From Sphingobium wenxiniae (GTDB taxonomy: Bacteria; Pseudomonadota; Alphaproteobacteria; Sphingomonadales; Sphingomonadaceae), in NCBI RefSeq assembly GCF_007830065.1, contig NZ_VLKK01000001.1, forward strand, positions 62,001-126,000: 64,000 nucleotides of DNA, written 5' to 3'. Within the stretch, counting starts at the first letter, position 1. Every line of letters begins with the position of its first letter. The translations under genes were made by a program, and so were the position numbers. The notes beneath the pieces were generated by a model. The model did not search any database and had not been told where the DNA came from. It saw only the letters and a list, made by a program, of their open reading frames with translations. Of this stretch, positions 1 to 64,000 are shown piece by piece.

Positions 1-614
1 CGGGCGGCGGCGCGCAGCAGGAACTGCTCCGCCCCCGCCTCCCCCAGCCGCAGGCTGAGCGCCTGCAAGGCGCCGGTCAGCGCGGTGTCTCCATTCTGAT
101 CCGCCTCCACCGCCAGATCGGCCAGCACCTGCCGCGCCAGCGCCGACTGCTCGCGCTGGTCGAGCGGCCGGAAACCGGGCGTCAGGCCCGCCTCCAGCGG
201 AAAGGAGGTCAGCAACTGCTGGCAGAAACCATGGATCGTCTGGATGCGCAGGCCGCCGCCCGTCGATTCCAGCACCTCGGCGAACAGCCGGCGGGCACGG
301 TCGCGCGCTTCGGGACCGGCCTCTTCGCCCAGGGCTTCCAGATCGTTGAAAAGGTCGCCCTCCTCCATCTGCACCCACGCCGCCAGCCGGTCATGGATGC
401 GGTCGGCCATTTCCGCCGCGCCTGCCTTGGTAAAGGTGAGGCAGAGGATGTTTTCCGGCCGGACGCCTTGCAGCAGCAGGCGGAAAACGCGGGCCGTCAG
501 CACATGGGTCTTGCCCGTGCCCGCCGAAGCGGACAGCCAGACATGCGCGTCGGGCGCCGCCGCCAGCGCCTGTTTGTCCGCCAGCGGTTGAAGGGGGCTT
601 GCCTTCCTAGCCAT
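1..614 (-). CDS. addA: AddA, UvrD-like helicase/nuclease subunit (partial, 3' end outside window)
   Basis: This is the N-terminal ~204 residues of the helicase-nuclease subunit of AddAB, which resects double-strand breaks for RecA loading. The translation starts MARKASPLQPLADKQALAAA and shows Walker A SASAGTGKT (about residues 28-36), motif Ia-like LTFTKAGAAEMADRI and motif Ic-like IQTIHGFCQQLL, typical of UvrD/Rep superfamily 1 helicases. The ATG overlaps the addB stop by 8 nt, so the two subunits are probably translationally coupled. The motor C-terminal half and the nuclease domain lie beyond the left edge. The assignment rests on seen motifs plus the AddB neighbour. Confidence 0.93.
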   Translation of the reverse strand, partial: MARKASPLQPLADKQALAAAPDAHVWLSASAGTGKTHVLTARVFRLLLQGVRPENILCLTFTKAGAAEMADRIHDRLAAWVQMEEGDLFNDLEALGEEAGPEARDRARRLFAEVLESTGGGLRIQTIHGFCQQLLTSFPLEAGLTPGFRPLDQREQSALARQVLADLAVEADQNGDTALTGALQALSLRLGEAGAEQFLLRAAA

Positions 615-3582
615 CGTCGCGGCCATACCATTCCTCCAGCCGCATGAGCTGGTCATAATCGCCATAACTGGCCACTTCCGGATTGACCTGGGCCTCGAAC
701 GGCATGGTTCCGTTCAGATAGCCCGCCGCCGCCTGCTCGAACAGGTCATGGACATAGGCGGTGAAGTCGGCCGTCACGATCTTGTCCCTCTTGCCGAGCG
801 GATCGACCGGGCTTTCCCGATAGCCGAAGGCGTCTCCCTTCTTCGCCAGCGACCAATATTCGAAGCATCCGGCCACGGCACGCCCTTCGATGCCGGGAAA
901 GCCTCCGTGCTCCGCGATCAGCCCCAGCAGGCCGAGTTGCAGCGCAAATCCTGCCCTGACCTGCCGCGCGCTGGGCGGTTTCCCCGTCTTGTAATCGACG
1001 ATGGCCAGCGTTCCATCGGTCATCCGGTCGATGCGGTCGGCCTTTCCGGTCAGGGTGATGCCTGCGATCTCCGTCCGGCCCTCCCTTTCGACCGCCAGGA
1101 TGGAGCGGCCTTCCCCCTTGTCCTTCGTCACCTCCGCGGCAATCCAGCGGATAGCCTCGATCAGCCGCGGTTGCCACAGCGCGCGCAGCAAGGGGTGGAC
1201 GTCCGGCCGCGCGAACATCGCCCTTGCCCGATCCTCCAGATCGGCGGGGTCGAGCGTGGCCGCTTCCGCCCAGCGCTGGAGAATTTCGTGCACCGCCGTC
1301 CCGCGCCAGGCAGGGCCGGCGTCCGCGTCCACCGGATCGAGGCGCGCAAGGCGCAGGATGCGGCGGGCATAGAAGGCATAGGGATCGGCCTTCAGCCGGT
1401 CGACATCGGTGACGGGCACCAGCTTGGGCCTTACCGATGCGGGCGGGACGGGCCGTGGCCGCGCGGCGGGCCGGAACAGCGCCGGACGGTCGATATCCCG
1501 GGCGAAATCGGCATAGCGGTCCGCCGATTTCCATTGCGGCCCGGCCATGGCTTTCAACCGCAGCCAGAAACGGGACGCGACCGCCGGGCCGCCCGCCCCG
1601 CGCCGCGCACGGGTGATGAGGACCTGCGGAGCGCCCAGCGCGCTCGCGAAATCGTGCGCCGCCAATCCGATGCGGCTTTCCAGTCCGGGCAGTCCCAGAT
1701 CCTTGCGGATGCTGGGCGCCAGCCACGGGTCCGGCGCGGGCATACCCGGCCACACGCCTTCGTTCAGCCCGCCCAGGATCATGATGTCGGCCTGCATCAG
1801 CCGCGCTTCGATCAGGCCCAATATGGCGATGCGCGGATGCCCCCCCTGGGGCGGGCGCACGGCCACGCCGCCCAGCATGTGATCCAGCAATATCGGCAGC
1901 GACCGCATATCGGCCTCGCGCGGGCCATCGCCCGCATGGTCTTCCATGTCCGCGAACAGTTCGGCGGCCGCGCGACCCTGATGCCCCGCCCAGACGGCCT
2001 CGCGCGACAGCAGCCCCGCCTGCTCACGGATGGCGGCAAGCTGCGCGGACAGATCGGGCGCGCCGGCAAAGGCCGCTTCCAGCGGCGCCAGCAGGGACCG
2101 CGCCTGCGGCCACCACGCGCCGATCCGGGCGCGCAGGTCCCGCTGCCTGTCTTCGCCCTCGCGCGGGGCCAGCAGCAGGTCTATGCCCAGCAGGCCCGCT
2201 TGCGGCCGGGGGCCTCGCAGCAACAGATCGAGTCCCCGGACCCGTTCAAGCCAGGGCAGGCGATCCTCGCCCCGCATGACCAGCGGATGTTTCAGCAGCG
2301 CAAGCAGCGTCACGGGGGCAAAACGCTCCGCCACCGCCTGCGCCATCGCGATCAGCAAGGTGCCCGGCGGCAAGCGGGACAGCGGCTGACCGGCCGAATC
2401 GTCCGCCTCTATGTTCCATCTTTTCAGATGGGCCGACACGCGGGTGGCCAGTTGCCGGTCGGGCGTCACCAGCGCGGCGGTCTTTCCTGCGGTTTCCAGT
2501 GCCTCGCGCAAGGCGATGGCGATGGCCTGCGCTTCCTCGCCGGGCGTCGCGACTTCCAGCGCCTCCACGCCCGCCAGGGATCGGTCGGCGGTCTTCAGGT
2601 CGCGCCAGCGCGTGGTCAGGCGGGGCGGCAGCATGGCGTTGGAAATGTTGCGGCCCCGCACCGCGCGCGCGTCATGCTCGCTCCCCCAACGCCATTGCGC
2701 CACATCGTCCCGCGTGGCGCTCATGCGGTCGAGCAGCCGTTTCAACCCATATTGCGGATGGGTTTCATGCCCCGCCGGGATGCGTCCCGTGACCGGATCG
2801 GGATCGAAGGGGCCGATGGCCTCCCATGCGTCCGCGTCCATATTCTGGTCGAGACCCGCGAAAACGACCATGCCGTGCGGCATGGCGGCGATGCGCCGCA
2901 AAAGTCCGGCAATGGCGGGGGCCGTGGTGGAAATGCCCGCCGCGACGACGAAATGCCGGGGCGGGCTTTCCTTCCATCGCTCCGCCACGCGGTCGAACAG
3001 CCTGTTCCTCCGTTCGGCAAGGTCGATGCAGCCCAGCCGCTTCAATTCCTGCGGCCAGCGATCGAGGAGGACGGTCAACAGATCGAGCGATCTTTGCCAA
3101 TGGGCGGAAAGCGCGTCCGAAAGCTGGATGTCCCGCAAGGCTGCGACGGAAAGCCGCTCGACCTGCATCTGGTCCAGAACCGAAGCCAGCGTTCCGGCGA
3201 GTTGCAGCGCCTGCCCGGCATCCACCGGCCTGGGCGATACGTCCTGCACCAGCCGCGCGAGGATCATCTGCCGCTGCATGGGACCGACGGCGGGCGGGAT
3301 GGCGTCCTGCTCCCCCAGCGGATCGAGCGCGCCGCCGACCTGCTCGCCCAGTTCCGCATCGCCCAGGGCGACGAGCCGAGGCAGCAGCAACCCGCCGCCC
3401 GATTTCCTGACGAAGGCGTCGCTGATCGACCGGATCGCCCTGTTGCCGGGCAACAGGACCATGCCCTGCGCCAGCTTGACCGGGTCGTCGCCATGCCGGG
3501 CCAATAGGCCGGCGACCAGCGCATCGGAAAAGGAACGATGCGCGGGTATGTTGAACAGCGCGGGCCTGCCGCGCTCAACCAT
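607..3582 (-). CDS. addB: AddB, double-strand break repair subunit with PD-(D/E)XK nuclease
   Basis: A protein of 991 aa, the scaffold/nuclease partner of AddA in the AddAB resection complex. The C-terminal part carries a RecB-type nuclease signature: AVHEILQRW, then AIVDYKTGKPP (catalytic D and K) and a downstream QLGLLGLIAE helix. The N-terminal half resembles an inactivated helicase fold (LLPGNRAIRSISDAF where Walker A would be). The frame is open upstream, but the start MVERGRPALFNIPA is preferred because it gives an 8-nt overlap with the murU stop; a longer start would run deep into murU. It lies fifth in the leftward divL operon. Confidence 0.93.
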   Translation of the reverse strand: MVERGRPALFNIPAHRSFSDALVAGLLARHGDDPVKLAQGMVLLPGNRAIRSISDAFVRKSGGGLLLPRLVALGDAELGEQVGGALDPLGEQDAIPPAVGPMQRQMILARLVQDVSPRPVDAGQALQLAGTLASVLDQMQVERLSVAALRDIQLSDALSAHWQRSLDLLTVLLDRWPQELKRLGCIDLAERRNRLFDRVAERWKESPPRHFVVAAGISTTAPAIAGLLRRIAAMPHGMVVFAGLDQNMDADAWEAIGPFDPDPVTGRIPAGHETHPQYGLKRLLDRMSATRDDVAQWRWGSEHDARAVRGRNISNAMLPPRLTTRWRDLKTADRSLAGVEALEVATPGEEAQAIAIALREALETAGKTAALVTPDRQLATRVSAHLKRWNIEADDSAGQPLSRLPPGTLLIAMAQAVAERFAPVTLLALLKHPLVMRGEDRLPWLERVRGLDLLLRGPRPQAGLLGIDLLLAPREGEDRQRDLRARIGAWWPQARSLLAPLEAAFAGAPDLSAQLAAIREQAGLLSREAVWAGHQGRAAAELFADMEDHAGDGPREADMRSLPILLDHMLGGVAVRPPQGGHPRIAILGLIEARLMQADIMILGGLNEGVWPGMPAPDPWLAPSIRKDLGLPGLESRIGLAAHDFASALGAPQVLITRARRGAGGPAVASRFWLRLKAMAGPQWKSADRYADFARDIDRPALFRPAARPRPVPPASVRPKLVPVTDVDRLKADPYAFYARRILRLARLDPVDADAGPAWRGTAVHEILQRWAEAATLDPADLEDRARAMFARPDVHPLLRALWQPRLIEAIRWIAAEVTKDKGEGRSILAVEREGRTEIAGITLTGKADRIDRMTDGTLAIVDYKTGKPPSARQVRAGFALQLGLLGLIAEHGGFPGIEGRAVAGCFEYWSLAKKGDAFGYRESPVDPLGKRDKIVTADFTAYVHDLFEQAAAGYLNGTMPFEAQVNPEVASYGDYDQLMRLEEWYGRDDG

Positions 3583-4285
3583 GGCCCAGCATCGCTTCCA
3601 CGATCGGGATGGCGCGCGGCGTGCCGACGTCGAACCACAATCCCTGATGGGAAACGCCATGGAGCCGCCCGGCCTCCATGGCGCGGTTCCAGAAGATATT
3701 GGTGGAAAAGACATCGGACGGCGGATCGGCCAGCAGGGCGGGCGACATGATCTGCACGCCGGTGAAGACAAAGGGCGCGACATGGGCGGGCTTGCGCCGC
3801 GTCAGCCGTCCGGTCGCATCCATGTGGAAATCGCCCGGTCCGCCATGGCAGTTGGCCCGCGCGAGCGGCACCAGCAGCAGCAGCGCATCCATGCGGGCGG
3901 GGTCCCATATGGCCTGCATGGCGCCCAGCGTTTCCTGCGGGCCGTCGATCCACAGATTGTCGCTGTTCGCGCACAGGAACGGCTTGTCGCCCAGCAGCGG
4001 CTTGGCCTTCATCAATCCCCCGCCCGTTTCCAGCAAACGGCCGCGCTCGTCGGAGATCAGATATTCCACATCGCCCTTGCGCGCCCGCAGATGCGCCTCG
4101 ACCGTGTCGGCGAGATAGTGGACGTTGACCACGACCTTCCTGATCCCGCCCGCCTCCAGCCGGTCGAGCGCGTGGTCCATCAGCGGCTTGCCCGCCACCT
4201 TGACCAGCGGCTTGGGACGGGTCGCGGTCAGCGGTCGCATCCGCTTGCCCAGCCCCGCCGCCATCAGCATCGCGGTGTCGATCAT
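3575..4285 (-). CDS. murU: N-acetylmuramate alpha-1-phosphate uridylyltransferase (MurU)
   Basis: A nucleotidyltransferase of 236 aa that converts MurNAc-1-phosphate plus UTP to UDP-MurNAc in the peptidoglycan salvage route that bypasses de novo MurA/MurB synthesis. The N-terminus MLMAAGLGKRMRPLTATRPK is the G-x-G-x-R sugar-1-phosphate NTP-transferase loop, followed by KPLVKVAGKPLMDHAL. The start ATG overlaps the amgK stop (ATGA). Pairing with AmgK makes the MurU assignment much stronger than generic mannose-1-phosphate guanylyltransferase. It is a cytoplasmic enzyme. Confidence 0.9.
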   Translation of the reverse strand: MIDTAMLMAAGLGKRMRPLTATRPKPLVKVAGKPLMDHALDRLEAGGIRKVVVNVHYLADTVEAHLRARKGDVEYLISDERGRLLETGGGLMKAKPLLGDKPFLCANSDNLWIDGPQETLGAMQAIWDPARMDALLLLVPLARANCHGGPGDFHMDATGRLTRRKPAHVAPFVFTGVQIMSPALLADPPSDVFSTNIFWNRAMEAGRLHGVSHQGLWFDVGTPRAIPIVEAMLGHG

Positions 4286-5280
4286 GCAGGCGAGAACTCC
4301 GCCAGCGCATCATGGCGCTTTTCCGATGGAATATGGGCCGCGAACCATTCCGCCACCGGAGCCAGCGCGGGATGCGCCAGATCGCGCTCCAGCAATCCCC
4401 ACATGCGCGGCAGGAAGGACAGGTAGCGCGGCTTGCCGTCCCGTTTCCACAGGCGCGTGAAGATACCGATGATCTTCGCGTTCCGCTGCGCCCCCAGCAC
4501 CGCATAGGCGGCGTCGAAATCCTCCGGCGGCGCGGCCAGGTCGCGGTAGAGCGCCAGCATATCCGCCTCCAGCTCCGGCGGCACGTCCCGCCGCGCGTCC
4601 TGCAACAGCGACACCAGGTCATAGGCCGGATGTCCCGCCAGCGCGTCCTGGAAATCGAGCAGCCCCAGCCCCCGCGCCGAAGGCCGGTCGATCAGCATGA
4701 TGTTTTCCGCATGATAGTCCCGCAGGACCGTCACGACCGGGCTGGCCGCCCCTTCGACCAGCGGCAGCACCGCGTCCCATGCGCGGGCATAGCCCGCCGC
4801 GTCGGCCTCGATCCCCGCCGCCGGGCAATACCATTCGGTCAGCAGCCCCGCTTCCCGCTGATACACCGCCCGGTCATAGGGCGGCACGGACGCGGCGGGC
4901 CGCTTGTGCAGGTCGGCGAGCAGCGCGATGGCGCGCGCATAGACGTCCCGTTCCTCGCCGGGATGATCCTCCACATATTCCTTGACCCGGACGTCGCCGA
5001 AATCCTCGATCAGGACCAGCCCTTCGTCCAGATCGCGCGCAAGGATCGCGGGCGCGGCGAACCCTTCTCCCAGCAGATGCTCGGCAAGGGCGATGAAGGG
5101 GCGCGGGTCTTCATGCGGCGGCGGCGCATCCATCAGCACGGCCCGGCGCGAACCGTCGACCACGCGGAAATAGCGCCGGAAGGACGCGTCGCCCGCAAGC
5201 GGCACGATCGCGCCGCCGCCCCATCCCACGCGCTTCAGGAAGCCGGGCGCGGCGGGGGGCGGGATCATATCTGTGGCCAT
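4282..5280 (-). CDS. amgK: N-acetylmuramate/N-acetylglucosamine anomeric kinase (AmgK)
   Basis: A sugar kinase of 332 aa with the aminoglycoside-phosphotransferase fold. It phosphorylates the anomeric carbon of recycled MurNAc/GlcNAc and feeds MurU. Visible elements are PLAGDASFRRYFRV (nucleotide loop), VLMDAPPPHED (lysine-poor strand typical of AmgK), the catalytic loop VLRDYHAENIML (Brenner H-x-D-like DYH..N) and LLDFQDALAGHPAYDLVSLL (metal-binding D). The start MATDMIPPPAAPGF was chosen because it overlaps the 3' end of tsaE by 16 nt; a longer open frame upstream would fully overlay tsaE. Confidence 0.9.
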   Translation of the reverse strand: MATDMIPPPAAPGFLKRVGWGGGAIVPLAGDASFRRYFRVVDGSRRAVLMDAPPPHEDPRPFIALAEHLLGEGFAAPAILARDLDEGLVLIEDFGDVRVKEYVEDHPGEERDVYARAIALLADLHKRPAASVPPYDRAVYQREAGLLTEWYCPAAGIEADAAGYARAWDAVLPLVEGAASPVVTVLRDYHAENIMLIDRPSARGLGLLDFQDALAGHPAYDLVSLLQDARRDVPPELEADMLALYRDLAAPPEDFDAAYAVLGAQRNAKIIGIFTRLWKRDGKPRYLSFLPRMWGLLERDLAHPALAPVAEWFAAHIPSEKRHDALAEFSPA

Positions 5281-5723
5281 CGCTCTTTCCAATCGTCGGG
5301 AAGCTCCGCTGTCAAGCGCCGTCCGCCATCGGCCCGCGCCTCTATACGCAGCCGCAGGGCATGGGGCCACAGCGCATCGCCCAGCCGCTCCGGCCATTCG
5401 ATGATGAGCAGGCTGTCCATCAGATAATCGTCCAGCCCGAGTTCCGCCGCCTCCGCCGGATCGTCGATGCGGTAGAGATCGACATGCGTGACGGGCAGCC
5501 GCACTTCGGGAACGTCATAGGGCTGGACGAGCGCGAAACTGGGGCTGGGCGCTTCCCCTTCCAGTCCCAGCGCTTCCAATATGCCCCGCGCCAATGTGGT
5601 TTTGCCGGCCCCCAGCCCGCCTTCCAGCGCGATGACGTCGCCGATGCGGACCTGGCCTGCTATGGCGCGGCCCATTTCCAGCATGGCGTCCTCATCGGGC
5701 AGGGTGACGGCTTCCTCAGCCAC
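5265..5723 (-). CDS. tsaE: tRNA threonylcarbamoyladenosine biosynthesis ATPase TsaE
   Basis: A P-loop ATPase of 152 aa that, with TsaB and TsaD, installs the t6A37 modification on ANN-decoding tRNAs. It shows Walker A GGLGAGKTTLARG (about residues 34-46), the family stretch SPSFALVQPY, HVDLYRIDDP and IIEWPERLG. The start is GTG (VAEEAVTLPDE), overlapping the divL stop as GTGGCTGA; a longer upstream ATG would overlap divL by 74 nt and adds residues with no family resemblance. The size is normal for TsaE (about 150 aa). Confidence 0.92.
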   Translation of the reverse strand: MAEEAVTLPDEDAMLEMGRAIAGQVRIGDVIALEGGLGAGKTTLARGILEALGLEGEAPSPSFALVQPYDVPEVRLPVTHVDLYRIDDPAEAAELGLDDYLMDSLLIIEWPERLGDALWPHALRLRIEARADGGRRLTAELPDDWKERWPQI

Positions 5724-8064
5724 GGGGCAGTTCCATGACCGCCATGGTGCCCTGCCCCGGTTCGGAAACAAGCTGGAACGTGCCGCCATGCGCTTCCGTC
5801 AATTGCCTGGCGAGCGGCAGACCGATGCCTGCCTTCCCGCCATTGCGCGCCTGTTCGGATCGCGCCGCCGGATCGAAGATCGTCGCCTGCCGCTTCGGGG
5901 CGATGCCGGGTCCGTTGTCCGACACCACCAGCCGCGCCTTGTCCGCGCCGCCATCGCCGTGCAGCAGGACCCGCGCGCCCTTGCCGCAATAGAGCACCGC
6001 ATTTTCAAGCAGATGGTCCAGCGCCTGCCCGATGCGGCGCGCGTCGCCCTGCACCGTGCCCAACGTGTCCTGGAGGGAAATCGCCAGGTCTATCCCCTTG
6101 GCCCTTGCCGCCTGCCCGATTCGCTCCGCGCTTTCCCGCGCCAGCGCGGTCAGGTCCACCGGCGCCTGTTCGATGGAAAGCGTTCCCGCTTCCCCCTGGG
6201 TCAGGTCCAGCACATTGTCGATCATCATCGACAGGCGGGACGTGCTCTGGAGGATGCCGTCGACATAGTCCTTCGCCGCTTCGCTAAGGTCCCCGGCATA
6301 GCCCGCGCTCATCATCTGGGCGAACCCGGATATGGTGGTAAGGGGGGTGCGCAGTTCATAGCTCATATTGGCGACGAAGGCGGTCTTGACCTTGTCCGCC
6401 TGCTCCAGCGCCTCGTTGCGGTCGCGCAGGATCTGCTCCACCCGGCGGCTGTCGGTCACATCCAGCATGGTGAACAGCGCATTGCCGTCCGGCAGCGGAA
6501 TCGCCGCGAACTCGAATATATGGCCATCGGCGAAACCCACATGGCCCATGCGCTGCTTGCGCTCGACCGTGGCGGCCCGCACCAGTTCGCGGACCAGGTT
6601 CACCTGCTGCGGCTTGGCCAGGCGCGACTGGACCGCCTGCATCAGTTCGTCGATGCGCGGATGGGCGGCCAGCATCTCCTCAGGCAATCCCCATGTCGTC
6701 TGGAACCGGCTGTTCCACAGGCGCAGCCGCCCGTCTGACGAGAACACGCCGATCGATTCGAACAGGTTGTCGAATGTCGCGGTCCGCACCCGCAGCAGCG
6801 TGTCGCGCGCGCTCGACAACTGGACCTGTTCCGTCCGGTCCTCGAAGATCAGCAGCAACCCGCCATCGGGCAGAGGCTGGGCGTAGACGCGCAAATGCGT
6901 GCCGTCGGCCAGCAGCCAGTTTTCCTCCAGCGGATCGGGGGACAGGAACCATTCCCGCCGCTCTGAACGCCAGGCGGGAAAATCCCGGTGTTCCGGCACG
7001 CGCCGCGCATCGCGCATCTGGTCGAGAACCCGTTCGAACAACGGACCGTCGCCCAGCCGATCCTGATCGAGACCGAACAGGCTGATGAAAGGCTGGTTCC
7101 AGAAACGCAGGGCGCGATCCGGCCCGAACCGCGCGACCCCTGCCGACAGGCGGTCCAGCAGATCGCGTTGCGCCGCCTCCAGCCGCCGGTGCTCGACCCG
7201 GGCCTGTTCCAGTTCATGCTGGTCCATGGCGAAGCCGGCGACGCCCGCCGCGCCCAGCGGCACGTCGACCACCCGCATGGTCCTGCGTTCCCCGTCGATG
7301 GTGGCGGGGATCATGCGGGCGACCGGCGCGCCTTCCGCCATGGCTTCGGCGGCGGCGTCCTGCGGCGTGATACCCCCTGCCGTCTCGACCAGTTCCGTGC
7401 CGTTTTCGATGACGTCCCGCGCGCTGCTCGCATCCACGGCGTGGACATAGGCCGCGTTGACCAGGCTTAACCGCATGTCGGGCGTGCGATGCCACATGGG
7501 GAACGGCGCGGCTTCCACCAGTCCCGCCATCGCCTGCAAGGCGTCGCGGAGCTGTTCGACCGTATCCTTCAGCGTCTCGATCTCGGTCTGGCTGTCGGTC
7601 GCGTCGAATATCCACAGGACGACCCCGCCGCTGGACGCCAGCGCCGGTCCGGCCGGAGCGCCCCTGACAAGCAGGAGCCGCGTCGAACCCACCCCGCGAA
7701 TCGGAAGCGCGAAACTTTTCCCCGCGCGCTGCGCCGCGGCGATTTCCCGCCCCAATGCCGCCGCATCGCCCGGTTCCAATCCGCCGTCTTCCGCAATCAG
7801 TTCGGACAGGAAGGCCGGGATACGATCCTTGCCAAGCCATTTGGCCAGCCGGTCGGACGCTTCCAGATGGCCGTCCGCGTGGATGATGACGGGCGCGGCG
7901 GGGGCGGACGCCAGCAGCACGGACAGGCGATCGAACTGCCCCTGCGCCTGCGTCCCTTCCCGGCGCATATGATAGCCGTTCCTCAGCGCCCAGATCGCCG
8001 CGGCCAGCCAGGCCGCGAGGACGGCGCCCAACAGGACGGCCGCAAGCGGGGTCAAAGGCGTCAT
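5716..8064 (-). CDS. divL: DivL-like cell-cycle sensor pseudokinase (phospho-acceptor His replaced by Tyr)
   Basis: A membrane-anchored PAS/histidine-kinase protein of 782 aa. It has one N-terminal transmembrane segment (residues about 5-27), several PAS-like regions (about 180-280, 300-410, 430-540), a dimerisation helix and a HATPase domain. At the H-box the sequence is NMSYELRTPLTT, so the normally phosphorylated His is Tyr569, the hallmark of Caulobacter DivL, which modulates CckA and hence CtrA. N box (LDHLLENAVLY) and G1 (VSDNGPGIAP) remain, so ATP binding may be kept. It leads the leftward operon divL-tsaE-amgK-murU-addB-addA. The function in this organism is inferred from the Tyr signature and family. 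Confidence 0.9.
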   Translation of the reverse strand: MTPLTPLAAVLLGAVLAAWLAAAIWALRNGYHMRREGTQAQGQFDRLSVLLASAPAAPVIIHADGHLEASDRLAKWLGKDRIPAFLSELIAEDGGLEPGDAAALGREIAAAQRAGKSFALPIRGVGSTRLLLVRGAPAGPALASSGGVVLWIFDATDSQTEIETLKDTVEQLRDALQAMAGLVEAAPFPMWHRTPDMRLSLVNAAYVHAVDASSARDVIENGTELVETAGGITPQDAAAEAMAEGAPVARMIPATIDGERRTMRVVDVPLGAAGVAGFAMDQHELEQARVEHRRLEAAQRDLLDRLSAGVARFGPDRALRFWNQPFISLFGLDQDRLGDGPLFERVLDQMRDARRVPEHRDFPAWRSERREWFLSPDPLEENWLLADGTHLRVYAQPLPDGGLLLIFEDRTEQVQLSSARDTLLRVRTATFDNLFESIGVFSSDGRLRLWNSRFQTTWGLPEEMLAAHPRIDELMQAVQSRLAKPQQVNLVRELVRAATVERKQRMGHVGFADGHIFEFAAIPLPDGNALFTMLDVTDSRRVEQILRDRNEALEQADKVKTAFVANMSYELRTPLTTISGFAQMMSAGYAGDLSEAAKDYVDGILQSTSRLSMMIDNVLDLTQGEAGTLSIEQAPVDLTALARESAERIGQAARAKGIDLAISLQDTLGTVQGDARRIGQALDHLLENAVLYCGKGARVLLHGDGGADKARLVVSDNGPGIAPKRQATIFDPAARSEQARNGGKAGIGLPLARQLTEAHGGTFQLVSEPGQGTMAVMELPRG

Positions 8065-8185
8065 CGCGCCGTCTTCGCCTTGATATGGACGTGGGAAACC
8101 CTGCTCATGATCGTCACGGGACTATCCCAACTCGGGAGCGGGGTGAAGCGGAGGGCGGAAAGTTTTTGCGGGGAGAATGGAAGGA

Positions 8186-8208
8186 GGGGGAAGGCAACGC
8201 CCTCCCCC
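8186..8208 (-). terminator. Possible terminator hairpin downstream of ahcY
   Basis: A GC-rich inverted repeat, GGGGGA-A-GGC / GCC-C-TCCCCC, with a 3-nt loop and one A.C mismatch sits just past the ahcY stop. On the minus strand it is followed by a pyrimidine-rich but not pure-T tract, so intrinsic termination is plausible rather than certain. Confidence 0.4.
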
Positions 8209-8215
8209 TGCCCGG

Positions 8216-9625
8216 TCAATAGCGGTAGTGATCGGGCTTGAACGGCCCTTCGACGCCGACGCCGATATAGTCGGCCTGCTTCTGCGTCAGCTTGCTGAGC
8301 TTCACGCCCAGCTTTTCGAGGTGAAGCGCGGCGACCTTTTCGTCCAGATGCTTGGGCAGGACGTAGACTTCGTTCTTATATTCGTCCGACTTGGTCCACA
8401 GTTCGATCTGCGCCAGCACCTGATTGGTGAAGCTGGACGACATGACGAAGCTGGGATGGCCCGTCGCGCAGCCCAGGTTCACCAGCCGGCCCTTGGCCAG
8501 CACGATGATCTTCTTGCCGTCGGCGAATTCGACCTCGTCGACCTGCGGCTTGATCTCGGTCCACTTCATGTTGTTGAGGCCCGCGATCTGTATCTCGCTG
8601 TCGAAATGGCCGATATTGCAGACGATCGCCATATTCTTCATCGCCCGCATATGGTCGACGGTGATGACGTCGGCATTGCCGGTGGCCGTCACGAAGATGT
8701 CGGCGCGGGTCGCCGCTTCCTCCATCGTCACAACTTCATAGCCTTCCATCGCCGCCTGCAACGCGCAGATCGGATCGACTTCGGTGACGAGCACGCGCGC
8801 GCCGCCGTTGCGGAGCGATGCGGCCGAACCCTTGCCGACGTCGCCGAATCCCGCGACGCAGGCGACCTTGCCCGCCAGCATCACGTCGGTCGCACGGCGG
8901 ATCGCGTCGACCAGCGATTCCTTGCAGCCATAAAGATTGTCGAATTTCGACTTGGTGACGCTGTCGTTCACGTTGATCGCCGGGAAGGGCAGCTTGCCCT
9001 TCTTCGCCAGCTCGTAAAGGCGGTGGACGCCGGTGGTGGTTTCCTCCGACACGCCCTTGATGGCCTTCACCGTCTGCGTCAGATAGCCCGGACGTTCCGC
9101 CAGGAAGCGCTTCAACGTCGCGACGAAGATTTCCTCTTCCTCATTGGTCGGCGCGAACAGCTCTTCCCCCGCCTCGACCCGCGCGCCCCACAGGGCGAAC
9201 ATGGTGGCGTCGCCGCCATCGTCCAGGATCATGTTGCAGGTCGTGTCGCCCCAATCGAAGATGCGGATCACATAGTCCCAATATTCCTCCAGCGTCTCGC
9301 CCTTCACGGCGAAGACGGGAACGCCCCGCGCGGCGATGGCGGCGGCGGCATGGTCCTGCGTGGAAAAGATGTTGCACGATGCCCAGCGGATCTCCGCGCC
9401 CAGTTCGGCCAGCGTCTCGATCAGCACGGCGGTCTGGATCGTCATGTGCAGCGACCCGGTGATGCGCGCGCCCTTCAGCGGCTTGGCCGCGCCGAACTCG
9501 TCGCGCAGGGCCATGAGGCCGGGCATTTCGGTTTCGGCGATCTCGATTTCCTTGCGGCCGAAATCGGCAAGGCTGATGTCGCGGATCACATAATCCTGCG
9601 CCTGGGCTGCGGGAGCGGTTGCCAA
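8216..9625 (-). CDS. ahcY: S-adenosyl-L-homocysteine hydrolase (adenosylhomocysteinase)
   Basis: An enzyme of 469 aa that splits S-adenosylhomocysteine to adenosine and homocysteine, relieving product inhibition of SAM-dependent methyltransferases. Clear signatures are [17 protein letters not shown], the NAD-binding [28 protein letters not shown] and the C-terminal [10 protein letters not shown] that closes the active site. The length fits bacterial AhcY with the usual internal insertion. The start is TTG, about 7 nt downstream of a GGAG ribosome-binding site; no in-frame ATG exists nearby. A palindromic operator candidate lies about 100 nt upstream. It appears monocistronic. Confidence 0.97.
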
Positions 9626-9726
9626 GGGAAGTCTCCATCGAACTAGAATTGGCCGACGCCGCCAGCGCGGCGGACGCCGAAGATGCCCGCCGCTTTATCA
9701 ACCGGCGCGCGTCGTGGCAACTCGAT

Positions 9727-9742
9727 ATAAAGTTTTCTTTAT
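9727..9742. promoter_or_regulatory. Perfect palindrome upstream of ahcY (candidate operator)
   Basis: The sequence ATAAAG-TTTT-CTTTAT is a perfect 6-bp inverted repeat with a 4-nt spacer, AT-rich in a GC-rich background. It sits between ahcY and the downstream end of yqgE, about 100 nt upstream of the ahcY TTG. A repressor such as the SAH-responsive ArsR-family protein SahR, or another methionine-cycle regulator, could bind here. The regulator identity is inference. Confidence 0.5.
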
Positions 9743-9753
9743 GTAGGGACGTT

Positions 9754-10314
9754 TCAGGCAGACCCCGCGCCGCACACCAGATGGGATGCGTCGATCCCCG
9801 CCGCCGCGAAACTGGCGGACCATCGCTTCTCCGCCGGGGTTTCGAACAGGATATCCGGATCGCCATCGGCGAGGAACCAGCTATCGCCGGTCATTTCCTT
9901 CTCCAACTGGCCCGCCGTCCAGCCCGCATAGCCCAGCGCCACCAGATAGCGGCTCGGCCCTGTTCCCGCGGCGATGGCCTTCAATATGTCGAGCGAGCCG
10001 GACAGGCCCCATTTGCGCCCGACCTGGATCATTTCCTGCCCCGCCCAATCGAGCGAATGGAGCACAAAGCCCCGGCGCGGTTCGATGGGGCCGCCGCGCA
10101 GCACGCGCCGATCCGGCACGCCCGACGCGTCTATATCGAAACTTTCGAGAAGATCGCGCAGGCCGACCCCTTCCATCTCTTCCTCCACCGCAATGCCCAG
10201 CGCGCCATTCTCATCGTGAACGCACAGCGCGATGACGGAATGGTCGAACCGGCTATCCGTCATTGCGGGCAGGGCCAGCAGGAATTGCCCGCCATAGAAA
10301 CGCACATCATACAT
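9754..10314 (-). CDS. YqgE/AlgH family protein (UPF0301)
   Basis: A protein of 186 aa of the YqgE/AlgH family, whose biochemical role is not firmly known (Pseudomonas AlgH was linked to alginate and redox regulation). Signatures are GGQFLLALPAM at the start, SVIALCVHDENGALGIAV, VLRGGPIEP and the C-terminal LVALGYAGWTAGQLEKE. The length is normal. It ends just before the ahcY promoter region, reads in the same direction, and is divergent from the peroxiredoxin gene, with about 170 nt between their starts. Confidence 0.9.
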   Translation of the reverse strand: MYDVRFYGGQFLLALPAMTDSRFDHSVIALCVHDENGALGIAVEEEMEGVGLRDLLESFDIDASGVPDRRVLRGGPIEPRRGFVLHSLDWAGQEMIQVGRKWGLSGSLDILKAIAAGTGPSRYLVALGYAGWTAGQLEKEMTGDSWFLADGDPDILFETPAEKRWSASFAAAGIDASHLVCGAGSA

Positions 10315-10481
10315 GAGTCGACTATACCCACTGTTTCCCCGCCGCCAAAGGCCCTTCGTCCCGGCTTAAAGGCGACGCGCCCGAAAGGACGCGCGCCGCC
10401 GGTCCCCCTCGACAGGGAGGCCCTTGACATGGAGGGCGCCAGCGCCGACCTCCCACTTTTCACGGGCCAGGAGAAAACGGC

Positions 10482-10964
10482 ATGACCATAGCAAAAGGCG
10501 ATCGCCTTCCCGCCGCGACATTCGCGAAGATCACGGAAAACGGGCCGGAACAGGTCAATTCCGACACCTTTTTCGCGGGCAGGACCGTGGCGCTGTTTTC
10601 CGTGCCCGGCGCGTTCACCCCGACCTGCTCCGCCAAGCATCTCCCCGGTTTCATCGAAAAGGCCGACGCGTTGAAGCAGAAAGGCGTCGATGAAATCGCC
10701 TGCACCGCCGTCAACGACGCTTTCGTCATGGACGCATGGGGCAAGTCGGCCGGCGCGCAGGGCAAGGTCACGATGCTGGCCGACGGCAATGGCGATTTCG
10801 CGAAGGCGGTGGGCCTTGTCATGGACGGCAGCAAATTCGGCATGGGCACGCGCGGCCAGCGCTTTTCGATGATCGTCAAGGATGGCGTCGTGCAGGAGCT
10901 GAATGTGGAATCCCCCGGAGATTTCAAGGTTTCATCCGCCGAACATATGCTCGGACAGCTTTGA
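10482..10964 (+). CDS. Peroxiredoxin, Prx5/AhpE-like redoxin
   Basis: A thiol peroxidase of 160 aa that reduces hydrogen peroxide and organic hydroperoxides. The active-site segment is VPGAFTPTCSAKHLPGF with the peroxidatic Cys at position 49 in the T-x-x-C context. A second Cys at about position 74 (IACTAVND) matches the conserved extra Cys of the Prx5 group. The C-terminal GDFKVSSAEHMLGQL is family-like. The start lies 8 nt after a GGAGAAAA stretch. The neighbour amn begins 22 nt downstream, possibly co-transcribed. Glutathione or glutaredoxin is the usual reductant in this family (known, not seen here). Confidence 0.92.
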   Translation: MTIAKGDRLPAATFAKITENGPEQVNSDTFFAGRTVALFSVPGAFTPTCSAKHLPGFIEKADALKQKGVDEIACTAVNDAFVMDAWGKSAGAQGKVTMLADGNGDFAKAVGLVMDGSKFGMGTRGQRFSMIVKDGVVQELNVESPGDFKVSSAEHMLGQL

Positions 10965-10986
10965 TCCCTGCGGTAGATGACGGTCG

Positions 10987-12441
10987 ATGACACAAAGCAT
11001 TGGCAGCATCGCCGTCGCCCGCCTCGACGAAATCTACCGGAAATCGGTTGAGGATCTGCGCGGAGCCATGCGCCGCTATACCCTGGACGGGCGAGCGCCG
11101 CCCGCGCGGGACGGCGGAGCGACGCGGTTCTGCTATCCGGAACTGCGGATCATCCATCGCGGCGATGCCGATGCGCCGCCGCCGGGGCGGTCCTTCGCGC
11201 GCTTGTCGAAGCCGGGCCGTTACGTCACGACCGTCACCCGACCGGCCATGTTCGCGGCCTATCTGGCCGAACAGATCGACCTGCTGGTGCGCGACTATGG
11301 CGTGGAGGTGGAAACCGGCGCCAGCGACCAGCAGATCCCGTTCCCCTATGTGCTGGACGGTCTTGACACCAGCGCTCTGGACGGCATGCCCCCGACGGAA
11401 CTGGCGCGCCATTTCCCGGCGACGGAACTGGCCGAAATAGGCGACGAGATCGCGGACGGCCTCTTCGCGCCCGATGCGGAGGGCGACCGTCCGCTGGCCC
11501 TGTTCGACGGGTTGCGGACGGATTTCTCCCTTGCCCGCCTCAAACATTATACCGGCACGCCGCCCGAGCATGTCCAGCGCTACATCCTCTTCACCAACTA
11601 TCATCGCTATGTGGACGAATTCGTATCCTGGGCGTGCGAGGAAATGCAGCGGCCCGGCAGCCGCTTCACCGCCCTTTCGGGGGCGGGCGGCGTTTATGTG
11701 ACGCCGGAAACCGCCGAACCGGCGCGGATGATAGCCGACAGCGCATGGCGCAGGCACCAGATGCCCGCTTACCACCTGATCGCCCCGGACCGCAGCGGGA
11801 TAACGCTGGTCAATATCGGCGTCGGCCCATCCAACGCCAAGACGATCTGCGACCATCTCGCGGTCCTGCGGCCGGAAGCGTGGCTGATGATCGGCCATTG
11901 CGGCGGTTTGCGTCCCAGCCAGCGGATCGGCGACTATGTTCTGGCCCATGCCTATCTCCGCGACGATCATGTGCTGGACGCCATGCTGCCGCCCGAAATC
12001 CCGGTGCCCGCCATCGCGGAGGTGCAGGTCGCGCTGGCGAAAGCCGCCGAAGCCGTCCTGGGAAGCGGAAAGCCCGAAGATTTCAAGCGCCGGCTGCGCA
12101 CCGGCACGGTCGTGACCACGGACGACCGCAACTGGGAATTGCGCTATTCCCATTCCGCGCTGCGCTTCAGCCTTTCCCGGGCGGTCGGCATAGACATGGA
12201 ATCGGCCACCATCGCGGCGCAGGGCTATCGTTTCCGCGTGCCTTACGGGACGCTGCTATGCGTGTCCGACAAGCCTATCCATGGCGAGTTGAAACTGCCC
12301 GGCCAGGCCAACCGTTTCTATGAAGAGGCGATTGCAGGGCATCTGCGCGTCGGTCTGGAAACCTGCGAACTGCTGCGTCAGGAAGGGCCGAAACTGCACA
12401 GCCGCAAATTAAGGGCCTTTAACGAACCGCCCTTCCGCTGA
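10987..12441 (+). CDS. amn: AMP nucleosidase
   Basis: A cytoplasmic enzyme of 484 aa that hydrolyses AMP to adenine and ribose-5-phosphate and so adjusts adenylate pools. The N-terminal Amn domain is followed by a purine nucleoside phosphorylase-fold catalytic domain: VNIGVGPSNAKTICDH, MIGHCGGLRPSQRIGDYV and GIDMESATIAAQGYRFRVPY, with the catalytic-site ME-S motif. KPIHGELKLPGQANRFYEE near the C-terminus is highly typical of Amn. The length matches the E. coli enzyme (484 aa). It follows the peroxiredoxin on the same strand. Confidence 0.96.
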   Translation: MTQSIGSIAVARLDEIYRKSVEDLRGAMRRYTLDGRAPPARDGGATRFCYPELRIIHRGDADAPPPGRSFARLSKPGRYVTTVTRPAMFAAYLAEQIDLLVRDYGVEVETGASDQQIPFPYVLDGLDTSALDGMPPTELARHFPATELAEIGDEIADGLFAPDAEGDRPLALFDGLRTDFSLARLKHYTGTPPEHVQRYILFTNYHRYVDEFVSWACEEMQRPGSRFTALSGAGGVYVTPETAEPARMIADSAWRRHQMPAYHLIAPDRSGITLVNIGVGPSNAKTICDHLAVLRPEAWLMIGHCGGLRPSQRIGDYVLAHAYLRDDHVLDAMLPPEIPVPAIAEVQVALAKAAEAVLGSGKPEDFKRRLRTGTVVTTDDRNWELRYSHSALRFSLSRAVGIDMESATIAAQGYRFRVPYGTLLCVSDKPIHGELKLPGQANRFYEEAIAGHLRVGLETCELLRQEGPKLHSRKLRAFNEPPFR

Positions 12442-12453
12442 TCGGGCCATGGC

Positions 12454-13602
12454 CTAAGCGGCGGCGCGCCAGATGCTGATCCGATCCTTGCCGTCCTTCT
12501 TGGCCCGGTAGAGCGCGCTATCGGCCCGCGCGACCATGTCGTCCAGGCATTCGTCATCCTCATGCAGGTCCGCGATCCCGAAGCTGGCGCGCAATTTCGC
12601 CCCGGGCGCCTGCGGCAATATCATGCAGCCGATTTCGGCGCGGATACGCTCCATGACGTCGGCGGCGGCGGCGGAATCGCTGTCCACCAGCAGCAATCCG
12701 AATTCATCGCCTCCCAGCCGCCCCACGATATCGCCCCGCCGGATCGCGGCCGTCACCAGCCGGGCAAAGCCGCGCAAGGCCGCGTCGCCCGCGATATGGC
12801 CGTAACTGTCGTTCAGCACCTTGAAACCGTCCAGATCGCAAATGACGAGGGCCAGCGGACGGTCATGCCGCTTGGCGTTGGCGATGGCGCGGACGGCCGC
12901 TTCTTCCAGGCCCAGCCGGTTGAGCGCATCGGTCAGGACGTCGCGCTGCATCCTGCGCCGCAATTCATGGGCCAGATCGCCCGCGACGACCAGAACGGCC
13001 GAAACGCAGGTGCCCACATAGATCGACGGCAGGCCGAGCGCCATGATCGCCCGATAGCTGTCCATGCCTTCGCGCGGTCCTCCCCAGTTCAATGCCGCGC
13101 TCACCACCAGGCATCCTTCAAAGACGGCGAACAGCAGCAACAGCGAAAAGAACGCCAGCTCGGGCGCGCTGAAGCGCCGGCCGCGCGGCCAGAGCGACAG
13201 GGCCGAACTCAGCATCAATATGCCCGCATATCCCGGGATCGCGATGCCCTGAAGCGGCGCATTCTTTGTAAGAGCCGCATGGAAGCCCGCAATGGCGCAC
13301 GGGATGCCTACCATGAGCAGCCCGGCCCAGCGAACCGTTCTCCCCGCGCGCTGGCGCACGCCGATCAGGGTGAAGGTCGCGCTGGTCATGATCGCCAGCG
13401 CCGCCATGCCGATCAGGAATGGACTGCCGAAAAACAGTCCCGCGCCGTTCAGCGCCCATTGGACGACCGATATGCCATAGGCGATCATCCAGCTCAGCAC
13501 ATGACGCCGCCGCCCGAATTGCGCCCATGCGATACCCATTGCGATCGCCATGATCGCACTGGTGAAGAAAAGCAGGGCAAGGATAATGGCGGCCGAGTTC
13601 AC
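12454..13602 (-). CDS. Membrane-bound diguanylate cyclase (GGDEF)
   Basis: A protein of 382 aa that should make cyclic di-GMP. The N-terminal ~210 residues hold about six hydrophobic helices (MASE-like sensor region). A GGDEF domain follows, starting near DVLTDALNRLGL. The active-site motif is intact as GRLGGDEFGLLL (GGDEF at 297-301), and RRGD at 288-291 is a canonical RxxD inhibitory I-site five residues upstream. The start is GTG, with no strong ribosome-binding site. It is convergent with amn, the stops being about 12 nt apart. The signal sensed is unknown. Confidence 0.92.
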   Translation of the reverse strand: MNSAAIILALLFFTSAIMAIAMGIAWAQFGRRRHVLSWMIAYGISVVQWALNGAGLFFGSPFLIGMAALAIMTSATFTLIGVRQRAGRTVRWAGLLMVGIPCAIAGFHAALTKNAPLQGIAIPGYAGILMLSSALSLWPRGRRFSAPELAFFSLLLLFAVFEGCLVVSAALNWGGPREGMDSYRAIMALGLPSIYVGTCVSAVLVVAGDLAHELRRRMQRDVLTDALNRLGLEEAAVRAIANAKRHDRPLALVICDLDGFKVLNDSYGHIAGDAALRGFARLVTAAIRRGDIVGRLGGDEFGLLLVDSDSAAAADVMERIRAEIGCMILPQAPGAKLRASFGIADLHEDDECLDDMVARADSALYRAKKDGKDRISIWRAAA

Positions 13603-13634
13603 GGGACCGGCCTATTAATGCCTTTACTTCACGA

Positions 13635-15449
13635 TTACCAGCCGCAGGATTTGCCTTTATTCTGATCTTTCAACCATTTCTGCAACGGCGCGAAATAGGC
13701 GAGCATCGCCTTGCCCGACATATCGCGCTGGCCGGTGAATGCCTGCAACGCATCGGGCCACGGCTTTGACGCGCCCATTTCAAGCATGGCGTCAAGTTTC
13801 CGCCCTACCGCCTTGTTTCCATAGAAGGAACAGCGGTGCAGCGGCCCCTTCCATCCCGCCTGCCTGCACGCGGCTTCGAAGAACTGGAATTGCAGCACCC
13901 GCGCCAGGAAATAGCGCGTATAGGGTGTATTTCCGGGGATATGAAATTTGGCCCCGGCATCGAATTTCGTTTCATCGCGGGACACCGGCGGGACGATGCC
14001 CTGATATTGCCGCCGCAGGCCGTCCCACGCCTGTTCATAGCGGCTTTCCGGGATCGACCCGTCGAACACGCCCCAGCGCCATTTGTCGATCAGCAGGCCA
14101 AAGGGCAGGAACGCCACCTTGTCCATCGCCTGCCGCAGCAGCAGGCCCATATCCTTGTCCGCGCCCGGCACCTTCGCGGGGTCCAGCAGCCCGATCTTCA
14201 CCAGATAATCGGGCGTGATCGACAGCGCGACGAAATCCCCGATCGCCTCGTGGAATCCGTCATTGGCCCCGTCCAGATACAGATAGGGATGGTTCTGATA
14301 GGCCCGCTGGTAATAATTATGGCCCAGCTCATGATGGATGGTCACGAAGTCGTCGCTGTTGACCTTCGTGCACATCTTGATGCGGATATCGTCCTTGTTG
14401 TCGAGGTCCCAGGCCGACGCATGACAAACGACGTCGCGATCCCGCGGCTTCACGATCTGCGAGCGGTCCCAGAATGTCTGCGGCAGCGGCGTGAAGCCCA
14501 GCGAACTGTAGAAGCCTTCCCCGGCCTTCACCATCTTGACCGGGTCATATCCCCTCGCCGTCAGCAGGTCGCCGATGTCATAGCCAAGGTCGCCGACACC
14601 CTGGGGCGCGACGATATCGTAGATATTGCCCCATTCCTGCGCCCACATATTGCCCAGCAGGTCCGCGCGGATCGGTCCTTTGTCCGGCTGGACCGCATCG
14701 CCATATTTCTCGTTGAGCTTGGTGCGGGTATAGCAATGCAGTTCGTCATAGAGCGGCTTCACCTCCGCCCAGATCCGGTCGGTCAGCGTGGCGAAGTCGT
14801 CGGCGGGCATGTCATAGCGGGACCGCCACATCGCGCCTGTATCGGCAAAGCCCAATTCCTTCGCGCCCGCATTGGCGATGGATACCAGCCTGCTGTAATC
14901 CTTCCGCATCGGCGCGCCGACATTGTCGTGCCAGCTTACCCACATTTCCTTGAGTTCGTCGGGATTGCGGCTGGTGCCCATGGCTGCTTCGATATCGCTG
15001 CCGTTGATCGGCTGGCCGCGCAGCGTCCCCTTGCCCCGACCATATTCCGATTGCAGCTTCGTGGACAGCGCGTTCAATTCATCCGCCGCGCCCGGCGTGG
15101 TCGACGCAGGGAGCGTCAGCGCCGTCCGCAGCATCAGCAGCCGCCGCTTCGTCTCCTCGCTCAGCCCCTTCGCTTCCGCGAACTTCGCGGCCTCCAGTGC
15201 GTAATCCACCGTCATGCGCGTGCGGATGGCCCCGAACCAGGCGGCCAGCGCGTCGCTGTCGTCATTGATGTAGGTGGCGTTGATCCAATCCGCCCGGTTC
15301 TGGATCAGCGACTGGTCGAACATCGCCTTTTCCGCCTTGTCGAGGAAGGCGTTGGCGTCGGCGGCCGAAGGCGCCGTTCCCTGTTGCGCCATGGCGGGGG
15401 AAACGACCAGTGCGGCCGCGAGCGCGGCCATCGAAGCAAGCATTTTCAT
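13635..15449 (-). CDS. M2-family metallopeptidase (ACE-like peptidyl-dipeptidase), secreted
   Basis: A zinc peptidase of 604 aa related to angiotensin-converting enzyme. A signal peptide (MKMLASMAALAAALVVSPAM, cut after AMA) sends it to the periplasm. The zinc site is IHHELGHNYYQ (HELGH at 373-377) with the downstream ligand in FHEAIGDFVAL (Glu401), the HExxH...EAxxD arrangement of clan MA(E) M2 peptidases. The length is normal for a single-domain bacterial ACE homologue. It probably releases C-terminal dipeptides from periplasmic peptides; the substrate is not determinable here. Confidence 0.93.
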   Translation of the reverse strand: MKMLASMAALAAALVVSPAMAQQGTAPSAADANAFLDKAEKAMFDQSLIQNRADWINATYINDDSDALAAWFGAIRTRMTVDYALEAAKFAEAKGLSEETKRRLLMLRTALTLPASTTPGAADELNALSTKLQSEYGRGKGTLRGQPINGSDIEAAMGTSRNPDELKEMWVSWHDNVGAPMRKDYSRLVSIANAGAKELGFADTGAMWRSRYDMPADDFATLTDRIWAEVKPLYDELHCYTRTKLNEKYGDAVQPDKGPIRADLLGNMWAQEWGNIYDIVAPQGVGDLGYDIGDLLTARGYDPVKMVKAGEGFYSSLGFTPLPQTFWDRSQIVKPRDRDVVCHASAWDLDNKDDIRIKMCTKVNSDDFVTIHHELGHNYYQRAYQNHPYLYLDGANDGFHEAIGDFVALSITPDYLVKIGLLDPAKVPGADKDMGLLLRQAMDKVAFLPFGLLIDKWRWGVFDGSIPESRYEQAWDGLRRQYQGIVPPVSRDETKFDAGAKFHIPGNTPYTRYFLARVLQFQFFEAACRQAGWKGPLHRCSFYGNKAVGRKLDAMLEMGASKPWPDALQAFTGQRDMSGKAMLAYFAPLQKWLKDQNKGKSCGW

Positions 15450-15508
15450 GGAAACAGCCCCTTGCAGATGTCTCTATGGGGCCAGAGTGACTTAGGGCAG
15501 CGATACAG

Positions 15509-16270
15509 TCAAGCGGAGAGGAAGTCCGCCATGGCCTGCCCCAGTTCCTTGCGCGTGACGGCGTTCATATGGTTGCCGGGGATTTCGATATAGCGTCCGT
15601 CCGCCAGCGCGTCGGCCAGGTCGCGCGCGATGCCGTTATCCTGATCCTCGCTGCCGCAGATGACGGCGGCGGGCTGTGCAATGGCGGCCACCTCCTCCCG
15701 CGCCGTGTCCACGAACGTCTCCAATATATGCAGCAGCGCGACCGGATCGCCCTTGGTCGTCTTGAGGAAGGCTTCGGTCATCCATTCGGACGTGCCCCGC
15801 TCGAACGTGCCCGGGTTGGTCAGCACATTGCGGTAATAGCCGCCCTTGCCATGGGTATCGACCAGCCCTGCCAGGCCCATGCCCGCCACGATCAGGCGGC
15901 GCGGCGCTGCCCCGTTCACGACCATGCGGACCGCCGTGCGCGCGCCCAGCGAATAGCCCCCCAGATCATAGTCCGTCAGCCCCATCCGCTCGACCAGCGC
16001 AAAGCCGTCCCGCATCAGCGCATCGGGCGGATAGGCGGCGACGTCATGCGGCTTCCCGCTTTCGCCATGGCCCCGCAGGTCCGGCATGATGACGCGAAAG
16101 CCTTGCTCCGCCAGCTTCGCCGCATGACCGTAGCGTATCCAATTGGTATAGGCGTTGGAAAAATAGCCGTGGATCAGCACCACGTCCCGCCCCTCGCCCA
16201 TCACATGCACCGCGATGGGCAGGCCGTCGAAACCCTCGATCTCCAGCATTTGGATATGCGGTCCGCTCAC
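15509..16270 (-). CDS. Alpha/beta-fold hydrolase
   Basis: A hydrolase of 253 aa. It shows the oxyanion segment VVLIHGYFSNAY, the conserved MPDLRGHGESGKP, a nucleophile elbow GGYSLGARTAVR (Ser in G-Y-S-L-G), and late acid and His candidates (CGSEDQDNG and IPGNHMNAV). The substrate is unknown; esterase or haloperoxidase-like relatives are common. The start is GTG, about 7 nt after AAGGA; a later ATG (MLEIEGFDG) is possible. It follows hslU on the same strand by 32 nt and may share its message. Confidence 0.88.
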   Translation of the reverse strand: MSGPHIQMLEIEGFDGLPIAVHVMGEGRDVVLIHGYFSNAYTNWIRYGHAAKLAEQGFRVIMPDLRGHGESGKPHDVAAYPPDALMRDGFALVERMGLTDYDLGGYSLGARTAVRMVVNGAAPRRLIVAGMGLAGLVDTHGKGGYYRNVLTNPGTFERGTSEWMTEAFLKTTKGDPVALLHILETFVDTAREEVAAIAQPAAVICGSEDQDNGIARDLADALADGRYIEIPGNHMNAVTRKELGQAMADFLSA

Positions 16271-16302
16271 ATTGTCATCCTTCCGCGTGGCCGTGAGGTT
16301 CC

Positions 16303-17604
16303 TTACAGCACATATTTGCTCAGGTCCGTATCCCGCGCGATGCTGCTGAGCTGCCCCTCGACATAGGCCTGGTTGACGACCAGCGTCTCGCCCCGCCGGT
16401 CCTCCGCCTCGAAGCTCACATCTTCCAGCAGCTTCTCCATGACGGTCTGGAGCCTGCGCGCGCCGATATTCTCGACCTCGCTGTTCACCTCCGCCGCGAT
16501 GCGCGCGATGGCGCGGATGCCGTCCGGCGTCAGGTCGATGGTCACGCCCTCGGTCGCCAGCAAGGCGCGATATTGCGTGGCAAGGCTCGCCTTGGTGTCG
16601 GACAGGATCGCCACGAAGTCATCCTCGGTCAACGCCTGCAACTCGACGCGGATCGGCAGGCGGCCCTGCAATTCCGGCAGCAGGTCGCTGGGCTTGGCCA
16701 CATGAAACGCCCCTGACGCGATAAACAGGATATGATCGGTCTTGAGCGGCCCATATTTGGTCGAAACCGTGGTCCCCTCGATCAGCGGCAGCAGGTCGCG
16801 CTGCACGCCCTCGCGGCTCACCGATCCGCCGCGCACGTCGCTGACGGCGATCTTGTCGATCTCGTCCAGGAAGACGATGCCGTTCTGCTCCGCGCTGGCG
16901 ATGGCGACGCGCGCCACATCGTCCTGGTCCAGCCGCTTGTCCTGCTCTTCCTCGACCAGCTTGTCCCAGGCTTCGGCGACGCGCATCTTGCGCCGCTTCT
17001 TCTGCTGCTGGCCGAACGCCTTGGACATCATGTCGGACAGGTTGATCATGCCGATCTGCCCGCCCATGCCGGGGATTTCCATCGGCATGGAGGGGCTGTC
17101 GGCGACTTCCACCTCGACCTCCACCTCGTTCATCTGGTCGCCTTCGATCCGCTGGCGGAAGGACAGGCGCGTCGCCTCGCTCGCTTCCTTGCCGGTGAGG
17201 GCATCGAGCAGCCGCTGCATCGCGGCCTCCGAAGCCGCCTCCCGCACCGCCTCGCGCCTGCGGTCGCGTTCCAGCCGCACGGCTTCCTCGACCAGATCGC
17301 GCACGATCTGCTCCACGTCGCGGCCGACATAGCCGACCTCGGTGAACTTGGTCGCCTCCACCTTCACGAAGGGCGCGTCGGCCAGCTTCGCGAGGCGGCG
17401 GCTGATCTCCGTCTTGCCGCAGCCGGTGGGGCCGATCATCAGGATATTCTTGGGCGTCACCTCGTCGCGCAGCTCGGCGGACAGGCGCTGCCGCCGCCAG
17501 CGGTTGCGCAGCGCCACCGCGACCGCGCGCTTGGCGTCCGCCTGCCCGATGATATGCGCGTCGAGCGCGGAAACAATGGCTTTGGGGGTCAGGTTGTCGT
17601 TCAT
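16303..17604 (-). CDS. hslU: HslU, AAA+ unfoldase of the HslUV (ClpYQ) protease
   Basis: The ATPase ring of 433 aa that recognises, unfolds and threads substrates into HslV. Walker A GPTGCGKT sits at residues 58-65. The pore loop GYVGRDVE, Walker B-like [12 protein letters not shown] and the C-terminal tail DLSKYVL that docks into HslV are all visible. The I domain is marked by a long acidic stretch ([14 protein letters not shown]) and [11 protein letters not shown]. The gene follows hslV by 44 nt on the same strand, the standard alphaproteobacterial order. Confidence 0.97.
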
Positions 17605-17648
17605 GATCGTGTCTTGAAATCCGCAGGAAAGAAGCAGGAAGGCAAGCG

Positions 17649-18215
17649 TCAGGCCGCGCTCGCCAGTTCCTCGATGGTCAGTTGATCGTTGGTGTAGACG
17701 CAGATGTCCGCCGCCACCGCCATCGCCTTGCGCGCGATGACCTCGGCATCCTCTTCATAGTCCACCAGCGCCCGCGCCGCCGCCAGGGCGAAATTCCCCC
17801 CCGATCCGATCGCGGCCACGCCGTTCAGCGGCTCCAGCACATCGCCATTGCCCGTCAGGATCAGCGTCACGTCCTTGTCCGCGACGATCATCATCGCTTC
17901 CAGATTGCGCAGATATTTGTCCGTCCGCCAATCCTTCGCCAGTTCGACGGCGGCGCGCATGAGCTGGCCGCTATGCCGCTCCAGCTTGCCCTCCAATCGC
18001 TCGAACAGGGTGAAGGCATCCGCCGTCGCCCCGGCAAAGCCGCCGATCACCGACCCGTCATGCAGGCGGCGGACCTTGCGGGCATTGGGCTTCATCACCG
18101 TCTGGCCCATGGAAACCTGCCCGTCGCCGGCGACGACGACTTTCCCGTTCTTGCGTACCGACATGATGGTGGTGCCATGCCAGACCGGCATGGCGTTGCT
18201 GCGTTGGTCGTTCAT
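17649..18215 (-). CDS. hslV: HslV, threonine peptidase of the HslUV protease
   Basis: A proteasome-like peptidase of 188 aa forming the chamber partnered by HslU. The mature protein should begin at the Thr in [16 protein letters not shown], so about 14 residues form a propeptide, usual for alphaproteobacterial Hsl[14 protein letters not shown] and [14 protein letters not shown] (with the active-site region) are clear. The start [14 protein letters not shown] was chosen; a later Met eight residues on would also work. A longer in-frame upstream start is less likely. It is probably heat-inducible, by family. Confidence 0.95.
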
Positions 18216-18365
18216 GGCGCGGCATATGGGATGGAGAACGCGGCCATGCAAGCATTGCCCGGCGCTCGCCCAATTGTGTCATTTTGGAGACGATCCCCCG
18301 CGCGGCGCTGGAACAAGCCCCCCGACTCTGGCATTGTGCATCGCAATAACAGGGAAAGGACGTGC

Positions 18366-18554
18366 ATGTCCCTCAAGGCCAGGGCGCGCGAAAAGGTCGA
18401 GCGCGCGGGAATTTCCAACTATTCCTTCGACCAGGATGTGCTGGTGATGTGCGGCAACCGCTACACGGTCGAACCGTGCGACTGCGGGGAGCCGGAGTGC
18501 GATGGCGTCCGCCTGCTCAAGGACGCGCCCGTCGCCGGCCGCGTCCTCCAATAG
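18366..18554 (+). CDS. Small cysteine-rich protein of unknown function (62 aa)
   Basis: A very small basic-then-acidic protein. The N-terminus MSLKARAREKVERAGIS is helical and positively charged; the C-terminal half has four cysteines: MCGNRYTVEPCDCGEPECDG. The C-x-C-x4-C pattern plus the earlier Cys suggests a zinc or other metal knuckle. A GGAAAGG ribosome-binding site lies just upstream. It is divergent from hslV, with about 150 nt between their starts. I do not recognise the family; coding status rests on the ribosome-binding site, the normal composition and the compact Cys motif. Confidence 0.65.
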   Translation: MSLKARAREKVERAGISNYSFDQDVLVMCGNRYTVEPCDCGEPECDGVRLLKDAPVAGRVLQ

Positions 18555-18587
18555 ACTTGAGGGATGCTCCGGCATCCCCCGTCCGGG

Positions 18588-18716
18588 TCAGTTGATGGCC
18601 TTTTCACCGGCTCTGCCGACGGATTCGATATCCCGGCCTGCCCCCTTGACCGTATTGCAGGCAGCCAGGGTGGAAAGAAGAAGCCCCGCGATCACAAGGG
18701 CGGCGGTTTGACGCAT
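18588..18716 (-). CDS. Entericidin-type small lipoprotein
   Basis: A peptide of 42 aa with a lipoprotein signal: MRQTAALVIAGLLLSTLAAC, lipobox LAAC with the lipidated Cys at residue 20. The mature part NTVKGAGRDIESVGRAGEKA matches the entericidin A/B family (NTVxGxGxDI..xG). Entericidin B is a stress-induced bacteriolytic lipoprotein in E. coli and A its antidote; which role applies here is unknown. The frame is open further upstream but the preferred start is directly before the signal peptide, after an AAGGAG site. Confidence 0.85.
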   Translation of the reverse strand: MRQTAALVIAGLLLSTLAACNTVKGAGRDIESVGRAGEKAIN

Positions 18717-18851
18717 GGGATAAGCACTCCTTTTCGATAACGGGCCGACTATAGCGCGGAGACGCGCGGCGCATAAACCATTTTGTGCATCCGTCCCGCT
18801 CCCCTGCTTGACAGGCCGCGCGCCGGGTGCCAATGGCGCTCCTCCCTCAGC

Positions 18852-18926
18852 GGGCGCGTAGCTCAGCGGTAGAGCACACCCTTCACACGGGTGGGGTCAC
18901 AGGTTCAATCCCTGTCGCGCCCACCA
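18852..18926 (+). tRNA. tRNA-Val (anticodon CAC)
   Basis: A full cloverleaf can be drawn: acceptor GGGCGCG/CGCGCCC, D-arm with AGCTCAGCGGTAGAGC, anticodon stem CACCC/GGGTG around the loop TTCACAC (anticodon CAC), T-arm with GGTTCAATCC, discriminator A and an encoded CCA. A DPP-IV-like gene starts 118 nt downstream. No obvious integration scar was seen beside it. Confidence 0.96.
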
Positions 18927-19043
18927 TGGCCTTGGCGCCATGGCTGGAATAATATGTCCCGGCATTGATCTTTTCATCCAAGGCACGCTAATCCTGCGGC
19001 CCGATCCGGCGTTTCCGCGAAACGCCGAGGCGAAAGGACGACG

Positions 19044-21266
19044 ATGCCCTCCAAACTTCCCCGCTCCGCCGCCCTGGCGGCCCTGCTGGCCACTCCCGCC
19101 CTCCCCGCGACAGCGCAGGAAAAGCTGACGCTGGAGCGCGTCTTCGCCAGTCCCGATCTTTCCGGCCCCCAGCCCCGCGCCTTGAAGCTCTCGCCCGACG
19201 GCACGCTCGTCACCCTGCTCCAGCCGCGCGCGGATGAAAAGGACCGCCTCGACCTCTGGGCCGTCGACACCGCCACCGGCGTGCAGCGGATGCTGGTCGA
19301 TTCGAAGAAGACCGGCACCGGCGCGGACCTTTCGGAAGCGGAAAAGATGCAGCGCGAACGCGACCGCTCCGTCGCGGGCAGCACGGGCATCGCCACCTAT
19401 GACTGGGCGCCCGACGGCAAGCATATCCTCGTCCCGGTGGACGGCGACCTCTATCTCGCTGCGCTGGACGGAACCGTCGCCCGCCTGACCGACACGCCCG
19501 AAGGCGAACTGAACGGCGTCGTCAGCCCCAGGGGCGGCTATGTCTCCTATGTCCGCGAAGGCAATGTCTTCGTCCAGCCCATCGGCGGCCAGGCCCGCCA
19601 ACTGACCCAGGGCGCGAGCGACACGATAAGCTGGGGCGTGGCTGAATTTGTGGCTCAAGAGGAAATGGACCGCCGCACCGGCTATTGGTGGTCGCCCGAC
19701 GATGCCCTCATCGCCGTCGCCCGCGTCGATGAAGGCCCGGTCGGCATCGTCACCCGCACCGCCATCGGCGGCGAAGGCACGAAGGTCTACCAGCAGCGCT
19801 ACCCGGCGGCAGGCACCCCCAACGCCCTTGTCGACCTCTATGTCATGAAACCCGACGGCACCGGCCAGAAGAAAGTCGATCTCGGCCCGGACCGCGACAT
19901 CTACCTCGCCCGCGTCGACTGGTCGAAGGACGGCAGGACCCTCTACGTCCAGCGCGAAAACCGCGGCCAGACCCGCCTCGATCTCCTCGCCGTCGATCCC
20001 GCGACGGGCAAGGCGAAAATCATCCTTACCGAAACCGCGAAAAGCTGGATCAACCTTTCCAACAATTTCACCTCGCTCAAGGACGGCAGCTTCCTCTGGT
20101 GGTCGGAAAAGACCGGCCATGGCCATCTCTACCATGTCCGGGGCGGCCGATGGACGCCCCTCACCAGCGGCGATTGGGAAGTCCGCGACATCGTCGGCGT
20201 CGATGAGGCGAAGGGCCTCGTCTACTTCACGGCCAACCGGGAAACCCCGCTGGAACAGCAGCTCTACGCCGCTCCCCTCGCCAAGGCGGGTCCGCTCCGC
20301 CAGCTCACCCGGAACGGCTGGTGGAATGACGCCGTGATGGACGCCAGGGCGACCCGCATCGTCGTCTCCCGCAGCAACGCCGACCAGCCCAGACAGGTCT
20401 ACCTCGCCGATACCGAAGGCAGGCAACTGCAATGGCTGGAGGAGAATGCGGTCCGGGGCGATCATCCCTACGCGCCCTATCTCGCCGCCCATGCGAAGAC
20501 GCGCTTCTCCACCCTGAAAGCCGCCGACGGCACGACGCTCCACGCCCGCATCATGACCCCGCCGCTGAAGCCGGGCCAGCGTTACCCCGTCTTCATGCTC
20601 CATTATGGCGGACCCGGCGGCGGACGGCAGGTCACGAACCAGTGGGGGGCGCCCATCTATCAATATCTGGTGAGCAAGGGCTGGATCGTCTTCGCCATCG
20701 ACAATCGCGGCACGCCCGACCGTGGCAAGGCGTTCGAGGATCACATCCATCGCGCCATGGGCACCGTGGAAGTGGACGATCAGCTCAAGGGCGTGGAATG
20801 GCTGAAAAGCCAGCCCTATGTCGACCCGCATAGGATCGCCACCTATGGCTGGTCCTATGGCGGCTATATGTCGTTGAAGCTGCTGGAAAAGGCCCCCGGC
20901 GTCTTTTCCGCCGCCATCGCGGGCGCGCCGGTCACGAAATGGGAGCTTTACGACACCCATTATACCGAACGCTATCTGGGCAAGCCGCAGGACAAGCCCA
21001 GCGCCTACCCGGCTTCCGATGCGGTCGATGAGTCCGTGAAGATCAAGGACCCCCTGCTCCTCATCCACGGCATGTCGGACGACAATGTCGTGTTCGACAA
21101 CGCCACCGCGATCATGGCGAAGATGCAGGGCGCGGGCATCCCGTTCGAGATGATGGCCTATCCGGGGCAGACCCATCGCGTCGGCGGTCCCGGCATCAGC
21201 GTCCACCTCTGGCGCACGATAGAGGACTTCCTCGACCGCCACGGCACCGGCCCGGTCGAGCCATGA
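19044..21266 (+). CDS. Secreted S9-family dipeptidyl peptidase (DPP-IV-like)
   Basis: A serine peptidase of 740 aa with a signal peptide (MPSKLPRSAALAALLATPAL, cut after ATA). An eight-bladed beta-propeller occupies about residues 60-490 and a C-terminal alpha/beta hydrolase follows. The nucleophile is in TYGWSYGGYMSLK (G-W-S-Y-G-G), the Asp near LIHGMSDDNVVFDN and the His in YPGQTHRVGG. The double-Glu segment AEFVAQEEMDRRTGYWW is the DPP-IV substrate N-terminus anchor, favouring Xaa-Pro dipeptide release. It is probably periplasmic. It stands alone between tRNA-Val and asd. Confidence 0.94.
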   Translation: MPSKLPRSAALAALLATPALPATAQEKLTLERVFASPDLSGPQPRALKLSPDGTLVTLLQPRADEKDRLDLWAVDTATGVQRMLVDSKKTGTGADLSEAEKMQRERDRSVAGSTGIATYDWAPDGKHILVPVDGDLYLAALDGTVARLTDTPEGELNGVVSPRGGYVSYVREGNVFVQPIGGQARQLTQGASDTISWGVAEFVAQEEMDRRTGYWWSPDDALIAVARVDEGPVGIVTRTAIGGEGTKVYQQRYPAAGTPNALVDLYVMKPDGTGQKKVDLGPDRDIYLARVDWSKDGRTLYVQRENRGQTRLDLLAVDPATGKAKIILTETAKSWINLSNNFTSLKDGSFLWWSEKTGHGHLYHVRGGRWTPLTSGDWEVRDIVGVDEAKGLVYFTANRETPLEQQLYAAPLAKAGPLRQLTRNGWWNDAVMDARATRIVVSRSNADQPRQVYLADTEGRQLQWLEENAVRGDHPYAPYLAAHAKTRFSTLKAADGTTLHARIMTPPLKPGQRYPVFMLHYGGPGGGRQVTNQWGAPIYQYLVSKGWIVFAIDNRGTPDRGKAFEDHIHRAMGTVEVDDQLKGVEWLKSQPYVDPHRIATYGWSYGGYMSLKLLEKAPGVFSAAIAGAPVTKWELYDTHYTERYLGKPQDKPSAYPASDAVDESVKIKDPLLLIHGMSDDNVVFDNATAIMAKMQGAGIPFEMMAYPGQTHRVGGPGISVHLWRTIEDFLDRHGTGPVEP

Positions 21267-21333
21267 CCGCTCTTGCTGGTGGTTTGCAGACGTTGCGCAG
21301 GCCCTCTTTCTTCCATCATGCCAGCGAACTTTC

Positions 21334-21367
21334 TTCCGTCATCCCGGCTTTCGCTGGGATGACGGAA
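21334..21367. repeat. Palindromic REP-like hairpin
   Basis: The perfect 12-bp arms TTCCGTCATCCC and GGGATGACGGAA enclose a 10-nt loop in the gap between the DPP-IV gene and asd. No T-tract follows on either strand, so it looks more like a dispersed palindromic element (REP-type, common in sphingomonad intergenic regions) than a simple terminator; it might still stabilise or end the upstream message. Confidence 0.65.
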
Positions 21368-21550
21368 CTGAATGGCGGAAAATGGCGGCAAACCGCTATC
21401 GCCCGACTGTAAATATGCAAGCCCCCCTTTGCGCAAAGTTCATCGGGGAAAGCGGGACTTTCCCGCAATAAACCGCTTCCCGCTGGACAAATGGCGCCAC
21501 AGCGCTATGGCCCCCACTCCGCAATTTTGCATGGAGTGGAGTGTTTAGTC

Positions 21551-22576
21551 ATGGGTTATAAGGTCGTCGTCGTTGGTGCCACCGGTAATGTGGGCCGCGA
21601 GATGCTGACCATTCTCGCCGAACGCGAGTTCCCGATTGACGAGGTCGCGGCGGTTGCATCGCCCCGGTCGCATGGCACCGATGTCGATTTCGGTGACACC
21701 GGCAAGACGCTCAAATGCAAGAATATCGAAAATTTCGACTTCACCGGATGGGACATCGCCCTGTTTGCCGCAGGTTCGGGGCCGACGGCCGAACATGCCC
21801 CCAGGGCGGCGGCGGCGGGCTGCGTGGTGATCGACAATTCGTCGCTCTACCGCATGGACCCGGACGTGCCCCTGATCGTGCCCGAAGTGAATCCGGACGC
21901 GATCGACGGCTACAAGAAGAAGAACATCATCGCCAACCCCAACTGCTCGACCGCGCAGATGGTCGTGGCCCTGAAGCCCCTGCATGACGCCGCGAAGATC
22001 AAGCGCGTGGTCGTCGCCACCTATCAGTCGGTGTCGGGCGCGGGCAAGGCGGGCATGGATGAGCTGTTCGAACAGTCGCGCAACATCTTTGTCGGCGATC
22101 CGGCGGAGGCGAAGAAGTTCACCAAGCAGATCGCCTTCAACGTGATCCCGCACATCGACGTCTTCCTGGACGACGGCTCGACCAAGGAAGAATGGAAGAT
22201 GGTCGCGGAAACCAAGAAGATCCTCGATCCCAGGATCAAGGTCACGGCGACCTGCGTGCGCGTGCCCGTCTTCGTCGGCCATAGCGAAGCGCTCAACATC
22301 GAGTTCGAGAACGAGATTTCCGCCAAGGAAGCCCAGGACATCCTGCGCGAAGCGCCCGGCATCATGCTCGTCGACAAGCGTGAGGACGGCGGCTACGTCA
22401 CCCCCGTCGAATGCGTGGGCGACTATGCCACCTTCGTCAGCCGCGTGCGCGAGGATTCGACCGTCGACAACGGCCTCTCCCTCTGGTGCGTCAGCGACAA
22501 CCTTCGCAAGGGCGCTGCGCTGAACGCCGTGCAGATCGCCGAACTGCTGGGCCGGCGCCACCTCAAGAAGGGCTGA
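21551..22576 (+). CDS. asd: Aspartate-semialdehyde dehydrogenase
   Basis: An enzyme of 341 aa that reduces L-aspartyl-4-phosphate with NADPH to aspartate semialdehyde, the branch point to lysine/diaminopimelate, threonine and methionine. The N-terminus MGYKVVVVGATGNVGREML is the Rossmann GATGxVG loop; the active-site Cys is in IIANPNCSTAQMVV; and VFVGHSEALNIEFE carries the conserved His. The start ATG is preferred over an upstream in-frame Met because it begins exactly at the family N-terminus. A membrane protein gene follows 11 nt later. Confidence 0.97.
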   Translation: MGYKVVVVGATGNVGREMLTILAEREFPIDEVAAVASPRSHGTDVDFGDTGKTLKCKNIENFDFTGWDIALFAAGSGPTAEHAPRAAAAGCVVIDNSSLYRMDPDVPLIVPEVNPDAIDGYKKKNIIANPNCSTAQMVVALKPLHDAAKIKRVVVATYQSVSGAGKAGMDELFEQSRNIFVGDPAEAKKFTKQIAFNVIPHIDVFLDDGSTKEEWKMVAETKKILDPRIKVTATCVRVPVFVGHSEALNIEFENEISAKEAQDILREAPGIMLVDKREDGGYVTPVECVGDYATFVSRVREDSTVDNGLSLWCVSDNLRKGAALNAVQIAELLGRRHLKKG

Positions 22577-22587
22577 GGCCCAACGCC

Positions 22588-23229
22588 ATGATCCCCGGCG
22601 CTGCCGTCTGGAAGGCTCTTCCACTACGGCAGCGCTGGATGATCGCGCTTCTGCTCGTCGCCGTCGCGCTCGCGAACATCGCGCAGCCCTATCCCGATCT
22701 GGCTCCGCTCCAGCACGGTCCCACCGTTCTTCTCCTTCTCGCCGCGCCATGGCTCCTGCGCCGCTGGCCCCTCTCCGACCGGGCCGTGATGTGCATCGCC
22801 CTGTTCCTGTTCCTGCACACGCTGGGCGCGCGGTACATCTATTCCTACGTCCCCTATGACGACTGGGCGCGGATGCTGGCCGGGCGGGATATTTCCACGG
22901 TCTTCGGCCTCCGCCGCAACGGCTATGACCGCCTCGTCCACTTCGCCTTCGGCGCGCTTCTCACCGGCCCGCTGGCGGAAACCGCCCGCCGCCATGGCGG
23001 CCTCACCCGCGTCTGGAGCGTCCTTTTCGCCTTCGCCGCCATTGGCCTGGGCAGCGCGCTCTATGAAATCTTCGAATGGCTCCTGACCCTGATCGCGGCA
23101 GGCGGGACGGCGGACTATTATAACGGGCAGCAAGGGGACATATGGGATCCGCAAAAGGACATGGCCGCCGCCCAGATCGGCAGCGCCCTCACTGTCCTGT
23201 CCGCGATCTTTCCTCTCCGCCGGAAATAG
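22588..23229 (+). CDS. DUF2238/YjdF-like integral membrane protein
   Basis: An inner-membrane protein of 213 aa with about six hydrophobic helices. The family pattern is present: LHTLGARYIYSYVPY, YDRLVHFAFGALL, LYEIFEWLLTLI and the acidic-aromatic GQQGDIWDPQKDMAAAQIG before the last helix. The conserved H, E and D residues in or near the membrane suggest a metal or ion site, but no function is established for the family. The gene begins 11 nt after asd and is likely co-transcribed with it. Confidence 0.82.
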   Translation: MIPGAAVWKALPLRQRWMIALLLVAVALANIAQPYPDLAPLQHGPTVLLLLAAPWLLRRWPLSDRAVMCIALFLFLHTLGARYIYSYVPYDDWARMLAGRDISTVFGLRRNGYDRLVHFAFGALLTGPLAETARRHGGLTRVWSVLFAFAAIGLGSALYEIFEWLLTLIAAGGTADYYNGQQGDIWDPQKDMAAAQIGSALTVLSAIFPLRRK

Positions 23230-23315
23230 GAAATAGGAAAATCGCCTTGCCCCCGGGCCGCCCCGCACTTTTAAATCTCAACTCTTCGCTATTTCATTCT
23301 TGGATTCTCCATCCC

Positions 23316-24098
23316 ATGCCCATCCACTCCAAAGCCAGCCCCGCCGACATCATGCCCCTCGCCACCGTGATGGCCCGTCTCCGCGATCCCGAAACCGGTT
23401 GCCCCTGGGACATCGAACAGGACTTCGCCAGCATCGCCCCCTACACCATCGAGGAAGCCTATGAAGTCGCCGATGCGATCGAACGCAATGATATGGCCGG
23501 GCTACGCGATGAACTGGGCGACCTTCTGCTACAGGTCGTCTTTCACAGCCGCATGGCCGAACAGGCGGGCCATTTCCGCTTGCAGGAGGTGATCGACGGC
23601 ATCACCGCCAAGATGATCCGCCGCCATCCCCATGTCTTTGGCGATACCGCCCGGCGCGAGGACGGTCACGCCCAATGGGAAACGATCAAGGCCGCCGAAC
23701 GGGCGGAGAAGGACTCCGACCCCAGCGCCCTTGCCGGCGTCGCCGTTGCCATTCCTGCCCTGCTCCGCGCCGAAAAGCTCCAGAAGCGCGCCGCCCGCAC
23801 CGGCTTCGACTGGCCCGACACGCAGGGCGTCCGAGCCAAGATCATGGAGGAGCTGGCCGAAGTCGAAGCCGCCACCTCCCCTCAGGAGCAGGAGGAGGAA
23901 ATCGGCGACCTTCTCTTCGCCGTGGTCAATCTCGCCCGCCATATGAAGGTCGATCCCGAAGTCGCCCTGCGCGCGGCCAACAGCAAGTTCGAACGCCGTT
24001 TCCGCCAGATGGAGGACATGGCCGGAGAGCGCTTTTCCGTTCTCCCGCTGGATGCAAAGGAAGTCCTCTGGCAACGCGCCAAGGGCAAGGAGTCCTAA
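23316..24098 (+). CDS. mazG: MazG nucleoside triphosphate pyrophosphohydrolase
   Basis: An enzyme of 260 aa that hydrolyses NTPs and dNTPs to monophosphates and PPi, a house-cleaning role tied in E. coli to (p)ppGpp levels. It has two MazG domains: the first with PETGCPWDIEQDF, EEAYEVADAIE and DELGDLLLQVVFH (E-E-x-x-E and E-x-x-D metal ligands), the second with IMEELAEVEAA and EEEIGDLLFAVVN. The start MPIHSKASPADIMPL was chosen; an upstream frame extends into the previous gene. It converges on hflX with a 4-nt stop overlap. Confidence 0.95.
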   Translation: MPIHSKASPADIMPLATVMARLRDPETGCPWDIEQDFASIAPYTIEEAYEVADAIERNDMAGLRDELGDLLLQVVFHSRMAEQAGHFRLQEVIDGITAKMIRRHPHVFGDTARREDGHAQWETIKAAERAEKDSDPSALAGVAVAIPALLRAEKLQKRAARTGFDWPDTQGVRAKIMEELAEVEAATSPQEQEEEIGDLLFAVVNLARHMKVDPEVALRAANSKFERRFRQMEDMAGERFSVLPLDAKEVLWQRAKGKES

Positions 24099-25417
24099 TC
24101 CGCGCGTCTCTTGAGGAAACGCGCCATGGCCGAATCCGACAGGCGCACCTCCACGATCATCTCGCCCGCCTCCGAGCGGCTGGACAATACCTCGCCATGC
24201 TCATGCAACCACGCAACCGCCGCCCCGTCGGCCAGCGAAACATGCAACGCATGAACAATGGCCCCCGCCGTCAGCCGCGCGCCGATCGTCCGTTGAAGCG
24301 CGTCAATGCCTTCGCCTGTCAGAGCAGACAGGATCACCACGTCATCCCGCCGCGCCGCGACTTCGTGCGTCAAGGCCGCCGCTTCCGGGTCCAGCAGGTC
24401 CAGCTTGTTCCAAGCCTCGATGATCGCAGGTGAAGCGCTATCGGCTTCGCCGCCATCTCCCGCAACGCCCAGTTCGCGCAGCACATCGATCACATCATCC
24501 CGCTGCGCTTCCGTGTCGGGATGCGCGATATCGCGGACGTGCACGATCATGTCCGCCGACAGCACCTCCTCCAGCGTGGCGCGAAAGGCTGCGATAAGCT
24601 GCGTGGGAAGATCGGAAACGAAGCCCACCGTGTCGGACAGGATCGCCTTGTCCAGTCCCGGCAGCGCGATCTGCCGCATCGTCGGATCGAGCGTCGCGAA
24701 CAGCAGGTCCTGAGCCATGACGTCCGCGCCGGTAAGGCGGTTGAACAGGGTCGACTTGCCCGCATTGGTGTAGCCGACCAGTGCGATCACCGGCCAGGGC
24801 GCGCGCTGCCGCCGGGCGCGGTGCAGGCCGCGCGTGCGCGTCACCTGATCCAGTTCGCGGCGGATCTTGGCCATGCGATCACGGATCATGCGCCTGTCGG
24901 CCTCGATCTGCGTTTCGCCCGGACCGCCCAGGAAGCCGAACCCGCCCCTTTGCCGTTCAAGGTGAGTCCAACTGCGGACCAGCCGGCCCGCCTGATAGTC
25001 GAGATGGGCCAGTTCGACCTGCAAGCGCCCTTCATTGGTGGCCGCACGTTCGCCGAATATTTCCAGGATCAGGCCGGTGCGGTCGATCACCTTTGCGGAG
25101 GTCGCCTTTTCAAGATTGCTTTGCTGGACCGGGCTGAGGCCATTGTCCACGATGACCAGTTCGGCCTCTTCCGCCTCCACCAGCGCCGCGATGCTTTCCA
25201 CCTGTCCGCTGCCGAACAATGTCGCGGGCTTGCGGTCGCGAACGCGGAAGGCCTGGGCCGCGCAAACGTCGATGCCGATCGCCAGCGCAAGCCCCTTGGC
25301 CTCTTCAAGGCGCGCATCGCTGTCCCGTCGCTCCGCGCCCTGCGTCTCCGCCCGCACCACGACCGCCCGGGCGCCGCGGCTCACCTCATCGGAGGAATCA
25401 CGGTTGAAGGTCGCCAT
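24095..25417 (-). CDS. hflX: HflX, ribosome-associated GTPase
   Basis: A GTPase of 440 aa that binds the 50S subunit and splits stalled ribosomes in stress. The N-terminal HflX domain (KPATLFGSGQVE, VDNGLSPVQQSNLE) is followed by a coiled-coil region with GGPGETQIEADRR, the family hallmark. The G domain has G1 VGYTNAGKSTLFN, G3 DTVGFVSDLP and G4 NKLD. It is the last gene of the leftward dusB-ntr-hfq operon, 53 nt after hfq. The pairing hfq-hflX is old and widely conserved. Confidence 0.96.
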   Translation of the reverse strand: MATFNRDSSDEVSRGARAVVVRAETQGAERRDSDARLEEAKGLALAIGIDVCAAQAFRVRDRKPATLFGSGQVESIAALVEAEEAELVIVDNGLSPVQQSNLEKATSAKVIDRTGLILEIFGERAATNEGRLQVELAHLDYQAGRLVRSWTHLERQRGGFGFLGGPGETQIEADRRMIRDRMAKIRRELDQVTRTRGLHRARRQRAPWPVIALVGYTNAGKSTLFNRLTGADVMAQDLLFATLDPTMRQIALPGLDKAILSDTVGFVSDLPTQLIAAFRATLEEVLSADMIVHVRDIAHPDTEAQRDDVIDVLRELGVAGDGGEADSASPAIIEAWNKLDLLDPEAAALTHEVAARRDDVVILSALTGEGIDALQRTIGARLTAGAIVHALHVSLADGAAVAWLHEHGEVLSSRSEAGEMIVEVRLSDSAMARFLKRRAD

Positions 25418-25470
25418 GCGAACCTAGCCGCCGCAGGCCTGAGATGAACAAACGAGGAAGACCAATGGGA

Positions 25471-25947
25471 TCAGTCTTCCCCTTCGCCGGATAGATCGAT
25501 CGAATGGAGCGGTTGCACCGTGGAAATGGCGTGCTTGTAGACAAACTGAACCATGCCGTCGCGTTCCAGCAACATGCAGAAAAGATCGAAAGCTGCGATC
25601 TCTCCCTGCAACATGACGCCGTTTACAAGGAACATCGTCACCGGACTGCCTGACGTCCGCACCGCGTTGAGGAAAATCTCCTGCAGCAGCCGGGGTTTGC
25701 CATTGCCCTCGCCCGCCTTGCGAATATCGGCCAGGTCCATGGATTGCGCGGGCATGATCGTCGAAATCGCATGTTTGTAGACAAGCTGCGATTGACCGTC
25801 GCGACGCAACAGCACGGAAAAATTGTCGAACCAGGTGATGATGCCTTGCAGCTTGACGCCCTTGACCAGGAACATGGTTACCGGGGTCTTGCTCTTGCGC
25901 AGGCTGTTCAGGAAAATATCCTGTAGATTGTTCACTTTATCGGCCAT
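25471..25947 (-). CDS. hfq: Hfq with two tandem Sm domains in one polypeptide
   Basis: An RNA chaperone of 158 aa, about twice the usual Hfq length. Domain 1 (about residues 5-70) has [39 protein letters not shown] and the Sm2 motif [11 protein letters not shown]. Domain 2 (about 85-150) repeats this as [39 protein letters not shown] and [11 protein letters not shown]. Both copies keep the YKHA uridine-pocket motif. Three such chains would make a hexamer-like ring. The duplication is known in Sphingomonadales. It sits between ntrX and hflX. Confidence 0.96.
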
Positions 25948-26081
25948 GGTCTTCGCCAGTCCTTTATTGGCGGGACGTTACCCGCACGCGCATCCCTGGG
26001 CAGGATATCTTGCCTGCTTCCGCCAATCGGAAACGGATGGACATTACCGCAATTGCGAAGGGTCGTCCACCCGGCATCCGA

Positions 26082-27455
26082 TCAGCTATCCTTGCCTTCC
26101 GTGATACCCAAGAGCTTCAGCTTGCGATGCAGAGCGGAGCGCTCCATCCCGATGAAGGTTGCTGTGCGGGAGATATTGCCCGAAAAGCGCCTGATCTGAA
26201 TGCGCAGATATTCCCGTTCAAAGCTCTCGCGCGCTTCGCGCAACGGGGCACCCATGATGGCGGATTGTCCGATCCCCTCCTCTCCGCCGTTGCTCGTCAA
26301 CTCGGCTGGGAGCATGTCCAGTTCGATACGGCCGATCCGATCGCCGGGCGCCAGAATCATCGTGCGCTCGATCACGTTGCGCAATTGACGGACATTCCCC
26401 GGCCATTCATTCGCCTGCAAGGCGGCCATGGCATCGCTGGCGATCTCGGGCGATGGTACGCGCCGATCAGCGGCGAACCGGGCGAGATAATGTTCGACCA
26501 GAGGCGGGATGTCGTCCCGACGCTCCGCCAGGGGCGGAATCGTAAGCGGCACGACGTTCAGACGGTAGAACAGGTCCTCGCGAAACCGCCGCTCCTCGAT
26601 TTCAACCGCAAGGTCGCGCGCCGTGGACGATATGACGCGCACATCCACCTTAACCTGCCGTTGCCCGCTGACACGCGTGAAGCTCTGGTCCGTAAGAACG
26701 CGCAGGATCTTGCCCTGCGTCGTGATCGGCATGTCGGCGATCTCGTCCAGATAGAGCGTGCCGCCATGCGCCTGTTCCAGATAACCCGGCCGGACCAGAC
26801 CGCTGGGATCCTCCACGCCGAACAGTTCCTCCTCGACGCGATCCGGGTCCATGCGGGCGGCCGCCACGATGATGAAGGGCGCATCGGCCCGCCCGCTCCA
26901 GTTATGCAACATGCGGGCAGCGACTTCCTTGCCCACGCCCGCCGGACCGGAAATGAGGACGCGGCTGCCCGTGCCTGCCACTTTCTTGATCGTGGCGCGC
27001 ACGGCGTTGATGGCGGCCGAGCTTCCGGTCAATTCGTCGTCCTGACCGAAGCGGGCTTTCAAGACCTGATTTTCCCGACGCAGCCGTTCCGTCTCGGTGG
27101 CCCGCGATACCAGGTGCAAGAGCCGGTCGGCCTCAAAGGGCTTTTCGATGAAATCCGTTGCTCCCTTGCGGATCGCGGCGACGGCCGTGTCGATATTGCC
27201 ATGACCGGAAATCATCAGGACCGGAATGGTAGGATCGCGGCGCTTGACCTCATCCAGAAGGTCAAGACCGTCCATTCGCGAGCCTTGCAGCCAGACGTCG
27301 AGCAGGACGAGCGAAGGACGCCGGGAATCCAGGGCCTCGATAGCCGCATCGCTATGGGCGGCGGTCCGGGTCGTGAACCCCTCGTCTTCTAGAACCCCCG
27401 CGACCAGATCGCGAATGTCCTCTTCATCGTCGACTATCAGAATATCAAGCGCCAT
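26082..27455 (-). CDS. ntrX: NtrX response regulator (AAA+, Fis-type DNA binding)
   Basis: A protein of 457 aa: receiver domain (ILIVDDEEDIRDL, phospho-Asp in LVLLDVWLQG), AAA+ domain with Walker A GPAGVGKEVAARML, and C-terminal Fis-type helix-turn-helix (RTATFIGMERSALHRKLKLL). Where sigma54 activators carry GAFTGA, this protein has ELFGVEDPSGLVRPGYLEQA, so the sigma54-contact loop is lost, as in other NtrX. It is partnered with NtrY, overlapping its gene by 11 nt. The role in nitrogen/redox/envelope control is by family. Confidence 0.94.
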   Translation of the reverse strand: MALDILIVDDEEDIRDLVAGVLEDEGFTTRTAAHSDAAIEALDSRRPSLVLLDVWLQGSRMDGLDLLDEVKRRDPTIPVLMISGHGNIDTAVAAIRKGATDFIEKPFEADRLLHLVSRATETERLRRENQVLKARFGQDDELTGSSAAINAVRATIKKVAGTGSRVLISGPAGVGKEVAARMLHNWSGRADAPFIIVAAARMDPDRVEEELFGVEDPSGLVRPGYLEQAHGGTLYLDEIADMPITTQGKILRVLTDQSFTRVSGQRQVKVDVRVISSTARDLAVEIEERRFREDLFYRLNVVPLTIPPLAERRDDIPPLVEHYLARFAADRRVPSPEIASDAMAALQANEWPGNVRQLRNVIERTMILAPGDRIGRIELDMLPAELTSNGGEEGIGQSAIMGAPLREARESFEREYLRIQIRRFSGNISRTATFIGMERSALHRKLKLLGITEGKDS

Positions 27456-29700
27456 TGGCTGTTACTTTTCCTTTAGGCGGGGTTGCCGCCTGTCCATCTT
27501 CCAGTTTTTCCAGTGCCGCGATCGGGAAGCGCAGCGTGACTCGCGCCCCTCCTCCTTCCGCGTCGTCGAAGCGGATTTCGCCCATATGCTCCTCGACGAT
27601 CTTCTTGACGATCGCGAGCCCCAGACCCGTCCCCTTCGAACGCGTGGTCATATAGGGTTCCAATATCCGGTCCCGCTCCGGCGGCAGTCCGATGCCGTCG
27701 TCGCGGACTTCCACGACGAGATTATCGCCGTCCCGTATCAACAACATGACGATATGGCCTCGCAGCTTTCCATCACCGGCAGAGGCTTTGGGTTCAATAG
27801 CTTCGACCGCATTCTTGACGATATTCGTCAAAGCCTGTCCCAGTTGCCGACGGTCGCATACCAATTCGACATCTTCCGCATCCGATTCGAACCGGAACCT
27901 GATTTCGGGATGCGCGACCTCGTGCAGGAACAGGGCGTGACGGGCTATATCGCCTATGGCTTCCCTGCGGAAAACCGGCTTGGGCATCCGCGCGAAGGAC
28001 GAAAATTCGTCGACGATGCGGCGGAGGTCTCCCACCTGACGCACGATCGTTCCGGTCAGGCGGGAAAACGTTGCCTTGTCGCTGCTTATCTCATCGGCGT
28101 AGCGGCGCTGGAGACGTTCGGCGGCAAGTTGGATCGGGGTCAGGGGGTTCTTGATTTCATGCGCAATGCGGCGCGCGACATCCGACCATGCCGCCCGGCG
28201 CTGATCGGACAGCTGCTGGGTGATGTCGTCGAATGTCAGGATGTAGCTGGAGGCATCGGCGGATACCTTCACCGCCAAGGTGCGGATGTCCGTATTGGCG
28301 CGCACTTGCACGATTCCGGCATCGTCATCGGACGCGATCATCTCGGCCAGTTCCGGGGCCAGTTCGACCAGGGGCCGCCCCACCGGATCGTTGTCATCCT
28401 GTGCCAGGATCGCGCCGGCGGAACTGTTCAGCAACTGGATGATACCCTGCCGATCCACGGAAAGGACGCCCGCGCTCACGCCGGAAAGAATGGCTTCGAT
28501 AAAGGCGCGGCGCTCGTCAAGCTGGCTGTTTGCGGCGACCAGCGCCCCCGTCTGCGCCTCCAGCCTCTGCGTCATGCGGTTGAATGCCGATGCAAGCGTC
28601 CCGATCTCGTCCCGGCTGGACGGACTCGTGACGCGAGCGGAAAGGTCGCCTGCGGTGATCCGCCGGGCGGCCGTGACAAGCTCGTTAACGGGCCGGACCA
28701 TCCAGTCGGCGACAGCCAATGCGATATACACCGCGACTCCCACCAGCAGCAGCGACCCTACGAACAGCGCCATGTTGAAGCGAAGCTGAAGGGCGCGGGA
28801 CTGCGCCGCAAAAAGATCATAGTCCGCCAGCACCTTCTGCGCCCGCTCGACGTTGCTGAATGCCGAAGAACCGGAATCGCGTGTCGCATAGAGATAGATG
28901 CGCCGGCCGGGATAGAGCAGGGTCACTGCTTCGATCTGATTGGGTTTGGCGTCCACGGCCACATTTTCGCCTGCCGCCAGCCGCTTCACGACGTCGGGCG
29001 ACAGCATCTCGGCCGCGGGACGGCTATCGGGATCGACCGTGGCCGCGGTGCGGGCGACGCCGTCCTTTCCCACCTCGATGATGGCGGAGCGGTTCAGCTT
29101 TCGCGTGACGACCTGATAGATATAACCTTCGGCAAAGCGAGGACTGGAAACCTCGGACTGGCCGAGATAGTCGCGCAGATCCCCGGCCATGGTGACCGTT
29201 TCATCACCGACTTCACGCAGGTTCTGCTCATAATATCCGCGCGCCAGATCCGTGGCGTTCTGAAGCATTCCGCGTGCGCTGTCCGAAAACCAGAACTGCA
29301 CGCCATATTGGAATAGGAGCGAGGCAAAGATCACGACCAGCAGCATCGGAACGCTGGCGACGATCGAGAACATGGCGACCAGCCGGACATGCAACTGCCC
29401 GTCGCTGCCTATCGCCGATTGGGCGGCACGCCGTTTCGCGACCCTTCGCCCCAGCAGCACGAGCAGCGCGATCGCCGGCACGAGGTTGGCGACAAGTAGC
29501 AGGGCGACGATGGGAGGCGTCAACAGCGTATAGGATTGGCCTGGCCCTGAAAGGAGATGATAGGTCAGCCCCGCCACGGCAACGAACAGCAGCATCGTCG
29601 CGATTTCGACCAGCGAGGCCAGACGGCCATTGCGCGCGAACCGGCGAAGATGTTTCTTCATCCTGGCAGCCCCGGAGGGCATGGTCGTCGCGCTATCCAT
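27445..29700 (-). CDS. ntrY: NtrY transmembrane sensor histidine kinase
   Basis: A membrane kinase of 751 aa. Several N-terminal hydrophobic helices lie between about residues 30 and 130, and a further one before the HAMP region near residue 320 frames a periplasmic domain. PAS (around 400-500), a dimerisation helix with the phospho-acceptor in RIAHEIKNPLTPIQLAAERL and a HATPase domain (VEVRDDGIGLPPE, GTGLGLAIVKKI) follow. The start ATG was chosen near MDSATTMPSGAARMKK; an inner Met (MKKHLRRF) is also possible. Cognate regulator NtrX overlaps its 3' end. Confidence 0.94.
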   Translation of the reverse strand: MDSATTMPSGAARMKKHLRRFARNGRLASLVEIATMLLFVAVAGLTYHLLSGPGQSYTLLTPPIVALLLVANLVPAIALLVLLGRRVAKRRAAQSAIGSDGQLHVRLVAMFSIVASVPMLLVVIFASLLFQYGVQFWFSDSARGMLQNATDLARGYYEQNLREVGDETVTMAGDLRDYLGQSEVSSPRFAEGYIYQVVTRKLNRSAIIEVGKDGVARTAATVDPDSRPAAEMLSPDVVKRLAAGENVAVDAKPNQIEAVTLLYPGRRIYLYATRDSGSSAFSNVERAQKVLADYDLFAAQSRALQLRFNMALFVGSLLLVGVAVYIALAVADWMVRPVNELVTAARRITAGDLSARVTSPSSRDEIGTLASAFNRMTQRLEAQTGALVAANSQLDERRAFIEAILSGVSAGVLSVDRQGIIQLLNSSAGAILAQDDNDPVGRPLVELAPELAEMIASDDDAGIVQVRANTDIRTLAVKVSADASSYILTFDDITQQLSDQRRAAWSDVARRIAHEIKNPLTPIQLAAERLQRRYADEISSDKATFSRLTGTIVRQVGDLRRIVDEFSSFARMPKPVFRREAIGDIARHALFLHEVAHPEIRFRFESDAEDVELVCDRRQLGQALTNIVKNAVEAIEPKASAGDGKLRGHIVMLLIRDGDNLVVEVRDDGIGLPPERDRILEPYMTTRSKGTGLGLAIVKKIVEEHMGEIRFDDAEGGGARVTLRFPIAALEKLEDGQAATPPKGKVTANGA

Positions 29701-29799
29701 AGTGGCATTGTTACAACAATAATGTGCCCGATCAAACACAGGATTCGGTCGTTCAGCCGCCGCTGGTCGAACGCTGCCGTCAGTTCGTCCTGCCCCCGG

Positions 29800-31239
29800 T
29801 CAGTCGTTCAGGCGCAACTGGGACGGGTCCAGGCCATAATCCGTCAGCTTCTTGCGCAGCGTGTTGCGATTGATGCCCAGCAGCCCCGCGGCGCGGAGTT
29901 GATTGCCGTCGACCCGCGCCAGCGTCTCCTGGAAAAGAACAGGCTCCACCACGGCGAGCAGATCGTTATGAAGATTGCGGTTCGGTTCGGAAATTCCGAT
30001 GCCCAATTGGCGCTTCGCCCATTCCCCCACCGCCTGGGCCAATTGCTCGCTCGGCGCTGTGAAATCGGCGGGAACCGCCGCCAACGGCAGCGCATTTCTC
30101 AATATGTCGGCGGCGATCACCGTCTCCCGGCTCAGCACCGCCAGCCGTTGCATGAGGTTCTGCAACTCCCGGACATTGCCGGGCCAATGGTAAAGCATCA
30201 ACAGCTGCGCGGCCTCATCGGACAGCGATTTGCGAGGCAGTCCTTCCTGCGCGGCCTGGTCAAGGAAATGGCGGGCCAGGATCATGACGTCCTCCCTCCG
30301 CTCACGCAAAGGCGGCAGGGAAATGGGGACGACATTCAACCGATAATAGAGATCCTGACGGAAACGGTTTTCTTCGATCAACTGCGGTAGATCCTTGTTG
30401 GTCGCCGCAACGATCCGAACATTTACACGCACAGGTTTCGATCCGCCGACCGTCGTGACCTCGCCCGATTGCAACACTCGCAGCAGCCGCGTCTGCGCCT
30501 CCATCGGCATGTCGCCGATTTCATCGAGAAACAGCGTGCCACCCTGCGCCTGCTCGAATTTGCCGGCAGTGCGGGCATGAGCGCCCGTGAAAGCGCCTTT
30601 TTCATAACCAAACAGTTCCGCTTCGATCAGTTCGCGGGGGATGGCCGCCATATTGATCGCCACAAACGGTTTCGTCCGCCGCTGGCCCAAGCTGTGTATG
30701 GCCTCTGCGACTAGTTCCTTGCCCGTCCCCGATTCACCCAGGACAAGGATGCTGAGGTCGTTGGAAAGCACGCGTGCGATGGTACGGTAAACCTCTTGCA
30801 TGGCAGGCGACCGACCCACCAGAGGCAACCCGTCATGAGGTAATCCGACCTCTTCGGCGTCGGCGCCTTCCTTCATCGTCAACGCATCGGAAACAGCGCG
30901 TGTCAGTTCATTCAGATCGAAGGGTTTCGGCAAATACTCGAACGCGCCCTTTTCCGTAGCCCGGATCGCGGTGTTCAGCGTATTCTGCGCTGAAAGGATA
31001 ATGACGTGCAGTTCCGGCCATCGCCCGAGGATTCCGGCGACGTCTTCCAGACCATCGCCGTCGGGCAACATGACATCTGTAATCAGCACATCGGGCGCAA
31101 AGCTTTCCAGCATTTCGCTTCGCTGGCGAATGGAGGACACGGCCTCCACCTTGTGCCCTTGCCTGCGAAGCGCTTCCCCGACCACAACGCAAATCGCCGG
31201 ATCGTCATCAACCACCAATATCGATCCCGTCCTGCGCAT
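29800..31239 (-). CDS. ntrC: NtrC nitrogen regulation response regulator (sigma54 activator)
   Basis: A protein of 479 aa with receiver domain (ILVVDDDPAICVV, phospho-Asp in LITDVMLPDGDG), AAA+ domain with Walker A GESGTGKELVAEAI, an intact sigma54-contact loop GYEKGAFTGAHART, and a Fis-type helix-turn-helix near the end (LLGINRNTLRKKLTDYGLD). It activates sigma54 promoters for nitrogen assimilation when phosphorylated by NtrB. The ATG overlaps the ntrB stop as TGATG; a GTG one codon upstream is an alternative. The contrast with the loop-less NtrX next door is clear. Confidence 0.96.
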   Translation of the reverse strand: MRRTGSILVVDDDPAICVVVGEALRRQGHKVEAVSSIRQRSEMLESFAPDVLITDVMLPDGDGLEDVAGILGRWPELHVIILSAQNTLNTAIRATEKGAFEYLPKPFDLNELTRAVSDALTMKEGADAEEVGLPHDGLPLVGRSPAMQEVYRTIARVLSNDLSILVLGESGTGKELVAEAIHSLGQRRTKPFVAINMAAIPRELIEAELFGYEKGAFTGAHARTAGKFEQAQGGTLFLDEIGDMPMEAQTRLLRVLQSGEVTTVGGSKPVRVNVRIVAATNKDLPQLIEENRFRQDLYYRLNVVPISLPPLRERREDVMILARHFLDQAAQEGLPRKSLSDEAAQLLMLYHWPGNVRELQNLMQRLAVLSRETVIAADILRNALPLAAVPADFTAPSEQLAQAVGEWAKRQLGIGISEPNRNLHNDLLAVVEPVLFQETLARVDGNQLRAAGLLGINRNTLRKKLTDYGLDPSQLRLND

Positions 31240-32339
31240 CACGTCGTTCCCATCGGCAACAAGATACGGAAGGTGGATTCGCCAGCCTCACGGTTGCGCG
31301 AATATTGAACGATGCCGTTCATGTCGCGGACCAGTTTGTCGACCAGCGCCAGACCCAGGCCCTGTCCGTCGCGCTTGCTCGTGACGAACGGATTGAAAAG
31401 ATGGTCCAGGATATGATCGGGGACACCCGGGCCATTGTCCACGACCAATATTTCGATCGGAAGGGCGGCGCTGCCCTTGCCGCCTTCCACGACAACGGAC
31501 ACGCCATGGCGGAACGCGGTTTCCACCCTGATCCAGGGCCGGTCGACATGCTCCAGCGCTTCTGCCGCATTTTTCAGGAGATTCAGCATTATCTGAACCA
31601 GCACGTCGTCATTGATCTGGGCGAAAGGCAGAGAAGGATCGTACTGCTTTATAATCTCTATTTTTTCTGCAAAGCCCGCTCGCGCTATCTGCGTGGCGCG
31701 ATCCAGAAGCGGGTAGATATTTCCACGCCGGCATTCCAGAAGGCGGTCGGAGGTGAAATCCTGCATCCGATCAATCAGGGCGGCGATGCGATCCACTTCA
31801 TTGCAGATCAATTGCGTGAGCGCCGAATCCCGGCCCTCATTCCCGGATTCGATCAGCTGCGCCGCCCCGCGGATGCCCGAAAGCGGATTCTTGATTTCAT
31901 GAGCAAGAATGGCGGCCGCGCCCATGGCGGACCGTGCTCCGCCCGATGTCGCATAATGGCCGATCTTTCGGGCCTGGCTCTGGCTATGGATGGAAACGAT
32001 CCTCCAGCCTTCATGATCGACGATGGGGGCGATCAGCAGATCGACCTCCATTTCCGCCGTTCGGCCGGCATGAATCTTCACATCATAGGCCGCGATGGGC
32101 TTGTTGCCATGCCATATGTCGAAGGGCGCCCCCGTCCCCATTCGAACGGTGCGCGATATATCGCTGCCGACGATGGCCGCCCTTCCCATATTAAGCAGGA
32201 TTTCCGCCCGCATATTGGCCTCGGCGATGCTATTGTCCGGACGCACGACCAGGGTGGCGACTGGAAGAGCCGTCATCAATTCGGAAAGGGCGGGACCGTC
32301 CTGCTGCATCCATTGCGGCGGGCTGGACGCAATGACCAT
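31239..32339 (-). CDS. ntrB: NtrB nitrogen sensor histidine kinase
   Basis: A cytoplasmic kinase/phosphatase of 366 aa acting on NtrC in response to PII. It has an N-terminal PAS-like region (about residues 10-120), the H-box AILAHEIKNPLSGIRGAAQL and an ATPase domain with NLLKNAAEAL, VVDNGPGVPDHI and GQGLGLALVDKLV. No membrane segments are present. A GTG two codons upstream, overlapping the dusB stop, is an alternative start. It lies between dusB and ntrC, the standard nifR3-ntrBC arrangement. Confidence 0.95.
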   Translation of the reverse strand: MVIASSPPQWMQQDGPALSELMTALPVATLVVRPDNSIAEANMRAEILLNMGRAAIVGSDISRTVRMGTGAPFDIWHGNKPIAAYDVKIHAGRTAEMEVDLLIAPIVDHEGWRIVSIHSQSQARKIGHYATSGGARSAMGAAAILAHEIKNPLSGIRGAAQLIESGNEGRDSALTQLICNEVDRIAALIDRMQDFTSDRLLECRRGNIYPLLDRATQIARAGFAEKIEIIKQYDPSLPFAQINDDVLVQIMLNLLKNAAEALEHVDRPWIRVETAFRHGVSVVVEGGKGSAALPIEILVVDNGPGVPDHILDHLFNPFVTSKRDGQGLGLALVDKLVRDMNGIVQYSRNREAGESTFRILLPMGTT

Positions 32340-32341
32340 GG

Positions 32342-33361
32342 TCACGCGGCCTTGCGCGCCTCATCAGCCCCCTGGGCGGCCATCAACGGTTCGTAAAAGC
32401 GGGCAAGCATGTCCAATACCCTCTCGCCGTCCGGCTCCTGATTCACCGCGTTGCGGAATTCCGCCGATCCGGGCAGGCCCTTGGTATACCAGCCGATATG
32501 CTTTCGGGCCATATTGACGCCCGTAGTCTTTTCATAATGGTTCAACATCGCGGCATAATGCTCGGTAATAACCCGATACTGTTCTGAGATCGAGGGGTCG
32601 CTACGCCGTTGTCCAGTGGTGAAGAAGTGCATGACCTGCCCGATCAGCCAAGGACGGCCATACGCTCCTCGCCCGATCATGACGCCATCGGCGCCGCTTT
32701 GTTCAAGGGCCGTTTCCGCATCCTCGATCGAACAGATGTCGCCGTTCACAATCACAGGCAAGGAAACGGCGTCCTTCACCCTGTGTACGAAGCTCCAGTC
32801 CGCCGTGCCCTTGTACATCTGGCAGCGGGTGCGTCCGTGAACGGTGATCATGCGCGCGCCCAGATCCTCGGCAATGCGGGCCAGTTCCGGTGCGTTGAGG
32901 CTGGCATGATCCCAGCCCATCCGCATCTTGACTGTCACAGGTACATCGACGGCCTTCACCGTGGCTTCGATCAGGGCGGCGGCCAGCGGCAGATCGCGCA
33001 TCAGCGCGCTGCCCGCATCGCCGTTCACGACTTTCTTCACCGGACAGCCCATATTGATATCGATGATCGCTGCGCCTCGATCCGCATTCAGCTTCGCGGC
33101 TTCGGCCATTTCGACGGGCGAGCAGCCGGCAAGCTGCATCGACACCGGTTCTTCCAGAGGATGCCATGCCGCCTTTTGCAAGGATTGACGCGTTTCGCGG
33201 ATCATCGCGGCCGATGCGATCATCTCCGTCACGTTCAACCCGGAGCCGTAGCGGCGGACCAGCGTGCGAAAGGGCATGTCCGTAACCCCCGTCATCGGGG
33301 CGAGGATAACGGGCATGTCGATCGTTACCGGACCGACAGCGATAGGAGAAAGTCTGCGCAT
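32342..33361 (-). CDS. dusB: tRNA-dihydrouridine synthase (DusB/NifR3)
   Basis: A flavoenzyme of 339 aa that reduces uridine to dihydrouridine in the tRNA D-loop using FMN and NADPH. The TIM-barrel start [20 protein letters not shown], the active-site Cys in [31 protein letters not shown] and [14 protein letters not shown] (FMN phosphate binding) are all present. It is the first gene of the leftward ntr operon; its start is 90 nt from the divergent ispDF start, so promoters for both lie in that gap. Confidence 0.96.
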
Positions 33362-33451
33362 GGGGTTACTGCCTAAAAAACAGGCAAAGCCCCTAACCTA
33401 AAATGCCGTCCACGGCAAGCAAGGGGCTAGGCGTTCTTCTCCTGCTCGACT

Positions 33452-34639
33452 ATGCGCGGATCGATGACAACGGAAAGGCTGGACAGGGTGGCGCTGCTCG
33501 TCGCTGCGGGGCAAGGCAGCCGCGCGGGGGGCAACGTTCCCAAGCAATTCCGCATCGTGGCGGGAAAGGCCGTTCTCGCCCATGCGTTCGACGCATTGGC
33601 GATGTGCGATGAAATCGATGCGATATTCGTGGTCGTCGGTCCCGAACAGGAGGAGGAAGCCCGCCGTCTCCTTATCCACCGTCCCGTCGCGGCCTTCATA
33701 GCTGGCGGCGCCGATCGCAGGGGATCGGTCCGCGCGGGGCTGGAGCATATCGCGCAGATCGGCGGCGCAGGAGAAGTGCTGATCCATGACGCGGCGCGCC
33801 CCTTCCTTCCTCCCGGAATTGTCGCGCGGTTGGTCGAGGCCTTGAAAGGGGCTGCGGGCGCCGTCCCGGTACTTCCCATCGCCGACACGCTGGTGACGGA
33901 CGATGGTGGTGTTGCGGGGGCGACCGTCGATCGATCCTGCCTCCGCCGCGTGCAGACGCCCCAAGGCTTTCGGTTCGAAGCCATATGGTCCGCCCATCAA
34001 CTGTGGGACAGCCCGCATGAGGCAACGGACGATGCGCAAATGCTCCAGGTGCGCGGTCATGACGTCAAGCTGGTCCGGGGCGATGAGAGGCTCTTTAAAT
34101 TGACCTATCCGGACGACTTCCAGAAAGCCGAGACGCTGTTCGCAAGCGGACGCAGGATGTGCGTGGGCATGGGCTATGACGTGCATCGCCTGATGGTCGG
34201 AGAAGAGTTATGGCTGGGCGGCGTAGCCATCCCTCATGCGTTCGGCCTCGCTGGGCACAGCGACGCGGATGTCGCCCTCCATGCCATTGTGGACGCCATA
34301 TTGGGGGCTTTGGCCGATGGCGACATCGGCAGCCATTTTCCGCCATCCGATCCCCGATGGAAGGGTGCGTCCTCCGACCGCTTCCTCGCCCATGCGTGCG
34401 AACGCGCCGCCGCGCGTGGCGGCGTAATCGAGCATGTCGATCTAACCCTCATTTGCGAAGCGCCGAAAATCGGTCCCTATCGGGAAGCCATGCGGTATCG
34501 GATAGCGGAGATCGCCGGAATCGCCGTTGAACGCGTCAGCGTGAAAGCCACAACCACCGAACGGCTCGGCTTTGCCGGCCGGCGCGAAGGCATAGCGGCG
34601 CAGGCGGTTGCAACGCTTTCCCTTCCCGCGCTATTCTGA
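33452..34639 (+). CDS. ispDF: IspDF bifunctional MEP-pathway enzyme
   Basis: A fusion of 395 aa. Residues about 1-233 are IspD (MEP cytidylyltransferase: VAAGQGSRAGGNVPKQF, IHDAARPFLP, RRVQTPQGFRFE). From about residue 237 it is IspF (MECDP synthase: GMGYDVHRLMVG, GHSDADVALHAIVDAILGAL, KATTTERLGFAGRREGIA). The two steps are non-consecutive in non-mevalonate isoprenoid synthesis (IspE acts between them). The fusion is common in Alphaproteobacteria. An inner Met four codons downstream is an alternative start. pncC follows 5 nt later. Confidence 0.97.
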   Translation: MRGSMTTERLDRVALLVAAGQGSRAGGNVPKQFRIVAGKAVLAHAFDALAMCDEIDAIFVVVGPEQEEEARRLLIHRPVAAFIAGGADRRGSVRAGLEHIAQIGGAGEVLIHDAARPFLPPGIVARLVEALKGAAGAVPVLPIADTLVTDDGGVAGATVDRSCLRRVQTPQGFRFEAIWSAHQLWDSPHEATDDAQMLQVRGHDVKLVRGDERLFKLTYPDDFQKAETLFASGRRMCVGMGYDVHRLMVGEELWLGGVAIPHAFGLAGHSDADVALHAIVDAILGALADGDIGSHFPPSDPRWKGASSDRFLAHACERAAARGGVIEHVDLTLICEAPKIGPYREAMRYRIAEIAGIAVERVSVKATTTERLGFAGRREGIAAQAVATLSLPALF

Positions 34640-34644
34640 GTTCC

Positions 34645-35163
34645 ATGCCCGATCATATCCTCCCCACCTCACTGGTCGAATTGGCCGAGCGAGTCATCGC
34701 GGCAAACCGGCGCGCAGGTCGCACCGTTGCCGTCGCTGAAAGCTGCACGGGAGGACTGGTTTCGGCGGCTCTGACTGAAATCGCGGGATCATCGGATGTT
34801 TTCGAAGCCGGATTCATCACTTATTCCAACGAGATGAAGACCGAGCTTCTAAAGGTTTCTCCCGATGTCCTCGATACCTTTGGAGCTGTGTCCATCGCAA
34901 CGGCATGGGCGATGGCGCAGGGCGCGTTGAACAAAAGCCACGCGCAGGTCGCGGTCGCCATTACCGGAGTGGCTGGGCCGGGCGGCGGATCGGAACAAAA
35001 ACCGGTCGGCACGGTGGTCTTCGCGCGTGCCGAACGCGCCGGCAATCCCGACAAGATCGTAGCCGACATGCATCATTTCGAAGATAATGGCCGCGGCGGC
35101 GTCCGCCTTCAGGCGGCGCTGTGCGCGCTTGAGCTTCTGCTGCCCGACTCGTCCGAACCGTAA
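34645..35163 (+). CDS. pncC: CinA C-terminal-type nicotinamide-nucleotide amidohydrolase (PncC)
   Basis: A protein of 172 aa consisting only of the CinA C-terminal domain. It hydrolyses nicotinamide mononucleotide to nicotinate mononucleotide in pyridine nucleotide salvage. Signatures are VAVAESCTGGLVSAALTEI with the Ser-Cys active-site region, FITYSNEMKTELL and ITGVAGPGGGSEQKPVGTVV. It follows ispDF by 5 nt and converges on ratA, whose 3' end it overlaps by 55 nt. Confidence 0.93.
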   Translation: MPDHILPTSLVELAERVIAANRRAGRTVAVAESCTGGLVSAALTEIAGSSDVFEAGFITYSNEMKTELLKVSPDVLDTFGAVSIATAWAMAQGALNKSHAQVAVAITGVAGPGGGSEQKPVGTVVFARAERAGNPDKIVADMHHFEDNGRGGVRLQAALCALELLLPDSSEP

Positions 35164-35585
35164 AGCGCCGCCGCCCGCGCCTCGAAAGCACCGATCATCT
35201 TGCGCAGCGCCTTGTCGAACATCTGCCCGGCGAGCATTTCGAACAGTCTGTTCTTGAATTCAAACTCCACCTCGAAATCGACCAGCACGCCGTTATTGCC
35301 GTCGTCGCGAAAATGCCACTGGTTGTGAAGATGCTTCAAGGGGCCGTCCAGATAATCGACCCGCACGGTATCGGGCCGATGCTTCTCTACGCGGGACGTG
35401 AAGCTTTCTTTGATCCCTTTGAACCCGACGATCATATCCGCGACCATCTCCGTGGCGCTGTCCGATCGGACGCGTATGGCGCTCACCCAGGGAAGAAATT
35501 CGGGATAGGCCGCCACGTTCGCTACCAGGTCGAACATCTGTTCACGCGTATAGGGAAGCGCCCGCGTTTCATTGTGCCTGGGCAT
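35109..35585 (-). CDS. RatA/COQ10-like START-fold protein (ubiquinone-binding or ribosome-association toxin family)
   Basis: A protein of 158 aa of the SRPBCC/Coq10 group. Family features are MPRHNETRALPYTREQMFDL, VAAYPEFLPWVSAIRV, MVADMIVGFKGIKESFTSRV and LLVDFEVEFEFKNRLFEM-type strands near the end. Yeast Coq10 binds ubiquinone, while E. coli RatA was reported to block 70S assembly; which applies here cannot be told. It is 4 nt downstream of lipA on the same strand, so likely co-transcribed. Its last 55 nt overlap pncC on the other strand. Confidence 0.87.
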   Translation of the reverse strand: MPRHNETRALPYTREQMFDLVANVAAYPEFLPWVSAIRVRSDSATEMVADMIVGFKGIKESFTSRVEKHRPDTVRVDYLDGPLKHLHNQWHFRDDGNNGVLVDFEVEFEFKNRLFEMLAGQMFDKALRKMIGAFEARAAALYGSDESGSRSSSAHSAA

Positions 35586-35589
35586 TGGC

Positions 35590-36525
35590 TTACTTGCCCG
35601 CCTTCACCAGTTGCGCCTGCCGTGCGGCCCTCATTTCCGCGAAATCCTTGTCGGCGTGATAGCTCGACCGGGTAAGCGGGCTGGAGGCAACCTGCAAAAA
35701 GCCTTTCGCCCTTGCGATCGCGGCATAGGCGTTGAACGCCGCCGGCGTCACGAACTCCATCACTTTCGCGTGCTTGGGGGTCGGCTGGAGATATTGTCCC
35801 ATCGTCAGAAAATCGATATCCGCCGACCGCATGTCGTCCATCACCTGATGAACCTCCAACCGTTCCTCGCCCAGGCCCAGCATGATCCCGGACTTGGTAA
35901 AGATGGATGGATCGAGCCTTTTCACCGATTCCAGTAATCGCAGCGAGGCATAATAGCGCGCGCCGGGCCGGATCGTCGGATAGAGTCGCGGCACGGTTTC
36001 CAGATTGTGATTATAGACGTCGGGTCGGGCCGCGACGATCATCTCGACGGCGCGCTCATGCTTGTTACGGAAATCGGGCGTCAGGATTTCGATCGTCGTG
36101 TCCGGAGTCGTGCGGCGCAGCGCCTCGATCACCTTCACGAATTGTGAGGCTCCGCCATCGGGCAAGTCATCGCGATCGACCGAGGTGATGACGATATGCT
36201 CCAATCCCATTTCGGCGCAGGCATCGGCTAGATTTTGCGGCTCATTGGGATCGACCTTGCGTGGCATACCGGTCTTCACGTTGCAGAATGCGCAGGCCCG
36301 CGTGCACACATCGCCCAGAATCATGACGGTTGCGTGCTTCTTGGTCCAGCATTCCCCGATATTGGGGCAGGCGGCCTCTTCGCAAACGGTGGCCAGCCCC
36401 TTGTCGCGCATCAGCTTGCGGGTTTCCTGATAACCGGGGCTGGTCGGCGCCTTCACGCGAATCCAGTCAGGCTTGCGGACACGCCCGGACGGGGCAGGCA
36501 AGGGATTGGGAGCCATGTCGTTCAT
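35590..36525 (-). CDS. lipA: Lipoyl synthase LipA
   Basis: A radical-SAM enzyme of 311 aa that inserts two sulfurs into octanoyl groups on E2 and H proteins. It has the auxiliary cluster motif [12 protein letters not shown] (C-x4-C-x5-C) and the radical SAM motif [10 protein letters not shown] (C-x3-C-x2-C), plus the terminal R-S-S-Y motif in [12 protein letters not shown], whose serine ligates the auxiliary cluster. The start [14 protein letters not shown] was chosen; a Met seven residues upstream exists. ratA follows 4 nt downstream. Confidence 0.97.
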
Positions 36526-36590
36526 GCGCTCCAGATAGCGATGCAAGCGCGGACTTGCCAGCCCTCAACTTGTCCGGCACAGACCAAATC

Positions 36591-37244
36591 ATGACTGACT
36601 TTGCCGACATGCTCGACGGCTATCGCCGCTTCCGCAACACCGGTTGGACACAGCAGCGCGAACGATGGGATGAACTGGCCGAGGGGCAAAGCCCCAGCGT
36701 GATGGTCATTGCCTGTTCGGACAGCCGAGTCGATCCGGCCCAGATTTTCGATACCAGTCCTGGTCAAATCTTCGTGGTCCGCAATGTCGCGGCTCTCGTT
36801 CCTCCTTTCGAAACCAATCCCGGCCATCACGGCGTTTCCGCCGCGCTGGAATTTGCAGTGCAGGTGTTGAAAGTCAGCGAAATCGTCGTGATGGGTCATG
36901 GCAAATGCGGCGGCTGCAAGGCAGCGCTCAGCCAGGAATTGAAGGATGCGCCGCCCGGCGAAGGCGGCTTCATCGCCAACTGGATCGACATGCTGGATGA
37001 AGCGCGGGACAATGTCATTGCGCGTTTCGGCGACGACCGGGGGCACGACGCCCATCGCGCGATGGAGCAGGAAGGCGTGAAGGTCAGCCTTGCGAATCTT
37101 CGTACGTTCCCATGTGTCCGCGCGAAGGAACGGTCCGGTGAATTGAAGCTGATCGGATCGTTTTTCGCGATTGCCGACGGCCAACTGCACCTTCTCGACG
37201 AAAATACGGGGGAATTCCGCCCTGCCCCGCTGGAGGCGCGTTGA
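36591..37244 (+). CDS. Beta-class carbonic anhydrase
   Basis: A zinc enzyme of 217 aa interconverting CO2 and bicarbonate. The ligand and dyad motifs are VIACSDSRVDPAQIF (Cys, Asp-Arg) and MGHGKCGGCKAAL (His, Cys). FVVRNVAALVPPF is also typical. The open frame extends far upstream on top of lipA, but the ATG before TDFADMLDGYRRF matches family N-termini. It is divergent from lipA by 65 nt. The stop overlaps the next gene's start as TGATG, suggesting coupling with the NYN protein. Confidence 0.95.
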   Translation: MTDFADMLDGYRRFRNTGWTQQRERWDELAEGQSPSVMVIACSDSRVDPAQIFDTSPGQIFVVRNVAALVPPFETNPGHHGVSAALEFAVQVLKVSEIVVMGHGKCGGCKAALSQELKDAPPGEGGFIANWIDMLDEARDNVIARFGDDRGHDAHRAMEQEGVKVSLANLRTFPCVRAKERSGELKLIGSFFAIADGQLHLLDENTGEFRPAPLEAR

Positions 37245-37996
37245 TGTCGTCTGACGTCCGCACGGGCAATGTGGCGCTGCTGATCGATGCGGACAATGCG
37301 TCGGCCGCTTATTTCGACCCGGTGCTGACCGTCCTTGCCGAGCTTGGAACGGTCAACATCCGCCGGGCCTATGGCAATTGGAGCAAGCCGGCGCTCAAAG
37401 GATGGGCATCCCATGCCGTCGCCCAGGCGATCGAAACCCAGCAGCAATTCGATTTGACCAAGGGCAAGAACGCCACGGACATGAAGATGACCATCGACGC
37501 CATGGACCTGATGGCGAGCGGCCGTGTCACCGGCTTTGGCCTGATGTCCAGCGACAGCGATTTCACGCCGCTGGTCACGCGCATCCGGCAGGAAGGGATT
37601 CCCGTCTACGGCTTTGGCTCTGAAAAAACGGCGCAGGCTTTCCGGAGCGCCTGCACACGCTTCATCGACGTCGAGGCGCTGGGCAGCAGCCAGGATGCGG
37701 AAATACCGCCGAATCCTTTCCCGGAAGAAGGCGCGCCTATGGCTGGGAGCCAAGGGGACGACCATTCTCATGTTTCGGAAGATGTCCTGAAACTGCTTAT
37801 AGACGCCTATGGCGCGGTCAAACGCGATGAACAGGGATTTGCGCGGTTGAGCGAAGTGGGACAGCTTGCAGGAAACCGGTCCAGCTTCGATGTCCGCAAC
37901 TATGGCTTCAAGCGCCTCACGGACTTGGTGAAATCGGTGGGCAATTTCAAAGTCGAAACACGCGACGGCCAAAGCTGGATCAAGCGGATTCGATGA
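37244..37996 (+). CDS. NYN-domain putative ribonuclease with C-terminal LOTUS/OST-HTH domain
   Basis: A protein of 250 aa. The N-terminal NYN (PIN-like) domain starts VALLIDADNASAAYFDPVL and keeps acidic catalytic candidates in DADN, KGKNATDMKMTIDAMDL and GLMSSDSDFTPLV. From about residue 165 an OST-HTH/LOTUS domain follows (SEDVLKLLIDAYGAV, GFARLSEVGQLAG, FKRLTDLVKSVGNF). The family (NYN plus OST-HTH) is widely distributed; metal-dependent RNase activity on an RNA bound by the LOTUS part is the expected role but no substrate is known. It overlaps acyP by ATGA. Confidence 0.9.
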   Translation: MSSDVRTGNVALLIDADNASAAYFDPVLTVLAELGTVNIRRAYGNWSKPALKGWASHAVAQAIETQQQFDLTKGKNATDMKMTIDAMDLMASGRVTGFGLMSSDSDFTPLVTRIRQEGIPVYGFGSEKTAQAFRSACTRFIDVEALGSSQDAEIPPNPFPEEGAPMAGSQGDDHSHVSEDVLKLLIDAYGAVKRDEQGFARLSEVGQLAGNRSSFDVRNYGFKRLTDLVKSVGNFKVETRDGQSWIKRIR

Positions 37997-38274
37997 ACAG
38001 TGTCGCGCGCCATCTCGTCATTCATGGCCATGTCCAGGGCGTGTTCTATCGCAACTGGATGGTGACGACGGCGCGGCGTCTGGGAATAACCGGTTGGGTC
38101 CGCAACCGGATGGATGGCACGGTCGAAACCTTCATCGAAGGATCGCCGGACGCAGTGAGCGACATGCTCCGCCTGGCGCGTCAGGGACCGCCTGCGGCAA
38201 AGGTGGATCAAATCATGGCGGAGGACAGCGAAGGACAAGGCTTTTCGAATTTCGAGAAGCGTCCAACGGAATAG
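37993..38274 (+). CDS. acyP: Acylphosphatase
   Basis: A protein of 93 aa that hydrolyses carboxyl-phosphate bonds of acylphosphates. The active-site loop is LVIHGHVQGVFYRNWMVTTA (Arg in Y-R), followed by ITGWVRNRMDGTVE with the catalytic Asn. The length is normal (about 90 aa). It starts inside the NYN gene's stop (ATGA), ending a three-gene rightward set with carbonic anhydrase and the NYN protein. Confidence 0.95.
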   Translation: MNSVARHLVIHGHVQGVFYRNWMVTTARRLGITGWVRNRMDGTVETFIEGSPDAVSDMLRLARQGPPAAKVDQIMAEDSEGQGFSNFEKRPTE

Positions 38275-38298
38275 CGACTACGGAAAAACGCTGGCCCT

Positions 38299-38329
38299 AA
38301 AAAGAAAGGACCAGCCGCAAGGCTGGCCC
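38299..38329 (-). terminator. Intrinsic terminator after ettA
   Basis: The core stem CCAGCC/GGCTGG, extended by G-C pairs after an A.C mismatch, encloses a tetraloop. On the minus strand it is followed by TTTCTTTTT. It sits about 70 nt beyond the ettA stop. Read from the other side it could also help end the acyP message. Confidence 0.72.
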
Positions 38330-38398
38330 GGAAGTTTTCAGGCGTGGATGTCCTAAAGCACTCTCAATGCGGCGACGCAAAGGCCGCCGCGATCCCCC

Positions 38399-40078
38399 TC
38401 AACGCGTCAATTTCTTGTAAGCCAGGCGGGTCGGGCGGTCGGCCGCATCCCCCAGGCGGCGGCGCTTATCCTCCTCATACATCTCGAAATTGCCCTCGAA
38501 CCATTCGACATGACTGTCGCCTTCAAAGGCAAGGATATGAGTCGCCAGCCGATCGAGGAAGAAGCGGTCGTGGCTGATGACCACGGCGCATCCCGCGAAA
38601 TTCTCTAGAGCATCCTCCAGCGCGCGCAGCGTTTCGACGTCAAGATCGTTGGTCGGTTCGTCGAGCAGCAGAACATTGCCGCCCTCCTTCAACATCTTGG
38701 CCATGTGGACGCGATTGCGCTCACCACCGGAAAGCTGGCCGACCTTCTTCTGCTGGTCCGATCCCTTGAAGTTGAAAGCGCCGACATAGGCCCGAGTCTG
38801 GATTTCATGCTTGCCGATGGTCATGAGATCATGGCCGCCGGAAATTTCTTCCCACACATTATGATTGGGGTTCAGCGCATCGCGGCTCTGGTCGACATAG
38901 CCCAGTTTCACGGTCGGCCCGACGTCGATGGAGCCCGAATCAGGTTGTTCCTGGCCCGTGATCAGCCGGAACAGCGTGGACTTGCCCGCGCCGTTCGGCC
39001 CGATGACGCCCACGATGCCGCCGGGCGGCAGTATGAAGTTCAGATCATCGAACAACAGCTTGTCGCCATAAGATTTGGTCAGCCCCTTCGCCTCGATCAC
39101 CTTGCCGCCCAGACGTTCGGGCGTCTGGATGACGATCTGCGCCTTGCCGGGCGCCCGTTCATTCTGTTTTTCCACCAGTTCGTCGAATGCGCGGATACGC
39201 GCTTTCGATTTGGTCTGACGCGCCTTGGGCGACTGGCGAATCCATTCCAGCTCCTCCTTGATCGCCTTTTGACGCCCGGCTTCCTCGCGGTCCTCCTGCT
39301 CCATCCGCTTGGCCTTAGCCTCCAGCCAGTTGGAATAATTGCCCTCGAACGGAATGCCCCGGCCGCGGTCCAATTCCAGCACCCAGCCCACGACATTGTC
39401 GAGGAAGTAGCGGTCGTGGGTGACGAGGATGACGTTGCCGGTATAGTTGATGAGGTGCTGCTCCAGCCACTGCACGCTTTCCGCATCCAGATGGTTGGTA
39501 GGCTCGTCGAGCAGCAGGATATCGGGCTTTTCCAGCAGCAGGCGGCACAACGCGATGCGGCGCTTTTCACCGCCCGATAGATTTTCGACCGACCAGTCGC
39601 CGGGGGGGCAACGAAGCGCCTCCATGGCGATTTCGAGCTGATTGTCGAGCGTCCAGCCGTCGACCGCATCGATCTTTTCCTGAAGCTCGCCCATCTCTGT
39701 CATGAGCGCATCGAAATCGGCATCCTCGGGAGGATCGCCCATGATCATGCTGATTTCATTGAATCGGTCGATCATGTCGGCCACACCCCGGACGCCGTCC
39801 TTGACGTTCTCGATGACGCTCTTGCTGTTGTCGAGCTGCGGCTCCTGCGCCAGATAGCCGACGTTGATCCCTTCGGCCGCCCACGCTTCCCCCTGGAAAT
39901 CGGTATCCATGCCGGCCATCACCTTCATCAAGGTGGATTTGCCCGCGCCGTTCACGCCGATGATCGCGATCTTCGTGCCGGGGAGGAATTGCAGGTGGAT
40001 GTTGTTGAACACCGGTTTGTTCGCGCCGGGGAAGGTTTTGGTAAGGCCCTTCATGACGAAGCTGTACTGGACGGCCAT
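38399..40078 (-). CDS. ettA: EttA, energy-dependent translational throttle ABC-F protein
   Basis: An ABC-F ATPase of 559 aa with two nucleotide-binding domains and no membrane part; it binds the ribosomal E site and gates initiation by ATP/ADP ratio. Domain 1: Walker A GVNGAGKST, signature LSGGEKRR, Walker B ILLLDEPTNHLD. Domain 2: GPNGAGKST, LSGGERNR, LLLDEPTNDLD. The linker WLEAKAKRMEQEDREE is the ABC-F P-site tRNA-interaction motif region. The start MAVQYSFVMKGLTK is the family start; 65 residues of open frame upstream lack similarity. Confidence 0.96.
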   Translation of the reverse strand: MAVQYSFVMKGLTKTFPGANKPVFNNIHLQFLPGTKIAIIGVNGAGKSTLMKVMAGMDTDFQGEAWAAEGINVGYLAQEPQLDNSKSVIENVKDGVRGVADMIDRFNEISMIMGDPPEDADFDALMTEMGELQEKIDAVDGWTLDNQLEIAMEALRCPPGDWSVENLSGGEKRRIALCRLLLEKPDILLLDEPTNHLDAESVQWLEQHLINYTGNVILVTHDRYFLDNVVGWVLELDRGRGIPFEGNYSNWLEAKAKRMEQEDREEAGRQKAIKEELEWIRQSPKARQTKSKARIRAFDELVEKQNERAPGKAQIVIQTPERLGGKVIEAKGLTKSYGDKLLFDDLNFILPPGGIVGVIGPNGAGKSTLFRLITGQEQPDSGSIDVGPTVKLGYVDQSRDALNPNHNVWEEISGGHDLMTIGKHEIQTRAYVGAFNFKGSDQQKKVGQLSGGERNRVHMAKMLKEGGNVLLLDEPTNDLDVETLRALEDALENFAGCAVVISHDRFFLDRLATHILAFEGDSHVEWFEGNFEMYEEDKRRRLGDAADRPTRLAYKKLTR

Positions 40079-40450
40079 CGGGTCAATCTCTTTCGATGTC
40101 TTTGCAGGAATTCTGCACGCGGTTAGCGAACGCAACGCCCCTTGGCAAATCCGCGCCCTTCCGATCGTGCAAAAATGCCGTTGCCTTGCGCTATATCGCT
40201 CCGCCAGCCTTGCGCTCCCTTGAACTTCCGTTCGTTTCGCCAGCGGACCTTTTCCCGGCGGGTAAGGCTTCACAAATAATGAAGTTTTTGTGAACTTTTA
40301 TAGTAGAGAACGCTCCGTCGCGTGATTCTGGCGCTTCACCGACACAGAAAAGCATTGATTTGTGCAACGCACACGTTAATGCGGGTCGCTCGCGTAGGGC
40401 CACATTTGTGACGCGCCTGACGCGGCATATTGCTATGGGAGCCGTACACA
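40079..40450. other. Intergenic region between ettA and a lipoprotein gene
   Basis: About 370 nt without a supported gene. It holds divergent promoter space for ettA (left) and the lipoprotein (right) and an AT-rich inverted repeat listed separately. The segment near 40259-40310 is much more AT-rich than the surroundings. No RNA gene was recognised. Confidence 0.6.
40269..40294. promoter_or_regulatory. Inverted repeat TTCACAAA-N10-TTTGTGAA (candidate operator)
   Basis: Perfect 8-bp arms separated by a 10-nt AT-rich spacer give a centre-to-centre spacing of 18 nt, nearly two helical turns and typical for a dimeric regulator. It lies about 155 nt upstream of the lipoprotein start and 190 nt upstream of ettA. 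The cognate regulator is unknown. Confidence 0.5.
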
Positions 40451-40654
40451 ATGAAGAAGATCGCTGTTGTTTTCGCTTCGGCCGGCCTGATGGCCCTCGC
40501 CGCTTGCGGTGAGAGGCCGGCCAACGAGACCGCGAACGCTTCGAATGCTGTTGTCGAAAACGTTGTTGAGAATGCGGTGAACGCTGCCGACAACGCTGCG
40601 AATGCCGCCGACAACGCTGCGAACGCCGCGAACAACACCGCGAACGCGATGTAA
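40451..40654 (+). CDS. Small alanine/asparagine heptad-repeat lipoprotein (67 aa)
   Basis: The signal MKKIAVVFASAGLMALAAC ends in the lipobox LAAC (lipid-bearing Cys19). The mature part is very low complexity: an N/A/E/V-rich stretch (SNAVVENVVENAV) and then three seven-residue units on the pattern NAADNAA, NAADNAA, NAANNTA. Seven-residue periodicity suggests a helix or coiled coil, as in Lpp-type envelope lipoproteins, though no terminal Lys for peptidoglycan attachment is present (it ends in NAM). Short Ala/Asn-rich lipoproteins of this kind occur in sphingomonads. A clear terminator follows. Confidence 0.8.
   Translation: MKKIAVVFASAGLMALAACGERPANETANASNAVVENVVENAVNAADNAANAADNAANAANNTANAM
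40580..40642 (+). repeat. Three tandem 21-nt repeats inside the lipoprotein gene
   Basis: The units aacgctgccgacaacgctgc(g), aatgccgccgacaacgctgc(g) and a more diverged third copy encode NAADNAA, NAADNAA and NAANNTA. Units 1 and 2 differ at only two positions, both synonymous, implying a recent duplication. Confidence 0.85.
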
Positions 40655-40678
40655 TTTTCGCCAGAGCGAAAACAGGAA

Positions 40679-40709
40679 GGGCGGGCCGTTTTTGCGGGCC
40701 GCCCTTTTT
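40679..40709 (+). terminator. Intrinsic terminator after the lipoprotein gene
   Basis: The stem GGGCGG/CCGCCC, extended by three inner G-C pairs past one mismatch, is followed directly by TTTTT. It starts 24 nt after the stop codon, in the correct orientation. Confidence 0.85.
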
Positions 40710-40888
40710 GATTCCGGATTAATATTGGTCACGGGATTTGATGGTGCATTACGCGCGCAGGCGTGGAAGGATGCATTCTGGATTTATGCGGGAGCATCTG
40801 AACAACGGAGGCAGTCCGTCGAGCGATACAGTTGGTCAAGAGAGCGCAATTGACGGAATGCAGCCTTGGGAGCTAAGGCGGTAAATAT

Positions 40889-40970
<82 letters not shown>

Positions 40971-41167
40971 AAAATCGTTTTATTTCAATAGATTATGAGG
41001 CCGAAAAATTGACAATGTTGGCATAACCGTCAAACGGCAGCGGCGACACTCGACTCCACCAATTGCGGGAACGCCATTGCCGTTCAGCGGCAATCCATTC
41101 GTTCAAGACGGCAGGCCGCGCCGGGTGCCTGTTCAACCCACGCGACGATAGCGCGCAAGCTGGCGAT

Positions 41168-41326
41168 GGCATCGAGCATCGCCTGACCAAGGTGGAACAC
41201 TCCCGAACTAACGGTCGAGCGCATGAAACCGCACGATCAAGGAGGCAACGGTCAAAACGCTCTCTTTAAGACAGCCATGCCCAACTGACCGCCACCTCCA
41301 CTTCATCGACACCTACAATGTCGGCC
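41168..41326 (+). pseudogene. Decayed IS481-family transposase fragment
   Basis: The translation gives GIEHRLTKVEHSRTNGR and then, after single-base shifts, VERM, RTIKEATVK and finally HLHFIDTYNVGLN. IS481 transposases read GIEHRLTKxxHxxTNGQVERMNRTIKEATVKR..HLxxFIxAYN at the same place, around the third catalytic acidic residue. At least two 1-nt insertions (in gaaaccgc and caaaacgc) and a small deletion break the frame. Only this central part of the transposase is left, and no terminal repeats were seen. A region of about 200 nt on the left, between it and tRNA-Pro, has no recognisable gene. Confidence 0.7.
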
Positions 41327-41431
41327 TAAATATCTGCGCCAGCCAGTCATGCTACGCAGTCTCGCATCCACTTGGTTGATCGAGTGTTGTCCGCTACACA
41401 GAAGTAGCTTCATCCGATCAAGGAGAATGTG

Positions 41432-42019
41432 ATGGCCAAGGCACCTCAAGCATCCAGGAAGCCGCCGGTATCGAAAGCACCAGCCGCAGCGAAGTCGGTC
41501 AAGGCATCGGCACGCAGATCTGCTGCGCCAAAGCTCGAGGGCGACGGCAGCACGCTCAACACCAGCGTCGACAGCGGGGTCCGAGAGAAGGTCGCCGAAG
41601 CGCTGACCAAGGCCGTGGCTGACAGCTACACGCTCTATGCCAAGACGCTCGGCGTGCACTGGAACGTCCAAGGGCCTAGCTTCTTTGGCCTGCACAAATT
41701 GACCGACGCGCAATATAATGAGCTGCACCAGGCGGCCGATGCGATCGCCGAACGGATTCGGGCGCTGGGCAAGCTCGCCCCCACCGGCAACGAGACCTTC
41801 CGCGCGCTGACGGTGATCGAGAACGAGGCTCCGCACAAACCCACGCCCGAGATGATCGCCGAACTCGCCCGCGACAATGAGACGGTAGCGCGACGGATGA
41901 GCGAGTTCGCGGAACTGGCGGACGAAGCGGGCGATCTGTTCAGCCATGACATGCTGGTCGCGCGCATCGGCGTGCATGAGGAGAATGCTTGGATGCTGCG
42001 GTCGAGCCTCGCACAATAG
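41432..42019 (+). CDS. dps: Dps-family ferritin-like DNA-protection protein
   Basis: A protein of 195 aa. About 35 N-terminal residues are rich in Lys, Ala and Pro (KAPQASRKPPVSKAPAAAKS), a tail that in Dps homologues binds DNA. The ferritin-like core shows the intersubunit ferroxidase motif GVHWNVQGPSFFGLHKL (His, and Asp/Glu further on), then LHQAADAIAERIRALG and HEENAWMLRS. It should oxidise Fe(II) with peroxide and coat DNA in stress. The start ATG is 6 nt after AGGAGA; a GTG just before is in frame. It is the first intact gene after the IS fragment. Confidence 0.94.
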   Translation: MAKAPQASRKPPVSKAPAAAKSVKASARRSAAPKLEGDGSTLNTSVDSGVREKVAEALTKAVADSYTLYAKTLGVHWNVQGPSFFGLHKLTDAQYNELHQAADAIAERIRALGKLAPTGNETFRALTVIENEAPHKPTPEMIAELARDNETVARRMSEFAELADEAGDLFSHDMLVARIGVHEENAWMLRSSLAQ

Positions 42020-42150
42020 CGTGGGTTCTGGGGGATCGGGCAAGAGTGTTCCGGTCCCCGTTGCCGTCGCCGATAGGGCTTGCGTGAGTTGACGTCGCTC
42101 GAAAACTTTGACGCCGCGAAGCGGACTGGGAATATCTTCGATGGTTGAAC

Positions 42151-43698
42151 ATGGCAGCCGCCCTTATGGTGGCGACCATGCTCAAGACTCTCCTCGTCGC
42201 CGCCCGGGACCGAAATCGGCTCAATGAGATCATCCAGGTCGCTTCACGCTTCGGCCTGGGCGTTCTGCTGGCGAAACTAGGTATCGAAAGCAGCGATGCC
42301 GCAGGAGGAGTCGGCAGCGCGCCGCAGAGGCTGCCACATCGGACGAGGCTCGCGCTCGAGGCGCTCGGTCCGACCTTCGTCAAACTCGGCCAGATCCTCG
42401 CGACACGCGGCGACCTGCTGCCGCCTGAATGGATTGCGGAGTTCGAACGGCTGCACAGCCAGGCGCCTACCCTGCCCTTCGAGGATTTGCGGCCTGCTGT
42501 CGAGGAGGCGCTCGGCCAACCGCCCGAATCCGCATTCGCCAGTTTCGATCCGGAGCCTATCGCGGCGGCGTCGATGGCGCAGGTTCATCGCGCGACCCTT
42601 GCCGATGGCCGGCCGGTCGTCCTCAAGATCAGACGTCCCGGCATTCGTCCGCGGATGGAAGCCGACCTCCGTCTGATCGCGCAGCTCGCGGCACTTGCCG
42701 AGCGCGCCAGCGCGGAGACGCGGCGTTTCGAGCCGGCCGCGATGATGCGGCAGCTTGCCGAGGCGATTCTGGAGGAACTCGATTTCACTAGCGAAGGGCG
42801 CAATGCCGAACGGCTTCGCGCTGATTTCGCACGCGAGCCGCGCGTCGTCGTGCCGGAAATTCATTGGGCCTGGACCTCCGAAACCCTTCTGGTCATGGAT
42901 TATGTCAACGGCGTGCCGCCGCGCGACGCGCAAACGCTCCGCGCCGCCGGCATCGATCCCACCGCGATCGCCGACCTGGGCGCCGATGTCGTGCTGGACA
43001 TGGTACTCATCAATGGCCGTTTCCATGGCGATCCGCATCCGGGCAACCTCCTGTGTCTGCCCGGCAACCGGATCGCCTTGCTCGACCTTGGTATGCTCGG
43101 CCATGTGTCGCCCCGCCGGCGCGAGGAGTTCATCGACTTCGTCCAGGCGCTCTCGAATGGCGATCCGGCGCGTCTCGCCGATGTCCTCGCCGTCTGGTCG
43201 CGAGGCAGCGGCGTTCCGGGCGATCGTATCCAAAGCGCCGCCGAGCGGCTGACCGCGCGGTATGGTGGCGGACGCCTCGTGCTGAGCGCGATGGTCGCCG
43301 ACTTCCTGTCGCTGATGCGCGACGAAGGCATGACGATGCCGCCGGACCTGCTACTAATCTTCAAGGCCCTCGTCACGGTCGACGGCGTCCTCTCCGGCAT
43401 CGAGCCAGATTTCGATCTGTCGCGGGCCATGCAGCGCGCCTCGATCCGGATCGCTGCCTCTCGCCTTTCTCCCGACCATTGGGCGCCGATTCTGCGAGCG
43501 CTGGCATGGGAAGCCGGCAAGCTCCGCGATGATGCGCCGCGCTTGTTGCGGGTCGCGATCCGTCGCCTCGAAGATGATCCTGCGAACAATGCCATGCGGC
43601 AGGAGCAAATTGCGGCATTACGATCGGCCAGCCGCTGGATCACCGGCGCTCTGCTTGTCGGAGCGGCGATGGTCGCTGGCGCTATCCTGCTCTCCTAG
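42151..43698 (+). CDS. ABC1/AarF/UbiB-family atypical kinase
   Basis: A protein of 515 aa with the UbiB hallmark KLGQ (in FVKLGQILATRGDLL, near residue 80), the alanine-rich nucleotide loop AAASMAQVHRATL, an invariant Lys in PVVLKIRRPG, catalytic HGDPHPGNLL and a DFG-like LLDLGML. One hydrophobic segment closes the C-terminus (TGALLVGAAMVAGAILL), suggesting membrane anchoring as in UbiB/COQ8. Relatives support ubiquinone synthesis as ATPases. As an apparent extra paralogue in an accessory region, its lipid or quinone partner is unknown. Its end overlaps the convergent permease gene by 17 nt. Confidence 0.9.
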   Translation: MAAALMVATMLKTLLVAARDRNRLNEIIQVASRFGLGVLLAKLGIESSDAAGGVGSAPQRLPHRTRLALEALGPTFVKLGQILATRGDLLPPEWIAEFERLHSQAPTLPFEDLRPAVEEALGQPPESAFASFDPEPIAAASMAQVHRATLADGRPVVLKIRRPGIRPRMEADLRLIAQLAALAERASAETRRFEPAAMMRQLAEAILEELDFTSEGRNAERLRADFAREPRVVVPEIHWAWTSETLLVMDYVNGVPPRDAQTLRAAGIDPTAIADLGADVVLDMVLINGRFHGDPHPGNLLCLPGNRIALLDLGMLGHVSPRRREEFIDFVQALSNGDPARLADVLAVWSRGSGVPGDRIQSAAERLTARYGGGRLVLSAMVADFLSLMRDEGMTMPPDLLLIFKALVTVDGVLSGIEPDFDLSRAMQRASIRIAASRLSPDHWAPILRALAWEAGKLRDDAPRLLRVAIRRLEDDPANNAMRQEQIAALRSASRWITGALLVGAAMVAGAILLS

Positions 43699-44800
43699 GC
43701 GCGGCGGGCGCGCTGTAACGCACGAACGCGATCGTTCCATAGAGCAGCAGCAGCCCGCAAAGATTGAACAGCTCGCCCTTCTGTTCGGCCAGGCTCGCGC
43801 CCATCTGGTTGATCCCGACCATGAGATGGATGCCCGGTGTCGTGGGCAGCAGCCGGGCGAGCATTGCCAGCCAGCCGGGCGTCGCTTCCACCGGCCAGGA
43901 CAGGCCGGAGAGGAAGTAGATCGGCACCGACGTGATGATCCAGAGCTGGATCGGCCTCTCGCGCAGGTCGAAAACGCTCGCAAGGGCAAGCGCCGCCGCG
44001 ACCGTGGCCGCGACGAACAGTGCAGCGGCAAGCATCAGCGCGCCGATGCTGCCGCTCGCACGCGGCATATCCTGGAACCAGAAGACGAACCCGGTATAAT
44101 AGGCGACGTTCGCGCAGCCCACGACGAAGAAAGCAAGACCGATGCCGAGCAAGCCGCCGGGACTGAAGGCCAGCGCGCCCTGCCTCTCGCGCATGGTCGC
44201 CGCGAGCAGGGCCAGCCCCATGAGCAGCGTCTGATGGATGATGAGGAAGGTGACACCCGGGAACACCGTGCTGCCATAGCCTTCGCGCGTATTGAACAGC
44301 GGCCGCTGGATCAAGGCGAGCGGCGGCGGTGCGGGCGCGCCCAGGGCCATGGCCTGGCTGGTCGCCGAGTCTCGGCCGACAGCGCCCAGGGCCGCGCCGA
44401 CACCAGCGAGCGCGGTGCTGCTGCGCAGCAGATAGGCCCCGTTCCCGTAGAGCGCGACTGTCCCCTGCTCGCCCCGCAGGATGTGCCGCTCGAACCCTTC
44501 GGGGATGACCACTACAGCGCTGGCGCGGCGATCCGCGATCCAAGCCAGCGCGGCGTCCTGCGAGACCGTGCGCGCGACGACTTCGGCCTGCTGAAGCGCT
44601 GAGAGCTTGTGCACCAGCGACCGGCTTGCGCCGCTATGGTCCATGTCGACGACGGCGATCGCAATGCGGGTCGGCACCTCGCCCGAATAGGCGCTGGGAT
44701 AGAAGAAGGAATAGAGGATCGCCGATCCGATGAGCAGCATCAGCGCGGTGCTGTCGGTCAGGATCAACCGGAAGGTTGCAAGGAATGCCCGCCCGATCAT
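43682..44800 (-). CDS. ABC-2 type permease, second subunit (YhhJ/YbhR-like)
   Basis: A membrane protein of 372 aa. One N-terminal helix (about residues 18-38, LTDSTALMLLIGSAILYSFF) precedes a large periplasmic domain (about 40-175) and five or six C-terminal helices; SVPIYFLSGLSWPVEATPGW is the typical ABC-2 exporter motif. Members transport drugs or other compounds with HlyD and TolC partners. The ATG overlaps the stop of the other permease gene (ATGA). The upstream permease and this one presumably form the heterodimeric membrane channel. No ATP-binding subunit gene is adjacent. Confidence 0.9.
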   Translation of the reverse strand: MIGRAFLATFRLILTDSTALMLLIGSAILYSFFYPSAYSGEVPTRIAIAVVDMDHSGASRSLVHKLSALQQAEVVARTVSQDAALAWIADRRASAVVVIPEGFERHILRGEQGTVALYGNGAYLLRSSTALAGVGAALGAVGRDSATSQAMALGAPAPPPLALIQRPLFNTREGYGSTVFPGVTFLIIHQTLLMGLALLAATMRERQGALAFSPGGLLGIGLAFFVVGCANVAYYTGFVFWFQDMPRASGSIGALMLAAALFVAATVAAALALASVFDLRERPIQLWIITSVPIYFLSGLSWPVEATPGWLAMLARLLPTTPGIHLMVGINQMGASLAEQKGELFNLCGLLLLYGTIAFVRYSAPAAPRRAG

Positions 44801-45984
44801 TGCCGCCCCCAGACTCCGGGCGTCGTGGCCGCCGCGATGTAGCGCGGCAGTCCGATCCCCGAGCCGACGAACAGGAAGATCAACAGGACCAGGATATGGG
44901 GAAGCGAGACCATGGCTGGCGATCCCATCATCCATTGTTCGGCAAGCAGCTTGGCGAAGGCGGTATAGGGCAGAATCGCGCTCCAGACCTGTGCGAAGAG
45001 CGAGGCGGACTCGATCGGGAAGATGGCTCCGGCGAAGGCGAACGACGCCCCCGCATAAAGCCCCGCGATGGACAGCGACTTGCCCATCGAGAGGGTGAGG
45101 CCGGTCACCAGCAGGGTAACGCCGACATAGGCGAGATACATGGCCGCATAGCCCGCAAGCAGCATGACCGGGCTTCCGAGCACCGGCCATCCGCGAAGTC
45201 CGGCGAGATAGCTGGTCGCCAGCAAGGCCCAGCCCATGAAGATGACGACATAGACGCTGACCTTGCCAGCGATGGCCGCCACGGCCGCGAACCGGGATGC
45301 GCCAGCAAGCCATGGCCCGATGGTTCCATCGCGCAGTTCACGGCCGAGTGCGCTCGCCACCGCGACCATGAAGATGAGATGGAGGAGCGCGGGATGGATC
45401 AGCGCCACCAGTTGCAGCTCATAGCTGCCTTGCGGATTGAACAGGATCGTGGTCCGCGCGGCGATGGGCGGCGCACGCACCTTGCCCGGTAGGATCGCGG
45501 CTGTGCGGTCCTTGGCGATCCGGCCCGCATAGTCCTGCACCACGGTGCCGATCTCGCGCAGCGCCGCACCCGACGCCGTCGAATAGCTCGCATTGTAGAA
45601 GACGGTGATGCTGGCGGTCTGGCCCCGCAGGACGGTGCGTTCGGTATCGCGAGGGATCAGCACAACGGCATAGGCGGCCTTCGAGCGCACGGCCGTTTCC
45701 GCCGTGCGCATGTCCGCCGCCCGGACCGCGACATGCAGGCCCGGCGATGCCTCGAGCCGGCGGACAAGCTCCCGGGCGACGCCGCCGCCATCCTCGTCGA
45801 CGACCGCGATAGGCAGATCGCGCATCACGCCCGCCGAGATCTGGACCGCCACCAGCGTCATCAGCGCCAGCGGTATCCAGCTGATGAGGGCAAAGTCCCA
45901 GAAGTTCGACCGGAGAAAGCGGATTTCCCTGCACCATCCCGCGCGGAAGGCCGTTCCCGCCGTACCGCCCGGGCCGGGCATCAT
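44797..45984 (-). CDS. ABC-2 type permease, first subunit (YhhJ/YbhS-like)
   Basis: A membrane protein of 395 aa built like its neighbour: one N-terminal helix (FALISWIPLALMTLVAVQI), a periplasmic domain containing LPIAVVDEDGGGVARELVRR and RAYAVV-like strands, then about six helices (LIHPALLHLIFMVAVASALG, FAGAIFPIESASLFAQVWS). The start is the first of two consecutive Met codons, overlapping the hlyD stop as ATGA; the longer open frame upstream overlays hlyD. Strict overlaps throughout indicate one message. Confidence 0.9.
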   Translation of the reverse strand: MMPGPGGTAGTAFRAGWCREIRFLRSNFWDFALISWIPLALMTLVAVQISAGVMRDLPIAVVDEDGGGVARELVRRLEASPGLHVAVRAADMRTAETAVRSKAAYAVVLIPRDTERTVLRGQTASITVFYNASYSTASGAALREIGTVVQDYAGRIAKDRTAAILPGKVRAPPIAARTTILFNPQGSYELQLVALIHPALLHLIFMVAVASALGRELRDGTIGPWLAGASRFAAVAAIAGKVSVYVVIFMGWALLATSYLAGLRGWPVLGSPVMLLAGYAAMYLAYVGVTLLVTGLTLSMGKSLSIAGLYAGASFAFAGAIFPIESASLFAQVWSAILPYTAFAKLLAEQWMMGSPAMVSLPHILVLLIFLFVGSGIGLPRYIAAATTPGVWGRQ

Positions 45985-47012
45985 TGCGGCCAGTCGAACA
46001 GGACGGTCATGCCCGGCCGCAGGCCGCGCAAGGGGACGATGGGCGTCACGCGGACCTCGAAGCTCTTGATATCGAACCCGCTCGACTGGCGGGTGGCCCG
46101 CCATGTCGCGAAGTCACCCGCCGGGGCGAGATAGGTGACGCGAAAGCGCGCGCGCTGGCCGTCCAGGGCCGGGACCGTCCCGCCGATCTCCGCACCGCGT
46201 GCCAGCCCACGCAGTTGATTCTCACGCACATTGAGCGTGACCCATGGATGCGCGACATCGGTGAGCATGAAGACGGGAAAGCCCTGCGGCACCAGTTCGC
46301 CGGGCTGCGCCAGCCGCCGGCCGATCTCGCCAGCCATGGGCGCGGTCACGCGGGTTTCCTCGGCCGCGGCCTGGACTTCCGCGACCGCGCCCTTCGCCTG
46401 CTGGACCTGCCCGGTCGCCGCCGCCTTGTCCTCGCCCCGCGCACCGGCCAGCGCCTGGTCATATTGCGCGCGCGCCGCCTTGGCCGCTTCCTCGGACGCG
46501 ACCGCATTGGTGCGCGCCTCATCGCGTTTCTGTCCCGCGATCACGCCCTGCTCATAGAGGCGCTCGGTGCGCTGGTAGGTGGTCCTTGCCAGGACGGCGG
46601 CGGCTTCGGCCCGCCGCCACTGCGCCTCTGCGGCGCGAATGTCCTCGGGCCGCGCGCCATGGTCCGCCTTGTCCGCCAGCGCCTCCGCCGAGGCGAGCGC
46701 ACCACCGGCCTGCTGCGACTTCGCGGCAACCTCGGGGCTGGTCAGGGTATAGAGGAGCTGACCGGCGCGCACGGCCTGTCCCTCCTCGACGTGGAAAGCG
46801 GCGATGCGCCCCGTAACCTTGCTGGTGATGCGCACTTCATTCGCATCCACCATCCCCTGGATCTGGTCGGGCGCCGGGCGGTAGGCCAGCCACAGCCCGA
46901 TCGCCAGCAGCAGCGCGATCCCGGCCGCCACCATGATCGCCAACCGCCGGCGCTTGCCGTCCGTCTGGGCCGGTTCGCCGGTCACCGCCGTTTCCACGCT
47001 CGTTTCGGTCAC
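45981..47012 (-). CDS. HlyD-family membrane fusion protein (periplasmic adaptor)
   Basis: An adaptor of 343 aa with one N-terminal membrane helix (LAIMVAAGIALLLAIGLWLA, about residues 24-44), a biotinyl-lipoyl-like half (TGRIAAFHVEEGQAVRAGQL), a long alpha-helical hairpin rich in Ala, Glu, Gln and Lys (about 95-205), and the second lipoyl half (VTAPMAGEIGRRLAQPGELV) before a beta-barrel. It links inner-membrane permeases to TolC. The start is GTG after a strong AGGAGG, overlapping the tolC-like stop (GTGA). Confidence 0.93.
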   Translation of the reverse strand: MTETSVETAVTGEPAQTDGKRRRLAIMVAAGIALLLAIGLWLAYRPAPDQIQGMVDANEVRITSKVTGRIAAFHVEEGQAVRAGQLLYTLTSPEVAAKSQQAGGALASAEALADKADHGARPEDIRAAEAQWRRAEAAAVLARTTYQRTERLYEQGVIAGQKRDEARTNAVASEEAAKAARAQYDQALAGARGEDKAAATGQVQQAKGAVAEVQAAAEETRVTAPMAGEIGRRLAQPGELVPQGFPVFMLTDVAHPWVTLNVRENQLRGLARGAEIGGTVPALDGQRARFRVTYLAPAGDFATWRATRQSSGFDIKSFEVRVTPIVPLRGLRPGMTVLFDWPQ

Positions 47013-48373
47013 GGGACCTCCTTGTCGGCTCGGGCCAGATAATCGGGCAGGCGCTCGGCTTGCCCGCTCAGGTCGAGAAGCTGCGCGAGCGCGATGACAT
47101 AGTCGTGCGCCGCCTGGGCACGCTGGATGCGGGCGCGCGCAAACCCAAGCTCCGCGTCGATCACGTCGAGCGAAGTCGCCTGCTGTTCGCGGTAGGACAA
47201 TCGCTGGAGCCGCAGATTCTCGCCCGCTGACTCGATCGAACTGTCAAGCAGCAGGAAGCGTCGGCGTGCGGCTTCGGCCTCGTTCCATGCCTTGGTGACG
47301 CCGATCTCGATCTGCGCGCGCGCTTCCTGCAAACCGGAATTGGCTTGCAAGGCCGTCTGGCGTGCCGCCTCGACCGCCTGGGTGCGTCCCAGACCCGATG
47401 CCAGCTTGTAGCGAAGCCCGATGCCGAAGCTCCAGTCCGGATCGGTGAGCAGGGAATCGCGCCGATCGAAATTATACTGGCCAAAGCCGTAGATGGTCGG
47501 CCGCTGCTTCGATTTCTCGATCGTCACGCCCGCCTCGGCCTGAGCCTCCAGGGCGCGCAGGCGGCCCAGTTCGGGATGCGCGTCGAGCGCTTCGGCCTTG
47601 TATGTTTCCAGCGGTTCGAGGCGCTGCGAAATGACGAAGAGCGGCGTGGTGGGACGCACGCCCTGCGGCGCGCGCAGCAGGCCCGCAAGGGCGGCATTGG
47701 CGGTTTCGAGCTCGGCGATCGCTTTCTCGAAATCGCGGGCAGCGTCGTCACGCGCGACCTGTGCCTGAAGGCGCTGTGCGCGGCTGATGAACTGTTCATG
47801 CTCCAGCTTGATCGCATCAGCGACATGGCGATCCAGCCCGGCAAGCACGTCGCGCCGCACGTCAAGCGCCCTTTCGGCAAGCTGCTGGCCATAATAGGCC
47901 TGCACCAGTTGAAGCAGTTGCTTGCTGATCGCGCCTTCCTGTTCCGCCCGGGCCTGATCGAGCTGCGCCCGGGCGCCTGCCTTGGTTCCCGCGATCTGTC
48001 CCCCGGCATAGAGCGGCAGCGTTGCCGTCACGATCGGGCGGACGGCCGTTTCCTGGCGCTGGAATCGCAGAGGATCGCCTATGCCATAGGCTTGCGCGAC
48101 CGGGGCCAGCGATCCCAGCGGCAGGTAGAGGGTCTTCTGGTAATCGAGAAGCTGCGCCTCGAATTCGACTTCGGGCCGGCCAAGAGAGCGGGTCGCGCCG
48201 ACCTGGGCCTCCTTGCCGCGGACATTGGCGCTGGATGCGGCGATAGCATCGGATCGCTCCAGCAGGCGCTGTTGCGCCGCCGCATAGTCGAGCGGGATGG
48301 CCGCATTGTCCTGCGCCGTGGCGGGCGCCGACGCCGCGATTGCCGCGACTGCTATCGTCAACCGGATTCGCAT
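47009..48373 (-). CDS. TolC-family outer membrane efflux protein
   Basis: A protein of 454 aa with a signal peptide (MRIRLTIAVAAIAASAPATA, cut before QDN). It has two repeated helical halves of the TolC/OEP family: ATRSLGRPEVEFEAQLLDYQ to FEKAIAELETANAALAGLL, then LGRLRALEAQAEAGVTIEKS to the C-terminal coiled coil with LQRLSYREQQATSLDVIDAE. The start ATG directly precedes the signal peptide; a longer frame upstream overlays the SemiSWEET gene. It is the outer-membrane channel for the HlyD and permease genes that follow. Confidence 0.92.
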   Translation of the reverse strand: MRIRLTIAVAAIAASAPATAQDNAAIPLDYAAAQQRLLERSDAIAASSANVRGKEAQVGATRSLGRPEVEFEAQLLDYQKTLYLPLGSLAPVAQAYGIGDPLRFQRQETAVRPIVTATLPLYAGGQIAGTKAGARAQLDQARAEQEGAISKQLLQLVQAYYGQQLAERALDVRRDVLAGLDRHVADAIKLEHEQFISRAQRLQAQVARDDAARDFEKAIAELETANAALAGLLRAPQGVRPTTPLFVISQRLEPLETYKAEALDAHPELGRLRALEAQAEAGVTIEKSKQRPTIYGFGQYNFDRRDSLLTDPDWSFGIGLRYKLASGLGRTQAVEAARQTALQANSGLQEARAQIEIGVTKAWNEAEAARRRFLLLDSSIESAGENLRLQRLSYREQQATSLDVIDAELGFARARIQRAQAAHDYVIALAQLLDLSGQAERLPDYLARADKEVP

Positions 48374-48405
48374 TGCCCGCCTCCCCTGGTCCTTTGCGGC
48401 AAGGG

Positions 48406-48681
48406 TCAAAGCGCGGTGGCGAAGGCGACTGCCCCCAGGACGATACCCGGCCCGTTCGCGATCACGATCGGCCAATCCTTTTTCTCGCGCAGAAAGCCAT
48501 AGGCCACCCATAAGGAGCAGTTCATGAATGTCGCGCCGGGCTGGATCAGCGAACCCTTCTGGCCCGCCAGGTTCAGGCGGATTTGATCGAGATAGGACAT
48601 ATACATGGCGACCGCGGTGGCGGATGCGATCCAGCCCAGGATGTGCAGCCCGCGATCGCTCATTATCCAATGCCTTGCCAT
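48406..48681 (-). CDS. SemiSWEET-like small sugar carrier (PQ-loop family)
   Basis: A protein of 91 aa with three transmembrane helices: LHILGWIASATAVAMYMSYL, a middle helix (PGATFMNCSLWVAYGFL) and the last (DWPIVIANGPGIVLGAVAFA). The N-P-G arrangement in ANGPGIVLG and the MYMSYLDQIRLN end of helix 1 fit SemiSWEET proteins, which dimerise into one sugar uniporter. The ATG 6 nt after AAGGGG is preferred over a GTG two codons earlier. It lies 62 nt after the glucose dehydrogenase gene and 32 nt before tolC, same strand. Confidence 0.8.
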   Translation of the reverse strand: MARHWIMSDRGLHILGWIASATAVAMYMSYLDQIRLNLAGQKGSLIQPGATFMNCSLWVAYGFLREKKDWPIVIANGPGIVLGAVAFATAL

Positions 48682-48743
48682 TTTCACCCCTTCATTGTCG
48701 CAACCGCCACCGCGCGATCGCCCTTATTATGGTTCATTCTGCT

Positions 48744-51134
48744 TCACGGCCGCTTCGATGGCAGTCCATAAGCGATGACATGATCGCCCGGCTTCGTCCC
48801 CAGCGATCCATGCCCGCCTGCCACCACCACGACCAGTTGCCGCCCGCCGGGCGTGCGGTAGCTCATCGGCGAAGCCTGCCCGCCAGCGGGCAGCCGCGCA
48901 CGCCACAGCACCGCGCCGGTGCGCACATCATAGGCCCGGACATAATTGTCGATCGCCGAGGACATGAAGGCCACACCGCCCCCCGTGGTCAGCGGCCCGC
49001 CCAGCGAGGGCACGCCAAGCTTGAAGGGAAGCGGCAGGGGCGTCTCGTCACGGATCGTCCCGTTCTTGCGCTGCCAGACCGTCTTGCCGGTGGTGAGGTC
49101 GATCCCCGCGACATAGCCCCATGGCGGCTGCTGGCAGGGAATGCCGGTGAAGGACAGGAACGGGTTCATGTCCACCGCGAAGGGCGCGCCGTGATTGGGG
49201 CTGTAGCCGCTCTCCTTCGCGCCGCCACGATCCGACCCGCTGGCAAGCCCGGTGGCGCGGCGGAGGTCGCCCGCCTCCCCCTTGGGGATCAGCCGGTCGA
49301 CGAAAGCCATGTAATTGGGATGGGCGAACAATATCTGGCGGCTGGGATCGACCGAGATGCCACCCCAGTCCATCACCCCGAAATTGCCGGGAAACACCAG
49401 TGATCCCTTCAACGACGGCGGCGTGAACGGCCCGTCATAGCGCAGCGAGCGGAAGCGGATGCGGCACCAGAGCTGGTCGACCATTGTCGCGCCCCACATC
49501 TCGCTTTCCTTCGCCTTCCATGGCATCAGCGAAACGGCGGAGAAGGGCTGGGTCGGCGACAGCCGGTCCCCCGGTGCAGGACCGCCGGGCACCGGGCGTT
49601 CCGTCACCGGATAGAGCGGCGCGCCGCTCCGCCGGTCGAGTATGAAGATATTGCCGGTCTTGGTCGACTGGATCAGCGCGGGCACCCGGCCGCGCCCCGG
49701 CAGGGTGAGGTCGACCAGCACAGGCTGCGCGGGGACATCCATGTCCCACACGTCATGATGGACGGTCTGGAAATGCCAGCGCGGCTTACCGGTCGCGAGG
49801 TCGAGCGCGAGGATCGTGGTCGCGAAACGCTCGGTCGTCTCCGGCCGCTTGCCGCCCCATTGATCGACCGCGCCCATGCCCATCGGGAAATAGGCAAGGC
49901 CCAGCTTTTCATCCGCTGCGGGCGTGCTCCAGCTATTGGGCGAGGAGGGCGTATAATGTTTGCCTTCCGCGAGCGGGGTGGTGTCATCCGGATTGCCCGG
50001 ATCGAAGTTCCACATCAGCTTGCCGCTCACCGCGTCATAGGCGCGGATCACGCCCGACGGCACATGCGTCGAGATATCGTCGAACACCGCGCCGCCCAGG
50101 ATCGCGAGGCCATGCGCCACAAGGGGCGCGGAGGTCGCCTGATACCAGCCACCATTATAGTCGGTCAGACCCGCGAGCAGACTGACCGTCCCGCCCGCGC
50201 CGAAGCCCGGACAAAGCTTGCCCGTATGCGCGTCGAGCGCGATCAGGCGCGAATCGTTGGTCGCCAGCAGGATGCGCTGCGGGCAATCGGCGGTGGCTTT
50301 CCCGGCCTGCGCGGCGTCATAATAGGAGACGCCGCGGCAGGTCATATGCTGCATGTCGCGCGGCGAGGTGCGGATCTTCGGATCGAACCGCCAGCGTTCC
50401 TTCCCGCTCTCCGCGTCGAGCGCGATCACCCAATTATGCGGGGTGCAAAGATAGACGAGGCCGCCGACCTTGATCGGGGTCATCTCATAGGTGAACTCGG
50501 CCGGATCGGTCGGCCGCTTCAGATCGCCAGTGCGGAACTGCCATGCGACTTCCAGCTTGTCGGCATTGGCAGGCGTGATGTCGCCCAGCGGCGACCAGCG
50601 CTCCCCGCCCCATGTGCGGGCATAGGCGGGCCAGTCACCCGCCGGAACCCCGCCATAATCCGCATCGATGGCGATGGGCGCGCTCGAAATCTCACCCCTC
50701 AATTCATGCGTCGTGGCGAATAGGGAAATGGCGCCATAAACGGCCGCGACTGCGAGACTGACGGTCAGTGGCCATGTCGCCCGCCACCAGCGCTCGCCGG
50801 GCCGCAAGCGCCGCACTGTCGCAGGCAGCAGCAACGCCGCGCCCATCAAGAAGATCAGGTCGCCGCGCGGCACCAGCGGCCACCAGTCGAAACCGATCTC
50901 CGCCCATGCCCAGATGACGGTGGCCAGCACCAGCAGCGCGAACAGGGGAAGGACAAACGGATTGCGCTTCCACAGCAGTGCGGCGGACGCGAGCAGCGCC
51001 GCCCCGACGACCGCGTAGAACCAGCTTCCTCCCAGCACGACCAGCCAGACACCGCCTGCCAGAAGGATCGCGGCGATCAACCCGAAGGTCAGTGCCAATG
51101 CGATAATCCAACGAGTTCTTGGCGACGCGCTCAT
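48744..51134 (-). CDS. gcd: Membrane-bound PQQ-dependent glucose/quinate/shikimate-type dehydrogenase
   Basis: A quinoprotein of 796 aa. The first ~145 residues form five hydrophobic helices (LALTFGLIAAILLAGGVWL and onwards), the quinone-reducing anchor; the rest is the eight-bladed PQQ propeller in the periplasm (DWPAYARTWGGERWSPLGDI, WAWAEIG, PDPNYMAFVD-like, and the C-terminal VVVAGGHGSLGTKPGDHVIA). It oxidises a sugar such as glucose to the lactone and passes electrons to ubiquinone. No pqq biosynthesis gene is in view. It probably heads the leftward operon with SemiSWEET, tolC, hlyD and two permeases. Which substrate is used is inferred from family only. Confidence 0.93.
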   Translation of the reverse strand: MSASPRTRWIIALALTFGLIAAILLAGGVWLVVLGGSWFYAVVGAALLASAALLWKRNPFVLPLFALLVLATVIWAWAEIGFDWWPLVPRGDLIFLMGAALLLPATVRRLRPGERWWRATWPLTVSLAVAAVYGAISLFATTHELRGEISSAPIAIDADYGGVPAGDWPAYARTWGGERWSPLGDITPANADKLEVAWQFRTGDLKRPTDPAEFTYEMTPIKVGGLVYLCTPHNWVIALDAESGKERWRFDPKIRTSPRDMQHMTCRGVSYYDAAQAGKATADCPQRILLATNDSRLIALDAHTGKLCPGFGAGGTVSLLAGLTDYNGGWYQATSAPLVAHGLAILGGAVFDDISTHVPSGVIRAYDAVSGKLMWNFDPGNPDDTTPLAEGKHYTPSSPNSWSTPAADEKLGLAYFPMGMGAVDQWGGKRPETTERFATTILALDLATGKPRWHFQTVHHDVWDMDVPAQPVLVDLTLPGRGRVPALIQSTKTGNIFILDRRSGAPLYPVTERPVPGGPAPGDRLSPTQPFSAVSLMPWKAKESEMWGATMVDQLWCRIRFRSLRYDGPFTPPSLKGSLVFPGNFGVMDWGGISVDPSRQILFAHPNYMAFVDRLIPKGEAGDLRRATGLASGSDRGGAKESGYSPNHGAPFAVDMNPFLSFTGIPCQQPPWGYVAGIDLTTGKTVWQRKNGTIRDETPLPLPFKLGVPSLGGPLTTGGGVAFMSSAIDNYVRAYDVRTGAVLWRARLPAGGQASPMSYRTPGGRQLVVVVAGGHGSLGTKPGDHVIAYGLPSKRP

Positions 51135-51558
51135 GGATCGACACTGCCCCGGCGAGTTTCTGCGAGCTTCATAGCAGGCCCGCAAACCGGCAAAGTCAAT
51201 CGGATTCTATTCAGCTATTTGGTTCCGGCATTTCATGGTGCGGATTGCGTGTAAGCCTTTCTGGCTCGCTTGCCGGGATATCGGGCACTGGAAGCATGTA
51301 CGTGCGGCAGGCTGACGACCATGTTTGGGAGTCCGCCTCATCCATCAGGTTTGACTCGAACGTCTTCGCATGCCAAGGCATGAACCATGCACTTATGGGC
51401 TGATTATTCACGCTTTCGCCACCAAGGGGGGCAGCTTCTAGCGGGCATCTAGCCCCGGGTTCCGTGCGCTATGCCCCGAACTCGGGGCACATCGAAAGAA
51501 TGACGGGCGTCCTGATACAGGCGCGCGGCTAGTCTCTCTCTCGAAAGCCAGCAGCACC
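51135..51558. other. Intergenic region between gcd and rnk
   Basis: About 420 nt with no supported intact gene. It holds divergent promoters for gcd and rnk and a transposase remnant described separately. A small GC palindrome (gccccgaactcggggc, near 51472) lies roughly 70 nt before the rnk start and may be a regulatory hairpin. Confidence 0.6.
51211..51279 (-). pseudogene. C-terminal remnant of an IS481-type transposase
   Basis: The 22 residues IPASEPERLTRNPHHEMPEP plus two ending at a stop closely resemble the C-terminus of IS481 transposases (T-x-E-P-E-R-F-x-x-N-P-x-H-x-M-P-G-L-N). The preceding ~45 codons of the same open frame have no such similarity, so this is a scar fused to unrelated DNA. 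Orientation is opposite to the fragment near 41.2 kb. Confidence 0.5.
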
Positions 51559-53380
<1,822 letters not shown>

Positions 53381-53445
53381 AACATCGCGCACCGCGTGGC
53401 CGGGCCGCAGTCAGCCCTCTGACAAGCCCGGCTGAACGGCGAGAT

Positions 53446-54456
53446 TCATGATGCCAGCATCGCCTCAAGGCCCAGCATGACACATTGATGCGGGTGGTCG
53501 GGAATATGGACGCGCAGGCCGGTTTCCGCCGTGATCGCCTGACCGATACAGGGGATCGCGGCGCTGCCTCCGGTCAGCGTCAGCCCCTTTTCGTGAATGT
53601 CGTGGCTGAGTTCGGGCGGGGTCTGGTTGAGAACGTCGCGCACGACTTCCACAATGTGTGCGACATGTTTGGCCACGACCGGCCGCAATTCGCTGACAAG
53701 CACCTGTTGAACGCCCGGGATGCCCGACGTCAGGCTCCGGCCCTTGGCCTCGATCATCTGGCTCTCCTCGCCGTCGGGAGCGCCCAGCAACCGCACCAGA
53801 TCGCACTTCAAGCGCTCCGTCGTGATCTCGCCGATCAGGAACTTTCTGCGGAAATGGAAGTGATCGGCGAGCGCTGTGTCCAGCGCCGCGCCGCCGATGC
53901 GGACCGATCGGGTAAGGCAAATCCCGCCGAGCGAAATGACGGCGACTTCGGTGGTTCCAGCGCCGCATTCGACGATCATCGAACCTTCCGGGCGGTGCAC
54001 CGCAAGGCCAGCGCCTAGCGCTGCGGCGAAAGGCTCGCTCATCAGGCTTACAGGTCCCAGCCCTGCGTCCGACGCCGCCGTGAGCAAAGCGCTCCGTTCA
54101 GCCTGTGTCGCATCGGCGGGAATCCCGATCGCGACGCGCGGCGCTCTCAGACGGCGACGGCCAAGAGACGACGACATGGCATAGGCGAGAAGCTCACGTG
54201 TGGCGTCGATGTCCTGGAGAACGCCTCGACGGAGCGGGCGCGTGACCTTGAGCGAATCCGGAGTCCTGTCGACCATGGCGCGGACGGCCTCGCCCGCCGC
54301 CACAAGCCTGGGCCGTGTGCCGCCGTTTGAAAAGCAGCACAGCGACGGCTCGTCGAACACCATGCCCGAGCCTCGGGCGGCGACACGCGTATTGGCGGTT
54401 CCAAGGTCGATAGCGATATCGGCGCGTCGGCCATTCCAGGAAATCATGTTAGCCAT
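53446..54456 (-). CDS. Solitary MreB-like actin-fold paralogue
   Basis: A protein of 336 aa of the MreB/Mbl family. Phosphate-1 loop DIAIDLGTANTRVAARGSGM, conserved VFDEPSLCCF, phosphate-2 region IVECGAGTTEVAVISLGGI and adenosine motif TLTGGSAAIPCIGQAI are present. Differences from housekeeping MreB (usually about 347 aa, D-L-G-T-A-N-T-L-V-Y) are visible: V-A-A-R-G replaces the usual V-Y-x-K-G and the C-terminus is short. No mreC, mreD, pbp2 or rodA is adjacent. It is convergent with gdhA and divergent from a methyltransferase gene. Role in shape or another filament is not known. Confidence 0.9.
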   Translation of the reverse strand: MANMISWNGRRADIAIDLGTANTRVAARGSGMVFDEPSLCCFSNGGTRPRLVAAGEAVRAMVDRTPDSLKVTRPLRRGVLQDIDATRELLAYAMSSSLGRRRLRAPRVAIGIPADATQAERSALLTAASDAGLGPVSLMSEPFAAALGAGLAVHRPEGSMIVECGAGTTEVAVISLGGICLTRSVRIGGAALDTALADHFHFRRKFLIGEITTERLKCDLVRLLGAPDGEESQMIEAKGRSLTSGIPGVQQVLVSELRPVVAKHVAHIVEVVRDVLNQTPPELSHDIHEKGLTLTGGSAAIPCIGQAITAETGLRVHIPDHPHQCVMLGLEAMLAS

Positions 54457-54777
54457 GGATGTGCCTTAGCGGGGAATATCGCAATTGTCTCGTCGGCCTG
54501 CACCGACAGTTTGGTGCCCCGCCGATGTTCTTGTGGCCCTCCACTGGACAATCCCGTCCAGACGAAGCATGGATGATTATCCAGCAGCCTTGGATGCCGA
54601 TTGCGATAATGACCATGCAGGCCGTGAATATTTCGGCAATCTATCCGCTGATCATCGGGACAAGGGCCGACGATGCCCATGGGTTGCCGCGGCTCTGAGG
54701 CCGGGCAACCCCTGAAAATCATCTAACGCGAATTTGAAACGCGCCGGTTGCCGCCAGCCGCGCCGCGATCGTTAGGG
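54457..54777. other. Divergent promoter region between the MreB-like gene and the methyltransferase gene
   Basis: About 320 nt with no supported gene. An in-frame stretch on the plus strand (54459-54698) and one on the minus strand lack family features. Promoters for both flanking genes must lie here. A GC-rich hairpin GGTTGCC..GGGCAACC (about 54682-54711) sits near the right edge. Confidence 0.5.
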
Positions 54778-55584
54778 ATGGGCATGTACATCTGGACCGA
54801 AGTGGCACGAACCGGCATTTCCGCCGGTGACGAAATCATATTGCTTAGGAAAAACGATCTCTATGAAATCCGATATAACGGCATGGAACTGATGTGCAGT
54901 TCCTGTCATCAATCGGAGGATTTTCTCGCGGAGAAGGCGCTGCGCCTGCTTGGCCGCCCGGCCCGAAAGGTTCTGATCGGCGGCCTGGGTCTGGGCTACA
55001 CGTTGAGGATGGTGCTTAACTTCCTTGATGACGACGCCCAAGTGGTCGTTTCGGAAATCGTGCCTGAGATCGTGCACTGGAACAGGCACTATTTCGGCCA
55101 TCTCGCGGGCAATCCACTTGACGATCCGCGCGTCGAGGTCCGCGTGGAGGATGTAAGGCACACGCTGGATAATGGGCGCGAGGCTTATGACGTCGTGCTC
55201 ATGGACACCGACAATGGCCCTGAACATCTCGTCCGAACGGAAAATGGCGACATCTATCGGGAATGCGGGATCAGGGCCGTCGAACGCGCCCTCACCCCGG
55301 GAGGGATCGCCGCCTTCTGGTCATCGGAACTATCCCCTGCGTTCGAGAAACGGTTGGATGTCCTGCCATGGACCTGGCGTTGCGATTCAGTGCCTCTTTC
55401 GGGAGGCAGGGTAGATGCCTTCCACCATGTCTATCTGGCAAGCCGGGATGCGGCGAATCTCCACTATCCGCGCGTGGTCGGCGCCTCAACCGCTATGACC
55501 ACGATGTCGGAGCGGAACGCAGGCGCATCACTTCCTCGGCCTCCAGAGGACGGATCGCACCTTTTGCGAGTTCGCCGAGCCTGA
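54778..55584 (+). CDS. Spermidine synthase-fold methyltransferase-like protein
   Basis: A protein of 268 aa. Central features are VLIGGLGLGYTLRMVLNFLD (Rossmann G-x-G-x-G), VVVSEIVPEIVHWNRHYFG (acidic ribose-binding E) and DVRHTLDNGREAYDVVLMDT (aspartate cluster), as in SpeE-related enzymes. The N-terminal beta domain of true spermidine synthase is short, and LCSSCHQSE-type cysteines (MCSSCHQSEDFLAEKALRLL) replace the usual substrate loop. So it is a SpeE-like SAM-binding enzyme, substrate unknown. Start MGMYIW was chosen; an upstream TTG is in frame. The last 92 nt overlap the pseudouridine synthase gene tail to tail. Confidence 0.78.
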   Translation: MGMYIWTEVARTGISAGDEIILLRKNDLYEIRYNGMELMCSSCHQSEDFLAEKALRLLGRPARKVLIGGLGLGYTLRMVLNFLDDDAQVVVSEIVPEIVHWNRHYFGHLAGNPLDDPRVEVRVEDVRHTLDNGREAYDVVLMDTDNGPEHLVRTENGDIYRECGIRAVERALTPGGIAAFWSSELSPAFEKRLDVLPWTWRCDSVPLSGGRVDAFHHVYLASRDAANLHYPRVVGASTAMTTMSERNAGASLPRPPEDGSHLLRVRRA

Positions 55585-56293
55585 TACCGCCGATTGCAAC
55601 ACGGACCAGGCGCAGGACTTCGGCATCCTGCGCCGCCAACATGCGGCGAACCTGACGATTGCGGCCTTCGGTCAGCACGATTTCGATCCAGCTCGACCGG
55701 GCCGATGAGCGAAGCGGTTCGACGGCGATCGCGCTCAACAGTTCGCCGCCCTCCGCTACCGGCGCGGCCAGTGCCGCAAGCAGGGCGCTGTCCGCCACCC
55801 GGTCGATTTTCACATGATAGGTCTTGGCTACGCCCGACGCCGGGTTGAGAAGATATTCCGCCCAGGCCGTGTCGTTGGTCATGAACAACAGGCCTTCGCT
55901 CGCCTTGTCGAGACGGCCGACCGGTGAAAGATAGGGCAGATTTCGCGGCAGGCAGTCATAGACGGTCCCGCGCGCTTGCGGATCATGCCGGGTCGTCACC
56001 ACGCCGCGCGGTTTGTTGAGCATCAGATAGACGGGGCGCTCGGCCACAATGTCCCGTCCCGCGACCGCCAGCACGGACCGTGCAAGATCGACCCGCTGCG
56101 ATGCGTGGCGCACCTGCCGGCCATCCACCGTAACGCGCCCTTCCTCAATCAGCCTGATGGCCTCGGTGCGCGAACAATATCCCAGTTTCGACAGTGCGCG
56201 CGGCACGCTGACGATATGGGCTGGAAGCGCCGTCGGTTTCCGGACGACCGATGAACCGCCGGACCTGGCATTTCGCCATCGAGGATGTGACAT
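55493..56293 (-). CDS. RsuA/RluB-type pseudouridine synthase with S4 domain
   Basis: An enzyme of 266 aa. The N-terminal S4 RNA-binding domain (VPRALSKLGYCSRTEAIRLI, EEGRVTVDGRQV) is followed by the catalytic domain with Asp in VGRLDKASEGLLFMTND and the late motif TEGRNRQVRRMLAA. It isomerises a uridine in rRNA (or tRNA); whether RsuA, RluB, RluE or RluF cannot be fixed. The start MSHPRWRNARSG was chosen; the open frame continues upstream without similarity. Its stop lies inside the methyltransferase gene by 92 nt. Confidence 0.9.
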   Translation of the reverse strand: MSHPRWRNARSGGSSVVRKPTALPAHIVSVPRALSKLGYCSRTEAIRLIEEGRVTVDGRQVRHASQRVDLARSVLAVAGRDIVAERPVYLMLNKPRGVVTTRHDPQARGTVYDCLPRNLPYLSPVGRLDKASEGLLFMTNDTAWAEYLLNPASGVAKTYHVKIDRVADSALLAALAAPVAEGGELLSAIAVEPLRSSARSSWIEIVLTEGRNRQVRRMLAAQDAEVLRLVRVAIGGIRLGELAKGAIRPLEAEEVMRLRSAPTSWS

Positions 56294-56779
56294 GGCATGG
56301 CTCACGCTCCGCGGACCGCCTGAAGCGGAGCAAGATAGAAACTGAAAAAGTGCAGATCGGAGCGGTTGCCGCTGCTGAAAGTCCTGCTGCCCCGGACATG
56401 CTACAGCGGCGATGTCCGGGGCTAGATGCCGGCGATCAGTCTGCCGGCGCGCTGGGCGCGGATGGAATTGCGGCAAGTCATGATGGGGCTCATCGGCGCA
56501 TGAGCAGGAATAGTCAACCAGTGGCGCTCGGCTACTTGCGCGGATGCAGCCGTTCAGCGGAGCGCCATGTCCTCTCGCTCGTGCCCTGAGTTGACTTTAA
56601 CTTTCTTTGGGCCATGCTTTGGCCGTCATGTGCGAATCTGTTTCCTTGAGGTGCTCGGCGCACCACGCGGGCCGGCTGCTCGAAGGCTAGCGGCCCCGGA
56701 CCCGCGCAGGGCGGGGCCGGGGTGCTTGCTTTCCCGATGGAGCAGGGCTGGACGAATGGGCCGGCCGACCGGAGCAGAC
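56294..56779. other. Intergenic region with a GC-rich hairpin
   Basis: About 490 nt with no convincing gene. A hairpin CCCCGG-A-CCCGC / GCGGG-G-CCGGGG (56694-56722) has 6 plus 5 pairs around an A.G mismatch, but no T-tract, so it is not a clear terminator. The TTGACT motif near 56591 might be a -35 element; no matching -10 was seen. Confidence 0.5.
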
Positions 56780-56935
56780 ATGATCAGCGATAGACAGGAC
56801 GATTCCGCTCACCGCGCGGAACAAGATGCACAGGAACGGAAGGATCGGCCCGGAACGCTGCCCTTCGTCCGTCCACGACGACCGTCGCACAGCACTGAGC
56901 CGCCCGAGTTTCCCGAGCCGCCTAAAGCGGCATGA
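56780..56935 (+). CDS. Possible small hydrophilic protein (51 aa)
   Basis: A highly charged, proline-rich peptide beginning MISDRQDDSAHRAEQDAQER and ending in SEPPEFPEPPKAA-like repeats of Pro and Glu. It is preceded by GGAGCAGAC, a fair ribosome-binding site. There is no recognised domain; it may be a disordered protein or non-coding. It lies 37 nt before a larger unknown gene on the same strand. Confidence 0.35.
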   Translation: MISDRQDDSAHRAEQDAQERKDRPGTLPFVRPRRPSHSTEPPEFPEPPKAA

Positions 56936-56972
56936 CGCTGTCCCCGATGACACTGAATTGGTAGAAATCACG

Positions 56973-57560
56973 ATGGATCGACCCGCTCAGCAGCAAGAGC
57001 TGTTCATGCGCTTGCTCCGCGATGCCGCACGCGATGCCGAAGCAATACTGGCCTTGCCGGGCCAGTCCGCCTGGATTCGCGCGCTCGCCGACGATGGAAT
57101 GAGTGAAATCTCACGTCTGGAAGAATCGCCTTTCGCCGAGGATCAACTGCTCGCGGTCGCGTTGCGCCTGGGCGGGAGCGGGACTGTGCAAGGTTCGTTA
57201 TTGGGGGCGCTATCGGATAAATTTCAATCCCCATCGATCAGGATCATGATTGAGGCGCAGAGGCGGGCCATCTGGAAAGATATGGGTGGGGAAGGTTTGC
57301 CTCTCGATGAAGCGGCGGAAATCGTGACGGCGCTGGAGCGCCGCCTTGACGCCATGGGCCAAGATCCGTCAGTCAGTTTCGGCGCCTATGCGGCGCTCTA
57401 TTCCAACCTCTGGTGCGATCCGCGGATTGGCGCTCCATCGTCGGCGCGGCGAATCATGCTGGCCATGGTGACGATACTCAACGCCCGTGAAGAGGCCAGT
57501 CGGCCTTCCCATGCAATGGTTGGCAATCGCGCCGCCGGTAAGGCGCTCTCGCGGCGATAA
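56973..57560 (+). CDS. Hypothetical protein (195 aa), unknown family
   Basis: A predicted soluble, mostly helical protein: MDRPAQQQELFMRLLRDAAR, ALPGQSAWIRALADDGMSEI, LDEAAEIVTALERRLDAMG. No signal peptide or membrane segment is visible and no catalytic motif stands out. Codon use looks like that of the neighbours. It is placed downstream of a small charged peptide and upstream of a small membrane peptide, all on the plus strand. I do not recognise it. The start ATG was chosen because the residues upstream overlap the preceding small frame and look non-coding. Confidence 0.6.
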   Translation: MDRPAQQQELFMRLLRDAARDAEAILALPGQSAWIRALADDGMSEISRLEESPFAEDQLLAVALRLGGSGTVQGSLLGALSDKFQSPSIRIMIEAQRRAIWKDMGGEGLPLDEAAEIVTALERRLDAMGQDPSVSFGAYAALYSNLWCDPRIGAPSSARRIMLAMVTILNAREEASRPSHAMVGNRAAGKALSRR

Positions 57561-57692
57561 GCGGGATACGCCTATGCGGGTTGGCGCTTGCGTGCAGGCT
57601 CATGCGCCTGCCTGCTGAATGCCCTCGCCCGGATGCCAACTGCTCACCTGATGTGCGGACCCGCCGTCCGCTCCAATCGAAGTCACGAGACA

Positions 57693-57842
57693 ATGCTCAA
57701 TCTGATTTTCTTCCTCGGCGTCGTAGGTGTCTACAGCGTCTTTCTGGCTTGTACGCGGCGTCCGCGCCTCGGATGGGTGATATCCGCCGCAATTGCGGTC
57801 GCTCTGATGACGGCTTTGATCCTGATGGGCTACGCGCATTAG
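57693..57842 (+). CDS. Small two-helix membrane protein (49 aa)
   Basis: A peptide with two hydrophobic segments: LNLIFFLGVVGVYSVFLA and WVISAAIAVALMTALILMG, joined by a short basic loop (CTRRPRLG). The positive-inside rule puts the loop in the cytoplasm. A GAGAC sequence lies upstream; spacing is acceptable. No family is recognised. The fully hydrophobic pattern in a 49-residue frame supports coding. Confidence 0.55.
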   Translation: MLNLIFFLGVVGVYSVFLACTRRPRLGWVISAAIAVALMTALILMGYAH

Positions 57843-57928
57843 CTAACTATCCGCGATTGCGATGGCGCGGTGCGCCGGGTAGCAGGCGTGACCAAGAGTC
57901 GAGTCACTTAAGGTCGAGCGAGCAAGAT

Positions 57929-59149
57929 TTGAGTTCATCCACAGCCACGCGCCGTTCTTTTGCCGCCATGCGGCACCCGAGGTTCCGAGGGTTCTTCTTC
58001 ACCTATCTGCTGGCGATGATGGCCGATAATATCGAGCACGTCATCAGCTACTGGATGATCTTCCAGAAGTTCCACTCGCCCGCGCTGGGCGGGTTCGCCG
58101 TGCTGTCGCACTGGCTGCCCTATCTGTTCTTCTCGCTTCCCATGGGCGCGCTTGCGGACCGGGTCGATCCACGCCGTCTCATCCAGATCGGCATGGCCAT
58201 GTTCATCGGCGTGTCGCTCGGCTGGGGCTATTTCTTCGCAACCGACACGCTTGAGATGTGGCATGCGATGCTGCTGCTGGTGCTGCATGGCTGCGCGGGC
58301 GTGTTCTGGCAAACGCCGAGCCAGCTCCTGCTCCATGCGATCGTGGAGCCGGAGGAACTGCAAAGCGCGGTGCGCCTCAATGCCACGGCGCGTTATCTCG
58401 GTATATTGGTCGGCCCTGCGGTGGGCGGGGCCATGCTGGTCTGGCTCGGTCCGATCAAGGGCATGTTCCTCAATGCCTGCTATTATGTGCCGGTGATCCT
58501 CTGGCTCTGGCTCCTCCACTATCGCCGGGAAGCGACCGGGCGCACCGCTGTCCGGGGCTTCCAGGACATCGTGCGCACGCTGCGCGAAATCGCGAGCCGT
58601 CCGCAAATCGTCTCGATGTCGCTCCTTGCCGCCGCGGCCGCGGCCTTCATCGGCAACAGCTATCAGGCGCAGATGCCCAATTTCGCGATCGATCTGGGTC
58701 ATGGAGATCCGGGAGCCGCTTACAGCATCCTGTTGGCCGCCGATGCCGCCGGAGCGCTGACCGCCGGCTTCCTGCTCGAAACCCTGGGCGGCTTCACGAC
58801 CGGCGCGCGCACCGCCCTGCTGCTGGCGATGGGCTGGTGCTGCGCGCTCGCCTGCTTCGCCCTCACCCCGATCTATTCGCTGGCCCTGATCTTCCTGTTC
58901 TGCGCGGGCTTTTTCGAGCTATCCTTCAGCAGCATGGCGCAGACGGTGGTCCAGGTGGAAGCGCCCGCCGACATCCGCGGCCGGGTGCTCGGCGTGTTCG
59001 GCATGGCATCGCTCGGCTGCCGCGCCTTCGCCGGCATCACGGTCGGCCTGATCGGCTCGCTGTTCGGCGTCCACATATCATTGGCGCTCGCGGCGGCCAT
59101 GCTCCTTGCCGCCGTCGTCGCGCTGCTTCTCCGCAGCCGTCCCGCATGA
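57929..59149 (+). CDS. MFS transporter (MFS_3/EntS-like exporter)
   Basis: A carrier of 406 aa with about twelve hydrophobic helices. The family opening is FAAMRHPRFRGFFFTYLLAM, and the loop 2-3 motif appears as PMGALADRVDPRRLIQIGM (G-x-L-A-D-R-x-x-R-R). The start is TTG with residues SSSTATRRSFAAM before the RHPRFRGF motif; the ATG at 57968 is the alternative. MFS_3 members export siderophores or drugs. Nearby copper genes hint at metal stress, but the substrate is not indicated. It converges on copB with 81 nt between the stops. Confidence 0.88.
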   Translation: MSSSTATRRSFAAMRHPRFRGFFFTYLLAMMADNIEHVISYWMIFQKFHSPALGGFAVLSHWLPYLFFSLPMGALADRVDPRRLIQIGMAMFIGVSLGWGYFFATDTLEMWHAMLLLVLHGCAGVFWQTPSQLLLHAIVEPEELQSAVRLNATARYLGILVGPAVGGAMLVWLGPIKGMFLNACYYVPVILWLWLLHYRREATGRTAVRGFQDIVRTLREIASRPQIVSMSLLAAAAAAFIGNSYQAQMPNFAIDLGHGDPGAAYSILLAADAAGALTAGFLLETLGGFTTGARTALLLAMGWCCALACFALTPIYSLALIFLFCAGFFELSFSSMAQTVVQVEAPADIRGRVLGVFGMASLGCRAFAGITVGLIGSLFGVHISLALAAAMLLAAVVALLLRSRPA

Positions 59150-59230
59150 GCGAACGCCCGCCACATGTCCTTGGTCGGTCAGCGACAAGGCCGCGATGAG
59201 CGGGGCGGCAGTCATCATGCGGCGGCTGTA

Positions 59231-60187
59231 TCAGAACCAGAAACGCACGCCCATGACCAGGCTGGTTGAAGAGACGCTTTCTCCGGCCGCACGGGCATAG
59301 GCTGCGCTGCCGCTCAGCCTGCGTTCCCAGTTGACTCCGATATAGGGCGCAAATTCGCGGGCAAATTCGTATCGCAGGCGCAGGCCCAGTTCGATGTCGG
59401 ACAGGCCCGACCCGATGCCCAGTTCCGGCACGTCCTGGGCAGCGATATTCACTTCGGCCGCGGGTTGCAGGATCAGGCGCTGCGTGATGCGCTGGTCGTA
59501 ACTGCCCGCCAGCCGGAGATGCGCGTCGCCCTTGTCGGACAGGAAAGCCTGCGCGCCAATTTCGAACCAATAGGGAGCAAGTCCCTCTATCCCCAGCACG
59601 GCATAGGTGCGCTGCGGTTCCGGCCGGATGTCATGGCGCACGCCGGCTTCCAGATTGAACCAGGGATCGATCGCCCGGCTGTAGAGCGCCTGCACTTCCG
59701 CACGCTCCAGCGGGCCGCCGATTTCCCCTTCCCCTTCGGTCTTGAAGGCGAAGCGGTTGATATCGCCGCCGATCCAGCCTTCCCCCTCCCAGCGATAGCC
59801 GTTCGCCCCTTTGCGCACCTGATATTCCAGCCGGTCGAGCATGAGCCGGGAGAAGGTCATGCCCCCGCTTTCCTTACGCATCGCCGCACGCGCGCGCTCC
59901 ATTACGGCGCGATCGTAGAAGACCTCCGCCGCATGATCGGCGGGCGGCGTGGGGACAACGCCTCGCGGGATGCCGTCATCGGTGGCGGCATGCCCATGGC
60001 CGGCATGGGGATTGTCGGACGAGGCTGCTTGGGCAGGCATGTGAGCGGAATGATCCTGCCCTTGCGCCTGCTCCATCTGGCCATGACCCATCTGGCTGTG
60101 ATCCATCTGGCTGTGATCCATTTGCGCCAACGCAGGCGGCGAAGCCGCAGCGAGCAGCAAGGCGGCAACGGAAGCCAGGCCCTTCAT
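59231..60187 (-). CDS. copB: Copper resistance protein CopB, outer-membrane
   Basis: A protein of 318 aa. The signal peptide (MKGLASVAALLLAAASPPAL) is followed by a Met/His/Gln-rich copper-binding stretch with DHSQM repeats (QMDHSQMDHSQMGHGQME) and HGHAATDDG. The rest is a beta-barrel of CopB type: RLMLDRLEYQVRKGANGYRW, YWFEIGAQAFLSDKGD, LRLRYEFAREFAPYIGVNWE, ending in the outer-membrane Phe (GVRFWF). Its ATG overlaps the copA stop (ATGA). It handles copper at the outer membrane. Confidence 0.95.
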   Translation of the reverse strand: MKGLASVAALLLAAASPPALAQMDHSQMDHSQMGHGQMEQAQGQDHSAHMPAQAASSDNPHAGHGHAATDDGIPRGVVPTPPADHAAEVFYDRAVMERARAAMRKESGGMTFSRLMLDRLEYQVRKGANGYRWEGEGWIGGDINRFAFKTEGEGEIGGPLERAEVQALYSRAIDPWFNLEAGVRHDIRPEPQRTYAVLGIEGLAPYWFEIGAQAFLSDKGDAHLRLAGSYDQRITQRLILQPAAEVNIAAQDVPELGIGSGLSDIELGLRLRYEFAREFAPYIGVNWERRLSGSAAYARAAGESVSSTSLVMGVRFWF

Positions 60188-61941
60188 GCCGCGTCCCCCT
60201 CATGCCGTACCGTGACGACCCGCATCATCCCTGAATGCATGTGCAGCAGCATGTGGCAATGGAAGGCCCAATCGCCCAGCGCATCGGCGGTAAGGTCAAA
60301 GCTCACCTTCCCGCCCGGCAGGACGTTCACCGTATGCTTGCGCGGATTATACGCGCCCGCCCCCGTCACCAGCTCAAAGAAATGGCCGTGCAGATGGATG
60401 GGATGCGGCATCATCGTGTCGTTGATGAGGTTCACCCGCACCCGCTCCATATGACGGAACGCGATGGGCTCCGCCCTGTCGGACAGCTTCACCCCATCGA
60501 ACGACCACATATAGCGTTCCATGTTCGCGGTCAGATGGATGTCGAGCATGCGCGTCGGTGTCCGCCGGTCGCTATTGGGCAGCAGGGACTTGAGATCGGC
60601 ATAGGTCAACACCCGATGCTCCACATCTTCAAGGCCGGTCGGGCGGTCGGCGATCCTGTCGGCGGGCATGGGCGACAGGGTGGCGACCCCCGGTCCCATC
60701 TTCACCTGCGGCGCGACCGACTTGTCCCGCATTTTCATCGAATGACCGGACATGCTTTCCTTAATAGTCTGGCGGACGTCGACCACGCCGCTCTGGCCCA
60801 TGTTCTTGCCCGGCATGTCCATGCCCATGTCCCTCATGCCCAGCAGCGGACGTTCCCGTACAGGCGGAATCTCCGCCGCCATGCCGATGCGCGGCGCCAG
60901 CGTCGCACGGACAAGGCCGGATCGGTCTATCGCCTCCGCCACCAGCGCATAGGGCTTCGCTTCGCCCGGCTGCACGACGATATCGTAGGTTTCCGCAATA
61001 CCGATCTGGAACTCGTCGGTTTCGACCGGCTGCACATCCTGCCCGTCGCACTGCACCACCCTCATGGCCAGCCCCGGCAGGCGGACATTGAAATTGGTCA
61101 TCGCCGACGCGTTGACGATGCGAAGCCGCACCCGCTCGCCCGGCGTGAACAGCCCCGTCCAATTCTCCGCCGTGCCATGGCCGTTCACCAGAAAGCTGTA
61201 AGTGGCCCCCGTCACATCTGAAATATCGGTGGGGTCCATCCGCATCGCGCCCCATTCGCGGCGTTCCTTCGCGCTCTGGTCCTTCCCCGCGAGCAGCCCG
61301 GCCAGGGTCTGCCTCTGCATGTTGAAATAGCCGCCCATCTGCTTGAGCCGCTTCAAGAGCACATGCGGATGGACCGGACTCCAGTCGGACAGCACGATCA
61401 CATGCTCGCGCTCGCTCTGCACGGGGTCGGAGCCGGCAGGGTCGATGACAATGGGTCCATAGTGCCCCATCGCCTCCTGCATTCCCGAATGGCTGTGATA
61501 CCAATAGGTGCCCGACTGACGGACGGGAAATTCATAGGTGAAGGTTTCGCCGGGCCGGATGCCGGGAAAGCTTACCCCCGGCACGCCATCCATCTGGAAC
61601 GGCACGATCAGGCCATGCCAGTGGATCGATGTATCCTCCCTCAGCCCATTGGTGACGGCCAGCCGGACATTCTGCCCTTCCTTCAGGCGAATGAGCGGCG
61701 CGGGCACCATGCCGTTGACCATCACCGCATGGGCAGAACGCCCATCGGTTGCAAAATGGCCCTCCCCCACGCTTAGCTGGATCAGATCGCCGCTCAGCAC
61801 ATCCCGCGCAGGGGCAAGACCCGCCGTGCCGCTCTGCGCCCAGCCGGGAAAGGCGCGGGCCAGGGTCAGCGCGCCGGTCAGGCCCGCCGCTCCCCGGATC
61901 AGGCTGCGGCGGTCGATGGGGGAGTGCGAGAGGATCGGCAT
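60184..61941 (-). CDS. copA: CopA, periplasmic multicopper oxidase (Tat-exported)
   Basis: An oxidase of 585 aa that protects against copper by oxidising Cu(I). The N-terminus carries a Tat signal DRRSLIRGAAGLTGALTLA (twin Arg). Three cupredoxin domains hold the four Cu-binding motifs: HWHGLIVPFQMDGVP, YWYHSHSGMQEAMGHYG, HPIHLHGHFFEL and HCHMLLHMHSGMM. A Met-rich insert (RDMGMDMPGKNMG, MSGHSMKMRDK) binds extra Cu(I). The start MPILSHSPIDRR sits just before the Tat motif; 20 more residues of open frame upstream lack similarity. It forms an operon with copB. Confidence 0.96.
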   Translation of the reverse strand: MPILSHSPIDRRSLIRGAAGLTGALTLARAFPGWAQSGTAGLAPARDVLSGDLIQLSVGEGHFATDGRSAHAVMVNGMVPAPLIRLKEGQNVRLAVTNGLREDTSIHWHGLIVPFQMDGVPGVSFPGIRPGETFTYEFPVRQSGTYWYHSHSGMQEAMGHYGPIVIDPAGSDPVQSEREHVIVLSDWSPVHPHVLLKRLKQMGGYFNMQRQTLAGLLAGKDQSAKERREWGAMRMDPTDISDVTGATYSFLVNGHGTAENWTGLFTPGERVRLRIVNASAMTNFNVRLPGLAMRVVQCDGQDVQPVETDEFQIGIAETYDIVVQPGEAKPYALVAEAIDRSGLVRATLAPRIGMAAEIPPVRERPLLGMRDMGMDMPGKNMGQSGVVDVRQTIKESMSGHSMKMRDKSVAPQVKMGPGVATLSPMPADRIADRPTGLEDVEHRVLTYADLKSLLPNSDRRTPTRMLDIHLTANMERYMWSFDGVKLSDRAEPIAFRHMERVRVNLINDTMMPHPIHLHGHFFELVTGAGAYNPRKHTVNVLPGGKVSFDLTADALGDWAFHCHMLLHMHSGMMRVVTVRHEGDAA

Positions 61942-61966
61942 GAAGAATAAGGGCCTGCTGAAAGGA

Positions 61967-61984
61967 ATATCTTCCCCCCTATAC
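61967..61984 (-). promoter_or_regulatory. G-tract element upstream of copA (candidate metal-sensor operator)
   Basis: On the minus strand the sequence is GTATAGGGGGGAAGATAT, about 25-45 nt before the copA ATG. A G6 run flanked by AT-rich near-palindromic ends resembles CsoR/RcnR-type operator sites. It overlaps the leader, where a repressor would act. No such regulator gene is in the window, so this is a candidate only. Confidence 0.3.
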
Positions 61985-62078
61985 GCAATCAGCGCCGCCA
62001 TTCCTTAACATATCGGCCAATTTGTGGCGCGCGCGATAAAGTCCCCCGCCAGGCGAGTTGCGTCATGGAATCCATCCT

Positions 62079-64000
62079 TCAAGCCGCCGGCAATACAACT
62101 TCCTGAACAGCGCCCGGCGCATCGCGCAATTTCAGATAGAGCGTCCTTCCTTGCGGCGCAGGCACATCAATGGCGTTGCCGGTAAAGCCGCTGGGCACGG
62201 CAACACTGCGATCGAATGTTCTGTCGTCAGCCACGGAATCGATCAGGAACAGATTCTTGCCCGTCAGGCGGCATGTCTTGGCGCCGGGGTCGCAGGACAC
62301 CGATTGGACCGCTGGCAATCGAACCAAAGTCGCCAGCGGCTGCCAGTCGCCGGCGACCCCCGCCTGAACCCTGCGAAAGCGCAACGGACCGAAGGCTGAC
62401 GAACCGAGAGCCGCGGGATCGAAACTGGCGATGGCGATCTGCGGGCTTTCAAGGCGCAATCCATTGGACGCCGACAGGCGCACATGCGCGCCCTCATCAA
62501 TGGTTGCGATTTCAAGGGAGTCCTGCGCGCCGAACCGCATCCCCTCCGCGGCGCGAACCGACATCGTCATGCGCGCCGTGTCAGGCAACATGTCCTGCCC
62601 TTCGAGATGAATCGCGAGGGCAGGCAACGGCTCCTTGTAATCGATGCTTTTAGTTATGAGCGTTACGGCCGGGCGCGGGGCCGTGATCGTCACCGGCAAG
62701 CCGATGCTGCGTCCGTCCTTCAGCGTGACCCGCGCCCTTGCATTATGCCCCTGCCCCAACAACCGGACCTTGTCCGGCGTGTCGGCGCGGAACCGCAACG
62801 TATCGACATCCCCTTCCCGCGACAGCTCGCCCGGCCGGAACGCCAGGTCATCGAGCATCAGGCCGGTAATCTCATCCAGCCGCAGGCCCGTCAGCACGGC
62901 TTCATCGTCGCCCGCATGAAGCCGCAGATTGTCGATCCGGCTTGCCTCGGCATAGGCGCGGATTGTGAGCATCGTCGCCTGCGACGCGCCGAACGGCTTG
63001 ACCGCGAACTGAACGTCGCCAGCCCGCGCATCCGTCAGCGGTACATCGATGGCGATGCTGTCGGGACCGGAAACCTGCCATTTAACAGGCTGACTCGGCC
63101 TGCCCGGCAATTGCATCGTTATGCTTTCCACGCAGGCGGGCGCTGCCCCCTTGAGCGGCAGCATATTGTCGCGGCCGACGATCAGGCGCGGTGCGATATG
63201 GTCTACCTGCCAAGCGGCGTCCTGCGGGAACTGGACAGAAAATTCAGGACCGTCGAACCGGTTGAAGCCCCAGACCCCTTGAAGGCGTCCCGATGTGGAG
63301 GGAGCAAAATCTGCCGCTCTCAAGGGAGATACGAGGACGTAGCCGCCCTTGTCCGCCCGGGGCGCCACCGGCGCATCCATTGTTCGCCCGTCCTTCGTCG
63401 TCAGGCGCACGGTCATGTCATGGGCGTAGTCCGTCGCGTAGATCAGCGGCGCGCCTTCCACCCGGAACACCGCGCCGGCCCGCGCGGCGCAGACCGCGCT
63501 GTCGCTCGCGGCGCGAAGCGGCGGCGGCACGTCCTTTTCAATCGCGGGCATCGCAACGACGAGGACAGATTTAGGCTTTCGGAAGGATGGCGCGGCGTTC
63601 AGCAGCAGCGACATGGCCGTGCCGTTCTGGATACCGAGCGCAGGAAGGTAGGTAAATTCCGGATTGTTGAATGCGCCGAAGATACGGGCGACGTCGCGGA
63701 CCACGCCGATATAGGGACTGTAAAATCCATAGCCGGCCTCCCGCGTGGCGCTGATCTGAAATGCCAGATCAGCCGGCGTCCCGACGATGGTTTCGGTGAG
63801 CGAATTACTGTGGACGTCCACCAGGACGAGCGCTTCGCGATTTTCCAGGAGGCAGGCGGCTTGCGATTCGACCAGTTTCGCCAGGCAATCCGCATTCAGC
63901 TTGACCGCAAGGCTGGAAGACAGGACAGGCGCGACCGTCTTCAGATATTCGGGATGGCTGTTTTCCTGTGTCCGAATACCGGCCACGAAAGCATTGAGCC
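62079..64000 (-). CDS. Large beta-rich hypothetical protein (5' end outside window)
   Basis: At least 640 residues, still open at the right edge (codons read LNAF before VAGIRTQENSH), so the start is outside; an in-frame GTG lies near the edge but has no ribosome-binding site. An N-terminal globular part (ALVLVDVHSNSLTETIVGTP, FNNPEFTYLPALGIQNGTAM) precedes several beta-sandwich-like repeats with DGR turns (TTKDGRTMDAPV, TLKDGRSIGLPVTI). Cys pairs occur in the late part (CDPGAKTC). It is likely exported; no family recognised. It is on the same strand as copA, upstream of it by 137 nt. Confidence 0.7.
   Translation of the reverse strand, partial: LNAFVAGIRTQENSHPEYLKTVAPVLSSSLAVKLNADCLAKLVESQAACLLENREALVLVDVHSNSLTETIVGTPADLAFQISATREAGYGFYSPYIGVVRDVARIFGAFNNPEFTYLPALGIQNGTAMSLLLNAAPSFRKPKSVLVVAMPAIEKDVPPPLRAASDSAVCAARAGAVFRVEGAPLIYATDYAHDMTVRLTTKDGRTMDAPVAPRADKGGYVLVSPLRAADFAPSTSGRLQGVWGFNRFDGPEFSVQFPQDAAWQVDHIAPRLIVGRDNMLPLKGAAPACVESITMQLPGRPSQPVKWQVSGPDSIAIDVPLTDARAGDVQFAVKPFGASQATMLTIRAYAEASRIDNLRLHAGDDEAVLTGLRLDEITGLMLDDLAFRPGELSREGDVDTLRFRADTPDKVRLLGQGHNARARVTLKDGRSIGLPVTITAPRPAVTLITKSIDYKEPLPALAIHLEGQDMLPDTARMTMSVRAAEGMRFGAQDSLEIATIDEGAHVRLSASNGLRLESPQIAIASFDPAALGSSAFGPLRFRRVQAGVAGDWQPLATLVRLPAVQSVSCDPGAKTCRLTGKNLFLIDSVADDRTFDRSVAVPSGFTGNAIDVPAPQGRTLYLKLRDAPGAVQEVVLPAA

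What the first reader, a model, noticed from the sequence alone, without database searches (positions are those of the whole stretch)
43682..51134. Sugar-oxidation/export operon: gcd, SemiSWEET, TolC, HlyD and two ABC-2 permeases without an ATPase
Six leftward genes with small gaps or overlaps join a periplasmic PQQ sugar dehydrogenase, a small sugar uniporter and a tripartite export machine. Usual ybhGFSR-type operons have an ATPase between HlyD and the permeases, but here HlyD overlaps the first permease directly. The ATPase must be supplied elsewhere, or the complex works without ATP hydrolysis. It could export or handle oxidised sugar products. This set is, to my knowledge, not a described system.
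Basis: partly seen in the sequence, partly recalled or inferred. Interest (0 to 1): 0.62.

Follow-up and report, generated by a model that had tools for sequence, protein, structure and literature searches.

The report
Efflux pump lacking its ATPase
Next to an unrelated sugar-oxidising enzyme sits a four-gene export pump from a widespread bacterial family that looks like an ABC transporter but carries no ATP-burning subunit and has lost the sequence motif thought to dock one, so how it is powered is an open question.

Summary
TolC, HlyD and two ABC-2 permeases form a conserved, overlapping unit. In 67 loci of this unit neither gcd nor the SemiSWEET occurs, and this SemiSWEET was found in 1 of 99 family genomes. 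The sugar link is local.

The missing ATPase is real and marks a clade. Of 110 loci fetched, 31 with close relatives have no ATPase in the unit; 79 with remoter relatives have one. Trees need one change for this trait. A presumed ATPase-coupling motif is kept in 113 of 113 ATPase-linked permeases and in 0 of 105 of these. Of ten module-bearing genomes, five have no unpaired strong DrrA-type ATPase; the other five each have one, plus one lone PF01061 permease.

The layout is in print for H. pylori HP1489-HP1486, where an ATPase elsewhere is presumed and one Helicobacter has an ATPase in the operon (PMC9570263). I think this clade runs without an ABC ATPase (0.6). Its energy source is unknown; I found no conserved charge inside the membrane.

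The parts
47009..48373 (-). TolC-family outer-membrane channel, first gene of the four-gene exporter
   Evidence: PF02321 6.6e-36; first gene of the unit in 24 of 24 relatives
45981..47012 (-). HlyD-family periplasmic adaptor
   Evidence: PF16576/PF13437; best NCBIfam matches are HlyD PRK03598, MdtN and EmrA-type adaptors, all under their cut-offs; overlaps TolC gene by 4 nt
44797..45984 (-). ABC-2 permease 1 (P1 type), no ATPase partner; presumed coupling motif degenerate
   Evidence: PF12698 4.7e-39; AlphaFold model pLDDT 81.7, type V ABC fold; motif count
43682..44800 (-). ABC-2 permease 2 (P2 type), presumed coupling motif lost and loop shortened
   Evidence: PF12698 1.7e-35; motif and loop counts; AlphaFold model pLDDT 66.5 only
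48406..48687 (-). SemiSWEET-like small membrane protein; neighbour, not a conserved part of the exporter
   Evidence: PF03083 31.3 bits, cut-off 23.7; found in 1 of 99 family genomes; 0 of 67 module loci
48744..51134 (-). membrane-bound PQQ sugar dehydrogenase (gcd type); neighbour, not a conserved part of the exporter
   Evidence: TIGR03074 1041.7 bits, cut-off 832.65; 0 of 67 module loci

Best explanation
The finding is a fortuitous neighbourhood. Its core is a four-gene tripartite efflux module (TolC, HlyD, P1, P2) that belongs to an old, widespread clade of heterodimeric ABC-2 (type V) permeases that work without an ABC ATPase. Shown here: the gene set, its conservation, the absence of an ATPase from the unit across the clade, a single change of this trait on the tree, loss of the motif conserved in ATPase-linked relatives, a retained type V membrane fold for P1, and no obvious spare ATPase in half of the genomes examined. 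Inferred: P1 and P2 pair in the inner membrane, hand a small, probably lipophilic or amphipathic compound to HlyD, and it leaves through TolC. Inferred and least certain: transport is driven by an ion gradient or by the substrate gradient rather than by ATP.
For: 110 fetched loci: 31 of 31 with P1 matches of about 190 bits or more (plus the split hit L141) have no ATPase in the unit, 79 of 79 weaker ones have one. One change of the trait on a 220-row FastTree tree and on a 102-row IQ-TREE tree; P1 and P2 each one side of a branch. Eight-site motif between helices 2 and 3: at least 6 of 8 sites in 113 of 113 ATPase-linked rows, 0 of 52 P1, 0 of 53 P2; helix 2-3 stretch exactly 30 residues in 113 of 113, median 24 in P2. 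P1 and P2 occur as one fused protein without an ATPase domain (L053; L078, L079; L050, L059). Ten module-bearing genomes: 18 strong DrrA-type ATPases, 13 beside their own permease; the 5 unpaired ones lie in 5 genomes that each also hold one lone PF01061 permease. The window genome's only unpaired DrrA-type ATPase (L036) is present in 98 of 99 family genomes while the module was found in 8 of 99. Efflux role by analogy: hp1489 mutants are more sensitive to ethidium bromide (PMC11594842, passage); BT_2792-BT_2795 confers bile salt tolerance (PMC10994844, passage).
Against: PMC9570263 (passages) reports that in Helicobacter anseris the homologous operon holds an ABC ATPase gene and that HP0853 is an orphan orthologue, which its authors were testing as the partner. 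P1 keeps part of the motif (R 60%, E 71%, K 81%), and for P1 the excess loss at the presumed interface over other conserved columns is only borderline (p 0.050; P2 0.0007). No charged residue conserved in 80% of rows lies in the middle of a membrane helix, so an ion-coupling site is not evident. Below 240 bits further unpaired ATPases exist (9 of 25 unpaired at 200 bits), and ATPases of other classes were not excluded as partners. The motif was chosen on the same alignment on which it was counted.
Confidence: 0.6

Rival explanations
1. A shared ATPase encoded elsewhere in the genome drives P1-P2, as presumed for H. pylori HP1486/HP1487. P1 alone could dock it through its partly retained motif.
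For: PMC9570263 passages: H. anseris has an ATPase gene in the operon; HP0853 is an orphan orthologue. P1 keeps R, E and K of the motif in 60-81% of rows. The window genome has one unpaired DrrA-type ATPase, L036, and 5 of 10 module genomes have one.
Against: 5 of 10 module-bearing genomes have no unpaired ATPase at 240 bits or more, and in the other 5 a lone PF01061 permease is a simpler partner. L036 and its relatives occur in 98 of 99 family genomes, far more than the module's 8 of 99. The motif is lost in P2 and below 6 of 8 in every P1 row. No ATPase joined the unit in 31 survey loci.
Confidence: 0.27
2. The six genes form one operon that oxidises sugars in the periplasm and exports or handles the products.
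For: Same strand, gaps of 56 and 32 nt, no terminator-like site between the genes.
Against: 0 of 67 module loci have gcd or SemiSWEET; 0 of 19 other gcd loci of the genus have the SemiSWEET; the SemiSWEET was found in 1 of 99 family genomes. gcd releases its products outside the inner membrane (established knowledge), so they would not need an exporter from the cytoplasm.
Confidence: 0.06
3. P1-P2 does not transport actively; it is a gate, or a scaffold that holds HlyD and TolC, and substrates leave by diffusion from the periplasm or membrane.
For: No ATPase in the unit and no conserved charge in the middle of the membrane helices.
Against: The type V transport fold is retained in P1 and P1/P2 keep strongly conserved, group-specific residues such as the P2 tyrosines and Q190.
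Confidence: 0.12

Closest known systems
Helicobacter pylori HP1489-HP1486 (PMC9570263, abstract, outline and passages read)
   Same: Same gene make-up (TolC, adaptor, two ABC-2 permeases), no ATPase in the locus, and no clear candidate found in the genome by its authors
   Different: Its authors presume an ATPase elsewhere, and H. anseris has one in the operon. Reported effect is on flagellum stability
Bacteroides thetaiotaomicron BT_2792-BT_2795 bile salt efflux system (PMC10994844, PMC11078008, PMC12596196, PMC10434189, passages read; Liu et al. 2021 recalled, not held)
   Same: Four genes; BT2794 is a HlyD family protein; tripartite efflux. Two Bacteroidales plasmid-collection records hold the same four-gene unit (L049, L058)
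   Different: What BT_2792, BT_2793 and BT_2795 are was not tested; two of the papers group it with RND pumps
YbhG-YbhFSR / YhiI-RbbA-YhhJ type ABC-2 exporters (names recalled; RbbA from NCBIfam)
   Same: HlyD adaptor with PF12698 permeases; P1 and P2 match the permease half of the RbbA model
   Different: These carry an ATPase gene or domain and, in the relatives sampled here, the full motif; the window's unit has neither
RND and MFS tripartite pumps (AcrAB-TolC, EmrAB-TolC)
   Same: TolC plus adaptor plus inner-membrane protein, energised without an ABC ATPase
   Different: Inner-membrane component here is ABC-2, not RND or MFS

Membership tests
ABC-2 (type V) exporters of the YbhFSR/RbbA/DrrAB kind | ABC2_membrane_3 permease domain and type V fold | tested here: met
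   PF12698 for both permeases; P1 model matches ABCG2 at Z 20.4, rmsd 3.2 over 245 residues; P2 model too weak, not searched
ABC-2 (type V) exporters of the YbhFSR/RbbA/DrrAB kind | cognate ABC ATPase gene or domain in the unit | tested here: not met
   none in the window's unit nor in the unit of the 31 close-relative survey loci
ABC-2 (type V) exporters of the YbhFSR/RbbA/DrrAB kind | motif between helices 2 and 3 that is conserved in ATPase-linked permeases | tested here: not met
   at least 6 of 8 sites in 113 of 113 ATPase-linked rows, 0 of 52 P1, 0 of 53 P2; that the motif docks the ATPase is recalled knowledge
HP1489-HP1486-type four-gene unit without a linked ATPase | gene make-up TolC, adaptor, ABC-2 permease, ABC-2 permease and no ATPase in the locus | tested here: met
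   window compared with the description in PMC9570263
HP1489-HP1486-type four-gene unit without a linked ATPase | sequence orthology of the permeases with HP1486/HP1487 | not tested
   no H. pylori sequence was fetched
RND tripartite pump | RND inner-membrane transporter | tested here: not met
   Pfam and NCBIfam give ABC-2 families only for the two permeases
Membrane-bound PQQ glucose/quinate dehydrogenase | TIGR03074 above its cut-off | tested here: met
   1041.7 bits, cut-off 832.65
SemiSWEET sugar transporters | PF03083 above its cut-off and NCBIfam SemiSWEET above its cut-off | tested here: inconclusive
   PF03083 31.3 over 23.7; NF037968 20.9 under 80; sugar transport untested

The most novel reading that the evidence does not exclude
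A monophyletic, widespread branch of ABC-type (type V) membrane domains has cast off its ATPase for good and become a secondary, probably ion-coupled, transporter that powers a tripartite efflux pump: ABC fold, non-ABC energetics. Systems filed in print as RND pumps (HP1489-HP1487) or as awaiting a lost ATPase may belong to it.
Probability: 0.3. Interest if true: 0.85.

Novelty: new variant of a known kind. Interest (0 to 1): 0.58.

Why it matters
If the clade works without ATP hydrolysis, the type V ABC fold can be driven by something other than its ATPase, which bears on how ABC transporters and secondary transporters are related. A 2021 review passage counts only type I secretion ABCs and MacB-type ABCs among ABC members of tripartite assemblies (PMC8277102, passages). 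The module, or a strong P1 match, is in 27 of 299 genomes sampled from the phylum and on mobile plasmids, so many annotated 'ABC transporter permease' pairs would be misnamed. It also sharpens the question left open for H. pylori: there may be no missing ATPase to find.

Tried and rejected
Sugar-export operon: rejected on conservation. Orphan ATPase in the window genome: PF00005 gave 31 matches, 26 over the cut-off. I fetched the surroundings of the over-cut-off matches outside the window, found 22 ATPase reading frames and named 10 of the 22 with NCBIfam; one, L036, is DrrA-type without a membrane neighbour, and the genome has one PF01061 permease (C1:350583) that lies near none of the PF00005 matches. 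I take these two as a split pair (I recall E. coli YadG/YadH; no call names them so). An ATPase near the module in relatives: four were found within the fetched pieces (L079, L080, L008, L009) and look like a GlnQ-type importer ATPase, a fused type I secretion/NHLM transporter, a YejF-type importer ATPase and an MsbA-type transporter. Anti-phage role: no PADLOC match for the four exporter proteins. Solved relatives by sequence: only weak matches. A common regulator was not established: one of the loci checked (L057) has a divergent TetR gene; the other five neighbours scanned with Pfam are not regulators by their matches (one, L007, had no match). Structure of the P1-P2 pair was not predicted. 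P2's model was too weak to search.

Literature: searches with terms for ABC-2, HlyD, TolC and a missing ATPase gave one relevant paper, PMC9570263; one search listed 15 of 17 papers naming HP1486-HP1489 or HP0853, of which I looked into three (PMC9570263, PMC11594842, PMC4079918). PMC10197588 gave no passage for the terms tried. Subscription papers are mostly not held, so absence of a clade-level description is only within this library.

Limits: the survey profile was built from ATPase-free permeases only, the phylum search scored at most 6 candidates per genome, and I fetched 90 of the listed places and 20 by my own choice (G066 and G098, with strong P1 matches, were not fetched). In the trees I set aside 16 of the 24 genome-contig loci and all of L052 and L065, and relabelled by hand the L079 row, which the distance rule had called ATPase-linked, as ATPase-free. 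Two rows (L141 P2, L050 P1) were dropped; one search also dropped rows of 300 residues or fewer and was thinned at 55% identity.
Full report
What is there. On the minus strand at 43682-51134 lie gcd, a SemiSWEET-like gene, TolC, HlyD and two PF12698 permeases. The last four overlap by 4 nt at each junction. The window lies in a 4.1 Mb genome (G000) whose closest P1 relatives are Caulobacter and Sphingomonas records.

Two neighbourhoods, not one. All 24 relatives of P1 in genome contigs keep TolC-HlyD-P1-P2. Across 67 ATPase-free loci held, 56 have TolC-HlyD-P1-P2, 8 have HlyD-P1-P2 and 3 have a fused P1-P2 protein between two HlyD genes; none has gcd or SemiSWEET. The SemiSWEET was found in 1 of 99 genomes of the family at E 1e-10, and 0 of 19 other gcd loci held from the genus have it. 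The 67 loci are not all independent (at least two pairs look like the same record). The sugar-export idea therefore has only adjacency behind it.

The ATPase is missing across the clade. A profile of 21 P1 sequences was run over 299 genomes of the phylum and 99 of the family. In the phylum set 27 of 299 genomes, the window's included, have a P1 match of at least 190 bits or, in one case (G240), a split match whose locus shows the module; in the family set 8 of 99. I fetched 110 loci and marked permeases, HlyD, TolC and ABC ATPases. The 31 with strong P1 matches (30 of about 190 bits or more, plus L141, split) have no ATPase in the unit. The 79 with weaker matches have an ATPase gene beside, or fused to, the permease. 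The same unit without an ATPase is in Acinetobacter (L048, L066 by reading frames), Parabacteroides (L049), Bacteroides (L058), Prevotella (L064), Photobacterium (L063) and others. ATPase-linked remote relatives occur too (L051, L055, L056).

One change on the tree. On 220 permease rows (113 ATPase-linked, 107 not) FastTree needs one change of the trait, with P1 and P2 each one side of a branch. An IQ-TREE mixture-model tree on 102 thinned rows agrees (47, 29 and 26 rows; SH-aLRT support 100). The root is not known, so loss is inferred, not shown. The profile came from ATPase-free members, so other ATPase-free branches could have been missed.

The presumed ATPase coupling site has decayed. Between helices 2 and 3 the ATPase-linked rows share R-E-x-E-x-G-T ... 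L ... P ... E. Counting eight sites, 113 of 113 ATPase-linked rows have at least six, against 0 of 52 P1 and 0 of 53 P2 (means 7.65, 2.42, 0.87). The stretch is 30 residues in all 113, median 31 in P1 (16-42) and 24 in P2 (18-33). At the N-terminal elbow the means are 3.76, 1.54 and 1.17 of 4 sites. Over all columns conserved at 85% in ATPase-linked rows, mean retention at the 12 presumed interface columns is 0.34 (P1) and 0.17 (P2), against 0.56 and 0.63 at the 17 others; one-sided p 0.050 and 0.0007. So the case is clear for P2 and borderline for P1. The sites were picked from the same alignment, and that this region couples to the ATPase is established knowledge of type V transporters, not tested here. 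In the models P1 keeps a short helix (222-226) between helices 188-219 and 231-263, and P2 has six residues between helices 179-207 and 214-243 (P2 model weak).

Fold. P1's model (pLDDT 81.7) matches ABCG/ABCA/ABCH transporters: ABCG2 at Z 20.4, rmsd 3.2 over 245 residues; ABCH-9C at Z 20.5, rmsd 10.4 over 355. A shared fold does not show function.

Is an ATPase lent from elsewhere? In ten module-bearing genomes, chosen by me, there are 18 strong (240 bits or more) DrrA-type ATPases; 13 lie within 1.5 kb of a permease. The 5 unpaired ones are in five genomes that each also hold one lone PF01061 permease; the other five genomes have none. Four of those five ATPases are relatives of L036, the window genome's own unpaired one, which is in 98 of 99 family genomes. 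Other ATPase classes were not excluded.

What is in print. PMC9570263 (abstract, outline and passages) describes H. pylori HP1489-HP1486 with this make-up, notes that no ATPase gene is in the locus, presumes one elsewhere and found no clear candidate. It also says that the H. anseris operon contains an ATPase and that HP0853 is an orphan orthologue. This is the strongest published point against my reading. PMC11594842 (passages) files HP1489-HP1487 as RND and cites ethidium sensitivity of hp1489 mutants; PMC4079918 (passages) lists it among TolC-homologue efflux clusters. BT_2792-BT_2795 of B. thetaiotaomicron is a bile salt efflux system (PMC10994844, passages), grouped with RND pumps in PMC11078008 and PMC12596196 (passages); BT2794 is a HlyD family protein (PMC10434189, passage). 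Whether these belong to the same clade is untested.

How it most likely works. P1 and P2 pair in the inner membrane (inferred from their constant pairing and natural fusions), HlyD bridges to TolC, and a lipophilic or amphipathic compound is expelled (inferred from the H. pylori and Bacteroides phenotypes). No ABC ATPase takes part (inferred, 0.6). The driving force is open. Charges conserved in 80% of rows are at the elbow, in the periplasmic part and at helix ends, not mid-membrane, so ion coupling, if it exists, does not use an obvious buried acid.

Verdict. The exporter is a new variant of a known kind: ABC-2 tripartite exporters, in a clade without the ATPase. The gcd-SemiSWEET part is ordinary and incidental.

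Noticed in passing
L053 3901-8247, L078 3861-8282, L079 1219-5676: P1 and P2 are fused into one protein of about 780 residues and flanked by two HlyD genes, with no TolC gene found beside them.
   Followed up: partly
L059 2813-6011, L050 493-7244: Enterobacterial plasmids carry an adaptor gene and a fused permease pair amid insertion sequences; in L050 a group II intron reverse-transcriptase gene lies between the two.
   Followed up: no
L036 3462-4427 and G000:C1:350583-351215: A DrrA-type ATPase without a membrane neighbour is present in 98 of 99 family genomes; a lone PF01061 permease lies elsewhere, which suggests a split ABC-2 pair.
   Followed up: partly
PMC11594842, PMC11078008, PMC12596196: Papers group HP1489-HP1487 and BT_2792-BT_2795 with RND pumps, although HP1486/HP1487 are ABC-2 proteins according to PMC9570263.
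   Followed up: partly
L020, L021, L022 about 3550-6390, minus strand: Next to the intact module lie shorter, broken-looking reading frames related to P1, P2 and TolC on the opposite strand.
   Followed up: no
window 43682-43698: The end of permease 2 overlaps the end of a convergent ABC1-kinase (UbiB-like) gene at 42145-43698 by 17 nt.
   Followed up: no
G000:C8:26390-28759 and G000:C31:7323-8951: The genome holds two further gcd-like matches besides the one in the window.
   Followed up: no
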